A stretch of DNA of 49,501 nucleotides from positions 1 through 49,501 of the forward strand of contig CACMUP010000010.1 of NCBI GenBank assembly GCA_902616905.1, given 5' to 3'. This document shows, piece after piece, positions 1 to 49,501 of this stretch. How positions within the stretch are numbered: position 1 is the first letter of the stretch; the number at the start of each line of letters is the position of its first letter. The DNA is from an uncultured Bacteroidota bacterium (GTDB taxonomy: Bacteria; Bacteroidota; Bacteroidia; Flavobacteriales; Flavobacteriaceae). A program made the position numbers and the translations under genes. Below the pieces are notes generated by a model, which was given only the letters and a program-made list of their open reading frames with translations, ran no database searches and had not been told where the DNA came from.

Positions 1-2
1 AA

Positions 3-1343
3 TTTCATTGGAATGAAAGATTAAATTCTAATTGGAATTTTACTCTAGGCTTAAATTATACTCATGGAAAAGGTTTTTATGAGGAGTATAATGACCTTTG
101 GTATGATCAAAATATAGGTTTTTCAGGGTCAACCTCTTTTGATTATTTACAATTAAATCCTTTCACTTTGGGTGATTCAGCAATCACAAATAGTGAAAAT
201 ATAAGCCAAAAATGGTTAGATAATGATTACTATGTTATCACTTTAGGATTTAATTACAATACAGATTCTACAACTCTAAATTTTGGAGGCATGTTTAGCC
301 GATATGTAGGTGATCATTTTGGACATTTAATCTGGGGACAAAACTTGGGAGAAGTACTTCCCAACCACCGATTTTACGAAAATCAAGGAATTAAAAAAGA
401 AGGAAGTTTTTTTGCTAAAGCAACACAAAACATCTCTGAGGGGTTAACAGCTTTTGTCGATTTACAACTTCGTTCGATAGTATATCAGGTATCCGGTCAG
501 GTTGCTGGACCAGCTCCTTTTTCGGTGGATGATGATTTTTTATTCTTTAATCCAAAAGCAGGACTTACTTACCAAGTTGCCTCAAGGCAAAAATTATATT
601 TTTCTTACGCAAAAGCTCACCGTGAACCTAATCGTACTGATTACGAAAACGGAAACCCAAAACCAGAAAAACTAGATGATTTTGAATTGGGATGGCGAAT
701 AAATACTCAGAAACTTCAAGCCCAGACCAATATCTATTGGATGGAGTATAAAGATCAATTGGTTTTGACAGGGGCAATTGATGAAGTAGGTTCACCAATT
801 CGACAAAATGTGGGTAAGAGCAGACGTGTTGGTATAGAATTAGAGTTAAAAATGAAACTTCTTCCAAATTGGATGTGGCAACCAAACTTAGCTTTAAGTA
901 GAAATCAAAATTTAGACTTTTACTTTAAGCGTGACGGGGTTTTAGAGAATTTAGGGAAAACACAACTGGCGTACTCCCCTAACCTTGTCGGTGGCAGTGC
1001 GTTTATGTATGTGCCTTCTACTAGGTTCCAAATTGGGCTCTTGTCTAAGTACGTTGGAAAGCAGTATATGGGAAATATTGATTCGGAAAAGTCGACCCTT
1101 GAGGCTTATTTTGTAAATGACCTGAATGCAGTATTTACATGGGTACCTAACAAATGGGTTTCAGAAATTCAGTGGTCATTTTTAATTAATAATATTTTTG
1201 ATAAACGCTATGAATCAAATGGATATTTTTACACTTATGATGACAGTTGGTCTATGCCAGGGCAAGTCACCACGATTGAAGGCGCTGGATATTATCCTCA
1301 AGCAGGAATAAACTTCCTCACAGGACTTACGATCAAGTTTTAA
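3..1343 (+). CDS. TonB-dependent receptor, 3' part (5' end outside window)
   Basis: The frame is open from the left edge to the stop at 1341-1343, so the gene is cut by the window; the apparent TTG start at 168 is internal. The 446 visible residues are alternating-polarity beta strands typical of the C-terminal half of a 22-strand outer-membrane barrel. They include the conserved receptor stretch AHREPNRTDYENGNPKPEKL and end in an aromatic residue (LTGLTIKF), the usual barrel-assembly signal. Such receptors import siderophores, cobalamin or glycans using ExbBD-TonB. The plug domain and any carboxypeptidase-like N-terminal domain are not visible, so the substrate cannot be stated. It converges on the next gene with a 4-base overlap. 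Confidence 0.9.
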   Translation, partial: FHWNERLNSNWNFTLGLNYTHGKGFYEEYNDLWYDQNIGFSGSTSFDYLQLNPFTLGDSAITNSENISQKWLDNDYYVITLGFNYNTDSTTLNFGGMFSRYVGDHFGHLIWGQNLGEVLPNHRFYENQGIKKEGSFFAKATQNISEGLTAFVDLQLRSIVYQVSGQVAGPAPFSVDDDFLFFNPKAGLTYQVASRQKLYFSYAKAHREPNRTDYENGNPKPEKLDDFELGWRINTQKLQAQTNIYWMEYKDQLVLTGAIDEVGSPIRQNVGKSRRVGIELELKMKLLPNWMWQPNLALSRNQNLDFYFKRDGVLENLGKTQLAYSPNLVGGSAFMYVPSTRFQIGLLSKYVGKQYMGNIDSEKSTLEAYFVNDLNAVFTWVPNKWVSEIQWSFLINNIFDKRYESNGYFYTYDDSWSMPGQVTTIEGAGYYPQAGINFLTGLTIKF

Positions 1344-2113
1344 AAACGATAACCTAAGATTAAACGAGCAACAAACTGATCAAAATCCCCACCAGGCTCA
1401 GCATTGAGAATTTGCTGACCTAGAAGGGTGATTTTTAATTGAGTATTATATTCTAATCCCAGTTCAATTGCATACCCATATGCGAATGTATCCAGATTAT
1501 TGTTAAGAAATTGACGTCTGCTTTCTGCTGTTCCTTGATGTATTATTAGAGACGGGAACGTCCAAAAATATAGACTGCTATTATTAATAGGATCTTCAGC
1601 TATTGTACTTTGATATATAAATCCAAAACGCCCATAATTATCAAAAAATGAATTATTCTGGAAGTTCGGTAGTGGTTGTCCTTGAATCCATTTCTTACCA
1701 ACACTTAAAGCAATTTTAGAATTTTTAAGTTCCTTATTTGAAAGAGGATAAGTAAAGAAAAGGTTTGAATTAATGTCTCCACCAATAGGATTCATTAAAA
1801 AATCAAAAGTATTCAGCAAATTTTTACGATTTCCATTCCATATGGTTTGAGTTCCATATAAGGTGAAGTCAATATGGCTCCCTTTTTTTGCATCAAAGCG
1901 AAGTTTTAATGCCTCTACTGTAAAATCCAAATGTTTCAAACTACTCATTCCCACTATTCCAGTTCTAATTAAATGTACTTTAAAACTACTTTCTTCTCGT
2001 TTTTGTTTTGAGTAATCTAAATCCAGCACTTGGCCAAAACAATTCCAAGATATAAAAATGAAAAAAAGAAAAATAGTTAAAGTTGTTGATATTGAATCTT
2101 TACTAAAAAACAT
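1340..2113 (-). CDS. Secreted/outer-membrane barrel-like protein of unknown function
   Basis: This 257-residue protein has an N-terminal signal peptide (hydrophobic residues about 9-26, cleavage probably after CFGQ). The rest is rich in short alternating strands and ends in ILGYRF, a C-terminal aromatic as found in outer-membrane beta-barrels. I recognise no named family. It lies 11 bases downstream of the Rieske-like lipoprotein gene and is probably cotranscribed with it, which places both in the envelope. Its 3' end overlaps the TonB receptor gene by 4 bases. The barrel assignment is an inference from strand pattern and C-terminus. Confidence 0.7.
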   Translation of the reverse strand: MFFSKDSISTTLTIFLFFIFISWNCFGQVLDLDYSKQKREESSFKVHLIRTGIVGMSSLKHLDFTVEALKLRFDAKKGSHIDFTLYGTQTIWNGNRKNLLNTFDFLMNPIGGDINSNLFFTYPLSNKELKNSKIALSVGKKWIQGQPLPNFQNNSFFDNYGRFGFIYQSTIAEDPINNSSLYFWTFPSLIIHQGTAESRRQFLNNNLDTFAYGYAIELGLEYNTQLKITLLGQQILNAEPGGDFDQFVARLILGYRF

Positions 2114-2124
2114 TTATAAATGAT

Positions 2125-2577
2125 TTAGTTTGATATTCTTAAAATACCATTAAAATTTTGAATCTGGTAAAATAGTAAATTTTGAGGAGGATTTAAATTT
2201 TCATCTGGATTTAGTATTTGTCCAGTTGCAAGGCTATATTTAAATTCTTCACAACCACATACTGCCAACACACCTTTAACAGATAGAGAAGAACAATCCT
2301 TAAGAGTATGATTTGGACACGTTGCCTCCCATGCTAGATAACTAGAATTATTAAGGTTAAATATTATTACTCCATTTATTCCCAAATCACGAATTAATAT
2401 ACTGCCTCCAACATAATTTAATCCATTATAGAGAGGTAGAGATAAATTTAAATCTCTTTGAAAACGAATATCAACCAAATAGGGATTTCTTTGTAAAGGT
2501 TCTTTGCCACACATTATAAATATTAGTAAAAACAATAATAAGTGGCCTTTATTAAAAATTTTAGACAATTGTTCCAA
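2125..2577 (-). CDS. Lipoprotein with Rieske-like domain (altered ligands)
   Basis: A 150-residue protein with a hydrophobic leader and a lipobox-like LIFIMC that places the lipidated Cys at residue 23. The C-terminal part has the Rieske fold pattern: ATCPNHTLKDC (Cys87, His90, Cys95), then VCGCEEFKYSLATG (Cys107, Cys109) and a tail that scans like the final Rieske strands. The normal CxH...CxxH ligand set is not present; four Cys and one His stand in its place, so a [2Fe-2S] cluster is uncertain. The only start that keeps the leader is TTG at 2577, since no in-frame ATG lies upstream before greA. Flavobacteria commonly carry such a protein beside greA. First gene of a probable two-gene operon. 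Confidence 0.7.
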   Translation of the reverse strand: MEQLSKIFNKGHLLLFLLIFIMCGKEPLQRNPYLVDIRFQRDLNLSLPLYNGLNYVGGSILIRDLGINGVIIFNLNNSSYLAWEATCPNHTLKDCSSLSVKGVLAVCGCEEFKYSLATGQILNPDENLNPPQNLLFYQIQNFNGILRISN

Positions 2578-2582
2578 ATGCT

Positions 2583-2590
2583 TATATTTG
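2583..2590 (+). promoter_or_regulatory. Candidate -7 promoter element for greA (TATATTTG)
   Basis: TATATTTG matches the Bacteroidota -7 consensus TAnnTTTG. It lies about 50 bases before the greA start, which would put transcription start near 2595. No convincing -33 TTG at the usual spacing was seen, so this rests on the -7 match and position only. Confidence 0.5.
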
Positions 2591-2599
2591 AATAATAAG

Positions 2600-2619
2600 C
2601 TCCGTGAGGAGGTTTTTTT
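2600..2619 (+). promoter_or_regulatory. GC-rich mini-hairpin plus T7 in the greA leader
   Basis: CTCC (2600-2603) and GGAG (2608-2611) can pair around a GTGA loop, a GNRA-type tetraloop, followed by G and seven T. It sits just after the predicted start of transcription and 22 bases before greA. It resembles a very short intrinsic terminator or attenuator, although a 4-bp stem is weak. Confidence 0.35.
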
Positions 2620-2641
2620 ATATGTATTAAACGTATAAATT

Positions 2642-3118
2642 ATGAGTAAAGTATCTTATTATACTGAAGAAGGGTTAAAAAAACTTCGTTCTGATTTAAA
2701 CAAACTAAAAGACATTGAGCGTCCCAAGGCATCTCAGGCTATTGCTGAAGCTAGGGATAAAGGGGATTTAAGTGAAAATGCTGAGTATGATGCTGCGAAA
2801 GAAGCCCAAGGCATGCTTGAGATGCAAATAGCAAAACTTGAAAATACTTTAGCTAATGCAAGACTAATTAACGAATCAGAACTAGACACATCTAAAGTTC
2901 TTGTATTATCGACCGTAGAAGTCAAAAATAAAGCTAATGGAGCTAAAATGAAATATACCCTCGTTGCTCAGAGTGAAGCAGATTTAAAATCTGGTAAAAT
3001 TTCAGTAGATTCGCCTATTGGTAAAGGGCTCTTAGGAAAAAAAATTGGAGAAACAGCTTCAATTTCAGTCCCAAGTGGTAACATTAAATTAGAAATAATT
3101 TCTATTCTCAGAGAGTAA
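2642..3118 (+). CDS. greA: Transcription elongation factor GreA
   Basis: GreA binds the RNA polymerase secondary channel and stimulates cleavage of backtracked RNA. The 158-residue length is normal. Residues 1-75 form the antiparallel coiled coil; its tip carries the acidic catalytic loop in ARDKGDLSENAEYDAAKEAQ. The C-terminal half is the FKBP-like domain, with SPIGKGLLGKKIGE near the end. The ATG at 2642 is the natural start. The stop overlaps the HIT gene start by one base (TAATG), so the two are translated from one message. A promoter-like TATATTTG and a small hairpin precede it. Confidence 0.97.
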   Translation: MSKVSYYTEEGLKKLRSDLNKLKDIERPKASQAIAEARDKGDLSENAEYDAAKEAQGMLEMQIAKLENTLANARLINESELDTSKVLVLSTVEVKNKANGAKMKYTLVAQSEADLKSGKISVDSPIGKGLLGKKIGETASISVPSGNIKLEIISILRE

Positions 3119-3513
3119 TGGAAACATTATTTAGTAAAATTATTTCAGGAGAAATACCAAGCTACAAAATAGCTGAAAATAACTCATGTTTTGCTTTTCT
3201 AGATATTAATCCAAATACTAAGGGTCATGTGCTTTGTGTACCAAAAAAAATAGTAGATAAACTTTTTGATTTACCAGAAAAAGAATATTTAGAACTAATG
3301 TCTTTTTCCAGGACAGTAGCCTTAGCTATAAAAAAAGTTATTCCTTGTAAACGTGTTGCAATGTCTGTAATTGGCTTAGAAGTTCCACATGCTCATGTTC
3401 ATTTAATTCCACTAAATGAAATGGGTGACATTCGATTTAATAGAAAAGTTTCAATAAGTCCAGAAGAAATGAAAGAGATTGCACTTTCAATATCATCTTT
3501 TTTTAATTCATAG
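3118..3513 (+). CDS. HIT family protein (histidine triad nucleotide hydrolase)
   Basis: A 131-residue HINT-branch protein that hydrolyses nucleoside phosphoramidates and related substrates. The nucleotide-binding segment FAFLDINPNTKGHVLCVPKK (about 25-44) is followed by the triad HAHVHLIP (His91, His93, His95), in which the middle His is the nucleophile. Length and motif order match the family. It is translationally coupled to greA by a one-base overlap, an arrangement common in Flavobacteriia. It converges on the histidine kinase gene across a strong hairpin. Confidence 0.95.
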   Translation: METLFSKIISGEIPSYKIAENNSCFAFLDINPNTKGHVLCVPKKIVDKLFDLPEKEYLELMSFSRTVALAIKKVIPCKRVAMSVIGLEVPHAHVHLIPLNEMGDIRFNRKVSISPEEMKEIALSISSFFNS

Positions 3514-3514
3514 A

Positions 3515-3551
3515 GCTTTAATTTAAATTTTATTCAATAAAATTTTAAAGC
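3515..3551. terminator. Bidirectional hairpin between HIT and histidine kinase genes
   Basis: GCTTTAA (3515-3521) pairs with TTAAAGC (3545-3551), and AAATTTTATT (3525-3534) pairs with AATAAAATTT (3536-3545) around a central C, leaving a small bulge. It sits between two convergent genes and overlaps the last codons of the kinase. A+T-rich flanks on both sides suit a bidirectional intrinsic terminator. Confidence 0.5.
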
Positions 3552-4686
3552 AAGTTCCCTTACCTAACACCGTCTTAAAAATAACGATTTTCCCTAAATG
3601 AAAATCTTCAATAATTCTTTTTGCGAGAGATAATCCTAGGCCCCATCCTCTTGTTTTTGTTGTGAATCCTGGCTTGAAAATTTTTGTCAAAAATTCTTTT
3701 TTTATTCCAGACCCAGTATCTGAAACAAGTATTTCAATATGTCTTCGTTTTTCATTTAACTGAATACGAAGTTTCCCTTTACCTTTCATAGCATCAATTC
3801 CATTTTTAATTAAATTTTCGAGTGTCCAGCTTAATAATTGAGGATTAAAAGGGATAATAATATTTTTTTTAGGGACGTCAATTTCAAATGAAATCTGTTT
3901 TGAGCTCCTTTTTTTTAAGTATGACACTGTTTCTTGAATATTTAAAGTAATATTTAAGGGTTTCAATTCTGGCTTAGAACCCACTTTTGAAAATCTATCA
4001 GTAATTAGACTTAGTCGCTTGACGTCCTTTTCAATCTCTTTTATTGGTAATGATTTTTTTTCTTTTTCTTTAAGCAAAGTAATCCACCCCATAATTGAGC
4101 TTAATGGAGTGCCAATTTGATGAGCTGTTTCTTTTGACATAGCAGCCCAAAGTCTGTTTTGTTCTGATATTCGAGCTGTTTTAAACACAAAATAAAGTAC
4201 TGCTGCAAAGAGAATAACAATCAAAAGTAAAGCCAAGGGATAATATTGAAGTTTTTTTAAAATTGATGAATTTCCATAAAAGAGCTTTTGATTTACTAAT
4301 AAATTTCCTTTTTCGTCACTATATCTGATTAAAATAGGCTCATTTTCTTTTTTTAATTTTGATAATATATCATAAAGCTCAATTGAATCTTGTCTTGATT
4401 CGTCCCATTTCACATTTCTAATTTCAATGATTTTATTATTTTCATTTACTTGAATCATAGGATTTATACCTGATCGTTGAAGAACTTCGAAAGTTAAATT
4501 ACTTAATGTTGGATTTTTAATATATTCTTCTTGAGCCATTGCCCAAAGCATAATCTTGTTTCGTTCTTCAAGGCGTAAACTGTTAAAAAGATTATTTGTA
4601 TTCCACAGTATTACCGATACAATGGTAAATACAAAAAGCATCCAGAAATTTTTAAATTTTGATTTAAAGAGATTAATTAGACTCAT
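3523..4686 (-). CDS. Sensor histidine kinase, membrane-bound, orphan
   Basis: A 387-residue kinase. A first membrane segment (about 14-29), an extracytoplasmic region of about 115 residues and a second membrane segment (about 148-168) precede the transmitter. The H-box is MSKETAHQIGTPLSSIMGW with His189; N-box ENLIKNGIDAM (about 290-300), G1 VSDTGSGI (about 321-328) and G2 RGWGLGLSLAKRI (about 346-358) are intact, so it should be active. No HAMP or PAS domain is evident. There is no response regulator next to it, so its partner and signal are unknown. It converges on the HIT gene. Confidence 0.92.
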   Translation of the reverse strand: MSLINLFKSKFKNFWMLFVFTIVSVILWNTNNLFNSLRLEERNKIMLWAMAQEEYIKNPTLSNLTFEVLQRSGINPMIQVNENNKIIEIRNVKWDESRQDSIELYDILSKLKKENEPILIRYSDEKGNLLVNQKLFYGNSSILKKLQYYPLALLLIVILFAAVLYFVFKTARISEQNRLWAAMSKETAHQIGTPLSSIMGWITLLKEKEKKSLPIKEIEKDVKRLSLITDRFSKVGSKPELKPLNITLNIQETVSYLKKRSSKQISFEIDVPKKNIIIPFNPQLLSWTLENLIKNGIDAMKGKGKLRIQLNEKRRHIEILVSDTGSGIKKEFLTKIFKPGFTTKTRGWGLGLSLAKRIIEDFHLGKIVIFKTVLGKGTCFKILLNKI

Positions 4687-4793
4687 ATTCAGAAGTTCAA
4701 AATTAATGTTCTATAAATTAATAAATTAAATGAAAAGCGTATACTAGCCCTAAAAACTTTTTATATTTTTACTTTTTACAATTATAATTTGTT

Positions 4794-5168
4794 ATGGAAA
4801 TATCTGGAAAAATTAAATGGATTGATGAAACCAAAACTTATGGGAATAATGGTTTTCGTAAAAGAGAAGTTGTAATTACAACTGAAGAACAGTACCCGCA
4901 ACAAATATTAGTCGAATTTATCCAAGACAAATGTGAATTATTAAATACCTATCAAGTAGGTCAAAACGTAAAAATAGGTATTAACTTAAGAGGTCGTGAG
5001 TGGACTAATCCCGAAGGGGAAACAAAATATTTCAATTCTATTCAGGGTTGGAGAATTGATGTATTAGAAAATAATTCTTCAACTGAAATACCTCCAATAC
5101 CCCCGCCAACTTCTTTTGAACCAGCTGAAGGTGACGCTAACGAAGTTGATGACGATCTACCTTTTTAA
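4794..5168 (+). CDS. DUF3127 domain protein with SSB-like C-terminal tip
   Basis: This 124-residue protein matches the DUF3127 family of Bacteroidota. Residues 1-90 have an OB-like strand pattern (ISGKIKWIDETKTYGNNGFR, then VGQNVKIGINLRGREW and FNSIQGWRID). A proline/acidic linker leads to a C-terminus of DDDLPF. That tail closely resembles the SSB C-terminal tip (DDDIPF in E. coli), which docks DNA-metabolism proteins. A role in single-strand DNA binding or partner recruitment is inference. Its last 32 bases overlap the convergent tag gene, a DNA repair glycosylase. Confidence 0.85.
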   Translation: MEISGKIKWIDETKTYGNNGFRKREVVITTEEQYPQQILVEFIQDKCELLNTYQVGQNVKIGINLRGREWTNPEGETKYFNSIQGWRIDVLENNSSTEIPPIPPPTSFEPAEGDANEVDDDLPF

Positions 5169-5733
5169 TTAAATGCATTGGATGGCAAAAACAATCAATT
5201 AGATGGTCATTTGTCATACCTATTGCTTGCATAAAGGAATAAATAATTTTGGGGCCAATAAATTTAAACCCTTTTTTTTTTAAATCAACACATATTTTCT
5301 TTGCCAAGGGTGAAGTATTAGGGACCTCAGTTATACTCCTAAACTTATTAATTATCGGATCATTATTAACGTAACCCCAAATGTATTTCGAAAAACTATT
5401 ATGCTCTTCTTGAATTTTTATAAGAGCTTTCGCATTGTTTATAGTAGCTTTTATCTTCAAATTGTTTCTAATAATACTAGTATTGGCAATAAGTTCTTTT
5501 TCTTTTTTAATATCATATGCGGATATCTTATAAATGTCGAATGAATCAAAAGCTTTTATAAATCCTTCACGTTTCTTTAATATAGTAATCCAACTTAATC
5601 CAGATTGAAAAATCTCAAGCGTTAAGGATTCAAATAGAATATTGTCTTCAAAAACAGGAACACCCCACACAGTATCATGATAATTTTTGTATAAATGATC
5701 ACCTCTGCACCAATCACATCTTCTTTTTTTCAT
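5137..5733 (-). CDS. tag: DNA-3-methyladenine glycosylase I
   Basis: Tag removes 3-methyladenine from alkylated DNA in base excision repair. The 198 residues cover the whole family. The N-terminus has RRCDWCRG and YHDTVWGVP with zinc ligands Cys6 and His19. TLEIFQSGLSWITILKKREG carries the base-pocket Glu (residue 40) and Trp. The C-terminal FIGPKIIYSFMQAIGMTNDH and DCFCH supply the remaining His/Cys zinc ligands. It stands alone after the tsf terminator, and its 3' end overlaps the DUF3127 gene on the other strand by 32 bases. Confidence 0.95.
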   Translation of the reverse strand: MKKRRCDWCRGDHLYKNYHDTVWGVPVFEDNILFESLTLEIFQSGLSWITILKKREGFIKAFDSFDIYKISAYDIKKEKELIANTSIIRNNLKIKATINNAKALIKIQEEHNSFSKYIWGYVNNDPIINKFRSITEVPNTSPLAKKICVDLKKKGFKFIGPKIIYSFMQAIGMTNDHLIDCFCHPMHLIKKVDRHQLR

Positions 5734-5747
5734 AAATTAAATATAAA

Positions 5748-5770
5748 AAAAGCACCTCTAAGGTGCTTTT
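5748..5770 (-). terminator. Rho-independent terminator of the rplM-rpsI-rpsB-tsf operon
   Basis: AAAAGCACCT (5748-5757) and AGGTGCTTTT (5761-5770) are perfect 10-base arms around a 3-base loop. Read on the minus strand, the stem is followed by a run of seven T. It lies 20 bases after the tsf stop codon, as expected for the end of the ribosomal operon. Confidence 0.9.
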
Positions 5771-5789
5771 AAATTATTTATGAATTTAA

Positions 5790-6608
5790 TTAAACAAGTG
5801 CTAAACGCTCAAATCCAGTAACTTCCATGTCTCCATTCGATTTGACATAATCTTTTACTGATATTTTATTGTCTTTAATGAAGGTTTGGTTGATTAAAGT
5901 ATTGTCTTTAAAAAATCTCTTCAATTTTCCTTTTGCAATATTGTCGAGCATTGCTTCAGGTTTACCTTCTTGACGTAATTGCTCTTTTGCAATTTCAATT
6001 TCTTTTTCTACAATTGAAGCGTCAACTTCTTCTTCGCTTAAAGCGATAGGATTCATTGCTGCTGCTTGCATGGCAACGTTTTTTGCTACATCTGCAGCAT
6101 TATCATTATTTGTAGATAATGCTACTAAAGTTGCTATTTTGTTTCCTGCATGAATATATGATCCAATAAATGGAGCATTTAGTGTTTTAAATCCACCAAT
6201 TTCAATTTTTTCACCTATAACACCTGTTTGTTCAGTTAATTTTTCAGAAACAGTCATACCGTTAAATTCAGCATCAAGAAAACTTTCTAAGGTTTCAAAA
6301 TTAAGAGCTAATTCAGCGAGTTCATTGGCAAGAGAAATGTAGGTTTCGTTTTTTGCAACAAAATCTGTTTCACAATTCAATGAAATTATCACTCCGATTG
6401 TATTAATAGAGTTAACTTTAGCTATTACAGCACCCTCGGAGGAATCACGATCTGCTCTATTTGCAGCCACTTTTTGTCCTTTTTTACGGAGATTCTCAAC
6501 AGCTTTATCAAAATCTCCTTCAGCTTCAACAAGAGCTTTTTTACAATCCATCATACCTGCGCCAGTTGCTTGGCGTAATTTATTTACTTCAGATGCAGTA
6601 ATTTTCAC
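5790..6608 (-). CDS. tsf: Translation elongation factor Ts
   Basis: EF-Ts is the nucleotide exchange factor that recharges EF-Tu. The N-terminal UBA-like domain has the diagnostic ATGAGMMDCKKALVEAEGDF (residues about 14-33), followed by ENLRKKGQKVAANRADRDSS. The core has VISLNCETDFVAKNETYISL, in which TDFV contacts EF-Tu. The 272-residue length is typical for Bacteroidota. It follows rpsB by 23 bases, the near-universal bacterial order, and ends before a strong terminator. Confidence 0.98.
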   Translation of the reverse strand: MKITASEVNKLRQATGAGMMDCKKALVEAEGDFDKAVENLRKKGQKVAANRADRDSSEGAVIAKVNSINTIGVIISLNCETDFVAKNETYISLANELAELALNFETLESFLDAEFNGMTVSEKLTEQTGVIGEKIEIGGFKTLNAPFIGSYIHAGNKIATLVALSTNNDNAADVAKNVAMQAAAMNPIALSEEEVDASIVEKEIEIAKEQLRQEGKPEAMLDNIAKGKLKRFFKDNTLINQTFIKDNKISVKDYVKSNGDMEVTGFERLALV

Positions 6609-6631
6609 AATTTATTTTTTAATAATTAGAT

Positions 6632-7462
6632 TTATTTTTCTTTTTTATTCTCATTTTCTTCAGGAGCAATTTCTTTCTGCGAAGTATTATTTTCAATATT
6701 TAAATTATCTTCGTCAACTTTTGCAGCAGCTTCCATATTTTTAAGATCTTCTTCAGTGTTTCCTTCTTTCTCGTTTTTACGTTCGCTTAAACCCTCTTTA
6801 ATGGCAACAGTAACAAGGTCTAAAATCTTGTCAATTGATTTTGATGCATCGTCGTTTGATGGTATAACAAAATCAACATCTCTAGGATCAGAATTTGTAT
6901 CAACCATTGCAAATATTGGAATCTTGAGTTTTTGAGCTTCTTTTACAGCTATATGTTCGCGAGTAGTATCAACAATAAATATAGCACCTGGTAAACGGGT
7001 CATATCTGATATTGAGCCAAGGTTTTTTTCTAGTTTTCCTCTTAAACGCTCCACTTGAAGTCGCTCTTTTTTTGATAGGGTTTCGAAAGTTCCATCTTTT
7101 TTCATTCTATCAATTGCCCCCATCTTTTTTACAGCTTTTCTAATTGTAACAAAATTAGTCAGCATACCTCCTGGCCAACGTTCTGTTATATATGGCATAT
7201 TTACTGATTTGGCTTTTTCAGCAACAATGTCTTTTGCCTGTTTTTTTGTTGCAACAAATAAAATTTTTCTTCCAGATGCTGCAATCTTTTTTAATGCAGA
7301 ATTGGTTTCTTCAATTTTTGCTACTGTCTTATAAAGATTAATTATATGAATTCCGTTACGCTCCATATAGATGTAAGGAGCCATGTTGGGATTCCATTTT
7401 CTTGTTAAGTGTCCAAAGTGGACTCCCGCGTTAAGCAGGTCATTTACTTCTGTTTTTGCCAT
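6632..7462 (-). CDS. rpsB: 30S ribosomal protein S2
   Basis: S2 is a small-subunit protein needed for S1 docking. The N-terminus has LLNAGVHFGHLTRKWNPNM, and the middle has RWPGGMLTNFVTIRKAVKKM and RLPGAIFIVDTTREHIAVKE. The conserved S2 core ends near residue 230; the last 45 residues are a Glu/Lys/Asn-rich, probably disordered tail, common in Flavobacteriia. It precedes tsf. A 143-base leader with several inverted repeats lies between rpsI and this gene and may be the site of autoregulation, as known for rpsB in E. coli. Confidence 0.98.
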   Translation of the reverse strand: MAKTEVNDLLNAGVHFGHLTRKWNPNMAPYIYMERNGIHIINLYKTVAKIEETNSALKKIAASGRKILFVATKKQAKDIVAEKAKSVNMPYITERWPGGMLTNFVTIRKAVKKMGAIDRMKKDGTFETLSKKERLQVERLRGKLEKNLGSISDMTRLPGAIFIVDTTREHIAVKEAQKLKIPIFAMVDTNSDPRDVDFVIPSNDDASKSIDKILDLVTVAIKEGLSERKNEKEGNTEEDLKNMEAAAKVDEDNLNIENNTSQKEIAPEENENKKEK

Positions 7463-7605
7463 ATTTTTTAGTTTACGTTCCTTTTGAATAGCAACAAGTT
7501 AAAATACTTGTTTAGATGCTAAACTAATATCCACCTTAGCGGTTTAAGCAACTTTTTGATTTATAAATTAATGAACTTCATTTTACATATGTAAAACGAT
7601 ATCAA
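7463..7605 (-). promoter_or_regulatory. Structured rpsI-rpsB spacer / rpsB leader
   Basis: This 143-base spacer has no ORF. It contains GTTTAG-ATG-CTAAAC (7510-7524) and ACAAGT...ACTTGT (7494-7511), which compete because they share bases 7510-7511. The hairpin and palindrome at 7581-7615 lie at its rpsI side. No exact TAnnTTTG promoter was found here. An S2-responsive leader is plausible by analogy with enterobacterial rpsB but is not shown by the sequence. Confidence 0.4.
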
Positions 7606-7615
7606 CTATCGTTTT
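7581..7615 (-). repeat. Two overlapping palindromes at the rpsI stop codon
   Basis: AAAACGATA (7593-7601) and TATCGTTTT (7607-7615) are perfect 9-base arms around TCAAC and include the rpsI stop codon. The bases AAAA at 7593-7596 are also the right end of a perfect 16-base palindrome TTTTACATATGTAAAA (7581-7596). The two structures cannot form fully at once. On the minus strand the first hairpin is followed by TTTT, so it could act as a weak terminator or processing site. Confidence 0.5.
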
Positions 7616-7992
7616 GAGAATTGGAATTTTTTTCTTGCTTTTTTCTGACCGAATTTCTTTCGCTCTACCATTCTAGGATCTCTCGTTAATAAACCTTCTG
7701 GTTTGAGTTCAGAGCGGAAGTCGTCATTTATCTTGCATAGAGCTCTAGAAATTGCTAAGCGAACAGCTTCAGCTTGACCGTTATAACCTCCACCTTTTAC
7801 AGTTACTTTTAAGTCGTAGTTGTCCTTTGTATTTGTCAAAATAAAAGGTTGTTGGACTTTGTATTGTAAAGTTGCAGTGGGGAAATAGTCGGTAAAGCTT
7901 TTATTGTTTATCGTGATAGATCCTTTGCCTTCACTAACAAAAATTCTTGCTATAGATGTTTTTCTTCGGCCTATTGTATGTACAGTATCCAT
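7606..7992 (-). CDS. rpsI: 30S ribosomal protein S9
   Basis: S9 contacts the P-site tRNA through its C-terminal tail. The 128 residues begin with VHTIGRRKTSIARIFVSEGK and include VKGGGYNGQAEAVRLAISRA, then LLTRDPRMVERKKFGQKKAR. The chain ends in the invariant SKR, whose terminal Arg touches the anticodon stem. The start codon overlaps the rplM stop by one base, so translation is coupled to rplM, the universal partner of this gene. Confidence 0.98.
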   Translation of the reverse strand: MDTVHTIGRRKTSIARIFVSEGKGSITINNKSFTDYFPTATLQYKVQQPFILTNTKDNYDLKVTVKGGGYNGQAEAVRLAISRALCKINDDFRSELKPEGLLTRDPRMVERKKFGQKKARKKFQFSKR

Positions 7993-8447
7993 TATAAAAA
8001 ATCGTTGATATTAATTGATTTAGGATTTTGCGCTTCTTGTTGGTGTTCAGCTCCTGAGTAAACACGTAGATTCCTAAAAAGGTTTGCACCTAATTTATTT
8101 TTTGGTAGCATTCCTCTAACAGCAGATTCTATAAGCCGTGTATTATTTTTATTGTGAATTTGAGTAGCATTTAAAGTTCTTTGCCCACCAGGGTAACCTG
8201 TATGTCTAACATATTCCTTTTGATCCCATTTATTTCCGCTTAAAGTTACAAATGCAGAATTTATTACGATAACGTTATCACCACAATCTACGTGCGGAGT
8301 ATAATTTGTTTTGTATTTGCCTCGTAAAAAATTTGCAATAACAGTAGCCGCTCTTCCAAGTGGAATGTTTTTTACATCCATTACGATCCATTGTTTATTT
8401 ACAGTTTTTGCGTTTGCGGATATAGTCTTATAACTCAATGTATTCAC
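7992..8447 (-). CDS. rplM: 50S ribosomal protein L13
   Basis: L13 is an early-assembly large-subunit protein. Visible signatures are WIVMDVKNIPLGRAATVIAN, LRGKYKTNYTPHVDCGDNVI and VRGMLPKNKLGANLFRNLRV. The length of 151 residues is normal. It is the first gene of rplM-rpsI-rpsB-tsf. A well-placed TACATTTG element and a leader hairpin lie upstream. In E. coli, L13 represses its own operon, and a similar loop is possible here. Confidence 0.98.
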   Translation of the reverse strand: MNTLSYKTISANAKTVNKQWIVMDVKNIPLGRAATVIANFLRGKYKTNYTPHVDCGDNVIVINSAFVTLSGNKWDQKEYVRHTGYPGGQRTLNATQIHNKNNTRLIESAVRGMLPKNKLGANLFRNLRVYSGAEHQQEAQNPKSININDFL

Positions 8448-8466
8448 AATAATATTTATTATAATA

Positions 8467-8484
8467 GTTGAATTTCAATTCAAC
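8467..8484 (-). promoter_or_regulatory. Leader hairpin upstream of rplM
   Basis: GTTGAATT-TC-AATTCAAC is an 18-base near-perfect palindrome between the predicted transcription start and the L13 start codon. It would fold at the very 5' end of the ribosomal operon message. It could be the target for L13 feedback or a stability element; that function is inferred. Confidence 0.45.
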
Positions 8485-8490
8485 GGGGTG

Positions 8491-8498
8491 CAAATGTA
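8491..8498 (-). promoter_or_regulatory. -7 promoter element of the rplM operon (TACATTTG)
   Basis: On the minus strand this reads TACATTTG followed by CACCCCG, a classic Bacteroidota -7 element and initiation region for ribosomal genes. It lies about 45 bases before rplM. It is framed by the inverted repeat GTGCAA (8488-8493) and TTGCAC (8509-8514). No clear -33 element at optimal spacing was seen. Confidence 0.7.
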
Positions 8499-8561
8499 CA
8501 ATTATAAATTGCACTTCGAAAATATTTTATCAAAATTATTGATTACTTAATTTATAAAAAA

Positions 8562-11390
8562 CTAGTGTGCTTCAAGCCAATTATTCCCAGTACCTATATC
8601 TACAACTAAAGGAACATTAAGAGTAAACGCATTCTCCATTTCTGATTTAACTATTTTTATAATTTCATCTAACTCTGAATTTGGGACATCAAAAACTAAT
8701 TCATCATGAACTTGAAGTAGCATTTTTGACTGCCATTTCTCATTTGATAATCTTTTTTGAATTGCAATCATAGCTAGCTTAATTATATCAGCTGCACTTC
8801 CTTGAATAGGGGCATTTACAGCGTTACGTTCGGCAGCTCCACGAATAACTGCATTTTGTGAATTGATATCTCTAAGATAACGTCTTCTTCCCAAAACAGT
8901 TGTTACATAACCATTTTCTCTTGCCAAATCTATCTGTTCACTTATATATGATCTAAGTTCTGGATAGGCAGTGTAATATGTTTCTATAAGCTCTTTTGAT
9001 TGTGCCCTTGTTAAATTAGTTTGTTGGCTTAATCCAAAAGCTGAGACACCGTAAATTATTCCAAAATTGACTGTCTTAGCATTGCTTCTTTGTTCTCTGG
9101 TAACTTCATTTATTGGAACATCAAAAACTTTTGCTGCTGTTGCAGTGTGTATATCTTCATTATTTTGAAATGCAGTAACCATTTCTTTATCCTTACTAAG
9201 TGCAGCAATAATTCGAAGTTCAATTTGAGAGTAGTCAGCAGCAAGAAGTACATGATTTTCATCTTTTGGTATAAATGCCTTTCTTATTTGCTGACCTCGT
9301 AATGTTCTAATAGGTATGTTCTGAAGATTCGGATTATTGCTGCTTAATCTACCTGTTGCAGCAACTGCTTGATTATAAATGGTATGAACTCTCCCAGTTT
9401 TATAATTTTTTTCTTTGGGTAACGAATCTACATAGGTGTTTTGAAGTTTTTGTAAAGATCTCCAATCTAGAATATCTGAAACAATAGGGTGTTCTTTCGA
9501 CAGAACAGATAAAATATCTTCTGAAGTAGAATATTGACCCGTTTTCGTTTTTTTAGGCTTATCTACAATCTTCATTTTTTCAAATAAAACTATACCTAGT
9601 TGTTTTGGTGAAGCAATATTAAAATTTTCTCCTGCCTTTAAATAAATTCTCTTTTCTAATGCTTCGATGTCTTTTAAAAGTTCTTTAGATAGGTTTTTAA
9701 GGAAAGAGGTATCTAAGTTAATTCCTTCACATTCCATCTGGGTTAAAACCTCTAAAAGTGGGAGTTCTAGTTCTTTAAACAGTTTGTATGTCCCTGCTAA
9801 CTCCATTTCTTTTTCGAAATAATATTTTAGTTGCAAAGTAATATCAGCGTCTTCTACCGCATATTCAGTTTGATCATGCAAAGGAATGTCTCGCATGCTT
9901 TTTTGATCTTTACCTTTTTTACCAATTAGATCACTTATGGGTTGTGAATTGTAATTTAAATAAGTTTTTGCTAAAACATCCATGCTATGTCTCATATCCG
10001 GATTAATCAAATAATGAGCAATCATAGTATCAAACAATGGACCTTTTACATTTATGCCATATTGTTTTAATACTTTAAGATCAAATTTTAGATTATGACC
10101 TATTTTTTCAATTTTTGAGTTTTCAAAAAATTTCTTGAAGGGTTCTAAAATGTCAATAACATCATCTCTATTTTCAGGCATTGATAAATAATATCCTTTT
10201 CCCGTTGACCATGAAAATGCAATACCAACTAATTGGGTATTAAGAGCATTTAATGATGTGGTTTCCGTATCAAAACAAACATGATCTTCTTGTAAAAGAC
10301 TATCAAGTAATAATTTCCTTCCCAGATTAGTATTTACCGATTGATATAAGTGTTCATAGTTTTTAATGTTTTTTTGCTCAGTGATTTCTTCTACATTACC
10401 ACTTCCTGGAGCTGCAAAAAGATCAAACTGCTGTCCATACTTAAAAGAGCTAGCATCAGATTTTTCATTAATTATTTCATTTTTATCATTGTTTTTTTCC
10501 TCTTGAACAAAAAAGATTTTATTAAAGCTTTCAGCAATTCTTCTAAACTCTAATTCTTCAAAAAGAGTATTTACTTTAGATTGGTCTGGTTTTTTAAACT
10601 TATAATCTTCGGGCTCAAAATTTACGGGCACATCCAATATTATTTTTGATAGTTCTTTAGATAATAGCCCTTGCTCTTTATTAGCTTGAATTTTTTCACC
10701 TAACTTACCTTTAATATCGTGAGCATTTTCGAGAAGATTTTCTATACTCCCGTAAGTTTTGAGAAATTTTTTTGCAGTTTTATCACCCACACCAGGAATT
10801 CCAGGTATGTTATCTACTGCATCACCCATCATACCTAAGTAATCAGTTACCTGGATAGGACTTTCAATTTCAAATTTTTCCAATACTTCTGGGATTCCCC
10901 AAATTTCAATCCCATTTCCCATTCTAGCTGGACGATACATGAAAATATTATCTGAAACTAATTGAGCAAAATCTTTATCAGGGGTCACCATAAATACTTG
11001 ATAACCATTTTTTTCAGCTTGTTTTGCTAGGGTACCAATTATATCGTCTGCTTCATATCCCTCCTTAACTACAATGGGTATATGCATTGCATTTAAAAGT
11101 TTTTCAATGTAGGGAATAGCAAGGCTTATAGGTTCTGGTGTTTCATCACGATTGGCTTTATATTCGTTAAATAATTCTGTTCTTGTATGTGACCCTCCCT
11201 TATCAAAACATACAGCAAGGTAATCTGGTTTTTCTCTTTTTATAACATCTAAAAGAGAGTTAGTAAATCCCATAATTGCTGAGGTGTCCATTCCTTTTGA
11301 ATTAATTCTAGGGTTTTTGATAAAAGCATAATATCCTCTAAAAATTAAAGCATAGGCATCAAGAAGAAATAAACGTTTTCCTGAATTCAT
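8562..11390 (-). CDS. polA: DNA polymerase I
   Basis: PolA fills gaps and removes primers in replication and repair. All three domains are present: 5'-3' exonuclease/flap domain (about residues 1-300), 3'-5' proofreading domain with an intact first carboxylate motif (CFDTETTSLNA), and polymerase domain with motif A DYSQIELRI, motif B RSNAKTVNFGIIYG and motif C VHDELVFDV. Both exonucleases therefore look active. An in-frame ATG at 11429 exists, but I choose the ATG at 11390 because family members begin with KRLFLLDAYALIFRGYYAF right after the start. It lies downstream of dxs on the same strand. Confidence 0.97.
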   Translation of the reverse strand: MNSGKRLFLLDAYALIFRGYYAFIKNPRINSKGMDTSAIMGFTNSLLDVIKREKPDYLAVCFDKGGSHTRTELFNEYKANRDETPEPISLAIPYIEKLLNAMHIPIVVKEGYEADDIIGTLAKQAEKNGYQVFMVTPDKDFAQLVSDNIFMYRPARMGNGIEIWGIPEVLEKFEIESPIQVTDYLGMMGDAVDNIPGIPGVGDKTAKKFLKTYGSIENLLENAHDIKGKLGEKIQANKEQGLLSKELSKIILDVPVNFEPEDYKFKKPDQSKVNTLFEELEFRRIAESFNKIFFVQEEKNNDKNEIINEKSDASSFKYGQQFDLFAAPGSGNVEEITEQKNIKNYEHLYQSVNTNLGRKLLLDSLLQEDHVCFDTETTSLNALNTQLVGIAFSWSTGKGYYLSMPENRDDVIDILEPFKKFFENSKIEKIGHNLKFDLKVLKQYGINVKGPLFDTMIAHYLINPDMRHSMDVLAKTYLNYNSQPISDLIGKKGKDQKSMRDIPLHDQTEYAVEDADITLQLKYYFEKEMELAGTYKLFKELELPLLEVLTQMECEGINLDTSFLKNLSKELLKDIEALEKRIYLKAGENFNIASPKQLGIVLFEKMKIVDKPKKTKTGQYSTSEDILSVLSKEHPIVSDILDWRSLQKLQNTYVDSLPKEKNYKTGRVHTIYNQAVAATGRLSSNNPNLQNIPIRTLRGQQIRKAFIPKDENHVLLAADYSQIELRIIAALSKDKEMVTAFQNNEDIHTATAAKVFDVPINEVTREQRSNAKTVNFGIIYGVSAFGLSQQTNLTRAQSKELIETYYTAYPELRSYISEQIDLARENGYVTTVLGRRRYLRDINSQNAVIRGAAERNAVNAPIQGSAADIIKLAMIAIQKRLSNEKWQSKMLLQVHDELVFDVPNSELDEIIKIVKSEMENAFTLNVPLVVDIGTGNNWLEAH

Positions 11391-11433
11391 TGGATCATTT
11401 AGGTTAAATTTAAAAACTAAATTACACAATGCA

Positions 11434-13212
11434 TTATCCTGACACTTTATTTAATAACAAATTAAGTTTATTTGATATAGTTTCAGGATCAAGTCCTATT
11501 TCATATAATAAATCAGATGTTTTACCATGTGAAACAAATTGGTCATCAATACCTTCTGTGTTTATTGGTATTGAGTATCCATGTTGAGCAGCAAATTCGA
11601 GTACTGCACTTCCTACACCTCCTTTTTTAATACCTTCTTCAAAAACAATAACTGCTTTATAAGTTTTAAATATTTTATGTAATAATACTTCATCTAAGGG
11701 TTTAATAAAGCATAAATCAAAATGCGCAAATGCTTTTGAATTTTCAACTTTTAGCATTGCTAAATCAATTTTTTCAGCTAAAGTTCCAATTGTTAATATT
11801 GCAATAGTATCTCCTTTTTTTAGTTGTTTTCCCTGTCCCCATTTAATTTTTTTGAAGTCAAATGAAATTTTATTTAATTCACTAAAACCTCTTGGATAAC
11901 GAATTGCTAGTGGAGATTTAATACCTAATTGCACTGTATAAATTAAATTTTGAAGAATTTTAGCATTTCTAGGTGCTACAATTTGAATATTTGGAATTCC
12001 ACGAAGGTAAGCGATATCAAATACACCATGATGAGTAGGTCCATCATGACCTACAACCCCTGCTCGATCTATACAAAATATTACATGAAGTTTTTGAAGG
12101 GCTACATCATGAATTATTTGATCATAAGCTCTTTGTAAAAAGGTAGAATATATTACACAAAATGGGATCATTCCTTGAGTTGCCATTCCAGCTGAAAGTG
12201 TAACAGCATGTTGCTCAGCAATACCTACGTCGATACATTGATTAGGAAGTTTATTCATCATATTTACTAAACCACTTCCAGTCGGCATTGCCGGAGTTAT
12301 GGCGATAATTTTTTTATTTTTTTTAGCAAGATTGAGTAATGTTTCTCCAAAAATATTTTGAAACTTAATTTTTTTGTGTTCTGGGGAGGGATTTAGTTTT
12401 CCTGTAACAGGATCAAATTTTCCAGGAGCGTGATAAATTACTTTTTCTTTTTCAGCAGAAGGAAGTCCTTTGCCTTTAGTAGTTACTACATGAAGAATTC
12501 TTGGACCAGATTTTTTTTTCTGCCGTTGAAAAGACGAAATAAGTGATTCTAAATTGTGCCCGTCAATTGGACCTTCATACTTTATATTTAAAGATTGAAA
12601 AAAATCAGGAACTTTTGAATTTTCTTTTTTTATATCAGTAAGATAATTTTTTAGAGCTCCAACACTCGGATCAATACCCATACTATTATCATTTAATATT
12701 ATTAGAACGTTTGCTTTAGTTGTCCCAAGATGATTTAAAGCTTCAAAAGCCATACCATTTACTATAGAGGCATCTCCAACAATTGCTATGTGATGTCTCT
12801 TTTTATTTTGAAGTTTTGCACTTATAGCCATACCCAAAACAGCTGATATAGCTGTTCCAGCATGACCGGTTCCAAATGTATCATACTCGCTTTCTTCCCT
12901 TTTTGGGAATCCACTAATTCCATTTTTTTTTCTTATACTTTTGAAAGAATTCCTCCTTCCTGTTAGCATTTTATGAACATATGCCTGGTGTCCTACATCC
13001 CAAATTAATACATCAAATGGAGTATCGAAACAATAATGTAAAGCCACACTTAATTCTACTGTCCCGAGACTTGAACCTAAATGTCCTTCACCAGTAGATA
13101 AAGTATTGATAATCTCTTTTCTTAATTCATCAGAAAAATATTTAAGTAAATCTGGAGAAAGTTTACGGAGCTCTTTGGGGGTTTGAATTCTTTTAAATCT
13201 TTCAATATCCAT
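11434..13212 (-). CDS. dxs: 1-deoxy-D-xylulose-5-phosphate synthase
   Basis: DXS condenses pyruvate and glyceraldehyde 3-phosphate using thiamine diphosphate, the entry step of the MEP isoprenoid pathway. Visible signatures are LIWDVGHQAYVHKMLTGR, GTGHAGTAIS, the thiamine diphosphate/Mg site GDASIVNGMAFEALNHLG...NDNSMGID, and VGIAEQHAVTLSAGMATQG with the catalytic Glu. RAGVVGHDGPTHHGVFDIAY is also intact. At 592 residues it is slightly shorter than E. coli Dxs, as usual in this phylum. It supplies precursors for the prenyl synthase and carotenoid gene at 22.8-24.9 kb. Divergent from tadA. Confidence 0.97.
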   Translation of the reverse strand: MDIERFKRIQTPKELRKLSPDLLKYFSDELRKEIINTLSTGEGHLGSSLGTVELSVALHYCFDTPFDVLIWDVGHQAYVHKMLTGRRNSFKSIRKKNGISGFPKREESEYDTFGTGHAGTAISAVLGMAISAKLQNKKRHHIAIVGDASIVNGMAFEALNHLGTTKANVLIILNDNSMGIDPSVGALKNYLTDIKKENSKVPDFFQSLNIKYEGPIDGHNLESLISSFQRQKKKSGPRILHVVTTKGKGLPSAEKEKVIYHAPGKFDPVTGKLNPSPEHKKIKFQNIFGETLLNLAKKNKKIIAITPAMPTGSGLVNMMNKLPNQCIDVGIAEQHAVTLSAGMATQGMIPFCVIYSTFLQRAYDQIIHDVALQKLHVIFCIDRAGVVGHDGPTHHGVFDIAYLRGIPNIQIVAPRNAKILQNLIYTVQLGIKSPLAIRYPRGFSELNKISFDFKKIKWGQGKQLKKGDTIAILTIGTLAEKIDLAMLKVENSKAFAHFDLCFIKPLDEVLLHKIFKTYKAVIVFEEGIKKGGVGSAVLEFAAQHGYSIPINTEGIDDQFVSHGKTSDLLYEIGLDPETISNKLNLLLNKVSG

Positions 13213-13274
13213 GAGGTAAAGTTAAGGCAAAAGATTTTCAACAGGCAACTCTTTAGAATGTGTATTTTTATGTT

Positions 13275-13715
13275 ATGGAATTGAATGATGATTATTTTAT
13301 GAAGTTTGCTTTAAAAGAGGCGGAAAGGGCTGCAATTCAAAATGAAATTCCTGTTGGAGCTGTTGTAGTTGTGGAGGATAAAATAATTGCCCGTGCTCAT
13401 AATTTAACACAGAGATTAAATGATGTAACAGCACACGCCGAAATGCAAGCAATTACCTCAGCTGCAAATTACTTAAATGGGAAGTACTTAGTTGGATGCA
13501 CTCTATATGTTACATTGGAGCCTTGTGTAATGTGTGCAGGAGCTTTAATTTGGAGTCAGTTAAATAGATTAGTATATGGTACGTCAGATCCAAAAAAGGG
13601 TTTTATGCAATCTGGTATTCGACTCCATCCAAAAACTGAAATCACCCCGGGGGTTCTCAAAAACGAGTCTAAAGATTTACTAGATAATTTTTTTTCCAAT
13701 AGGAGAAAAAAATAA
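13275..13715 (+). CDS. tadA: tRNA adenosine(34) deaminase
   Basis: TadA converts the wobble adenosine of tRNA-Arg(ACG) to inosine. With the start at 13275 the protein has 146 residues. The deaminase zinc site is HAEMQAI (His and catalytic Glu) and PCVMC (two Cys ligands), and NEIPVGAVVV precedes them. An in-frame ATG at 13260 exists, but the family N-terminus (MKFALKEAERA) and a promoter-like TATTTTTA at 13263-13270 favour 13275. It is divergent from dxs with a 62-base gap, and it faces the cold-shock gene. Confidence 0.95.
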   Translation: MELNDDYFMKFALKEAERAAIQNEIPVGAVVVVEDKIIARAHNLTQRLNDVTAHAEMQAITSAANYLNGKYLVGCTLYVTLEPCVMCAGALIWSQLNRLVYGTSDPKKGFMQSGIRLHPKTEITPGVLKNESKDLLDNFFSNRRKK

Positions 13716-13740
13716 TAGCACCTTAACTCGAAGATGCTAT
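13715..13740. terminator. Candidate terminator between tadA and cold-shock gene
   Basis: ATAGCA-C-CTT (13715-13724) can pair with AAG-A-TGCTAT (13731-13740) with one internal mismatch and a 6-base loop. It lies directly after the tadA stop and 20 bases from the end of the convergent cold-shock gene. The T tract is poor on both sides, so the assignment is tentative. Confidence 0.45.
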
Positions 13741-13759
13741 AAATTTTGAAAGATATTGA

Positions 13760-13951
13760 CTATAATAAAGTAATATTGGATGCTTGTTTCCCTTTTTTAC
13801 CCTCTTCTTCAACATATTCAACTTTAGCTCCTTCTTTAAGAGTTATTCCGTTTAGAGCAGAAATGTGAACGAATACATCTTCTTCAGACTCATCATTGGT
13901 AATAAAGCCATATCCTTTGGCTTCATTAAAAAATTTAACTGTACCAGTCAT
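13760..13951 (-). CDS. Cold-shock domain protein (CspA family)
   Basis: A 63-residue single cold-shock OB domain that binds single-stranded RNA or DNA as an RNA chaperone. It has GTVKFFNEAKGYGFI (RNP1 region KGYGFI) and DVFVHIS (RNP2), and ends with the KKGKQASNI strand. The length is the family norm. It appears monocistronic: a TACATTTG promoter element lies 23 bases upstream and a hairpin lies downstream. Which cold-shock paralogue it is, and whether it is cold-induced, cannot be told. Confidence 0.95.
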   Translation of the reverse strand: MTGTVKFFNEAKGYGFITNDESEEDVFVHISALNGITLKEGAKVEYVEEEGKKGKQASNITLL

Positions 13952-13973
13952 ATTTATATTTAAAAATTATAGT

Positions 13974-13981
13974 CAAATGTA
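13974..13981 (-). promoter_or_regulatory. -7 promoter element of the cold-shock gene (TACATTTG)
   Basis: An exact TAnnTTTG match on the minus strand, 23 bases before the start codon, giving a short leader of about 15 bases. This is much shorter than the long thermosensing leader of enterobacterial cspA. Confidence 0.6.
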
Positions 13982-14064
13982 GGCTTATTATTTTGGATTT
14001 TCTTTATTTAAACACTTTTTCTAATTGAAAGTGATTGATTTCCAAATAGTTTTTTTAAATAAAT

Positions 14065-14298
14065 TTAAATTTTATCGCGCATTTTTTTTAGGTTTTCCTC
14101 ACTTAGTGTATAATCCTTAAGATTTTTTCCTTTCCAGCGATGATAAAGAAAAAGGGGTAAATAAATGAATACACCACCGAAAACACTAAAACCTATTATT
14201 TTTTCGCCAATATTATAATCAATAAAATTTTTGTAATAAAAACCAAAACCTAATGAACCCAATATTATTAAAAATAAAATCCAAAGAATTTTTTTCAT
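14065..14298 (-). CDS. Small two-segment membrane protein, unknown function
   Basis: A 77-residue protein with two predicted membrane helices (about 3-20 and 33-53), followed by a basic, charged C-terminal tail ([13 protein letters not shown]...). I do not recognise a named family. The start codon overlaps the aspS stop by four bases (ATGA), so it is almost certainly cotranslated with aspS. That coupling, together with a normal Flavobacteriia-like composition, argues that it is a real gene. Function unknown. Confidence 0.75.
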
Positions 14299-16055
14299 TT
14301 TTCTTTATTTGAGGTAGTTTTCAAAAAGAGTTCCTTAAGTTGAAGTTTATCTAAATATGAAGGGGCATCAATCATAATGTCTCTTCCACTATTATTCTTT
14401 GGAAATGCTATAAAGTCTCTTATTGTTTCTTCACCGCTTAAAATAGCTACCAATCGATCAAAACCAAAAGCTATTCCCCCATGAGGAGGTGCACCATACT
14501 TAAAAGCGTTTATCAAAAAACCAAATTGATCCTCAGCTTCCTTCTTGGTAAAACCTAGAAGATCAAAAATATTAGATTGTAAGTTACCATTATGAATACG
14601 AATTGAACCACCTCCAACTTCATTTCCATTTATTACTAGATCATATGCATTAGCTTTAACATCTTTAGGATTCTTTTTTAGCATTTCAATATGTCCTGGT
14701 TTTGGAGCTGTGAATGGATGATGAATGGCATGAAATCGATTTGTTTCTTCGTCCCATTCCAATAAAGGGAAATCAGTTATCCAAACAGGTGCAAATTCAT
14801 TTGGATTTCTTAATCCCAATTTTTTTGCTAACTCCATCCTTAAACTACTTAATTGTTGTCTTGTTGTTTTTGAATCTCCAGAAAGAATTAAAATCAGATC
14901 CCCAATGTTTGCGCCTGTTCTTATAGCCCAGCTTTCAAGGTCAGAACTATTAAAAAATTTATCAACCGAGGATTTATAACTTCCATCTTCATTGCACTTT
15001 ACCCAGATTAGTCCTTTGGCTCCAATTTGGGGTCGTCTAACAAATTCAATTAACGAATCAATTTCTTTTCTTGAATAATTAGCCGCTTTAGGAACAGCAA
15101 TTCCCACAACCAGTTCTTGGCTATCAAATACTTTAAAACCTCTCCCTTGGGCCAGATCATTTAATTCTGAAAAAACCATTCCAAAACGTATGTCTGGCTT
15201 GTCATTTCCGTAATTTTTAATAGCATCCTCGTATTTCATTCTAGGAAATTCTTCAATCTCAATACCTTTAATTTCTTTAATTAAATACTTGATTAATCCT
15301 TCGAATTGGGTAAGAACATCTTCTTGTTCTACGAAGGACATTTCACAGTCTATCTGAGTAAATTCGGGTTGTCTATCAGCTCTTAAATCTTCATCACGAA
15401 AACATTTTACAATTTGAAAATATTTATCTAAACCACCTACCATAAGTAATTGTTTGAAAGTTTGAGGAGATTGAGGTAAAGCATAAAATTGTTCTGAATT
15501 CATTCTAGAAGGGACAACAAAATCTCGTGCACCCTCAGGAGTAGACTTAATTAGATAAGGAGTTTCAACTTCAATAAACCCTTCGTTAGTCAAATAATTT
15601 CGAACTGCTATTGAGACCTTTGAACGAAAAATAAGTTTCTCTTTAACGGGTGTTCTTCTAATATCCAAATATCGGTATTGCATACGTAATTCCTCCCCTC
15701 CATCTGTCTTATCTTCAATTGTAAAAGGAGGCGTAATAGCTTTGTTTAAAATGGTCAAGTCATCAACTAAAATCTCTATATCTCCAGTATTGATATTTGG
15801 ATTTTTTGACTCACGTTCTAAAACTATTCCTTTTACTTGAATTACAAACTCTCTATTTAAGGTTTTAGCTTTATTAAAAACTACTTCAGGAGTTCTTTCT
15901 TCATCAAAAACTAATTGGGTAACGCCATAACGATCTCTAAGGTCAGCCCATATGATAAAGCCTTTATTTCTAGTTTTTTGTACCCATCCAGATAGGGTTA
16001 CACTTTCATCTAAATTTTCCCTTTTTAGAGTATTGCAATTGTGTGTTCTGTACAT
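14295..16055 (-). CDS. aspS: Aspartate--tRNA ligase
   Basis: A class II aminoacyl-tRNA synthetase charging tRNA-Asp. The 586-residue length and domain order fit the bacterial type: N-terminal OB anticodon domain ([20 protein letters not shown]), catalytic motif 2 [18 protein letters not shown], the inserted GAD domain in the middle, and motif 3 [15 protein letters not shown]. The flipping/AMP loop [15 protein letters not shown] is intact. It is transcribed leftward with a 77-residue membrane-protein gene. A TATTTTTG promoter element lies upstream. Confidence 0.98.
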
Positions 16056-16070
16056 AAATCAAATTATATT

Positions 16071-16078
16071 CAAAAATA
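16071..16078 (-). promoter_or_regulatory. Candidate -7 promoter element of aspS (TATTTTTG)
   Basis: An exact TAnnTTTG on the minus strand, 16 bases before the aspS ATG. It lies in the 60-base gap after the RND permease gene and implies that aspS has its own promoter. Confidence 0.5.
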
Positions 16079-16115
16079 AAAAATCCTAAACTGGTAAAAC
16101 AAAAATTATTATTGC

Positions 16116-19100
16116 TTATATAATCTTCTTTATCCAGAGTTTCATAGAATAAATTATTGAAAAAGTTGCAGGGACTATTACTAACGTTAAAAAAGTAGCA
16201 AAAGTTAAACCAAATATTACTGTCCAGGCTAAAGGGCCCCAAAAAATCACATTATCTCCACCTATGTAAATTTTTGGATCCCATTCAGAAAATAGAGAGA
16301 AAAAATCTATGTTTAATCCTATAGCAAGTGGAATAAGTCCTAATACTGTTGTAATTGCGGTTAAGATTACTGGACGAAGACGAGCTGTTCCACCTTCTAT
16401 TATTGCCTGAGTTGCTTCTTGTTTTCCTAAAAGTGTTCCTGATTTAATATTTAATTCAACACATCTTCTATCAATTAGCAGTTGTGTATAGTCTAAAAGA
16501 ACGACTCCATTATTTACAACAATTCCAGCTAAAGCTATTATTCCCATCATTGTCATTAATATAACAAAAGGCATTTGGAAAGCTATTAATCCTAAAAATA
16601 CACCAGTGAAACTTAAGAAAATCGAAAGTAGTATAATTAACGGTTTTGAAATTGAATTAAATTGAAAGACTAAAAGCAATAAAATTAAACCCAAAGCCGC
16701 TAAAAGAGCATTAGATAGAAAAGACATATTCTTTTCTTGTTCTTCAATTTCTCCTGAAAATTTAAAATTAATTCCCTTAGGTAAATCATAATTTTTTAAT
16801 ACACTTTTTATTTCATCCACTACAGCATTTGCGTTGTAGCCAGCTAAAACTGGCGAATAAAGTGTCACTACTCTATTAAGTTGTCTGTGTTTAATCGCAT
16901 TAAAACTTGTAATATTTTCTCTTTCAATTAAAGCTGTAACGGGTATTTCTTTTATTTGTCCATTAGCTGGATCTCTAAATATTATATTTTGATTATATAA
17001 TGCATTATTATCGAAACGATTTTTTTCGTTGAAACGAACATTGATTTCATAATCATCTCCGTCTTTTTTGAAAATACCAGCTTTTGATCCAAATAATGAC
17101 GTTCTTAATAGCTGACCAACTTGTGAAGTTGAAACACCTAATTCTCCAGCTTTTTCTCTGTCAATATTAAGTTGGATTCCAGGTTTGTTTTTGTTTACAT
17201 CAATTTTTAATTCTTCAACACCAGAAATATTAATTTTATTTAAGTAGTCTTTCATATTTTGGGCAGTCTGAATAAGATTTAAATAGTTTTCCCCGGTAAT
17301 TTCAATTGTTATAGGATATCCTGCTGGAGGGCCATTTGCATCTTTTTCAACGGAAATAGCAACACCTGGAAATTTTCCATCAAGTTGCTTTTGAATATCT
17401 TTTCTTAAAGATTCACTCGAAACGCCACCACGTAATTTAAATTCTCTCATAGTTAGTGTTATCTTTCCTTTGTGAGGCAATTCGTTTGTATTTCCATTGT
17501 CTATGAAAGGATTTCCAGCACCTTCTCCAACTTGTGCGACTCCTGATTCAACTAAAAGATTGAATTTTCCATCATTGTATTCGGGTCTTTTAATTACTTT
17601 GAATATTTCTTGTTCAATACGAAGTGTGGTAGTATTTGTTTTTTTAATGGCTGTTCCTTCTGGATATTCAATGAAAACAAGAATTTGTTTTGGTTGGTTT
17701 TCTGGAAAAAATTCAACGCTAGGGGGAAAAATACCCATTAATGCGAATGAACTAAAAAGCAAAAAAAATGTTCCTCCTAAAAAAAGAATTGGTTTAAAGC
17801 CACTTAATGCGAATCCAAGAAACTTACGATATTTATTTTCAAGGCTTACTAAAAATGTGTTCTGGAAACTTTGTGCCCAATTTTTAATGAAGAGCTTGTA
17901 CATCCAAAAAATTATAGGGGTTAAAACCATAAGGTTCCCAAAAATCCTAACATTAGGATTTCCAAGTAATAAAATTATACCTAGACTGCCCATGAAAAAA
18001 GTCAATTTCCATAATGATCTACTACTAATCTCTCTTTCTTTAATTTCCATAAATTGAGACACTAGCATTGAATTAAAAAATATAGCTACCACTAAAGAAG
18101 AACCGAGCACTACAGAGAGAGTTATTGGGAAATAAATCATGAACTCACCCATTAAGCCTGGCCAAGCTCCAAGTGGAACGAATGCAGCAATAGTAGTTGC
18201 GGTTGAAACTATTATAGGAAAAGCTATTTCTCCAATGCCAGCTTTAGCAGCTTGAATTCTTGACATTCCTTCTTTTTCCATTAGGCGAAATACATTTTCG
18301 ACAACAACTATACCATTGTCAACTAACATTCCTAACCCCATAACTAGACCAAATAAAACCATTGTATTCATGGTATATCCCAATGCAGAAAGGATCATAA
18401 ATGACATAAACATAGACATTGGAATAGCAAAACCAACAAATAAAGCGTTTCTAAATCCTAGAAAGAACATTAAAACAGTAACAACAAGTAAAATTCCGAA
18501 AATGATGCTATTTACTAATTCACTCACTTGGTTTAGTGTCATACTTGACTGGTCATTTGAAATCGTAATAACAAGATCTTTTGGTAACCCTATGTCTTGA
18601 GATTTTTCCACAATTTTTCTTATGTCTTGAGATGCCATGATTAGATTTTTACCCCCTCTTTTTACAACATCAAGTAAAATTGCTTTTTCACCAAAAGAAC
18701 GTGCATATGAAGTTGCTTCTTTTTCTTTAAAACTGATTTTTGCCAAATCTCCCAAATAAACTGGACCACCGTCAGTTTTAACAACAAAATTTTTAAGTTC
18801 ATCAGGGTTTTCAATTTCTCCTGTTAAACGAATATTTCTACGTTGTCCACCTAATACTATATTACCGCTTGATATAGTAGAATTTTCTTGTGAAATGGCC
18901 CCTAGTATGTCATTGAAAGAAACTCTAGCAGCTGTCATTTTATAAATATCAACTGCAACTTCGACTTCAAAGATTTGAATTCCCCGAATATTAACTTCTT
19001 TTATTTGAGGTAATTGTTCTATTTTATTCTCAAGTCTTTCAGCATAAACCTTGAGTTGATCAATTGGATAGTCTCCAATTAGACTTATATTTAAAATAGG

Positions 19101-19562
19101 CTGGAGTTCAGAAAAATCAAGTTCAAAAATATTTGGTTCTACTTTAGCATTATTAAAAATAGGCCAGTCAGGTCCGCCTTTTACCCCGTCTACAAGGTCT
19201 TTAACTTTTTGTTTAGCGTCATCTATGGTTATATTTTCATCAAATTCAATATCTATAACTGAAAAATCTTCTGAAGAAGTAGAACGTATTTCAACCAAAT
19301 TTGAAACTCCTTTTAGGGTTTCTTCAAGGGGGTCAGTTACAATACGCTCAATATCCTCAGCTGTGTTACCAGGATAAATTGTGCTTACAAAAACTTTTGT
19401 ATCATTAATTTCAGGAAATGCTTCTCTTGGCATCGAGAAATAGGATGAAATTCCTAGTATAAAAAATATAGACATGACCACATAGATTACCGTTCTGTGC
19501 TCTATAGCCCATGAAGAGAAAATGAATTCTTTAATTCTAGTTGTTTTTGATTCTTTATTCAT
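16116..19562 (-). CDS. RND family efflux transporter, inner-membrane permease
   Basis: A 1148-residue AcrB/HAE1-type proton-driven pump. It has the first membrane helix near residues 22-42, periplasmic porter loops, and a TM4-type GLVMGLGMLVDNGIVVVENV segment with the proton-relay Asp. A second helix bundle has LAGIVVNNGVVLLDYTQ. It is longer than AcrB. The extra length includes an inserted hydrophobic stretch after the first helix bundle (LWKLTFFMGSLGIILLLG and LMVLTPIIFWMYKLF). The start overlaps the adaptor stop (TAATG). It is the last gene of tetR-tolC-adaptor-permease. Substrates are unknown: drugs, bile-like compounds or lipids are possible. Confidence 0.93.
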   Translation of the reverse strand: MNKESKTTRIKEFIFSSWAIEHRTVIYVVMSIFFILGISSYFSMPREAFPEINDTKVFVSTIYPGNTAEDIERIVTDPLEETLKGVSNLVEIRSTSSEDFSVIDIEFDENITIDDAKQKVKDLVDGVKGGPDWPIFNNAKVEPNIFELDFSELQPILNISLIGDYPIDQLKVYAERLENKIEQLPQIKEVNIRGIQIFEVEVAVDIYKMTAARVSFNDILGAISQENSTISSGNIVLGGQRRNIRLTGEIENPDELKNFVVKTDGGPVYLGDLAKISFKEKEATSYARSFGEKAILLDVVKRGGKNLIMASQDIRKIVEKSQDIGLPKDLVITISNDQSSMTLNQVSELVNSIIFGILLVVTVLMFFLGFRNALFVGFAIPMSMFMSFMILSALGYTMNTMVLFGLVMGLGMLVDNGIVVVENVFRLMEKEGMSRIQAAKAGIGEIAFPIIVSTATTIAAFVPLGAWPGLMGEFMIYFPITLSVVLGSSLVVAIFFNSMLVSQFMEIKEREISSRSLWKLTFFMGSLGIILLLGNPNVRIFGNLMVLTPIIFWMYKLFIKNWAQSFQNTFLVSLENKYRKFLGFALSGFKPILFLGGTFFLLFSSFALMGIFPPSVEFFPENQPKQILVFIEYPEGTAIKKTNTTTLRIEQEIFKVIKRPEYNDGKFNLLVESGVAQVGEGAGNPFIDNGNTNELPHKGKITLTMREFKLRGGVSSESLRKDIQKQLDGKFPGVAISVEKDANGPPAGYPITIEITGENYLNLIQTAQNMKDYLNKINISGVEELKIDVNKNKPGIQLNIDREKAGELGVSTSQVGQLLRTSLFGSKAGIFKKDGDDYEINVRFNEKNRFDNNALYNQNIIFRDPANGQIKEIPVTALIERENITSFNAIKHRQLNRVVTLYSPVLAGYNANAVVDEIKSVLKNYDLPKGINFKFSGEIEEQEKNMSFLSNALLAALGLILLLLVFQFNSISKPLIILLSIFLSFTGVFLGLIAFQMPFVILMTMMGIIALAGIVVNNGVVLLDYTQLLIDRRCVELNIKSGTLLGKQEATQAIIEGGTARLRPVILTAITTVLGLIPLAIGLNIDFFSLFSEWDPKIYIGGDNVIFWGPLAWTVIFGLTFATFLTLVIVPATFSIIYSMKLWIKKII

Positions 19563-20734
19563 TATTCAATTATCCTTTTTACTTTTTGATTTTCAACTAC
19601 AAGACTTACACCTTCATCTACGACAAGTTCATCAGAAGTCAGTCCTTTCGTTATCTCAATCATTTCTTTTTTATTTTTTCCTATAATAATTTTGCGTTTT
19701 TCAGTAGTGTATCCCTGATTTTCTTCTGGTTTCTTTAGAACAAAAACATAAGGCTCACCTTTTGCATCTTCTCTGATTACTCTTTGAGGAACCAGAATTG
19801 CTTTTGGATTTGTATAATCAACAACACTTAAACGGGCATTAAGATTTGGTTTTATTAGTCCGTTTGAGTTTTTTATTGGGGCCTCTATTCTAAATGTTCT
19901 GTTACTTGGAGTTATATAATTACCAGTCAGTTGAATTTGAGTTGTCTGTATTTGATTTAAAGAAGGAATGGTAACTAAAGCTTTACTTCCTTTTATAATA
20001 TTTGGTAAGTAATTCTCGGGGACATCGGATTCAACATACATGCTATTTAAATTAATAATTCTTAAAATAGGAGTTACTCCGGGCACGAGATTACCTCCTA
20101 GTCTAGCTGGTATCTCGTCTATTATACCGTCGAATGGAGCATAAACTTTTGTCCTAGATAACTGCTGTTTTATTTGGCTAACTTGTTTAAAAGCTGATTT
20201 GTATCTAGTCTTTGCCTCAAGATACATCATTTCAGAACCTATTTTTTGCCCCCAAAGCCTTTCTGTTCTTTCAAAAGTTGTTTTAGCTAAATCCAGTTGC
20301 AATTTTGATTGTTCAAGTTGATCTTTAAGCCCTGCATCATCAATTAATGCTAATAATCTACCTTTTTTTACTTTTTGCCCTTCACTTACATTTAATTTAA
20401 TTAGCCTTCCATTAAATTCAGGGTAAATCATAATATTTTTTCTGGTTTTTATATTTGCTTGAACTTCTATTTGATGTTCAAAAAAAGTGGCTTTTGTCTT
20501 TAGTGCAGTAATTAAAATTCTCTTCTCTGTAACAGTTAAATCTTCAATAGCATTATTTATTTTCTCTAATTCAACATTTAGATCATTAATTTTTTTTGTG
20601 TAGAATGCTTTTTGCTCATTTAATTCTTTTAAGTCATTTGACTTAAAAGGGTTTGAATTATTATCCCCATCATTGCTCTGAGAACAGTTATAAAAGACTA
20701 AAATTAGGCCTAATAGGTAAAAATTTTTTTTCAT
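19562..20734 (-). CDS. RND efflux periplasmic adaptor (membrane fusion lipoprotein)
   Basis: A 390-residue HlyD/AcrA-type adaptor linking the permease to the TolC-like channel. It has a lipoprotein leader with lipid Cys at about residue 17 (LVFYNC). A coiled-coil stretch follows at about 30-65. The lipoyl half-motifs are LIKLNVSEGQKVKKGRLLAL and VYAPFDGIIDEIPARLGGN, flanking a helical hairpin. The C-terminal beta-barrel and membrane-proximal domains include ILVPQRVIREDAKG and GLTSDELVVDEG. It is separated from tolC by 6 bases. Confidence 0.93.
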   Translation of the reverse strand: MKKNFYLLGLILVFYNCSQSNDGDNNSNPFKSNDLKELNEQKAFYTKKINDLNVELEKINNAIEDLTVTEKRILITALKTKATFFEHQIEVQANIKTRKNIMIYPEFNGRLIKLNVSEGQKVKKGRLLALIDDAGLKDQLEQSKLQLDLAKTTFERTERLWGQKIGSEMMYLEAKTRYKSAFKQVSQIKQQLSRTKVYAPFDGIIDEIPARLGGNLVPGVTPILRIINLNSMYVESDVPENYLPNIIKGSKALVTIPSLNQIQTTQIQLTGNYITPSNRTFRIEAPIKNSNGLIKPNLNARLSVVDYTNPKAILVPQRVIREDAKGEPYVFVLKKPEENQGYTTEKRKIIIGKNKKEMIEITKGLTSDELVVDEGVSLVVENQKVKRIIE

Positions 20735-20740
20735 ATAATT

Positions 20741-22084
20741 TTATTGAGGTGTATTAAGTATTGTTTGAAGAGATAATTTTTTTTGAATCACTTCTTGTAT
20801 TGATTTGATATAATTATTTTGAGCACTGTAAAGTTGTAACTGAGCTTCTCTTAATTCAAATGAACTCGTAACTCCTTCAAAATATTTTAATTGATTCTTT
20901 TTCTCAATTCTTGTCGCTAATTCAAGATTTTCTTTATTTGTGAAATAATTTTCAACAGCTAGTTTGTAATCATTTTCAGCTGCTTTAACTTCAATTAAAA
21001 TTCTTTCTTGTGTTTCAGTAAGATCATTTTCAGCTTGTAACATGGCAATTTTAGCTTTCTGTGACAGTGCACTTCGTCTAAGAGAGCTAAAAACAGGTAT
21101 TTGGAGATTAATACCTAATAACGCAGCACCAAACCACTTTTGCCCTTGTTGAGTAAATGTGAAAGATTCACTATTGCCGGTATAATTTCCATTTAAAAAT
21201 GCAGAAAGACGAGGTAATCCTTTAGAACGTTCATATTTATACAATAGAGTTTCAGATAATAAATTATTCTCTGCAATTTTTATGTCAATATTGTTATCAA
21301 GACTTAGGTTTTGAGGAACCTTAAAGTTAAAAAGACTGTCATTAGTTAAATTTTCCAAATTATCAGATAATATAAGAGGTGATTCTATAGGAAAACCCAT
21401 CAATAGTTTTAACATATCTAAAGTTATTCGTTCAATATTGTTAACATAACGTAATTGAGTTTTGACTCCTGACAATGTCAACCGTATTTGCTCTACACTT
21501 TCTTCTTCTTCGAAACCATTTTCATATAATTGATTTAACTCAAGAAGATTTTTCTCTAAATTATTTTTATTTTTTTCTAAGAAATCGATATTTTCTCTTG
21601 CTAATAATACCGATGAGTATGTTTGAACGATATTTTTTCTAACTTCTAGAATAGTTTTTTCAAAAATATTTTCTGAAATTTTTAAAAAAATCTTTGATGC
21701 CTCTAGCCCAACAATATATGACCCATCAAAAATTAGTTGTTGAAAAGTTAGTCCAGCCGTCATAGTTTGTGGTGTTCCAAATTGGACTTCCGCAAATTCT
21801 CCTTCATTACCCCCAAAAAACTGTGCGGGAATTAATGATGTTGGTAATTCTATAAAATTTTGATAATCAGCATTAGCACTTATTTGTGGTAAACCTATAG
21901 CAATTGTGCTCCATTGGTCTTTATATGCTTTTCTAATTTCCATGCTAGCCTTTTTAATATTCCTATTATTTTGCTCACCAAAAGCTAACGCCTCTTCAAG
22001 AGTTACTAATTCAGGTAGAGTCTGGCAAATAGGAAAATGAAGTCCAAAGAGAACAAATGTTATCAAATAAATTTTGTGAATCAT
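20741..22084 (-). CDS. TolC family outer-membrane channel
   Basis: A 447-residue outer-membrane efflux protein with a signal peptide (about residues 1-22, cleavage near ICQT). The two-repeat TolC layout is visible: LVTLEEALAFGEQNNRNIKK at the start of the mature chain, long amphipathic helices, and a second repeat ending with VTSSFELREAQLQLYSAQNN. It is the exit duct of the tripartite pump. It starts inside the tetR stop (ATGA overlap), so regulator and pump share one transcript. Confidence 0.93.
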   Translation of the reverse strand: MIHKIYLITFVLFGLHFPICQTLPELVTLEEALAFGEQNNRNIKKASMEIRKAYKDQWSTIAIGLPQISANADYQNFIELPTSLIPAQFFGGNEGEFAEVQFGTPQTMTAGLTFQQLIFDGSYIVGLEASKIFLKISENIFEKTILEVRKNIVQTYSSVLLARENIDFLEKNKNNLEKNLLELNQLYENGFEEEESVEQIRLTLSGVKTQLRYVNNIERITLDMLKLLMGFPIESPLILSDNLENLTNDSLFNFKVPQNLSLDNNIDIKIAENNLLSETLLYKYERSKGLPRLSAFLNGNYTGNSESFTFTQQGQKWFGAALLGINLQIPVFSSLRRSALSQKAKIAMLQAENDLTETQERILIEVKAAENDYKLAVENYFTNKENLELATRIEKKNQLKYFEGVTSSFELREAQLQLYSAQNNYIKSIQEVIQKKLSLQTILNTPQ

Positions 22085-22686
22085 ATATTAAGTTCTTTTT
22101 TATATTTAGTTAATTTTTCAATTCCCTGTTGAGTACAGATAGCTCGTAAATGGTATTCAGTAAATTGAATTAATAGTTGTTCGTTTTTGTATTTTTCAAC
22201 TGGGAAAAGCTCGGAGTCTTGTATTCCTCTTATACCATTATGAAAAATTCTTATAACAAAATCAACGTTTATATCTGGTCGAAAAAGACCGGTTTCTATA
22301 CCTCTTCTAAGACTTTTGGAAAACATTTCCCCCAAAGCAGTAAACTCTTTGATTTGAAGTTTTTGATAGATGCTTCTGTAATATTTTTGAAGTTGATAAA
22401 TTGGAGAGTTTTTTTCGTTTGACAGATGCTTTAAAGCTTCTTTATTCATCTGATACAATTCGATAATTGGATCTTTAGAGTGATTAGAAATAAAAATCAT
22501 TTTTTCAATTATAATATCAAAATGTTTCATAACACTTTTTTCAACAAGAGTTTCTTTTTTTGGGAAGTGAACATAAATAGTTTTTTTGGAAACGCTCATT
22601 TTTTCAGCTATATCGTCTATCGTAACACTTTTGAACCCAAAATTCGAGAACAAATCAATAGCTTCTGTAATAATTTTTTCTTTCAT
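22081..22686 (-). CDS. TetR/AcrR family transcriptional regulator
   Basis: A 201-residue repressor. The N-terminal helix-turn-helix reads FKSVTIDDIAEKMSVSKKTI followed by YVHFPKKETLVEKSV. The C-terminal domain is helical and presumably binds a ligand. It heads the efflux operon with a 4-base overlap to tolC. An inverted repeat GGAAACTT-N12-AAGTTTCC in the divergent intergenic region is the best candidate operator. That position suggests control of its own operon and possibly of the divergent prenyl synthase gene. Confidence 0.93.
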   Translation of the reverse strand: MKEKIITEAIDLFSNFGFKSVTIDDIAEKMSVSKKTIYVHFPKKETLVEKSVMKHFDIIIEKMIFISNHSKDPIIELYQMNKEALKHLSNEKNSPIYQLQKYYRSIYQKLQIKEFTALGEMFSKSLRRGIETGLFRPDINVDFVIRIFHNGIRGIQDSELFPVEKYKNEQLLIQFTEYHLRAICTQQGIEKLTKYKKELNI

Positions 22687-22693
22687 CTTTTTG

Positions 22694-22701
22694 CAAATAT
22701 A
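22694..22701 (-). promoter_or_regulatory. -7 promoter element of the tetR-efflux operon (TATATTTG)
   Basis: An exact TAnnTTTG on the minus strand, followed by CAAAAAG and the tetR ATG only 8 bases on. It predicts a leader of a few bases or none. The candidate TetR operator begins about 6 bases upstream of this element. Confidence 0.6.
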
Positions 22702-22706
22702 TTAAG

Positions 22707-22734
22707 GGAAACTTAAAAAACAAAAAAAGTTTCC
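22707..22734. promoter_or_regulatory. Candidate TetR operator, inverted repeat GGAAACTT-N12-AAGTTTCC
   Basis: Perfect 8-base arms at 22707-22714 and 22727-22734, separated by an A-rich 12-base spacer. With a one-base slip the symmetry extends to CTAAGGAAACTT. It lies between the divergent tetR and prenyl-synthase promoters, where bound repressor would block the -33 region of tetR. It is not a terminator, as no transcript ends here. Confidence 0.55.
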
Positions 22735-22766
22735 TTAGTTTTATTCTCATAATTTTATATAAATCC

Positions 22767-22774
22767 TACTTTTG
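22767..22774 (+). promoter_or_regulatory. -7 promoter element of the prenyl synthase gene (TACTTTTG)
   Basis: An exact TAnnTTTG, 8 bases before the ATG at 22783. Transcription would start at, or a few bases before, the start codon, giving a leaderless or near-leaderless message. Confidence 0.55.
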
Positions 22775-22782
22775 TAAAAAAA

Positions 22783-23763
22783 ATGAAAGGATTTTTAAAC
22801 TATTATGAAACTTTTAACAAGTCACTAGAAGAATTTGTAAAAAAAAATCCTTCAAAAAGACTATACGACCCAATCAATTATTTACTAAATCTAGGGGGTA
22901 AACGTTTAAGACCTATTTTATTACTTATGTCAGCAGATGCTTTCGGTAAAAAGCATAAAAAAGCTATTCATGCTGCGTTAGCAGTTGAGATTTTTCACAA
23001 TTTTACTCTTATGCATGATGATATCATGGATGAAGCCCCTCTTAGAAGAGGAAAGCTTACTGTGCATAAAAAATGGAATTTAAATTCAGGAATTCTTTCT
23101 GGTGATGCTATGTTAATTCAAGTATATCAGATTCTTCAAAATTATGATAAAGATGTTTTGAAAAAGCTTTTAAAAATTTTAAACAAAACAGCTCTCCAGG
23201 TTTGTGAAGGCCAGCAATTTGATTTAGATTTTGAATATCAGGATAACGTTACTCATAGTCAATATATAGAGATGATAAGATTAAAAACGGCTGTTCTTCT
23301 TGGATGCTCGCTTAAAATGGGCGCTATTATCGGGGGAGCTTCTAAAGATAATGGAAAAATAATTTATGATTATGGTGTCTTACTGGGATTAGCATTTCAA
23401 ATTCAAGATGATTATTTGGATGTTTTTGGGAATGCAAATTCTTTTGGTAAACAAATTGGTGGAGATATAGTTGAAAATAAAAAAACCATTTTATTCCATC
23501 AATCTATGGATAAAGGTTCAAGAGAAGAACAAAAAGAACTTCAAAGCTGGTTTTCAACTAAAACGCAAAAAAAATTTACAGATAAAAAAGTCAAGGAAGT
23601 CAAAAAACTTTTTGAAATGACAGGGGCTAAGGAGTCAAGTTTAAATTTGGTAGAAATGTATACGAAAAAGGCTTTTAAAAAACTAAATGATATTAACTTG
23701 CCACTTAAGTCTAAAAAAATTTTTGAATCTTTTGGTCTTCAATTAATGGATCGTAAATTTTAA
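22783..23763 (+). CDS. Polyprenyl synthetase, probably geranylgeranyl-diphosphate synthase
   Basis: A 326-residue trans-prenyltransferase that extends allylic diphosphates with IPP. It has GGKRLRPILLLMSADAFG, the first aspartate-rich motif HDDIMD followed by EAPLRRGKLTVH, and the second motif FQIQDDYLDVFGN. The first motif is DDxxD without the two-residue insert of IspA-type farnesyl synthases. A Phe stands five residues before it (FTLMH-DD), as in C20 synthases where it limits chain length. With lycopene cyclase convergent and overlapping by 4 bases, a CrtE-like role is likely, though product length is not certain. Confidence 0.9.
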   Translation: MKGFLNYYETFNKSLEEFVKKNPSKRLYDPINYLLNLGGKRLRPILLLMSADAFGKKHKKAIHAALAVEIFHNFTLMHDDIMDEAPLRRGKLTVHKKWNLNSGILSGDAMLIQVYQILQNYDKDVLKKLLKILNKTALQVCEGQQFDLDFEYQDNVTHSQYIEMIRLKTAVLLGCSLKMGAIIGGASKDNGKIIYDYGVLLGLAFQIQDDYLDVFGNANSFGKQIGGDIVENKKTILFHQSMDKGSREEQKELQSWFSTKTQKKFTDKKVKEVKKLFEMTGAKESSLNLVEMYTKKAFKKLNDINLPLKSKKIFESFGLQLMDRKF

Positions 23764-24914
23764 AATAGTCTTTGTAAAAAAGCCTTAACAAACCAAAATT
23801 TTTGATTAAAATTAAATGAAGCCATTATTTTAATTTCTTCTGAAAGTGATGTTTTTCCATCAAGAAAACGAAAAATTCTTAAGGGAGGATTTTTCTCAAA
23901 CATACGGCTGAACAGCTTACTACCTTCCGAATTGTAACGTGCTAAAACATCTAAAAATAGTAAATCATAAAATTTAAATCTACTTTTAATTTTAAATGAT
24001 TTCAATTTGTTATTTGTTTTTAAAAATAGAATGAGGCTTTCAATGTTTCTTATTGTATTCATAAATGTAAAACCAGTACTAGCTTTTGTCCATCCACCAG
24101 CAGTTCCTATGTGTAGAAGACTATTAGAGTTAAATTTGTCAAATGGAAAGCAAGTCATTGGTATATTTCCTTTTTCTTTTTCCTCTATTATGTAATCATA
24201 TATCCCTTTACTTTTAAGATATGATTTTATTCCATTCTCATAAGACTCATTTTTCAAAAGATTTTCAGAAAAAAGTGTATACTCTACCAAAGCATAATTT
24301 GTCTTTAAGGGGAGAACGTATAAAAACCTAGTTTCCTTTTCTTGTGGTATATCAAAATCCATGAAAAGAATCTTACCAGGATCGAAAAGAGGTTTATTAG
24401 TCTTAATAAACCATCCAACAAAGTGTTGTCTGAGGACAGGATATTTTTTTTGATTTTTTAAGGCTTCTGGATTATATAAACTATTGAATACTCTCTTAGA
24501 TTGAAAATTACCTTTATCAGTTACTACCTCAGTCTCATTTTTTTTTGTTTTAACCTCTTTAATTTCTGATTGTAAATGAAAAGTATTTTTTGTTTTCAGA
24601 TAGTTACTTTGAATTAGTTTATAAAATTTTGAAGAACGAAGCATTTTATATTTTAAGGGAGCTAAATCAAATTGTTTTTTAAATTCTTTTGAACGAAACT
24701 CAGCATTTGACCATTTTTTTGTTAGAAGTTTATCAAAAGTATCAGAGGAAGACTCCCAAAAGCACCATGTTCTATCATTTTTATTTTTAGCATCTTTTTC
24801 GATTAACAAGACAGAATATTGATCAAAATGGCTATCCTCTCGTAAAGCTTTTAATAGCAATAAACCTGAAGCACCACCACCACAAATGATAAAATCAAAA
24901 TAATTTTGTTCCAT
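23760..24914 (-). CDS. crtY: Lycopene beta-cyclase family protein (CrtY type)
   Basis: A 384-residue flavoprotein that closes the ends of lycopene to beta-ionone rings. It has an N-terminal Rossmann motif FIICGGGASGLLLLKAL, then the family hallmark NDRTWCFWES near residues 46-55, and a central FLYVLPLKTNYALVEYTLFS segment. HIGTAGGWTKASTGFTFMNT is the FAD-binding C-terminal motif. Other carotenoid genes (crtB, crtI, crtZ) are not in the window, so this gene stands apart from the usual crt cluster. It faces the prenyl synthase gene; their stop codons overlap. Confidence 0.93.
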   Translation of the reverse strand: MEQNYFDFIICGGGASGLLLLKALREDSHFDQYSVLLIEKDAKNKNDRTWCFWESSSDTFDKLLTKKWSNAEFRSKEFKKQFDLAPLKYKMLRSSKFYKLIQSNYLKTKNTFHLQSEIKEVKTKKNETEVVTDKGNFQSKRVFNSLYNPEALKNQKKYPVLRQHFVGWFIKTNKPLFDPGKILFMDFDIPQEKETRFLYVLPLKTNYALVEYTLFSENLLKNESYENGIKSYLKSKGIYDYIIEEKEKGNIPMTCFPFDKFNSNSLLHIGTAGGWTKASTGFTFMNTIRNIESLILFLKTNNKLKSFKIKSRFKFYDLLFLDVLARYNSEGSKLFSRMFEKNPPLRIFRFLDGKTSLSEEIKIMASFNFNQKFWFVKAFLQRLF

Positions 24915-24949
24915 AGTTTAATTGTAAAAGTAACTAATAAGGGACATAG

Positions 24950-25813
24950 ATGTTAAATAATTCCTCTAAACTCTATATTTTCGCAAAAAGAAATAGTTTG
25001 GAATCAATAATTGAATTTTTCAAAAGTACTAATCCTGTTCTTGGGGCTTTCTTTGCAACTCTTTTTACTTGGGGGATCACTGCATTAGGTGCCTCACTTG
25101 TTTTTTTTGTAAAAGTATTAAATAGGGCACTATTAGATGGACTTCTTGGTTTTACAGGAGGAGTAATGGTTGCAGCAAGTTTTTGGAGTTTATTGGCTCC
25201 AGGAATAGAAATGAGTTCCGGTGAAGGGATTTTAAAAGTATTACCTGCAGCCTTAGGTTTTGGTTTTGGAGCTTTATTTATTTTTGGCTTAGATAAAATA
25301 TTACCCCATATTCACATTAATTTTAAAGAATCTGAGGGTATAAAGACACCATGGCATAGAACAACTTTACTAGTCTTAGCAATCACTTTACATAATATTC
25401 CTGAGGGTCTTGCAGTAGGAGTTTTATTTGGAGGAGTAGCAGCTGGTGTACCGGAGGCCTCAATAACTGGAGCAGTTGCTCTAGCATTAGGAATTGGAAT
25501 TCAAAACTTTCCCGAAGGTATAGCCGTTTCAATGCCTATGAGAAGACAGGGTATATCAAGATTTAAGAGTTTTTGGTACGGACAACTATCTGCTATAGTA
25601 GAACCTTTTGCGGCAATTTTTGGAGCACTAGCTGTTACTTTTTTTACACCTATTCTTCCATATGCATTAGCATTTGCTGCTGGAGCAATGATTTTTGTTG
25701 TAGTAGAAGAAGTTATACCTGAGACTCAGCAAGACAAAAATACTGATATTGCAACCTTAGGTTTTATTGCGGGTTTTATTGTAATGATGATACTAGATGT
25801 TTCGTTAGGATAG
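24950..25813 (+). CDS. ZIP family divalent metal transporter
   Basis: A 287-residue inner-membrane transporter, probably for zinc or related ions. About eight hydrophobic segments are visible. The metal-site helices are intact: TLHNIPEGLAVGVLFGG (HNxPEG) and IGIQNFPEGIAVSMPMRRQG, and VVVEEVIPE lies further on. A variable loop with HIHINFKES follows the third segment. The first 25 residues (MLNNSSKLYIFAKRN...) look non-conserved, but no better start is obvious. It is divergent from crtY and converges on thiL with one base between. Confidence 0.92.
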   Translation: MLNNSSKLYIFAKRNSLESIIEFFKSTNPVLGAFFATLFTWGITALGASLVFFVKVLNRALLDGLLGFTGGVMVAASFWSLLAPGIEMSSGEGILKVLPAALGFGFGALFIFGLDKILPHIHINFKESEGIKTPWHRTTLLVLAITLHNIPEGLAVGVLFGGVAAGVPEASITGAVALALGIGIQNFPEGIAVSMPMRRQGISRFKSFWYGQLSAIVEPFAAIFGALAVTFFTPILPYALAFAAGAMIFVVVEEVIPETQQDKNTDIATLGFIAGFIVMMILDVSLG

Positions 25814-25814
25814 T

Positions 25815-26864
25815 TTATTTTTTAGAAAAAGATTCCCAACCTTGGGCAGTAAGTTCAATTTGTTGTCCCAATCCAGAAATTATTTGACAACCATTTTTTA
25901 TATCTGTAGCGTGACCAATAATTGTTAAATAAGGATGATCTTTAATTTTATTAAAGTTTTTTTGATTTATTGTAAATAAAAGTTCATAATCTTCACCTCC
26001 ATTTAGAGCTGCCGTTAAGGGATTTAACTTAAATTCTTCACAGGTTATACTTACTATTGGATCAATAGGAATTTTGTCCTCAAAAAGATGAAATCCTACC
26101 TCTGAAGCTTTTGAAAGATGCAATACTTCAGAAGAAAGACCATCACTAATATCTATCATAGAAGTTGGAATTATTTCAAGCTCTTCAAACAAATCAATTA
26201 TGTCTTTTCTTGCCTCAGGTTTTAATTGTCGCTCAATACAATAAGAGTATTTACTTAAATCAGGTTGAGAGCTTGGATTTACATTAAACACTGCTTTTTC
26301 TCTCTCTAAAACTTGAAGTCCAGCAAAAGCGCCTCCTAGATCACCACTAACAACCAAAAGATCATTTTCTCTTGCACCCTTTCGTTTTACAATTTTATTT
26401 TTTGGAACAGTTCCCAAAACAGAAACAGAAAGTATCAAACCAGTAACACTAGTAGACGTATCTCCACCAATTAAATCTACATTATAGTTTTTGCATGCTA
26501 ATTGAATTCCCTTGTAAATCTCATCAATAGCCTCTAGACTAAACCTATTTGAAACAGCAATTGAAACTAAAATTTGCTTTGGATAGGCGTTCATTGCATA
26601 AACATCAGAAAGGTTTACTATTATTGCTTTATACCCTAAATGTTTTAGTGGCATATAACTCAAATCAAAATGAATACCTTCAATAAGAAGATCTGTACTA
26701 ATTAAAGAAGGGTTTTTCCCGTGTTTTACTATAGCTGAGTCGTCTCCTACACCTAAAAGGCTAGAATCATTTTTTAGTTTGAAGTCTTTTGTTAAATAAT
26801 CAATTAAGGAAAATTCACCGAGATCTCTAAGTTCAGTTTTTGAAGGATTTTTATCTTCTAACAT
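25815..26864 (-). CDS. thiL: Thiamine-monophosphate kinase
   Basis: ThiL phosphorylates thiamine phosphate to thiamine diphosphate, the cofactor of Dxs among others. Motifs include LGEFSLIDYL, VGDDSAIVKHG, STDLLIEGIHFDLSY, the IVNLSDVYAMNAYP Mg/ATP segment, DLIGGDTSTS and MIDISDGLSSEVLHL. The in-frame ATG at 26879 is rejected: a TATTTTTG promoter element lies between it and the next ATG at 26864. That places transcription start near 26864 and gives a 349-residue protein starting MLEDKNPSKTELRDLGEFS. Confidence 0.95.
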   Translation of the reverse strand: MLEDKNPSKTELRDLGEFSLIDYLTKDFKLKNDSSLLGVGDDSAIVKHGKNPSLISTDLLIEGIHFDLSYMPLKHLGYKAIIVNLSDVYAMNAYPKQILVSIAVSNRFSLEAIDEIYKGIQLACKNYNVDLIGGDTSTSVTGLILSVSVLGTVPKNKIVKRKGARENDLLVVSGDLGGAFAGLQVLEREKAVFNVNPSSQPDLSKYSYCIERQLKPEARKDIIDLFEELEIIPTSMIDISDGLSSEVLHLSKASEVGFHLFEDKIPIDPIVSITCEEFKLNPLTAALNGGEDYELLFTINQKNFNKIKDHPYLTIIGHATDIKNGCQIISGLGQQIELTAQGWESFSKK

Positions 26865-26868
26865 TAGA

Positions 26869-26876
26869 CAAAAATA
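26869..26876 (-). promoter_or_regulatory. -7 promoter element of thiL (TATTTTTG), decides its start
   Basis: An exact TAnnTTTG on the minus strand, 4 bases before the ATG at 26864. It makes an essentially leaderless thiL message likely and excludes the upstream ATG at 26879 as start. Confidence 0.55.
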
Positions 26877-26923
26877 CACATCCCTCTTTAAAATAAAACT
26901 ACATAAATAATTTGGATTTTATT

Positions 26924-26931
26924 TAATTTTG
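26924..26931 (+). promoter_or_regulatory. -7 promoter element of the lipoprotein pair (TAATTTTG)
   Basis: An exact TAnnTTTG ending 5 bases before the ATG at 26937, divergent from the thiL promoter 48 bases away. It again predicts a message with almost no leader. Confidence 0.5.
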
Positions 26932-26936
26932 ATAAG

Positions 26937-28196
26937 ATGGATAAATTTATAATTATTGTAATTATTCTTCTTTTTGGATGTTCAAAAAAAGAGAATCTAG
27001 ACGAAATAGTTAATAGTGAATTCCAATTACCTCAAGAATTAGAAAATAATGAAACTAATGAAAGTGTTGAACAAAAGGGGATCCCTTGTTTAGATGGTTT
27101 TGCAGATATTTATCCATGTTCTGGTTATGATCTTCTATCGCATATTCCACTTTCAAAATTTAGCAGTGAATCTGCAAATGATAATTGGGGTTGGACTGAC
27201 CCTAGTACAGGGAAGGAGTATGTTCTTTCTGGGTTATATGACGGTACAGCATTTATTGATATTAGTGATCCCAAAAACCCTATTTTTTTAGGGAAACTTT
27301 CAACAGCTAGTTCACCAAGCCTTTGGAGAGATGTAAAAGTATATAAAAATTTCGCATTTATAGTAAGCGAAGCTCCTAATCACGGGTTGCAAGTTTTTGA
27401 TTTAACTAGGTTAAGAACCCAAGTATTTCAAAATTTCTCTGCGGATATAATTCTTTCTGATTTTGGGAATGCTCATAATCTATGGATTAATGAATCTACA
27501 GGTTATGCTTATATTTTTGGATCAAATTTGTATCAAGGAGGACCATTATTTGTTGATATAAATGACCCATTAAATCCGGAAATAGTTGGAGGATATGCTG
27601 ACGATTCCTATACACACGATGCACAGATAGTAATTTATCAAGGTCCTGACACTGAATTTAGAGGAAGAGAAATCCTTTTTGGAAGTAACAGCGACGGTAG
27701 AGAAAACAATCAAATTGTTATCATTGACGTTACCAATAAATCCAATCCTGTTAAAATTAGTTCAACTACTTATCTAGCTAGTGGATATACTCACCAAGGC
27801 ATTTTATCAAAAGATCACAAATACTTCTTTCTTGGAGATGAATTAGATGAATTACTTTATGGTTCACCAACATTAACACGAATTTTTGATTTATCAGAAC
27901 TTTCAAATCCCAAAATACATCATAACTATTTTGCAAGAGAGAACGCAATAGATCATAATGCATATATAAAAGGGGATTTGTTTTTTATGGCGAGTTATAC
28001 CGCAGGGCTTAGAGTTTTAGACATAAGTCAAATTCAAAACAAAAGGGTAAACGAAATAGGATTTTTTGATACATTTCCATCAGATAATAATCCTAAATTT
28101 AATGGAGCTTGGAATGTTTATCCTTTTTTTGATAGTGGAGTTATTGCTATCAATGATATCGATTCAGGTTTATTTTTAGTTAAAGCTTCTGAATAA
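26937..28196 (+). CDS. Choice-of-anchor B family lipoprotein (LVIVD repeats)
   Basis: A 419-residue surface or periplasmic lipoprotein. The leader MDKFIIIVIILLFGC puts the lipidated Cys at residue 15. The body has repeated LVIVD-type blades such as YDGTAFIDISDPKNPIFLGK, LFVDINDPLNPEIVGGYADD, IVIIDVTNKSNPVKI and LRVLDISQIQNK, which suggest a beta-propeller. WGWTDPSTGKEYVLSGL is the typical choice-of-anchor B opening. Members are known from secreted proteins with varied C-terminal anchors; here the N-terminal lipid is the anchor. Function is unknown. The next gene starts one base after its stop, so they form an operon. Confidence 0.88.
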   Translation: MDKFIIIVIILLFGCSKKENLDEIVNSEFQLPQELENNETNESVEQKGIPCLDGFADIYPCSGYDLLSHIPLSKFSSESANDNWGWTDPSTGKEYVLSGLYDGTAFIDISDPKNPIFLGKLSTASSPSLWRDVKVYKNFAFIVSEAPNHGLQVFDLTRLRTQVFQNFSADIILSDFGNAHNLWINESTGYAYIFGSNLYQGGPLFVDINDPLNPEIVGGYADDSYTHDAQIVIYQGPDTEFRGREILFGSNSDGRENNQIVIIDVTNKSNPVKISSTTYLASGYTHQGILSKDHKYFFLGDELDELLYGSPTLTRIFDLSELSNPKIHHNYFARENAIDHNAYIKGDLFFMASYTAGLRVLDISQIQNKRVNEIGFFDTFPSDNNPKFNGAWNVYPFFDSGVIAINDIDSGLFLVKASE

Positions 28197-28197
28197 A

Positions 28198-29538
28198 ATG
28201 AAAATTATTTTTTTTTTTACGCCTTTAATATTATTTTTTGGTTGCAATATTATTGAAGAAACAAATTGGTCTTTTTTACCACCAGTTAAAAACGAATGGG
28301 AATCATTTAAAACATTTGGAGGAAGTAAAGAGGATATTGCTAATGCTATTATTTCGACTAAAGATGATGGTTTTGCAATCATTGGGAATACGAAAAGCAC
28401 TGATGGGGACTTTAATTTTAAAAAACGAGAAGGGAGTGATGTGTTTTTAATGAAATTTAATTATTTATCAGAATTACAATGGATTAAAACTTATGGAGGT
28501 TCGGATGATGATAGAGGACATGGGTTGGTTCAACTTTCTGACGGGGGATATGTATTAGTAGGATATAGTAAAAGTAATGATGGTGATGCCACAGAAAATA
28601 AAGGACAACACGACAATTGGGTGATAAGAACTGATTTTAAAGGAGAGCTTTTATGGGAGAAAAGTTTTGGTTTTCTTGGTCATGACCATGCATATAACAT
28701 TATTAGAACTTCTGATGGGGGACTTTTTTTTAACGGATTTTTAGATGTTACTGCTTCTAATGGTTTAGGGCAAAATAAAATTTATTCTAATTCTTCATCA
28801 AGGCACGGAGTTGGAGAGTTTTGGGCACATAAAATTGATCTTGAAGGTAATCTTCAGTGGCGTTATTATTATGGAGGCACTAACAATGATCGATCTTATG
28901 ATTCAATAGAAACTTCATCAGGGGATTTTATTTTGGTTGGAACATCTGAAAGTCAAGATCAAGATATAAAAAATCCAAATGGAGGATATGATATTTGGGT
29001 GATTAAGATTGACAAAAACGGTAAATTAATTTGGGAAAAATCTATTGGAGGGACTGAATATGACACTGGGACATCAGTCATTGAACTTCCTTCTAGTGAC
29101 ATTCTCATTTTAGGTAATTCTTTCAGTACAAATGGTAATATCTCAGATGCATTAGGTTCATGTGATATTGTTTTATCAAAACTTGCTTCTAACGGAGAGA
29201 TTAAAGAAGTCAAAAATATTGGTACTAGGGGCTTTGAGAAAGCAAATTCATTTATTAGACGTCCGGATGGAACATTAGTTTTAGTTGGGCACAGTAATAA
29301 TGAAAGCAATATTTTAGACTATCAAAAGATAGGCAATGATATTGCACTCTTTTATACTCTTGAAAATGGAATTGTAATAAAGAAAAATAACTTGGGAGGC
29401 ATTGGTTTTGATTCTGGGAACGATTTAATTTATGATCATAGTGGAAAGTTAATTGTAGTGGGATCTACAGAAAATATTTCTGAAGAGATTTTAAAGAGTG
29501 AAAGCAACAAAAATATTTTTATTGCTATTTGGCATTAA
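28198..29538 (+). CDS. Lipoprotein with seven propeller-like repeats, unknown function
   Basis: A 446-residue protein with leader MKIIFFFTPLILFFGC (lipid Cys 16). Seven repeats of about 55-65 residues can be aligned. Each opens with a W/K-x-YGG-xxxD pattern (TFGGSKED, TYGGSDDD, SFGFLGHD, YYGGTNND, SIGGTEYD, NIGTRGFE, NLGGIGFD). Each continues with a SDGG-type turn and an LVG strand, and most with a DxW-type strand ahead of the next repeat. This predicts a seven-bladed beta-propeller. It is cotranscribed with the preceding LVIVD lipoprotein. I recognise no named family, and a binding or surface role is inferred. Confidence 0.8.
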   Translation: MKIIFFFTPLILFFGCNIIEETNWSFLPPVKNEWESFKTFGGSKEDIANAIISTKDDGFAIIGNTKSTDGDFNFKKREGSDVFLMKFNYLSELQWIKTYGGSDDDRGHGLVQLSDGGYVLVGYSKSNDGDATENKGQHDNWVIRTDFKGELLWEKSFGFLGHDHAYNIIRTSDGGLFFNGFLDVTASNGLGQNKIYSNSSSRHGVGEFWAHKIDLEGNLQWRYYYGGTNNDRSYDSIETSSGDFILVGTSESQDQDIKNPNGGYDIWVIKIDKNGKLIWEKSIGGTEYDTGTSVIELPSSDILILGNSFSTNGNISDALGSCDIVLSKLASNGEIKEVKNIGTRGFEKANSFIRRPDGTLVLVGHSNNESNILDYQKIGNDIALFYTLENGIVIKKNNLGGIGFDSGNDLIYDHSGKLIVVGSTENISEEILKSESNKNIFIAIWH

Positions 29539-29600
29539 AAGACCTGATTAGAATATTGGTTAAATCAATACCTAGCAAAGAAATATCAAGAGAATTCCAT

Positions 29601-29608
29601 TATATTTG
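29601..29608 (+). promoter_or_regulatory. Candidate -7 promoter element of the suf operon (TATATTTG)
   Basis: An exact TAnnTTTG, 30 bases before the sufA ATG, in the 99-base gap after the propeller lipoprotein gene. It predicts a leader of about 23 bases. No Fur- or IscR-like site was recognised. Confidence 0.5.
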
Positions 29609-29637
29609 TAAAAAAAAAACTAATAATATTTTTTAGC

Positions 29638-29967
29638 ATGATAAAAGTTGCAGAAACAGCTAAAAACAAAGTCTCTCTTTTAATGAAAGAAGAGGGTTTT
29701 GATCCAACTTGTGACTTCGTTCGCGTAGGAGTAAAAAGCGGAGGATGTTCGGGGTTATCGTATGAGTTGAAGTTTGATAAAATTTTTCAGGACGGAGATA
29801 AAATCTTCGAGGATAACCATGTAAAAATATTAGTTGATAAAAAAAGTCTTTTATACTTAGTAGGGACAACTTTAGAATACTCAGGAGGTTTGAATGGGAA
29901 AGGATTCGTGTTTAACAATCCTAATGCACAAAGAACATGTGGTTGCGGGGAAAGTTTTTCACTCTAA
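29638..29967 (+). CDS. sufA: A-type iron-sulfur carrier protein SufA/IscA
   Basis: A 109-residue A-type carrier that accepts nascent clusters from the SufBCD scaffold. All three conserved cysteines are present: Cys37 in GVKSGGCSGLSYEL, and Cys101 and Cys103 in the C-terminal TCGCGESF. The family stretch FVFNNPNAQRTCGCG is intact. It is the first gene of the suf operon, 9 bases before sufB. The assignment to sufA rather than iscA or erpA rests on this location. Confidence 0.93.
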   Translation: MIKVAETAKNKVSLLMKEEGFDPTCDFVRVGVKSGGCSGLSYELKFDKIFQDGDKIFEDNHVKILVDKKSLLYLVGTTLEYSGGLNGKGFVFNNPNAQRTCGCGESFSL

Positions 29968-29976
29968 AATAAAAAT

Positions 29977-31422
29977 ATGGCATATACTGAAGAAGAATTA
30001 AAAAAAGAATTAGAAACCAAAGAGTATGAATATGGTTTCGTAACAGATATTGAGTCAGAAACATTTCCTTCAGGGCTTAATGAAAAAATTATTAGAGATA
30101 TTTCAGAAAAAAAGGGAGAACCAAAGTGGATGACTAATTGGCGTTTGGAAGCCTATTCTAATTTTATGGAAATGGAAGAGCCAGATTGGGCTAATGTGCA
30201 ATATAAAAAACCTAACTTACAAGAAATATCATACTATTCGGCTCCTAAAAAAAAGCCTAAATACGAAAGCCTTGAAGAGGTAGACCCAGAGTTATTAAAA
30301 ACTTTTGATAAACTTGGAATTTCATTAGAGGAGCAAAAAAAACTTGCTGGCGTTGCAGTGGATATCGTTATGGATTCTGTGTCTGTAGCTACAACTTTTA
30401 AAGAGACGTTGGCTGAAAAAGGAATTATTTTTTGTTCTATTTCAGAGGCTATTCAAAAACACCCAGAATTGGTAAAAAAATATATTGGGACTGTTATTCC
30501 TCCAAAAGACAATTATTATGCAGCATTAAATAGTGCAGTATTCACAGATGGCTCATTTTGTTATATCCCCAAGGGAGTTAAATGCCCTATGGAATTATCC
30601 ACTTATTTTAGAATTAATCAAGCTGGAACGGGTCAATTTGAACGGACACTAGTCATTGCTGATAAGTCTAGTTATGTTAGTTATCTAGAAGGATGTACTG
30701 CTCCTTCAAGAGATGAAAATCAATTACATGCTGCGGTAGTAGAACTAGTTGCTTTGGATGATTCTGAAATAAAGTATTCAACAGTTCAAAATTGGTATCC
30801 AGGAGACAAAAAAGGTAAAGGAGGAGTATTTAATTTTGTTACTAAGAGGGGAATTTGCCATACAAGAGCAAAAATTTCATGGACACAAGTTGAAACTGGT
30901 TCTGCGGTAACTTGGAAATACCCATCATGTATTTTAAAAGGAGACAATTCTACAGGAGAATTTTATTCAATTGCAGTTACAAATAACTTTCAGCAAGCTG
31001 ATACTGGAACAAAAATGATACATATAGGGAAAAACACAAGAAGTACTATAATTTCTAAAGGTATTTCTGCTGGGAAGTCACAAAACAGTTATCGTGGACT
31101 AGTACAAGTTGGTTCACGTGCTAAAAACACAAGAAACTTTTCACAATGTGATTCGTTATTAATGGGTAATAATTGTGGAGCTCATACTTTTCCATACATA
31201 GAGGCGAAAAATAATACAGCACAAATAGAGCATGAAGCAACTACAAGTAAAATTGGTGAAGACCAAATTTTTTATTGTAATCAAAGGGGTATTGATACTG
31301 AAAAAGCTATAGCTCTTATTGTAAATGGTTTTAGTAAAGAGGTTTTAAATAAACTTCCAATGGAATTTGCTGTAGAAGCTCAAAAACTTTTAGAAATTTC
31401 CCTTGAAGGATCAGTGGGATAA
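29977..31422 (+). CDS. sufB: Fe-S cluster assembly scaffold SufB
   Basis: SufB is the scaffold subunit of the SufBC2D complex, on which the cluster is built. The 481-residue length is standard. Diagnostic segments are [40 protein letters not shown] (with a conserved Cys), [13 protein letters not shown], and the C-terminal beta-helix with [20 protein letters not shown] and [16 protein letters not shown]. It is flanked by sufA and sufC. Confidence 0.97.
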
Positions 31423-31432
31423 AAGACAATAA

Positions 31433-32179
31433 ATGTTAACAATTGAAAATTTACACGCCCAAGTAGGGGGCAAGACAATATTAAATGGTATTGATTTAGA
31501 TGTTAAGGCTGGAGAGGTTCATGCTATTATGGGGCCTAATGGTTCAGGGAAAAGTACATTATCTTCAGTTGTTGCGGGTAATGAAGATTATGAGGTTACT
31601 AAAGGTAAAATTTTATTAAAAGGTAAAGATTTGGCTGAATTTGATCCAGAGGAAAGAGCTCATTTAGGTGTTTTTCTTTCTTTTCAGTATCCTGTGGAAA
31701 TCCCTGGAGTCACTGTTACAAATTTTATTAAAACAGCCATTAACGCTAATAGAAAAGCTCAAGGAATGGATGAAATACCTGCCAGTGAATTATTAAAAAA
31801 AATTCGTGAAAAATCAAAAATGTTGGGAATTGACTCTAAATTTTTATCGCGATCACTAAATGAAGGTTTCTCAGGAGGAGAGAAAAAAAGAAATGAAATC
31901 TTTCAGATGGCTATGTTAGAGCCATCACTTGCCATATTGGATGAGACAGACTCAGGATTAGATATAGATGCTCTAAAAATAGTAGCTAATGGAGTAAATA
32001 AATTTAAGGGTAAAAGCAATGCAGTTGTTGTAATTACACATTATCAAAGACTACTAGACTATATTGTACCAGATTTTGTACACGTACTTTTTGATGGTAA
32101 AATAGTCAAATCCGGAACTAAAGAATTGGCCCACGAACTTGATGCTAAAGGATATGATTGGATAAAAGAATTAGCCTAA
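31433..32179 (+). CDS. sufC: Fe-S cluster assembly ATPase SufC
   Basis: A 248-residue soluble ABC-type ATPase that drives conformational change in SufBD. It has Walker A GPNGSGKSTL (about 34-43), signature SGGEKKRNEIFQM, Walker B LAILDETDSGLDIDAL, and a switch His in VVVITHYQRLL. The Suf-specific GVFLSFQYPVEIPGV segment is present. There are no membrane segments, as expected. It sits 10 bases after sufB and 1 base before sufD. Confidence 0.97.
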   Translation: MLTIENLHAQVGGKTILNGIDLDVKAGEVHAIMGPNGSGKSTLSSVVAGNEDYEVTKGKILLKGKDLAEFDPEERAHLGVFLSFQYPVEIPGVTVTNFIKTAINANRKAQGMDEIPASELLKKIREKSKMLGIDSKFLSRSLNEGFSGGEKKRNEIFQMAMLEPSLAILDETDSGLDIDALKIVANGVNKFKGKSNAVVVITHYQRLLDYIVPDFVHVLFDGKIVKSGTKELAHELDAKGYDWIKELA

Positions 32180-32180
32180 A

Positions 32181-33497
32181 ATGGAGTTTAAAGAGAAATT
32201 AATATCATCACATTTGGCATTTGAAGAGGATCTTGACTTATTTGATCCTGTTCATGAGACAAGAGCGAATGCTTTAAAAATTTTTGAAAAAAAAGGTTTC
32301 CCGTCTAAACGAGACGAAGCTTGGAAATACACTTCCTTAGAATCTTTGATCAATCAAGATTATTCTCTTTTTCCTAAGTCTGAAATTAGCATAGAATTAA
32401 AAGAAGTAAAAAAGTATTTTCTTTACGATACAGACACTTACAAAATTATTTTTATTGATGGTGTTTATAGCCCTTTTTTGTCAAATACAACACACGATGG
32501 GTTAGATGTATGTTTAATGTCAGCAGCTTTATCTAAACCAAAATATAGAAAAATTATTGACAATTATTTCAATAAGATTTTACCAAAAGAGGATAGTTTA
32601 ACAGCATTAAATACTTCTTATGCCAAAGAGGGAGCATTTATTAATATCCCAAAAAATACTGTTGCTGAAAAACCAGTAGAGATTATCCATTTTTCATCTG
32701 GTAAAGAAGAATCATTATGGCTTCAACCAAGAAATCTAATTATATTAGACAGGAACTCTCAAGTTCAAATTATAGAACGTCACCAAAGTTTAAAAACACA
32801 TCCAGTAGTTACAAACAGTGTCACAGAAATTTATCTACATAACGATGCTTTTTTAGATTATTATAAGCTGCAAAACGACCTTACTTCTGCATCTCTTATT
32901 GACAATACTTTTATTCAACAAGAAAAAAATAGTCACTCAAGTGTACATACTTTTTCATTAGGGGGTAAGTTAATTAGAAATAATTTAAAATTTTTTCACA
33001 GGGGAGAAAATATACTTTCAACATTAAAAGGAGTTACTATTTTAGAAGGCAAACAACATGTAGACCATTCCACCTTAGTACATCACTCTCAACCAAATTG
33101 TGAAAGTCACCAAGATTATAAGGGTATATTTTCAGAACGTTCAGAGGGAGTTTTTAATGGTCAAATTTTAGTTGATAAAATAGCACAAAAAACTAATGCT
33201 TTCCAACAAAACAATAATATACTTCTTGATGATAAGGCTACAATAAATAGTAAACCACAATTAGAAATATTTGCGGATGATGTAAAGTGCTCGCATGGCT
33301 GTACAATAGGTCAAATGGATGAAGAAGCATTATTTTATTTAAGAACTAGAGGGATCCCTAAAAAAGAAGCAAAAGCATTGATGACTTATGCTTTTGCAAA
33401 TAATGTTCTTGAAAGTGTAAAACTTCCTTCATTGAAAAAAAGGATTAATGGTCAGATCGCAAACAAACTTGGAGTTAATCTTGGATTTGAACTTTAA
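32181..33497 (+). CDS. sufD: Fe-S cluster assembly protein SufD
   Basis: A 438-residue paralogue of SufB that completes the SufBC2D scaffold and is implicated in iron entry. It has an N-terminal helical region with GFPSKRDEAWKYTSL, a typical SufD opening. The right-handed beta-helix carries SSVHTFSLGGKLIRNNLKFF and VDHSTLVHHSQPNCESHQDY. The C-terminus reads DDVKCSHGCTIGQMDEEALF followed by YLRTRGIPKKEAKALM. The stop overlaps the sufS start by one base. Confidence 0.96.
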   Translation: MEFKEKLISSHLAFEEDLDLFDPVHETRANALKIFEKKGFPSKRDEAWKYTSLESLINQDYSLFPKSEISIELKEVKKYFLYDTDTYKIIFIDGVYSPFLSNTTHDGLDVCLMSAALSKPKYRKIIDNYFNKILPKEDSLTALNTSYAKEGAFINIPKNTVAEKPVEIIHFSSGKEESLWLQPRNLIILDRNSQVQIIERHQSLKTHPVVTNSVTEIYLHNDAFLDYYKLQNDLTSASLIDNTFIQQEKNSHSSVHTFSLGGKLIRNNLKFFHRGENILSTLKGVTILEGKQHVDHSTLVHHSQPNCESHQDYKGIFSERSEGVFNGQILVDKIAQKTNAFQQNNNILLDDKATINSKPQLEIFADDVKCSHGCTIGQMDEEALFYLRTRGIPKKEAKALMTYAFANNVLESVKLPSLKKRINGQIANKLGVNLGFEL

Positions 33498-34711
33498 TGA
33501 TTGATGTAAAAAAAATAAGGAAAGATTTCCCCATACTTAAAAGAAAAGTTAATGGACAGGATCTTATTTATTTTGACAATGCAGCAACCTCTCAAACTCC
33601 ATTGCAGGTAATTGACGTAATTACTGATTATTACTCTAGGTTAAATGCTAACATTCATAGAGGAGTACACCAACTTAGTCAAGAAGCAACTGATGCTTAC
33701 GAAGAAGCTCGCATTAAAATTCAAAAACATTTTAATGCTGCAGAAGCTTATGAAATCATTTTTACAGCTGGTACAACAGAAAGTATAAACTTAGTAGCGT
33801 CTGGCTATAATTCATTATTAAAACCAGGTGATGAACTTATCATTTCTGCTTTAGAACATCACTCGAATATAGTGCCTTGGCAGATGCTTTGTGAAAAAAC
33901 AGGAGCTATATTAAAGGTAATTCCAATGTTATCAAATGGCACTTTAGATATAAATAGTTATTATAGCTTTTTAAATTCAAAAACCAAAATGGTTTTTGTA
34001 AACCATGTATCAAACGCGTTAGGAACAATTAATCCTATTGAAGAAATTATAGATAAAGCACATACTTATGGTGCAAAAGTTTTAATTGATGGAGCCCAAG
34101 CTTGTCCGCACATAAAAACTGATGTTCAAGAACTTAATGTCGATTATTATGTTACATCAGCTCACAAATTATGTGGCCCGACTGGTGTTGGTATGTTATA
34201 TGGAAAAAAGGAATTATTAAATGCTCTACCTCCATATCAGGGAGGAGGTGAAATGATTGCCTCTGTAACTTTTGAAAAAACCACATACGCTGGTCTGCCT
34301 CATAAGTTTGAAGCAGGGACACCAAATATTTGCGGGGGAATTGCATTTGGTGCCGCTTTAGATTACATGAATAATCTAGGATTTGATGTTATATCTAAGT
34401 ATGAGGCTGAACTTTTAACATATGCAACTAATAGCCTAAAAAAAATAGGAGGGATTAAACTATATGGAGAAGGACTCGATAAAACAGCTGTTATTTCTTT
34501 TAACATTGGCGATATACACCCCTATGACATAGGAAGTATTCTTAATCAAATGGGGATCGCAGTTCGGACAGGACATCACTGTGCTCAACCTATAATGGAT
34601 TTTTATGAAATACCAGGTACTGTAAGAGCTTCTTTCTCATTCTATAATACTTTTGAAGAAATTGATATAATGATAACTGCCTTAAAAAAAGCAGTTCTTA
34701 TGTTACAATAA
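33497..34711 (+). CDS. sufS: Cysteine desulfurase SufS (group II)
   Basis: A 404-residue PLP enzyme that takes sulfur from cysteine and passes it to SufE. Signatures are YFDNAATSQTP, NIHRGVHQLSQEATDAYEEA, FTAGTTESINLVA, the PLP lysine in YVTSAHKLCGPTGVGML, and RTGHHCAQPIM with the catalytic Cys. A GGGEMI loop typical of the SufS group is present. Coupled to sufD by a one-base overlap (TAATG). Confidence 0.97.
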   Translation: MIDVKKIRKDFPILKRKVNGQDLIYFDNAATSQTPLQVIDVITDYYSRLNANIHRGVHQLSQEATDAYEEARIKIQKHFNAAEAYEIIFTAGTTESINLVASGYNSLLKPGDELIISALEHHSNIVPWQMLCEKTGAILKVIPMLSNGTLDINSYYSFLNSKTKMVFVNHVSNALGTINPIEEIIDKAHTYGAKVLIDGAQACPHIKTDVQELNVDYYVTSAHKLCGPTGVGMLYGKKELLNALPPYQGGGEMIASVTFEKTTYAGLPHKFEAGTPNICGGIAFGAALDYMNNLGFDVISKYEAELLTYATNSLKKIGGIKLYGEGLDKTAVISFNIGDIHPYDIGSILNQMGIAVRTGHHCAQPIMDFYEIPGTVRASFSFYNTFEEIDIMITALKKAVLMLQ

Positions 34712-34728
34712 AAATTATAATTTTAAGT

Positions 34729-35154
34729 GTGAGTTCAATCCATCAAATACAAAAAGAAATTATTGAAGAGTTTTCCCTTTTTGATGATTGGACACAACGT
34801 TATGAGTATATGATTGATCTTGGAAAGTCATTGCCGCTTATTGATGAAAAATATAAAAATGATAAATTTATTATCAAAGGATGTCAAAGTAAAGTTTGGG
34901 TCAATGCTGAACTGGAAAACAAAGTAATAAAATTTACTGCAGATAGTGACGCAATTATTACTAAAGGAATTATAGCAATATTAATTCGTGTTTTTTCAAA
35001 TCAGTCACCAAAAGATATTATTAAAGCAAATACAGATTTCATAGATCAATTAGGATTAAAAGAGCATCTATCGCCTACTCGTGCTAATGGACTTGTATCT
35101 ATGATAAAACAAATTAAAATGTATGCATTAGCATTTCAAACTAAAATAAGTTAA
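34729..35154 (+). CDS. sufE: Cysteine desulfuration protein SufE
   Basis: A 141-residue sulfur acceptor that takes persulfide from SufS and relays it to SufB. The active-site Cys lies in IIKGCQSKVWVNAEL, and DDWTQRYEYMIDLGKSLPLI is the family N-terminus. The start is GTG at 34729; no ATG upstream gives a better fit, and the first residues SSIHQIQKEIIEEF are conserved-looking. It follows sufS by 17 bases and precedes the MIP18-type gene. Confidence 0.95.
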   Translation: MSSIHQIQKEIIEEFSLFDDWTQRYEYMIDLGKSLPLIDEKYKNDKFIIKGCQSKVWVNAELENKVIKFTADSDAIITKGIIAILIRVFSNQSPKDIIKANTDFIDQLGLKEHLSPTRANGLVSMIKQIKMYALAFQTKIS

Positions 35155-35157
35155 AAA

Positions 35158-35481
35158 ATGTCAGAATTAATGGACACAAAAAATTTGGGAGATAAAATTG
35201 TTGATGTATTAAAAACTATATTTGATCCAGAAATCCCAGTTGATATATACGAATTAGGATTAATTTATGATGTTTTTGTAAATGAAGACAATGAAGTTAA
35301 AATTTTGATGACATTAACTACTCCAAATTGTCCAGTTGCAGAAACTTTACCAATGGAAGTTGAAGAAAAAGTAAAGTCTTTGGATGAGGTTTCTTCTGCT
35401 GAAGTAGAAATCACTTTTGATCCCCCCTGGACAAAAGATTTAATGAGTGAGGAAGCAAAATTAGAACTAGGAATGTTATAA
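35158..35481 (+). CDS. sufT: SUF-associated MIP18/DUF59 protein (SufT-like)
   Basis: A 107-residue protein of the MIP18 (DUF59) family, an accessory factor for iron-sulfur maturation. Conserved stretches are TIFDPEIPVDIYELGLIYDV and LTTPNCPVAETLPMEVEEKV, the latter with the single conserved Cys. The chain ends in ITFDPPWTKDLMSEEAKLEL. An alternative ATG at 35170 is possible, but the first ATG, 3 bases after the sufE stop, fits the operon. The name follows its position in the suf operon. Confidence 0.9.
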   Translation: MSELMDTKNLGDKIVDVLKTIFDPEIPVDIYELGLIYDVFVNEDNEVKILMTLTTPNCPVAETLPMEVEEKVKSLDEVSSAEVEITFDPPWTKDLMSEEAKLELGML

Positions 35482-35483
35482 TT

Positions 35484-35993
35484 ATGAAAGAATCAATAGT
35501 CAATAAAGTTGCTAAAAGTCCAATAGTTACTATTGATTTGGAGGATTTCAAAACAGAAGAGATAAAAACATTTGTAGATATCGGTCAGTGGTTAGAGGAT
35601 GGATTAGTGCTTAGAGAAAAAGAATTTAGAAATTTATTAAAAAACCATGACTGGTTACAATATACAAATCAATATGTTGCTTTAGGATGCTCTTCTGAAA
35701 TAATACTTCCAGCATGGGCAACCCTTTTAGTTACTTCTTATTTAAGTCAATATGCAATAACTGTTGTTTTAGGGAGTATTAAAGATTTAGAAAAAAATCT
35801 TTTTTTTGAAAAAATAAAAAGCCTTGATTTAAAACCATTCGAGAATAAACCCGTAATTATTAAAGGTTGTTCTGATATGACAATTCCAGAGGATGCATAT
35901 ATTCAGTTATTACAACGTTTACAAACTGTAGCTAAAAGTTTATTTTATGGAGAAGCTTGTTCTTCCGTACCTTTATGGAAGGTAAAAAACTAA
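35484..35993 (+). CDS. DUF2480 family protein at the end of the suf operon
   Basis: A 169-residue protein I recognise as the Bacteroidota DUF2480 family. It shows KSPIVTIDLEDFKTEEIKTF, FVDIGQWLEDGLVLREKEFR, YVALGCSSEIILPAWATLLV and VIIKGCSDMTIPEDAYIQLL. Two cysteines in conserved-looking contexts and linkage 2 bases after sufT suggest a link to iron-sulfur biogenesis or use. No mechanism is known to me. No signal peptide, so cytosolic. Confidence 0.88.
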   Translation: MKESIVNKVAKSPIVTIDLEDFKTEEIKTFVDIGQWLEDGLVLREKEFRNLLKNHDWLQYTNQYVALGCSSEIILPAWATLLVTSYLSQYAITVVLGSIKDLEKNLFFEKIKSLDLKPFENKPVIIKGCSDMTIPEDAYIQLLQRLQTVAKSLFYGEACSSVPLWKVKN

Positions 35994-35994
35994 A

Positions 35995-37275
35995 GTGAAT
36001 TCATCTAGTACTAAAATTTTAATTATTTCTTATTATTGGCCTCCTTCAGGAGGTTCAGGTGTTCAAAGGTGGGTGTATTTTGCAAAATATTTAAAGGAAC
36101 TAAATTATGAGCCTATTGTAATCACTGTGGATGAAAATCAAGCTTCATATCCTGTTTTAGACACTAGTTTGATAAATGAAGTAAAAGAAATCAGGGTTAT
36201 TAAAACCAGTACTCGTGAACCTTTAAAATTATATTCTAGATTAATTTCAAGGGACCCTAATGTTGGAATTCCCCAAGGAGAGGTAAATACAAACAGTTTT
36301 TTTGGAAAGGCCGCAGCTTATATTCGAGGCAATTTTTTTATTCCTGATGCCCGAAAGGGTTGGATCCCGTTTGTATTAGAAGCTGCAAATAAAATATTAC
36401 AAGAGGAGAAAATTTCATTTTTGATTACAACAGGTCCTCCTCATTCTTCACATTTATCAGGAATAAAACTAAAGGATAAGTTTAACCTCAATTGGTGGGT
36501 TGATTTCCGAGATCCATGGGGAGAAGTATTTTACAATAAGCAAATGTTTCGATCTAAAAAAAGCATTAATAAAGATGCTCAATTAGAAAAAACAGTTCTT
36601 GAAAAAGCAAGTGGAGTCATCACAACTATTGGAGGTGATTTTCATAAAAAACTACTTAGAAAAAACCCTCAACAAAAAATAATCAGCATACCAAATGGGT
36701 ATGACGAGGAATTAATATATAAAATAAAATCTGCTCCTAAGAAAAAAGGGTTTCATATTGTTTATACAGGATTATTAACCCATAATCAATCATATTTAAA
36801 TCTGTTTAAAATCATTAATGAGTTCTCAAAAAATTATGAAATAAATTTTTCAATTGCTGGAAATATCAAGCCTACAATAATTTCAGAAATTAAAAATACA
36901 CTATGTAATGTGAACGTGGATTTCTTAGGATATTTATCTCACGAGAACTCTATCGCTCTTATAAAAAGTGCGGATTTACTTCTTAACTTTTTTTTTAAAG
37001 GTGGAGAATCAGATATGATCTCAGGAAAACTTTTAGAATATATGGCAACTGAAGTGCCAATTATCTCAATAGGAGATCCAAATTCTGAGGCAGCACGTTT
37101 TTTAAAAAGGGGGAGTCATGCTTGGATGGTTAGTCAACATCATACATCAATTATAAATAAACATTTAAAAAATTTATTAGATCAAAATATAAAGCTGACT
37201 AATAAGACACCTGATTTAGAAAGTTGGGGTAGACGAATGTTAACTCAACGTCTTATAAAAGAAGTATTAACTTAA
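35995..37275 (+). CDS. Glycosyltransferase (GT4-like fold)
   Basis: A 426-residue predicted GT-B glycosyltransferase. The N-terminal acceptor domain opens with ILIISYYWPPSGGSGVQRW, and the donor-side half has IPNGYDEELIY, FHIVYTGLLTHNQSY and KGGESDMISGKLLEYMATEV. Such proteins often build surface polysaccharide, but no partner sugar genes are adjacent, so the substrate is unknown. The start is GTG at 35995, one base after the DUF2480 stop. It is likely cotranscribed with the suf operon although functionally unrelated. It converges on nadD. Confidence 0.88.
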   Translation: MNSSSTKILIISYYWPPSGGSGVQRWVYFAKYLKELNYEPIVITVDENQASYPVLDTSLINEVKEIRVIKTSTREPLKLYSRLISRDPNVGIPQGEVNTNSFFGKAAAYIRGNFFIPDARKGWIPFVLEAANKILQEEKISFLITTGPPHSSHLSGIKLKDKFNLNWWVDFRDPWGEVFYNKQMFRSKKSINKDAQLEKTVLEKASGVITTIGGDFHKKLLRKNPQQKIISIPNGYDEELIYKIKSAPKKKGFHIVYTGLLTHNQSYLNLFKIINEFSKNYEINFSIAGNIKPTIISEIKNTLCNVNVDFLGYLSHENSIALIKSADLLLNFFFKGGESDMISGKLLEYMATEVPIISIGDPNSEAARFLKRGSHAWMVSQHHTSIINKHLKNLLDQNIKLTNKTPDLESWGRRMLTQRLIKEVLT

Positions 37276-37305
37276 ATTTAGATATATAATTTTTTATCTA
37301 AAATT
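37273..37305. terminator. Candidate bidirectional terminator between glycosyltransferase and nadD
   Basis: TTTAGATA (37277-37284) and TATCTAAA (37295-37302) pair as an 8-bp stem with a 10-base A/T loop. The symmetry continues outward past one mismatch. It overlaps the last codons of nadD and the stop codon of the glycosyltransferase. All stem pairs but one are A-T, so it is weak. Confidence 0.4.
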
Positions 37306-37859
37306 GAATCACAAACATTTTTTGGGACTAAGTCACTTATACTTTTTTTATTTTTTATTCTATTTCTTATGTCAGTGGAAGATGCATCTATAAAAGGTGC
37401 ATTAATCCAATAAATTTTAGGATGTTTTATGAAATAGTTAGGAATAGTGTCTAATATTTTTCTTGGATATACGTATAGTTCATGATTTTCTAAAATTTCA
37501 TTGTAAGCTTTCCATTTTTTGAAGTTTACCATATTATCTGCTCCAAGAAGTAGAATAAACTTATTACTTGGATATTGTTTTTGCAATTCTCGCAATGTTA
37601 AATAAGTATAATTTGGTTTTGGAAGACCGAGTTCTATGTTATTGATTTTAACTTTAGAGTTTCCTTTTAATGCGATGGATATTAATTCTAGTCGTGAAGA
37701 ACTTGATTGAATTTCTTTCTTGTTTTTAAATGGGCTTTGAGGAGTTGTAATTAACCAAATAAATTCAACATCTGAATTTTTTATAAAAAAATTAATAAGT
37801 TTTAAATGTCCTTTATGTATGGGGTCAAAAGTACCAAAAAATAAACCTATCTTTTGCAT
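37278..37859 (-). CDS. nadD: Nicotinate-nucleotide adenylyltransferase
   Basis: NadD adenylates nicotinate mononucleotide in NAD synthesis. The 193 residues carry the nucleotidyltransferase motif GLFFGTFDPIHKGHLKLI (HxGH as HKGH) near the N-terminus. The substrate loop is TTPQSPFKNKKE, and the C-terminal signature is DASSTDIRNRIKNKKSISDL (ISSTxIR type). It is the last gene of yicC-gmk-nadD, 18 bases after gmk, a conserved Flavobacteriia order. Confidence 0.96.
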   Translation of the reverse strand: MQKIGLFFGTFDPIHKGHLKLINFFIKNSDVEFIWLITTPQSPFKNKKEIQSSSSRLELISIALKGNSKVKINNIELGLPKPNYTYLTLRELQKQYPSNKFILLLGADNMVNFKKWKAYNEILENHELYVYPRKILDTIPNYFIKHPKIYWINAPFIDASSTDIRNRIKNKKSISDLVPKNVCDSILDKKLYI

Positions 37860-37877
37860 ATCTCAAAGTTAGATAAT

Positions 37878-38450
37878 TCATCTAGGTTTTATAAATTGTT
37901 TTACCAAACTAGTTGCTTTTTTTTTTGCCTTATTTAGATCATCATTAATTAATATAACATCAAAATTTTTAGAAAAAGCTAACTCTCCAGCAGACTTATC
38001 CAATCTTTGTTGAATTTTTACCTCGTTTTCTGTTGCTCTTTTTCTAAGTCTTTTTTCTAATTCTTTTATTGAAGGAGGTTGAACAAAAATTGCTAAAGTA
38101 TTTTCCGGAAATTTTTTTTTAATATTCAAACCTCCCACTACATCTATATCAAATAAGACATGCTTTCCTTCCTTCCAAAGCCTTTTAATCTCTGAATTTA
38201 GGGTACCATAATAAGTCCCTTCATAAACCTCTTCGTATTCGACGAAAGCATTTTCGATAATTTTTTTGGTGAAACTTTCTTTGCTCAAGAAATAATAATC
38301 TTTTCCATTTTTTTCACTCCCCCGTGGAGGTCTAGATGTTGCTGAAATAGAAAAACCTAATGGTAAATTTTGTTTTAGAAGATGATTTACAACAGAAGTT
38401 TTGCCACTACCAGAGGGAGCTGAAAAAACTATAAGCTTACCTTTTTTCAT
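37878..38450 (-). CDS. gmk: Guanylate kinase
   Basis: Gmk phosphorylates GMP to GDP. The P-loop is SAPSGSGKTSVV (about residues 10-21). The GMP-binding region has ISATSRPPRGSEKNGKDYYF and FVEYEEVYEGTYYGTL. HVLFDIDVVGGLNIKKKFPE and the lid IFVQPPSIKELEKRLRKRAT follow. At 190 residues the length is normal. It starts one base after the yicC stop. Confidence 0.97.
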   Translation of the reverse strand: MKKGKLIVFSAPSGSGKTSVVNHLLKQNLPLGFSISATSRPPRGSEKNGKDYYFLSKESFTKKIIENAFVEYEEVYEGTYYGTLNSEIKRLWKEGKHVLFDIDVVGGLNIKKKFPENTLAIFVQPPSIKELEKRLRKRATENEVKIQQRLDKSAGELAFSKNFDVILINDDLNKAKKKATSLVKQFIKPR

Positions 38451-38451
38451 T

Positions 38452-39309
38452 TCATAGTACGTTTAATAATTGCTCCTTTATTTTTTCGAGCTCATCTTTC
38501 ATTTGAACAACAACTTTTTGTAAATCAGCATGATTTGCTTTAGATCCTATAGTATTTATTTCTCTACCCATCTCCTGAGCAATAAAACCAAGTTTTTTAC
38601 CATTTGGAGAATCATTATCCATAATTTCATTAAAATAGGTAAGATGATTTTGCAATCGAACTTTTTCCTCAGTAATATCAAATTTTTCAAGATAGAAAAT
38701 AAGTTCTTGTTCAAATCGATTGTTATCAATTTCTATGTTTAACTCATTTAAGCCAACCTTAAGTTTTTTTTCAATTTTTAACTTTCTTTCAGGATCAATT
38801 TTAATTATTGATTTGAGATGTTCATCAATCAGATCTAGTCGAATTTTTATTTCTTTTTTTAAAACTGACCCTTCATTTTTTCTAAAATCATTTATGTCTT
38901 TTATGACTTCATCAAAAAGAGTTAAGATCACTTTTTTTTCTTTTATCTCTATCGATTCTTTTTCTGAGGACAAAGCTTCTGGTAATTTCATTGCTAAGGA
39001 TAAACTTTCACTATCTGATATGTCAGCGATATCCTTAATTTGACCCATATAGGCTTTTACAATTCCTTTGTTAATGTTTATTGGAGTCATATCACCGTTA
39101 TATTCTACAAAGAGATTAATATCTATTTTACCTCTATGCATTTTTTTAATGAAGACTTTACGGATTTCAGGATCTAATTCCTTAAGATAAGAGGGCGTCC
39201 TTAGATTAATGTCAGCATTTTTAGAATTTAAAGAACGTACTTCAATACTAATATTTTTGTCCTTAAATTGAGTTTCTTTTTTCCCAAAACCCGTCATGGA
39301 CATTATCAT
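38452..39309 (-). CDS. YicC family protein (putative endoribonuclease)
   Basis: A 285-residue YicC/YloC protein; E. coli YicC is reported as an endoribonuclease acting on small RNA. It has the N-terminal MSMTGFGKKE, the middle RSLNSKNADINLRTPSYLKE, and the C-terminal DUF1732 segment with KKLGFIAQEMGREINTIGSK and ANHADLQKVVVQMKDELEKI. It starts 10 bases after the DUF1080 gene and heads yicC-gmk-nadD; a separate promoter inside the upstream gene is possible. Role in this phylum unproven. Confidence 0.93.
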   Translation of the reverse strand: MIMSMTGFGKKETQFKDKNISIEVRSLNSKNADINLRTPSYLKELDPEIRKVFIKKMHRGKIDINLFVEYNGDMTPININKGIVKAYMGQIKDIADISDSESLSLAMKLPEALSSEKESIEIKEKKVILTLFDEVIKDINDFRKNEGSVLKKEIKIRLDLIDEHLKSIIKIDPERKLKIEKKLKVGLNELNIEIDNNRFEQELIFYLEKFDITEEKVRLQNHLTYFNEIMDNDSPNGKKLGFIAQEMGREINTIGSKANHADLQKVVVQMKDELEKIKEQLLNVL

Positions 39310-39319
39310 AAGCTACTAT

Positions 39320-40055
39320 TTAAAGTTTTCGTATTTTTATATTTCTAAATGATACTTTATCTCGATGATCTTGAAGTCCAATTTTTCCTGATCTGAGTCT
39401 TGCAAAGCGCTCAAAGTCACATTCATCATTAAATTTTGAATTAGCAACTAATTCATCCCATTTTTCACCTCTCAAAGGGAACTCAACAATCTTAGTTCCG
39501 TTTAGAACTACGCTCCCTTCATTTTTATTATGATTAATGGTTAATAAAACATGATTCCATTTTCCAGCAGGATTACAAACATCCTTGGAGGGTTGAACAA
39601 GATCATAAAGTGCACCAGCCTGACGAAATTTTGGATTGGCTTTTGCATCTGGGTGACGGTCGTTATCTAGAATCTGTATTTCTGGTCCAGTAGAGTAGGG
39701 TTTATTGATATTTTCTCCTTCTTGAACTCCCCAAAAAATTCCACTATTTCCCCCCTCTGAAATATTCCATTCTATTGATAGTTGAAAATTTTTAAATATT
39801 TTATCTGTTACAAGATCGTGCACGTAATCTCCTTTTGGAATAAGATCAGGATCAAAAGTTAGTACCCCTTTTTTAGCTGTCCAAATGGGTTTAATTCCCT
39901 TACGATTAAATCTATGCCACCCATTAAGAGTTTTACCGTCAAATAGAGATTCCCATTCTCCATTTGAACTTGATTTATCATTTGGGAGTAAAACCGTACT
40001 ACCTAAAAAATAAGATTAGGATCAAAAGAGGAAAAATAATTTTGTTAATTTTCAT
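39320..40055 (-). CDS. DUF1080 / 3-keto-disaccharide hydrolase family protein, apparent frameshift after the signal peptide
   Basis: From the GTG at 39823 onward the reading frame encodes 167 residues of a DUF1080 domain (ISEGGNSGIFWGVQEG, GPEIQILDNDRHPDAKA, AGALYDLVQPSKD, GKIGLQDHRDKVSFRNIKI). The same frame continues upstream without ATG through ESLFDGKTLNGWHRFNRKG, the family start, to a stop at 40013-40015. An ATG at 40055, 4 bases after the preceding gene, opens a perfect signal peptide (MKINKIIFPLLILILF) in another frame. Removing one T from the T6 run at 40005-40010 joins them into a 244-residue exported protein. It is either inactivated or a sequencing error. Members act on 3-keto glycosides. 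Confidence 0.8.
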
Positions 40056-40059
40056 TTTT

Positions 40060-41112
40060 TTAAAGATTAAGAATTTTTTTAAGGAAATTTTCGTCAATTT
40101 TTCCTCCAGCGAAGTCATCGAAAGATTTTTGAGTTGCTTCAATAATATGATTTTTGATAAATGGAGCTCCTTCTCTAGCCCCTTGTTCAGGACTTTTTAT
40201 ACAGCACTCCCATTCCATAACAGCCCATACATCGCAACCGTACTCTGTTAGTTTTGTGAAGATGGTTTTAAAGTCAATTTGTCCATCTCCTGGAGAACGA
40301 TATCTACCTGCACGGTCTATCCAGTCACCATAGCCTCCATAAGCACCTTTTTTCCCATTTGGTTTAAATTCTGAATCTTTAACATGAAACGACTTGATAA
40401 ACTGGTGATAGTGATCGATATATTCTAAATAGTCTAATTGTTGAAGAACAAAATGACTAGGGTCATATAAAATATTAACGCGCTTATGACTATTTGTAGC
40501 TTCGAGGAAACGTTCAAAAGTTACACCGTCGTGAAGGTCTTCACCAGGATGTATTTCATAACAAACATCAACTCCATTTTCATCATATACATCTAATATA
40601 GGTTTCCACCGTTTTGCTAATTCAGAAAAACCTAATTCAACTAATCCTTCAGGGCGTTGTGGCCAAGGATGCCAAGTGTGCCACAAAAGTGCTCCAGAAA
40701 AAGTGGCGTGTGTTTTTAATCCTAAATTTTTACTTGCTTTTGCAGCTTTTTTCATTATTTCAACCGCCCATTCTGTTCTTGCTTTGGGATTATTTTTAAC
40801 GGCATCTGGTGCAAAATTATCAAACATTAAATCGTATGCAGGATGCACTGCAACAAGCTGTCCTTGAAGATGTGTTGAGAGTTCCGTAATTTCTAATCCA
40901 TAGGAATTAATTTTTCCTTTTAGTTCGTCACAATAGGTTTGACTCTCAGAAGCTTTATCAAGATCAATTAGGAAAGACTCCCAGGTTGGGATCTGGATTC
41001 CTTTATAACCAAGATCTGAAGCCCATTTGCACATCCCCTCAAGACTATTAAAAGGTGCTTTATTATCCACAAATTGAGCAAGGAAAATTCCTGGCCCCTT
41101 TACAGTTTTCAT
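40060..41112 (-). CDS. Sugar phosphate isomerase/epimerase-like TIM barrel (cytosolic)
   Basis: A 350-residue xylose-isomerase-like barrel. The metal-site ligands expected of the fold are visible: VCYEIHPGEDLHDG (Glu), NILYDPSHFVLQQLDYLEY (Asp), KSFHVKDSEF (His) and AVMEWECC (Glu). It has no signal peptide. I choose the ATG at 41112, not 41133, because it overlaps the upstream oxidoreductase stop as ATGA and the protein then begins MKTVKGPGIFLAQFVD. Related barrels act as isomerases, epimerases, dehydratases or C-glycoside lyases on (keto)sugars. Position beside Gfo/Idh and DUF1080 genes suggests action on a 3-keto sugar. Confidence 0.88.
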   Translation of the reverse strand: MKTVKGPGIFLAQFVDNKAPFNSLEGMCKWASDLGYKGIQIPTWESFLIDLDKASESQTYCDELKGKINSYGLEITELSTHLQGQLVAVHPAYDLMFDNFAPDAVKNNPKARTEWAVEIMKKAAKASKNLGLKTHATFSGALLWHTWHPWPQRPEGLVELGFSELAKRWKPILDVYDENGVDVCYEIHPGEDLHDGVTFERFLEATNSHKRVNILYDPSHFVLQQLDYLEYIDHYHQFIKSFHVKDSEFKPNGKKGAYGGYGDWIDRAGRYRSPGDGQIDFKTIFTKLTEYGCDVWAVMEWECCIKSPEQGAREGAPFIKNHIIEATQKSFDDFAGGKIDENFLKKILNL

Positions 41113-42248
41113 TGATTGTCTAGATGTACCCATACATTTCCATTTTTATTTGATTCAACAACTTTTTCAATAAATAGCATACCACGAACTCCGTCATTCA
41201 TATTTGGATATTCCCCATCGAATGCATCTTCATTTCTTAGAGCTTTAGCAACCCCTTTATATATATTACCCATTGCGTCAAATATCCCTTCAGGATGACC
41301 ACCAGGAAGTTTTGTTCCATCGTTTGCCACATCCGAGACAAAAGCGTGTCCAGGCTTTATTATACTTTTTGGCTTATCATCAGTTATATGATACAAAATA
41401 TTAGGGTTTTCTTGTTCCCATTTAAAAGCTCCATTTTTACCATAGATTGCAACTGTAAGACCATTTTCCTCACCTGTTGCAATTTGACTTGCACGAATTA
41501 CTCCTTTAATTGTTTTTGAAAAACGTATCAGAACAGTACCATCTAAATCTAAAGAATTATCTTCATATACCATGTTTAAGTCTGAGAGTATTGATTTAAC
41601 TTCCATTCCAGTGAGATATTCTGTCATTTGAAAGGCATGAGTACCTATATCTCCTATACAAGAACTAATACCTGCTTTTTTTGGATCCAATCTCCAAACA
41701 GTTTTTCTCAATTCTGGATCATGAATTACTGGATTAATCCAACCCTGGTAATATTGAACATCAACTTTTTGTATTTCACCAAGCTCACCTTTAGCAATTA
41801 GATGTTTCATGTGGCGTACCATAGGATATCCAGTATAAGTGTATGTCACAGCAAAAATCGCTTTATGTTGTTTTTGAAGAGATTCTAGCTCAAGTGCTTC
41901 GTTGTATGAAGTTGTTAATGGTTTTTCACAAATTACGTGAAAGCCATTTTCAAGAAGCTTTTTTGCCATTGGGAAATGCAAAAAATTTGGAGTAAGTACT
42001 GAAACTACCTCAATTCTATCTTCTTTAGGGATTTTAGTTTCTTCATCTATAAATGTGTCAAAATCAATATAGACTCTATCTGTATTAACACCTATTTTTT
42101 TGGCAAAACTTGTGTTTTCATCATAATTTGGATTAAATACACCTCCAGTAATTTCGTATCTGTCGTACATGTTGGAGGCTACTCTATGTAAAACACCAAT
42201 TAAAGAGTCACCACCACCTCCCAATATACCTAATTTAATTTTACTCAT
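41109..42248 (-). CDS. Gfo/Idh/MocA family oxidoreductase
   Basis: A 379-residue NAD(P)-dependent sugar oxidoreductase. The N-terminal Rossmann part begins KIKLGILGGGGDSLIGVLHR. The signature EKPLTTSYNEALELE carries the catalytic-site Lys, and the C-terminal domain has AGISSCIGDIGTHAFQMTEY, in which Asp and His of the DxxxH motif stand. ATGA overlaps join it to the MFS permease gene upstream and the TIM-barrel gene downstream, so the three are tightly cotranslated. Family members oxidise sugars at C2 or C3 or reduce keto-sugars; here a 3-keto sugar is the best guess. Confidence 0.92.
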   Translation of the reverse strand: MSKIKLGILGGGGDSLIGVLHRVASNMYDRYEITGGVFNPNYDENTSFAKKIGVNTDRVYIDFDTFIDEETKIPKEDRIEVVSVLTPNFLHFPMAKKLLENGFHVICEKPLTTSYNEALELESLQKQHKAIFAVTYTYTGYPMVRHMKHLIAKGELGEIQKVDVQYYQGWINPVIHDPELRKTVWRLDPKKAGISSCIGDIGTHAFQMTEYLTGMEVKSILSDLNMVYEDNSLDLDGTVLIRFSKTIKGVIRASQIATGEENGLTVAIYGKNGAFKWEQENPNILYHITDDKPKSIIKPGHAFVSDVANDGTKLPGGHPEGIFDAMGNIYKGVAKALRNEDAFDGEYPNMNDGVRGMLFIEKVVESNKNGNVWVHLDNQ

Positions 42249-43456
42249 AATGTTTTGAATTTAATAGTTTCGTTTTTAAAAAAAATTAAAAATAAAGTTA
42301 AAACAACAAAAGAAAAAATTGCAGGCTGAATCCAAATTTTCTTCCATAAGTGACCAATATCAGAAATATATTGGTCAGTTAGCCATCCTGCAAATCTAAA
42401 ACCAATTAGCATTCCTATACCGTATGTTGCAAGAGTTATAAGTCCTTGAGCCGTACTTTTGTATTTTTCTCCTGCCTTAAAATCAGTGTAAATTTGACCA
42501 GAAACAAAAAAGAAATCATAACATACCCCATGAAGTAAAATTCCAAAAATCAACATCCAACTTTTAACTCCAGCATCTCCAAATGCGAAAAGCATGTAAC
42601 GAACGCCCCAAGCTAGAATGCCAAAAAATAACGCATTTTTTATTCCATATCTTTTTATAAATAAAGGTAATAGTAGCAAAAAAAGAACTTCTGAAATTTG
42701 ACCTAAAATCATTTTAGAGGCAGCCGCTTTCATACCAACTTCATTTAAGAACTGGTTTGCATGTTGATAGTAAAATGCAAGTGGGATACAAATTAAAATA
42801 GAGGCTATAAAGAAAAACAAAAACCCTTTATCTTTTAACATTGATAAAGCATCAAGCCCCAATAATTCTCTTATTTTTAATTTGTCGTCAGAGCCCAATT
42901 TAGGCGGTGTGTTTGGTAATATAAAACTATAAAGTCCTAAAAATACTGATGCAATAGATGACATATAAAATGTATTTTTTAGGGTTTGTGTCCCTTCCCA
43001 ACCAAAGTAACCAATAATTAATCCGGCAACTATCCATCCAACACTTCCTAATACTCTTATAGAAGCAAACTCTTTGGACGGATTCTCCATTTGGTGAAAG
43101 GCGACAGAGTTAGCTAATGCCAAAGTAGGCATATACAATAACATGTAAATAAAAATATAAGGATAGAAAGCAAAAAAATTATCTGCATTACTGACAATAA
43201 ACAATAATACTGCACCTATCAAATGTAAAAGACCAAGAATTTTCTGAGCTGCAAAATAACGATCTGCAATTAAACCAATAATAAAAGGAGCTATTATAGC
43301 ACCTATTGATTGTGTTTCATATGCCAGTGCTAATTCGCCTCCTGTAGCATTAAATTTTTGAGAAAGAAAAGTTCCCATAGTAACAAACCACCCACCCCAA
43401 ATAAAAAACTCTAGAAAAAAAAGGAATGAAAGTTTGAAACGAGAACTTAAGTTCAT
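42245..43456 (-). CDS. MFS permease, nucleoside:H+ symporter (NupG-like) family
   Basis: A 403-residue inner-membrane transporter with about twelve hydrophobic segments. It begins FLEFFIWGGWFVTMGTFLSQ, typical of the nucleoside:H+ symporter family. AYETQSIGAIIAPFIIGLIA with DRYF and VLGSVGWIVAGLIIGYFGW are also visible. Members in Bacteroidota often sit in sugar-catabolic clusters with Gfo/Idh and TIM-barrel genes, so the cargo may be a sugar or keto-sugar rather than a nucleoside (inference). It overlaps the Gfo/Idh gene by ATGA and follows the exported barrel gene by 3 bases. Confidence 0.9.
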   Translation of the reverse strand: MNLSSRFKLSFLFFLEFFIWGGWFVTMGTFLSQKFNATGGELALAYETQSIGAIIAPFIIGLIADRYFAAQKILGLLHLIGAVLLFIVSNADNFFAFYPYIFIYMLLYMPTLALANSVAFHQMENPSKEFASIRVLGSVGWIVAGLIIGYFGWEGTQTLKNTFYMSSIASVFLGLYSFILPNTPPKLGSDDKLKIRELLGLDALSMLKDKGFLFFFIASILICIPLAFYYQHANQFLNEVGMKAAASKMILGQISEVLFLLLLPLFIKRYGIKNALFFGILAWGVRYMLFAFGDAGVKSWMLIFGILLHGVCYDFFFVSGQIYTDFKAGEKYKSTAQGLITLATYGIGMLIGFRFAGWLTDQYISDIGHLWKKIWIQPAIFSFVVLTLFLIFFKNETIKFKTL

Positions 43457-43459
43457 AAT

Positions 43460-44419
43460 TTATAAACTAGAAGCAGCTTTTTCAAGTAATTTTTTTGTTG
43501 CAATGATACCTTCTTTTTCGCTAAGTTTATCTCCTTCATATTCTACACCAATAAAACCATTATAATCTGCTTTTTTAATAATTGATAATAACCTATAATA
43601 GTCAAGGATAGTTTCATTTCCATTTGCATCAAACTCATATGATTTTGCACTCAAGCCAAAGGCACGAGGTAACATTTCAGAAACACCTAAATATGGATCA
43701 TAAGGGTTATTACATTTATTATCTTTAAGAGACCCCCAATCCTCACTCATGCAAAAATTTCCAAAGTCTGGAAGTGTTCCACAATTGGAATAACTAACTT
43801 GATTAATCACTTTCATCAGAAGAGAGGCATTTGAAGACATACCACCATGATTTTCAACTATTACATTTATATTTAATGGTTCAGCGTATGCAGAAAGAAT
43901 ACTAAGACTTTCTATAGAATTTTTAATCCATGCTGATTCCTCTTTCTCTCCGTTTAGATTAAGTCTTACAGCAGAGCAACCCATTTTACTTGCAGCATTT
44001 ATCCAATCTTTATGATTTTCAATAGCTTGCTTTCTCTCTTGATTATCAGAAGTTGATAGATTCCCTTCCCCATCAATCATTATTAAAACATTTTTAACAT
44101 TGTACTGGGAAGCCAGATCATTATTTTTATCAATAAAAACTTTCATGGCATATGCTTTATCTTCACTCTCCGTAACATCAGTATATAGCTGGCTTACATA
44201 CTCTAAACCATCAAACCCTAAGTCGCTTGCCATTTTGGCAAATTCATATGGGGATACACCATTTTTACTGAATTCTCTATGATAGGACCATTGAGCTAAG
44301 GATAGTTTAAAAAATGGTTTACTTGACAAAGGCTTTTTTTTGATTTCATTTTTGAACGAAAATGAAAACACAAGAAATATACTCAATATTAATATTGAGG
44401 GAAATAAATTTGGTTTCAT
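43460..44419 (-). CDS. Exported sugar phosphate isomerase/epimerase-like TIM barrel
   Basis: A 319-residue xylose-isomerase-like barrel preceded by a hydrophobic leader (about residues 5-22), so it is periplasmic or membrane-tethered, unlike its cytosolic relative in this operon. It has SLAQWSYHREF, MASDLGFDGLEYVSQLY, INVIVENHGGMSSNASLLMK (Glu ligand), NCGTLPDFGNFCM (Asp ligand) and NGFIGVEYEGDKLSEKEG (Glu ligand). Where the third ligand His is expected the chain reads GLSAKSYEF, without His. First gene of the leftward operon; a TAATTTTG element lies upstream. Catalytic role unknown; may process periplasmic keto-sugars. Confidence 0.87.
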   Translation of the reverse strand: MKPNLFPSILILSIFLVFSFSFKNEIKKKPLSSKPFFKLSLAQWSYHREFSKNGVSPYEFAKMASDLGFDGLEYVSQLYTDVTESEDKAYAMKVFIDKNNDLASQYNVKNVLIMIDGEGNLSTSDNQERKQAIENHKDWINAASKMGCSAVRLNLNGEKEESAWIKNSIESLSILSAYAEPLNINVIVENHGGMSSNASLLMKVINQVSYSNCGTLPDFGNFCMSEDWGSLKDNKCNNPYDPYLGVSEMLPRAFGLSAKSYEFDANGNETILDYYRLLSIIKKADYNGFIGVEYEGDKLSEKEGIIATKKLLEKAASSL

Positions 44420-44535
44420 AAAAAAAGTTTAGTTTTATAATTTGTTTTATTATCTAAATTTAGACAAACAAAATTAATATATGGTAACCAATAATATATA
44501 TATTTACATTATACCTTAAGTAAACAGATGATTTT
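44420..44535. promoter_or_regulatory. Divergent control region of the sugar-oxidation cluster
   Basis: 116 bases between the leftward TIM-barrel operon and the rightward GMC operon. It holds a minus-strand TAATTTTG promoter element (44469-44476), a 10-base palindrome CTAAATTTAG (44454-44463) just downstream of it, and an odd palindrome TGGTAACCA (44482-44490) just upstream. A three-codon ORF, ATG-ATT-TTA-TGA (44528-44539), overlaps the GMC start codon out of frame. No regulator gene lies nearby. The palindromes are operator candidates only. Confidence 0.45.
44469..44476 (-). promoter_or_regulatory. -7 promoter element of the TIM-barrel/Gfo-Idh operon (TAATTTTG)
   Basis: An exact TAnnTTTG on the minus strand, 49 bases before the ATG at 44419, giving a leader of about 43 bases that contains the CTAAATTTAG palindrome. 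A TTG lies only 12 bases upstream of it, closer than the usual -33 spacing. Confidence 0.5.
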
Positions 44536-46227
44536 ATGAAGAATAATTATGACGCAATTGTTGTTGGAACTGGAATAACTGGTGGCTGGGCAGCAAAGGA
44601 ATTATGTGAAAAAGGATTAAAAACTTTAGTTTTAGAAAGAGGTCACATGGTTAAACACATTGAGGATTATCCTACTATTAATGATGATCCATGGGATTAC
44701 AAGACAGGAGATGTTATTACTAACGAAACTAAAAGAATCCAAGGTAAACAAAGCAGAACTGGATATACAACGATTGAATCGAGCAAACATTTTTTTGTCA
44801 ACGATTTAGAGCACCCTTACAATGAAACTAAACGTTTTGATTGGATGCGGGGTTACCACGTTGGAGGTAGATCCCTAACTTGGGGAAGACAATCCTACCG
44901 ATTAACAGACTATGATTTCGAAGCAAATCTTAAAGATGGAATATCTATTGATTGGCCGATTAGATATAAAGACCTTGCCCCTTGGTATGATTATGTTGAG
45001 GGTTACATAGGAGTTAGTGGTCAAAATGTAGGTCTCCCACAATTCCCTGATGGAAATTATTTAAAACCTATGGAACTTAATTGTGTTGAAAAACATCTAC
45101 AAACTTCGATTGATAAAAAATATAACGACAGATTATTAACAATAGGAAGAACAGCTATAATAACAGAAGGCTCAAAGCCAGGGCTTGGTAGAATGACTTG
45201 CCAATATAGATCCAAATGCAGAAGAGGGTGTCCATTTGGAGCTTATTTTAGTAGTAATTCATCAACTCTACCAGCAGCTGAAAAAACAGGTAATATGATT
45301 CTAAGACCAAACTCAATTGTGAGTGAAGTGATTTTAGATAAAAATAAAAAAAGAGCATCTGGAGTTCGCGTAATTGATAAAGAAACAAAAGAGGTTTATA
45401 TATTTAATTCTAAAATAATTTTCCTATGCGCGTCAGCAGTCCCGTCTACATCAATATTAATGCAATCAAAATCGGATGCTTTTCCAAATGGTTTGGGGAA
45501 TTCTTCTGATCAACTAGGAAGAAACATAATGGACCATCACTTGGGTGTTGGGGCTAGAGCTTCAACCGATGATTTTCAAGATAAATATTATTTTGGAAGA
45601 AGAAATAATGGAATTTATATACCGAGATTTAGAAATATTGGTGGTAACACAGATCAAAAAAAATTCTTAAGAGGTTACGGATACCAAGGAGGAGGTTCAA
45701 GACGAGGTTGGACTTCAAAAGTTGCAGAAATGGCATATGGAGCTCAATTCAAGGAGGAAATCCTAAAGCCAGGTTTATGGAGTATTGGTCTAGGTGGATT
45801 TGGAGAGGTTTTACCTTATGAAAATAATAGAATGACTTTAGATTACAATAAACTTGATAAATGGGGTCTTCCCACAGTAACATTTGACGCATCTATTAAA
45901 GAAAACGAACATAATATGCGTAAAGACATGCAACAACAAGCTGAAGAAATGTTAGAGAATGCAGGGTTTAAAAATGTTGTTGGTTATAACGGAGATTATG
46001 CGTTAGGTTTGGGGATTCATGAAATGGGTACAGCCCGAATGGGTCGTGATCCAAAAACGTCAATATTAAATAAATTTAATCAAATTCATGATGTTCCAAA
46101 TGTATTTGTAACAGATGGATCAGCAATGACCTCCGCTAGTAATGTTAATCCCTCACTAACTTATATGGCATTAACAGCAAGAGCTACAAACCATGCTTTT
46201 GAAGAACTAAAAAAGATGAATTTATAA
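44536..46227 (+). CDS. GMC family oxidoreductase, catalytic subunit of a membrane-linked sugar dehydrogenase
   Basis: A 563-residue FAD enzyme. It has the FAD Rossmann motif AIVVGTGITGGWAAKELCEK (about 8-27), GYHVGGRSLTWGRQSYRL (about 107-124), and the C-terminal active-site pair His495 (GIHEMGTARMG) and Asn538 (NVNPSLTYMALTARA). A Cys cluster, Cys222/Cys228/Cys232 in TCQYRSKCRRGCPFGA, could bind an iron-sulfur centre as in FAD-glucose dehydrogenases. It has no signal peptide and probably travels to the periplasm with the Tat-leader partner encoded next. Likely oxidises a glycoside or sugar, perhaps at C3, passing electrons to cytochrome c. Confidence 0.92.
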   Translation: MKNNYDAIVVGTGITGGWAAKELCEKGLKTLVLERGHMVKHIEDYPTINDDPWDYKTGDVITNETKRIQGKQSRTGYTTIESSKHFFVNDLEHPYNETKRFDWMRGYHVGGRSLTWGRQSYRLTDYDFEANLKDGISIDWPIRYKDLAPWYDYVEGYIGVSGQNVGLPQFPDGNYLKPMELNCVEKHLQTSIDKKYNDRLLTIGRTAIITEGSKPGLGRMTCQYRSKCRRGCPFGAYFSSNSSTLPAAEKTGNMILRPNSIVSEVILDKNKKRASGVRVIDKETKEVYIFNSKIIFLCASAVPSTSILMQSKSDAFPNGLGNSSDQLGRNIMDHHLGVGARASTDDFQDKYYFGRRNNGIYIPRFRNIGGNTDQKKFLRGYGYQGGGSRRGWTSKVAEMAYGAQFKEEILKPGLWSIGLGGFGEVLPYENNRMTLDYNKLDKWGLPTVTFDASIKENEHNMRKDMQQQAEEMLENAGFKNVVGYNGDYALGLGIHEMGTARMGRDPKTSILNKFNQIHDVPNVFVTDGSAMTSASNVNPSLTYMALTARATNHAFEELKKMNL

Positions 46228-46237
46228 AACTATTAAA

Positions 46238-46813
46238 ATGGATAGAAGAAAAGCAATAAAAAACATTGGAACAGGAATTGGAGCAATAACATTAACTCCT
46301 TCGATAGCTGCTATTTTTCAAAGCTGTCAGTCATCAACAGGATACACACCAGCTTTTATTCCAAAACAGGATTTTAATTCTTTTTCTCAAATATTGGAAT
46401 TAATAATTCCAACAACAGATACTCCTGGAGCAATAGAATTAAAGCTTCCTGAATTTCTAGATGCTTATGTTGATGCAGTTTGGAGTCAAGATCTTAAAGA
46501 AAGTTTTTCAAAAGGATGGGAAGCATTCAAAAATGATGCGTTAAATATCAATGGAAAAGAAAATGCTAACCAGATAACAAAAGAGAATTGGGATGGACAA
46601 TTATCAAAATACTTAAAGCAGTCAGTAAAATCCAACGAGACTGATGAATTAGCTTTAAAGTTTGCGAATGACTTGAGAGATTTAACGATAAATTCCTATA
46701 AAATAAATGAGTATGTTGGTGAAAATCTCTTAGCTTATAGTCCTATTCCAGGAGATTATATAGGGTGTGTTGATCTTGAAGAAACTACTGGTGGAAAAGC
46801 CTGGTCTTTATAA
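46238..46813 (+). CDS. Gluconate 2-dehydrogenase subunit 3 family protein with Tat-like leader
   Basis: A 191-residue small subunit. The N-terminus MDRRKAIKNIGTGIGAI has a twin-arginine pattern and a hydrophobic core, followed by IFQSCQSS, which may also be a lipidation site. The body has LELIIPTTDTPGAIELKLPE and FLDAYVDAVWSQDLKESF, the family hallmarks, and ends in LAYSPIPGDYIGCVDLEETT. In the characterised FAD-dependent sugar dehydrogenases this subunit escorts the GMC subunit through the Tat system. It starts 10 bases after the GMC gene and overlaps the cytochrome c gene by 6 bases, convergently. Confidence 0.9.
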   Translation: MDRRKAIKNIGTGIGAITLTPSIAAIFQSCQSSTGYTPAFIPKQDFNSFSQILELIIPTTDTPGAIELKLPEFLDAYVDAVWSQDLKESFSKGWEAFKNDALNINGKENANQITKENWDGQLSKYLKQSVKSNETDELALKFANDLRDLTINSYKINEYVGENLLAYSPIPGDYIGCVDLEETTGGKAWSL

Positions 46814-47287
46814 CATCCTTAAATATTCTGAAATTGCTCTAGCTTCTTCTTGAGTAAGATTTTGGTTAAGCATCAAAATGTTATTATATTTTTTAAGTAA
46901 AGCAATAGCGATAGGATCCTCTTTTAACATTTGAGTTGGATTTAGTAGAAAATTAATTACCCATTCAGGACTCCTCCTTTCGTAAATTCCTTTCATTGCA
47001 GGGCCAATTAATTTTCTCTCAGCCATGTGACAAGCTGTGCATTTAAGAGTAAAAGCTTTTTTTCCTTCATCTGCCATAGTTTTATTAATTGCATCATCAA
47101 AAACCAACTCTTTAATAGGGCCAATACCTTTATTATTTAAATCAATTGGAATTTTGTTAGTTTCAGAAGGTTCATTTTTTTTGGTTTCACTTTGAGTACG
47201 ATTATATTGAAATCCTTTTTTCTTTTTATCATTAGAACCACAACTGATTAAAATCATAATAAGGTAAATAATAAGTCCTTTTTTCAT
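46808..47287 (-). CDS. Lipoprotein cytochrome c (class I, single haem)
   Basis: A 159-residue protein with leader IIYLIMILISC (lipid Cys 16). A disordered Lys/Asn/Ser-rich linker of about 45 residues leads to one cytochrome c domain. The haem site is CTACH (Cys83, Cys86, His87). RKLIGPAMKGIYERRSPEWV follows, and the Met in NNILMLNQNLTQEEA is a candidate sixth ligand. It is tethered in the periplasm and is the natural electron acceptor for the GMC dehydrogenase encoded convergently. A respiratory role for other donors is also possible. Confidence 0.92.
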   Translation of the reverse strand: MKKGLIIYLIMILISCGSNDKKKKGFQYNRTQSETKKNEPSETNKIPIDLNNKGIGPIKELVFDDAINKTMADEGKKAFTLKCTACHMAERKLIGPAMKGIYERRSPEWVINFLLNPTQMLKEDPIAIALLKKYNNILMLNQNLTQEEARAISEYLRML

Positions 47288-47342
47288 AGAATAAAATTTC
47301 GTCTAAAATAGAAAAAGAATAGTTTTATAAAAAATTGAGTAT

Positions 47343-47822
47343 ATGTTTTTAAAAGAATTTGAAATTAGGTGGAATGATTTAGATGCTAATAGACATCTTG
47401 CGAATATTACTTTTTTAAGTTATGCTAGCGAAACAAGAATGGCATTCTTGCAAAAAATTGGAATGTCTCATGCATATTTAAAAAAACTTGCTATTGGCCC
47501 CATTGTCTTCAATGAACATTTATTTTATTTTAAAGAGGTCCTTCCTGATGATACTATTCGAGTTTCATTTGAATTAGCGGCAATGAGCAAGGATGGAACT
47601 TTTTTTGAATTTGAACATAATTATTATAATAAAGAAGGTGTAAATGTAGCTCGCTGTGAGATGACAGGTGGTTGGATGAATTTAAAAACTAGAAAGTTAA
47701 CTTGTTTACCAGAAGAGATGTTAAATGAATTCAAGTCTTCTTATAAAACCGATTTATTCAAAGAGATAACTTCAAAAGATACTAGAAGATGGAATAAAGA
47801 ACCAAAAAAATCAATAAAATAA
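47343..47822 (+). CDS. Acyl-CoA thioesterase, hot-dog fold (4HBT/FatA-like)
   Basis: A 159-residue single hot-dog protein. The opening FEIRWNDLDANRHLANITFL matches the 4-hydroxybenzoyl-CoA thioesterase pattern; Asp14 or Asp12 is the likely catalytic residue, with Asn21 at the fold's conserved Asn position. FELAAMSKDGTFFEFEHNYY and ARCEMTGGWMNLKTRKLT complete the sheet. Substrate not predictable. It is cytosolic and appears monocistronic, followed by the degenerate peptidase region. Confidence 0.9.
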   Translation: MFLKEFEIRWNDLDANRHLANITFLSYASETRMAFLQKIGMSHAYLKKLAIGPIVFNEHLFYFKEVLPDDTIRVSFELAAMSKDGTFFEFEHNYYNKEGVNVARCEMTGGWMNLKTRKLTCLPEEMLNEFKSSYKTDLFKEITSKDTRRWNKEPKKSIK

Positions 47823-47920
47823 AAGTCTTGTGAAATTTAAATTAATATATTATCATCCTTATTATTAATACAATTTCATTATTTCCCCAAAATAATATAT
47901 ATATATATCGAAAGTAAAAA

Positions 47921-47937
47921 TGTCAAGTTAATTGACA
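47921..47937. repeat. Inverted repeat TGTCAA-GTTAA-TTGACA
   Basis: Perfect 6-base arms with a 5-base spacer, 12 bases before the start of the decayed peptidase gene. Just upstream is a short run of alternating AT (around 47896-47908). It may be the remains of an operator for that gene or chance in A+T-rich DNA. Confidence 0.35.
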
Positions 47938-47949
47938 GATTAACAAGAC

Positions 47950-48449
47950 ATGAAAAAATTAAAAAAGCTTTTTAATATAGAAAATCTCGAGCCATTTAAT
48001 TTAAAAACACATATCGAGTTAACTTAAACTGAAGCACCCCCATTCAAAGAATCAAACCGAGCAAAACTTTTTTTAATTATTTTAATAAAATATGCATGGA
48101 TTCAGTTTAGATTAATTAAGAAGGTAATGTCCTTGGATTATAAAAAACTAGACAGGGTGAAAGGACAGTTGCGCTTGATACCCATTTAGATACTTGTTTT
48201 TCTGAAGGGACTAATGTAAAAGGTCGAGTAAAAAATGATACACTTTTCGCTCCAGAAATAGGTGATGACTCCCGTGTTTTAGCGATGTTATTAACGATAT
48301 TAGAAATTATAAAAATCAATGAATTTCCTCATTTACTATAGCCTGGGGATGAAAAGGAGTTAAAGCTCATTCACTTGATGAATGGTGGATTAATGAATAT
48401 GGTCATAAAGCGATTCATTTAGCATTATTTATTTTTACTTTCCGAATCA
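47950..48449 (+). pseudogene. Decayed M20-family metallopeptidase gene
   Basis: Peptide-like coding remnants recur in order on the plus strand. From ATG 47950: a start LKKLFNIENLEPFN, then HIELT, an in-frame TAA, then TEAPPFKESNRAKLF (typical M20 N-terminus). After a shift in a T7 run (48068-48074) come MDSV, two stops, EGNVLGL, a TAA, TVALDTHLDTCFSEGTNVKG and DTLFAPEIGDDSRVLAMLLT, which carry the M20 HxD and GDD metal motifs. A stop at 48339 and a frame change follow. Then GVKAHSLDEWWINEYGHKAI, the M20 C-terminus, appears in a third frame. The roughly 200-residue middle, including the catalytic EE, is gone. It fills the 600-base gap. Confidence 0.78.
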
Positions 48450-49348
48450 GGTATTGTATGATATTTTCTTTTTTTTGAGACCAAATAAACTCCAATAAAA
48501 ACTAAAATGCAGGCACTAATCTTTATTGCGTCTAACACATCATTCCCTGTAACTACCGCATAAAGGATGGTAATCAAGGGTTGTAAATAAGTAAATGCAC
48601 CAATCGTAGTAGGGGGTAATGTTTTAAGTGCATATACATTTAACATGTAAGTCATAAATGTCGTTCCGAATACAACAAAACTCATTCTCCAAATAGCATC
48701 AAATGGTAGTTTAAGCCAGGATACTTCGATGAATTCCTTATATGTAACAGGGGATGTATAAAAAATGCCAATTAAAAACATCCATTTCATTAGTGTTATC
48801 GTTTTGTATTTTTTTGTTAGAGGTTTTACTAAGACAAGGTAGGCACCAAAACTAATAGCATTTACCAAAAGCATTGTATTTCCTAAAGGAATATTTGTTG
48901 CATTAATTACCTGGGTTGTATTTCCATAAATTATTAGAATAATTGCTCCAGCAAATCCCAAAATAATTCCTAAAAATTTTAACGTAGTGAGTTTTTCCTT
49001 TAGAAAAAATGCAGAAAGAATTAATATTATAATTGGAGTTAAAGTTACTATTACACCGCTATTAATTGGGGTTGATAATTGCAAACCTTTAAAAAACATA
49101 AGCATATTTATACACATACCCAGAAAGGCTGCCCCAAAAATTCTTAAATAATCATTTTTTTCAATTTTCTCTTTTGGAACGAAAATACTCACTGTCCAAA
49201 ATAATATACTAGCTCCAACAACTCTTAACATTATAAAACCAAAAGGGCCTATATAAAAAGGCATAACGACTTTTGCAATTGTATGATTTAAGCCGTAAAT
49301 AGTGGTTGCTCCAAATGCCGCTAAAAAAGCTAAAAATCTATTATTCAT
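48425..49348 (-). CDS. EamA/DMT family permease
   Basis: A 307-residue inner-membrane protein with about ten hydrophobic segments in two EamA repeats. The first repeat opens FLAAFGATTIYGLNHTIAKV and the second NTMLLVNAISFGAYLVLVKP. PPTTIGAFTYLQPLITILYA is the family signature in the last helices. Such carriers export amino acids or metabolites; the substrate is unknown. It starts inside the 3' end of an ArsC-family gene (8-base overlap). Its 3' end runs over the last remnant of the peptidase pseudogene. Confidence 0.92.
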   Translation of the reverse strand: MNNRFLAFLAAFGATTIYGLNHTIAKVVMPFYIGPFGFIMLRVVGASILFWTVSIFVPKEKIEKNDYLRIFGAAFLGMCINMLMFFKGLQLSTPINSGVIVTLTPIIILILSAFFLKEKLTTLKFLGIILGFAGAIILIIYGNTTQVINATNIPLGNTMLLVNAISFGAYLVLVKPLTKKYKTITLMKWMFLIGIFYTSPVTYKEFIEVSWLKLPFDAIWRMSFVVFGTTFMTYMLNVYALKTLPPTTIGAFTYLQPLITILYAVVTGNDVLDAIKISACILVFIGVYLVSKKRKYHTIPDSESKNK

Positions 49349-49501
49349 TTATAAATTTAATTGCTTCTAAAATTGTTTTGGATGAGTTACCCACAAAAAC
49401 TTTGTCGTCATACATCAAAATAGGCCTTTTGATGAAAGTATAATGCTCTAAGAGAAGATTTTTAAAATCTTTTTCTTCTAGATTTTTATAGTCTATATTT
49501 C
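49341..49501 (-). CDS. ArsC/Spx-family thioredoxin-fold protein, C-terminal part (5' end outside window)
   Basis: The minus-strand frame is open from the right edge and encodes the last 52 residues of a protein, ending at TAA 49341-49343. FKNLLLEHYTFIKRPILMYD and DDKVFVGNSSKTILEAIKFI match the C-terminal half of the arsenate-reductase-like (ArsC/YffB/Spx) family. The RPILMYDD segment carries the conserved Arg-Pro of the family. The active-site Cys lies outside the window, so the activity cannot be judged. It overlaps the EamA permease start by 8 bases. Confidence 0.85.
   Translation of the reverse strand, partial: NIDYKNLEEKDFKNLLLEHYTFIKRPILMYDDKVFVGNSSKTILEAIKFINE

Follow-up and report, generated by a model that had tools for sequence, protein, structure and literature searches.

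The lac locus of Caulobacter crescentus combines lacABC with a DUF1080 gene (CCNA_01705), a transporter, two epimerases and a reductase, and its excerpted description reports fitness defects on lactose for the locus and, for lacABC, also on salicin and raffinose (PMC9007349). The same excerpts describe related clusters in other bacteria, and place LacA near DUF1080 also in Bacteroidetes (Indibacter) (PMC9007349). Since this locus and its related clusters have been described, the gene combination reported below is not new. In Agrobacterium tumefaciens, a beta-glucoside pathway is set out, in the excerpted source, as the work of four enzymes: GlycDH, OGE, HYD and Gfo (PMC10628242).

The window analysed here is a stretch of 49,501 nucleotides from an uncultured member of the Flavobacteriaceae. 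A first-pass annotation had proposed that eight adjacent genes in it encode a 3-keto-glycoside pathway leading from periplasm to cytosol. All eight are present in the window's list of open reading frames at the coordinates given below, and profile searches matched the expected families above curated Pfam cut-offs: 3keto-disac_hyd (156 bits), AP_endonuc_2 (131 and 75 bits), GFO_IDH_MocA (67 bits), GMC (GMC_oxred_C, 75 bits) and Gluconate_2-dh3 (68 bits), together with Nuc_H_symport (353 bits) and Cytochrom_C (37 bits). No classical glycosidase is found among the ORFs of the window cluster, consistent with the proposed cleavage without one. The wider statement that glycoside hydrolases, a SusCD pair and a regulator are missing holds for the ORFs listed inside this cluster, but not beyond it: a profile search gave four SusD_RagB matches outside the cluster in the same genome, and a GH2 beta-galactosidase lies within the cluster of Zobellia russellii (L118).

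The large subunit of the GMC dehydrogenase (44536..46227, plus strand) has fructose dehydrogenase and glucose dehydrogenase as its best PDB matches. The Cys pattern of the fructose and FAD-glucose dehydrogenase complexes corresponds to a 3Fe-4S cluster, and these complexes use a cytochrome subunit. A C-X5-C-X3-C motif of 3Fe-4S type (residues 222-232), His495 and Asn538 of the window protein align with fructose dehydrogenase, and a pattern search found the Cys motif in 54 of 56 relatives' ORFs. The protein opens directly with its nucleotide-binding fold and has no strongly hydrophobic leader. The annotation had named kinship with cholesterol, choline or inositol oxidases as the case against its proposal; the enzyme proved instead to be of the fructose/glucose dehydrogenase complex type, and its NCBIfam scores (70 bits where 850 are required, or lower) fall far short of cholesterol or choline oxidase identity. 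Subunit 3 (Gluconate_2-dh3; 46238..46813, plus strand) carries a twin-arginine leader, with RR in the first 20 residues of 55 of 56 relatives' ORFs, and a Cys30 that is invariant in 40 aligned rows. Searches of the PDB with its sequence (best E 0.15) and of its predicted model by Foldseek (E <= 0.001) gave no match, and kinship with a solved small subunit was rejected on both counts.

The DUF1080 gene (39320..40055, minus strand) starts at the ATG at 40055, and the ORF starting at 39823 covers only part of the domain. A DUF1080 protein with a signal peptide had been annotated here; both parts are indeed encoded, but in separate frames in the window assembly, with the signal peptide one frame off the domain and a one-base break near the T run at 40010-40005. 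L038, the nearest relative, encodes both parts in one open frame; the break is therefore likely to be an error of assembly or to have arisen by mutation very recently. DUF1080 proteins are now regarded as eliminating lyases, not simple hydrolases. With 119 bits against 8rr2/8tda, the protein first annotated as a 3-keto-disaccharide hydrolase is re-read, by homology, as a probable exported 3-keto-glycoside lyase. The exported TIM barrel (43460..44419, minus strand) is a candidate for a second such lyase. Its predicted model (pLDDT 92.1) gave 4ovx as the first Foldseek match (1.2e-29), followed from 4e-15 by chains of the C-glycoside deglycosidase DgpB-C, with epimerases close behind. Residues E189, D218 and E295 are invariant in 43 rows, and the third putative metal ligand of the hydratase described below, a His, is Ser257 here in a very weak profile alignment.

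The cytosolic TIM barrel (40060..41133, minus strand) matched the solved structure 8ro4, a '2-hydroxy-3-keto-glucal hydratase' which we take to be AtHYD, with 542 bits over 349 residues and 63% identity. Its putative ligands E193, D224, H250 and E309 are invariant in all eight aligned rows, 8ro4 included. This strong homology points to a probable hydratase for a 2-hydroxy-3-keto-glycal. The Gfo/Idh/MocA oxidoreductase (41109..42248, minus strand) scored 286 bits against 3v5n, an uncharacterised oxidoreductase, and fell below every NCBIfam equivalog cut-off in the profile search. Since the cytosolic TIM barrel is of the hydratase type, the Gfo/Idh protein is most likely the terminal 3-keto-sugar reductase, judging by position and precedent. 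The involvement of this pair in a 3-keto-glycoside pathway, as first annotated, is retained, but the homology to 8ro4 replaces the cleavage role by those of probable hydratase and probable reductase. An IolE/IolG pathway was rejected on weak scores (IolE 63 bits, cut-off 290; IolG 50 bits, cut-off 355). The permease (42245..43456, minus strand), annotated as MFS, does belong there and can be narrowed by its Nuc_H_symport match and by 316 bits against 8zoj to the NupG/YegT nucleoside-symporter type, making it a candidate importer.

Conservation of the neighbourhood had been suggested as a check, and across Flavobacteriaceae the steps are co-localised in most of 62 loci, each 18 kb or longer, that were drawn from the 80 best matches to the hydratase. 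In these long loci Gfo/Idh is kept in 60, GMC in 55, subunit 3 in 53, the exported TIM barrel in 52, DUF1080 in 47 and the MFS permease in 38, and the cytochrome is linked in only nine. Because the core genes recur together, the neighbourhood is not a chance one. In five relatives' loci (L109, L111, L113, L115 and L119) neither the exported TIM barrel nor the permease was matched. Of 296 genomes searched in the phylum, 57 have a hydratase orthologue at E <= 1e-60, representing 37 of 140 genera. In the window's marine genus, 34 of the 38 genomes carry a near full-length hydratase. The pathway itself is known, yet it is near-universal in this one genus. A member of the genus, FRAM18_bin161, has been assigned to NS5_D in a survey that counts between 0 and 6 PULs in each NS5 species (PMC9122927). 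The main text of that survey uses none of the terms GMC, oxidoreductase, disaccharide or sucrose; a CAZyme-based survey can therefore miss such loci.

We consider it probable that this locus serves to break down glycosides without hydrolysis, partly in the periplasm and partly in the cytosol, with electrons delivered to a lipoprotein carrier encoded in the slot by subunit 3. The GMC dehydrogenase, exported with the Tat-leader subunit 3, would oxidise a small glycoside at its C3 hydroxyl, and the DUF1080 protein, perhaps with the exported TIM barrel, would carry out elimination on the keto-glycoside in the periplasm. The keto-sugar product would be taken up by the NupG-like permease, hydrated by the cytosolic TIM barrel, as its strong homology suggests, and reduced to free hexose by the Gfo/Idh protein, as position and precedent suggest. 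Electrons would pass from the GMC/subunit-3 complex to the lipoprotein carrier, whose gene is observed in a fixed slot by subunit 3; in the window this gene encodes a cytochrome c, and many relatives have an azurin gene instead. Several observations weigh against the scheme: subunit 3 lacks a sequence or fold match, the exported TIM barrel has Ser for a putative ligand His in a very weak alignment, five loci yield neither this barrel nor the permease, the DUF1080 frame is broken in the assembly, and the cytochrome is linked in just nine of the 62 long loci. The periplasm-to-cytosol order of the first-pass annotation is upheld in this scheme, with individual steps that we infer.

The GMC complex might alternatively oxidise a free sugar or polyol for periplasmic energy, its neighbours serving an inositol- or rare-sugar-like pathway and not glycoside cleavage. 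That its closest solved relatives are fructose and glucose dehydrogenases is consistent with this, as is the weak similarity of the hydratase to IolE and of the Gfo/Idh protein to IolG. However, the hydratase scores 542 bits against 8ro4 and 63 against IolE, and DUF1080 accompanies it in 47 of 62 neighbourhoods; we regard the free-sugar role as unlikely. Within the glycoside pathway, DUF1080 might cleave the keto-glycoside alone, with the exported TIM barrel an epimerase or an inactive accessory. The five loci lacking a match to this barrel keep DUF1080, and the weakly aligned Ser257 in place of the metal-site His points the same way, whereas the presence of the barrel in 52 of 62 loci, its three invariant residues, and fold matches that after 4ovx run to C-glycoside deglycosidase chains, with epimerases close behind, argue for a part in cleavage. 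We give DUF1080 acting alone somewhat less than an even chance.

The lipoprotein cytochrome c (46808..47287, minus strand; CTACH at residue 83) had been counted in the gene set, and it is present in the window, but it is no fixed part of it. Among relatives, the slot following subunit 3 is taken by one of two lipoproteins, a cytochrome c or an azurin, and seldom by the pair: the 38 genomes of the genus divide into 20 with the cytochrome only, 12 with azurin only, two with both and four with neither. All three azurins tested scored above the Copper-bind cut-off, and two of them above that of the NCBIfam azurin model TIGR02695 (107.7 and 106.3 bits; cut-off 105.1), that of L038 falling below it at 98.7. 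Azurin rows for the tree were picked by copper-ligand pattern, so that the ligands are present in 27 of 27 by construction. An orthologous cytochrome hidden elsewhere in the 12 azurin-only genomes, several of which are only 56-80% complete, was rejected, as the search gave only 33-38% matches inside larger proteins (nine genomes) or nothing (three). Carrier type changes six times on the neighbour-gene tree, three of them inside the genus; the trees were quick ones whose sole support measure was SH-aLRT, with any stop in a tblastn translation treated as X. The label shuffles, permutation and Fisher test are uncorrected for relatedness. Between the window and L038, whose acceptors are unrelated, identity is mostly 87-95% in GMC and the gene past the slot and 65-78% in subunit 3. 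Import of subunit 3 into L038 together with azurin was rejected: the subunit 3 tree keeps the window and L038 as sisters (99), so that a better fit is for subunit 3 to have diverged faster or to have been exchanged with a close relative outside the sample.

We tentatively propose, at somewhat less than an even chance, that the glycoside dehydrogenase complex of these marine flavobacteria has an exchangeable redox-partner slot, in which lineages repeatedly switch, in either direction, between a heme c and an azurin lipoprotein and subunit 3 is a fast-evolving docking adaptor; the choice may follow how much iron and copper the water supplies. Subunit 3 would evolve faster because a docking adaptor must fit its new partner, and it is indeed more diverged than most other genes where acceptors differ. 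Azurin and cytochrome c could also be carriers of general respiration that happen to sit in the slot, two ancestral neighbours differentially lost, as might be expected from the two carriers standing side by side in L144 and in G009 (azurin cut by the contig end), and from the genus azurins forming one group (support 88). In G008 and G013 the cytochrome adjoins a 4HBT gene with no subunit 3 match in the next 4 kb, and in these and G026 it is not adjacent to subunit 3 on one contig. Against general carriers, however, the distance from azurin to the subunit 3 match is 11-80 bp in 11 loci of the genus and 31 bp in a twelfth (G037), and G004 has its azurin beside an additional, separate GMC/subunit-3 pair, with the cytochrome retained at the main locus. 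The divergence of subunit 3 argues likewise, and another clade shows the alternation again (L109 and L111 versus L113, L115 and L119). We think differential loss of general carriers rather unlikely.

The locus resembles the C. crescentus lac locus in its functional gene list, a likeness by gene description, and the excerpted account makes the Caulobacter dehydrogenase and DUF1080 periplasmic too, with no mention in those excerpts of cytochrome/azurin alternation (PMC9007349). With the A. tumefaciens pathway it shares oxidation, elimination, hydration and reduction and a very close hydratase; DUF1080 is not among the operon members named in the excerpts (PMC10628242). The exported TIM barrel was rejected as a sequence relative of AtOGE, 8BVK being absent from its matches at E <= 0.1. 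The levoglucosan pathway of Bacillus smithii (LgdA, B1, B2 and C) has the same four reaction types, but in its excerpted source it starts with an NAD-linked reaction and has genes for an ABC transporter, and no GMC enzyme is mentioned (PMC7676230). Among the papers listed for azurin together with GMC enzymes or glucoside dehydrogenases, or for azurin in marine Flavobacteria, no title or displayed abstract describes a carrier swap. With the fructose and FAD-glucose dehydrogenase complexes (7w2j, 8grj) the locus shares GMC fold, Cys pattern and catalytic His and Asn; unlike them, it and its relatives have a separate lipoprotein cytochrome or azurin gene. The glycoside pathway is already known, and what is new here is the acceptor alternation at the cytochrome slot, a natural experiment in which heme and copper alternate as acceptors of one dehydrogenase and which suggests a docking role for subunit 3.

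The eight adjacent genes at 39320-47287 were present as the first-pass annotation had described, on contig C10 of a 1.56 Mb genome that is 68% complete, and in profile searches of the eight proteins every family assignment scored above the curated cut-offs. The genes for the DUF1080 protein, the cytosolic TIM barrel (40060..41133, hereafter the hydratase), the Gfo/Idh oxidoreductase, the MFS permease and the exported TIM barrel (43460..44419) are on the minus strand, divergent from the plus-strand genes for the GMC dehydrogenase and subunit 3 (46238..46813). The lipoprotein cytochrome c gene (46808..47287) is convergent with subunit 3, with a six-base overlap. The DUF1080 protein had also been credited with a signal peptide; the domain was confirmed, but signal peptide and domain lie one frame apart. 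The gene starts at 40055, and in the nearest relative (locus L038) both parts are in one open frame. The break falls at a T run at 40005-40010, and is likely an assembly error, or else a very recent mutation.

An alignment of the hydratase with PDB 8ro4, a structure entitled 2-hydroxy-3-keto-glucal hydratase, spans 349 residues (542 bits, 63% identity), and E193, D224, H250 and E309, the likely metal ligands in this family, were invariant in all eight aligned rows. The GMC protein matched the large subunits of fructose and glucose dehydrogenases at 126-137 bits, the next match being pyranose oxidase at 40 bits. Its C-X5-C-X3-C cysteines, His495 and Asn538 line up with fructose dehydrogenase counterparts, and an H1147A variant at the counterpart of His495 is named in a PDB title. 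Of 56 subunit 3 ORFs from relatives, 55 carry a twin-arginine leader, and Cys30 of this protein was invariant in 40 aligned rows. The DUF1080 protein matched 8rr2 and 8tda (119 bits); the protein used in PMC13273386 is probably a DUF1080 protein as well. A fold search with the predicted model of the exported TIM barrel (pLDDT 92.1) returned 4ovx as best match (1.2e-29), then C-glycoside deglycosidase chains (from 4e-15) and sugar epimerases (from 1.8e-12). Since both deglycosidase chains and epimerases follow 4ovx, these matches are only suggestive of its class. A very weak profile alignment with the hydratase (probability 0.8%) places a serine at the third putative ligand, a histidine in the hydratase.

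The neighbourhood proved to be conserved, as anticipated. Among 42 relatives' loci collected with the hydratase as bait (one genome occurs twice and several contigs end early), all 42 contained the hydratase and Gfo/Idh, with the exported TIM barrel in 38, GMC and DUF1080 in 36 each, the permease in 33, subunit 3 in 32 and the cytochrome in only 12. A genome scan for hydratase relatives confirmed at least 587 loci, of which the best 80 were kept. In the 62 of these that were at least 18 kb long, Gfo/Idh was found in 60, GMC in 55, subunit 3 in 53, the exported TIM barrel in 52, DUF1080 in 47, the permease in 38 and the cytochrome in 9. The adjoining genes at 37878-39309, presumably yicC-like and guanylate kinase, recur in 33 and 34 of the same 62 loci, so the chromosomal place of the locus is old. 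At E <= 1e-60 the hydratase was present in 57 of 296 sampled genomes of the phylum (37 of 140 genera). Five compact loci (L109, L111, L113, L115 and L119) keep the acceptor slot, the position after subunit 3, together with DUF1080; neither the permease nor the exported TIM barrel was matched in them. In L118 (Zobellia russellii), the cluster also includes a beta-galactosidase of family GH2 and one more GMC (4227-9748), hinting at beta-galactosides as the substrate there.

The cytochrome was missing in many close relatives, and in the two that were read (L038 and L046) its place is taken by another lipoprotein, one bearing a type 1 copper motif. This protein is an azurin: three of three tested scored above the Copper-bind cut-off, and two of three above that of TIGR02695, the third reaching 98.7 vs 105.1 bits. 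We counted acceptors in 38 genomes of the genus, accepting cytochromes at about 45% identity or more, including a broken copy in G005 and a distant one in G027. Cytochrome alone was present in 20 genomes, azurin alone in 12, both in 2 and neither in 4 (G006, G021, G022 and G029); the two seldom occur together (Fisher one-sided p = 4.5e-5, kinship not corrected for). On one contig, the cytochrome lay on the subunit 3 side in 18 genomes (14 directly at the subunit 3 end, 4 with 496-1456 bp between) and the azurin in 12, always 11-80 bp from the subunit 3 match. Linkage was not seen in the other 8: the 4 without an acceptor, G026, G008, G013 and, with no surrounding context for its cytochrome, G027. 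The G026 cytochrome adjoins a 4HBT gene on a different contig from subunit 3, and neither acceptor was found in the ~2.5 kb after its subunit 3; in G008 and G013 the cytochrome also adjoins 4HBT, with no subunit 3 match in the next 4 kb.

Of the two genomes with both carriers, G009 has them in line with subunit 3, in the order azurin (truncated at the contig end), cytochrome, subunit 3. G004 has the cytochrome at its main locus and the azurin on another contig, C5, where 29 bp separate it from subunit 3 in a second GMC/subunit-3 pair (L210:2017-4717; GMC 64% and subunit 3 54% identical), upstream of which is a weak DUF1080 match (25%). This alternation of heme and copper proteins in a fixed slot, together with the azurin at the second complex of G004, suggests that the carriers are electron acceptors of the GMC/subunit-3 complex. 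Beside subunit 3 at the main locus of G004 (L058:15907-17657) lie a 24-residue remnant of a cytochrome end, an inserted ORF and then a full cytochrome gene; G008 has a short cytochrome match similar to this remnant.

Outside the genus, azurin lay within 13 bp of subunit 3 in L113, L115, L119 and L122, and cytochrome within 34 bp in L109, L111, L114, L117 and L184. Where azurin was seen in other Flavobacteriaceae, its distance was mostly 0.8-4.3 kb; 69 of 122 loci examined had neither acceptor (the set includes some duplicates, and many loci stop close to subunit 3). Tight coupling is thus demonstrated for these planktonic clades alone.

A tree built from five neighbouring genes (41 rows, of which 38 carried an acceptor label) showed six changes of label, each of them forced by starred branches, against a shuffle mean of 12; three changes were within the genus. 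Six changes remained without the doubtful labels (G004, G009, G013 and G026), and five when four long rows were also removed. The window, with cytochrome, and G019 (L038), with azurin, were fully supported sisters. Through GMC, the DNA identity of the pair is mostly 87-95% (a single 100-column step is at 80%, and the first step is lower because of gaps). It falls to 65-78% in subunit 3, the two sequences cannot be aligned at the acceptor, and most of the next gene is again at 87-95%. Protein identities were 97% for the hydratase, 96% for Gfo/Idh, 95% for MFS, 94% for GMC, 90% for DUF1080, 89% for both the exported TIM barrel and guanylate kinase, 84% for YicC and only 68% for subunit 3.

For 325 pairs among 26 genus rows, we measured excess divergence over the expectation from five reference genes. 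In subunit 3 this excess was larger between acceptor types than within them (a value as high was reached in 0 of 2000 label permutations); GMC showed little such effect (209/2000) and MFS none (1990/2000). The exported TIM barrel showed some (13/2000), so acceptor-linked divergence is not unique to subunit 3. By the same measure, subunit 3 excess in pairs of azurin rows was even above that of mixed pairs, and the azurin rows did not all fall together on the subunit 3 tree (5 changes, 3 forced). The pattern agrees with independent bursts of change in subunit 3 among azurin lineages, and less with a single subunit 3 specific to azurin. The pattern of carriers could instead stem from an ancestor that had both azurin and cytochrome, followed by differential loss. 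In favour of this, L144, from outside the genus, has the two side by side, G009 also has both, and the azurins of the genus form a single group. Under either history, one kind of complex appears able to use both partners, in different lineages. To judge from sample names, azurin loci may belong to the open sea and cytochrome loci to coastal waters, for example if the name codes stand for Red Sea and Mediterranean (azurin) vs North Sea and Fram Strait (cytochrome). The window's genus, which includes FRAM18_bin161, is probably NS5_D, Candidatus Maricapacicella, where PMC9122927 places that genome.

The window's own genome contains seven DUF1080 matches, two subunit 3, three GMC C-terminal domains and four SusD_RagB. 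A second cluster on contig C8 (L097:4463-14486) encodes a Tat-leader TIM barrel, DUF1080, a Tat-leader Gfo/Idh, subunit 3 and a GMC 47% identical to that of the window, followed by a PfkB kinase and a KDPG/KHG aldolase, which points to a keto acid as the product of that pathway. On C2 (L099:6331-9565), a third GMC adjoins a TIM barrel; it shares 62% identity with the GMC of the window, and the genome search gave no subunit 3 match at this place.

PMC9007349 describes a gene set of Caulobacter crescentus (lacABC, DUF1080, a transporter, two epimerases and a reductase) that contributes to growth on lactose, with lacABC contributing also on salicin and raffinose. According to the same paper, LacA and DUF1080 adjoin in some further bacteria that use lactose, among them the Bacteroidetes genus Indibacter. 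The chemistry of oxidation, elimination, hydration and reduction is given in PMC10628242. The gene combination at 39320-47287, which the first-pass annotation had suggested may be self-contained, is therefore not new, and belongs to a type of locus already known.
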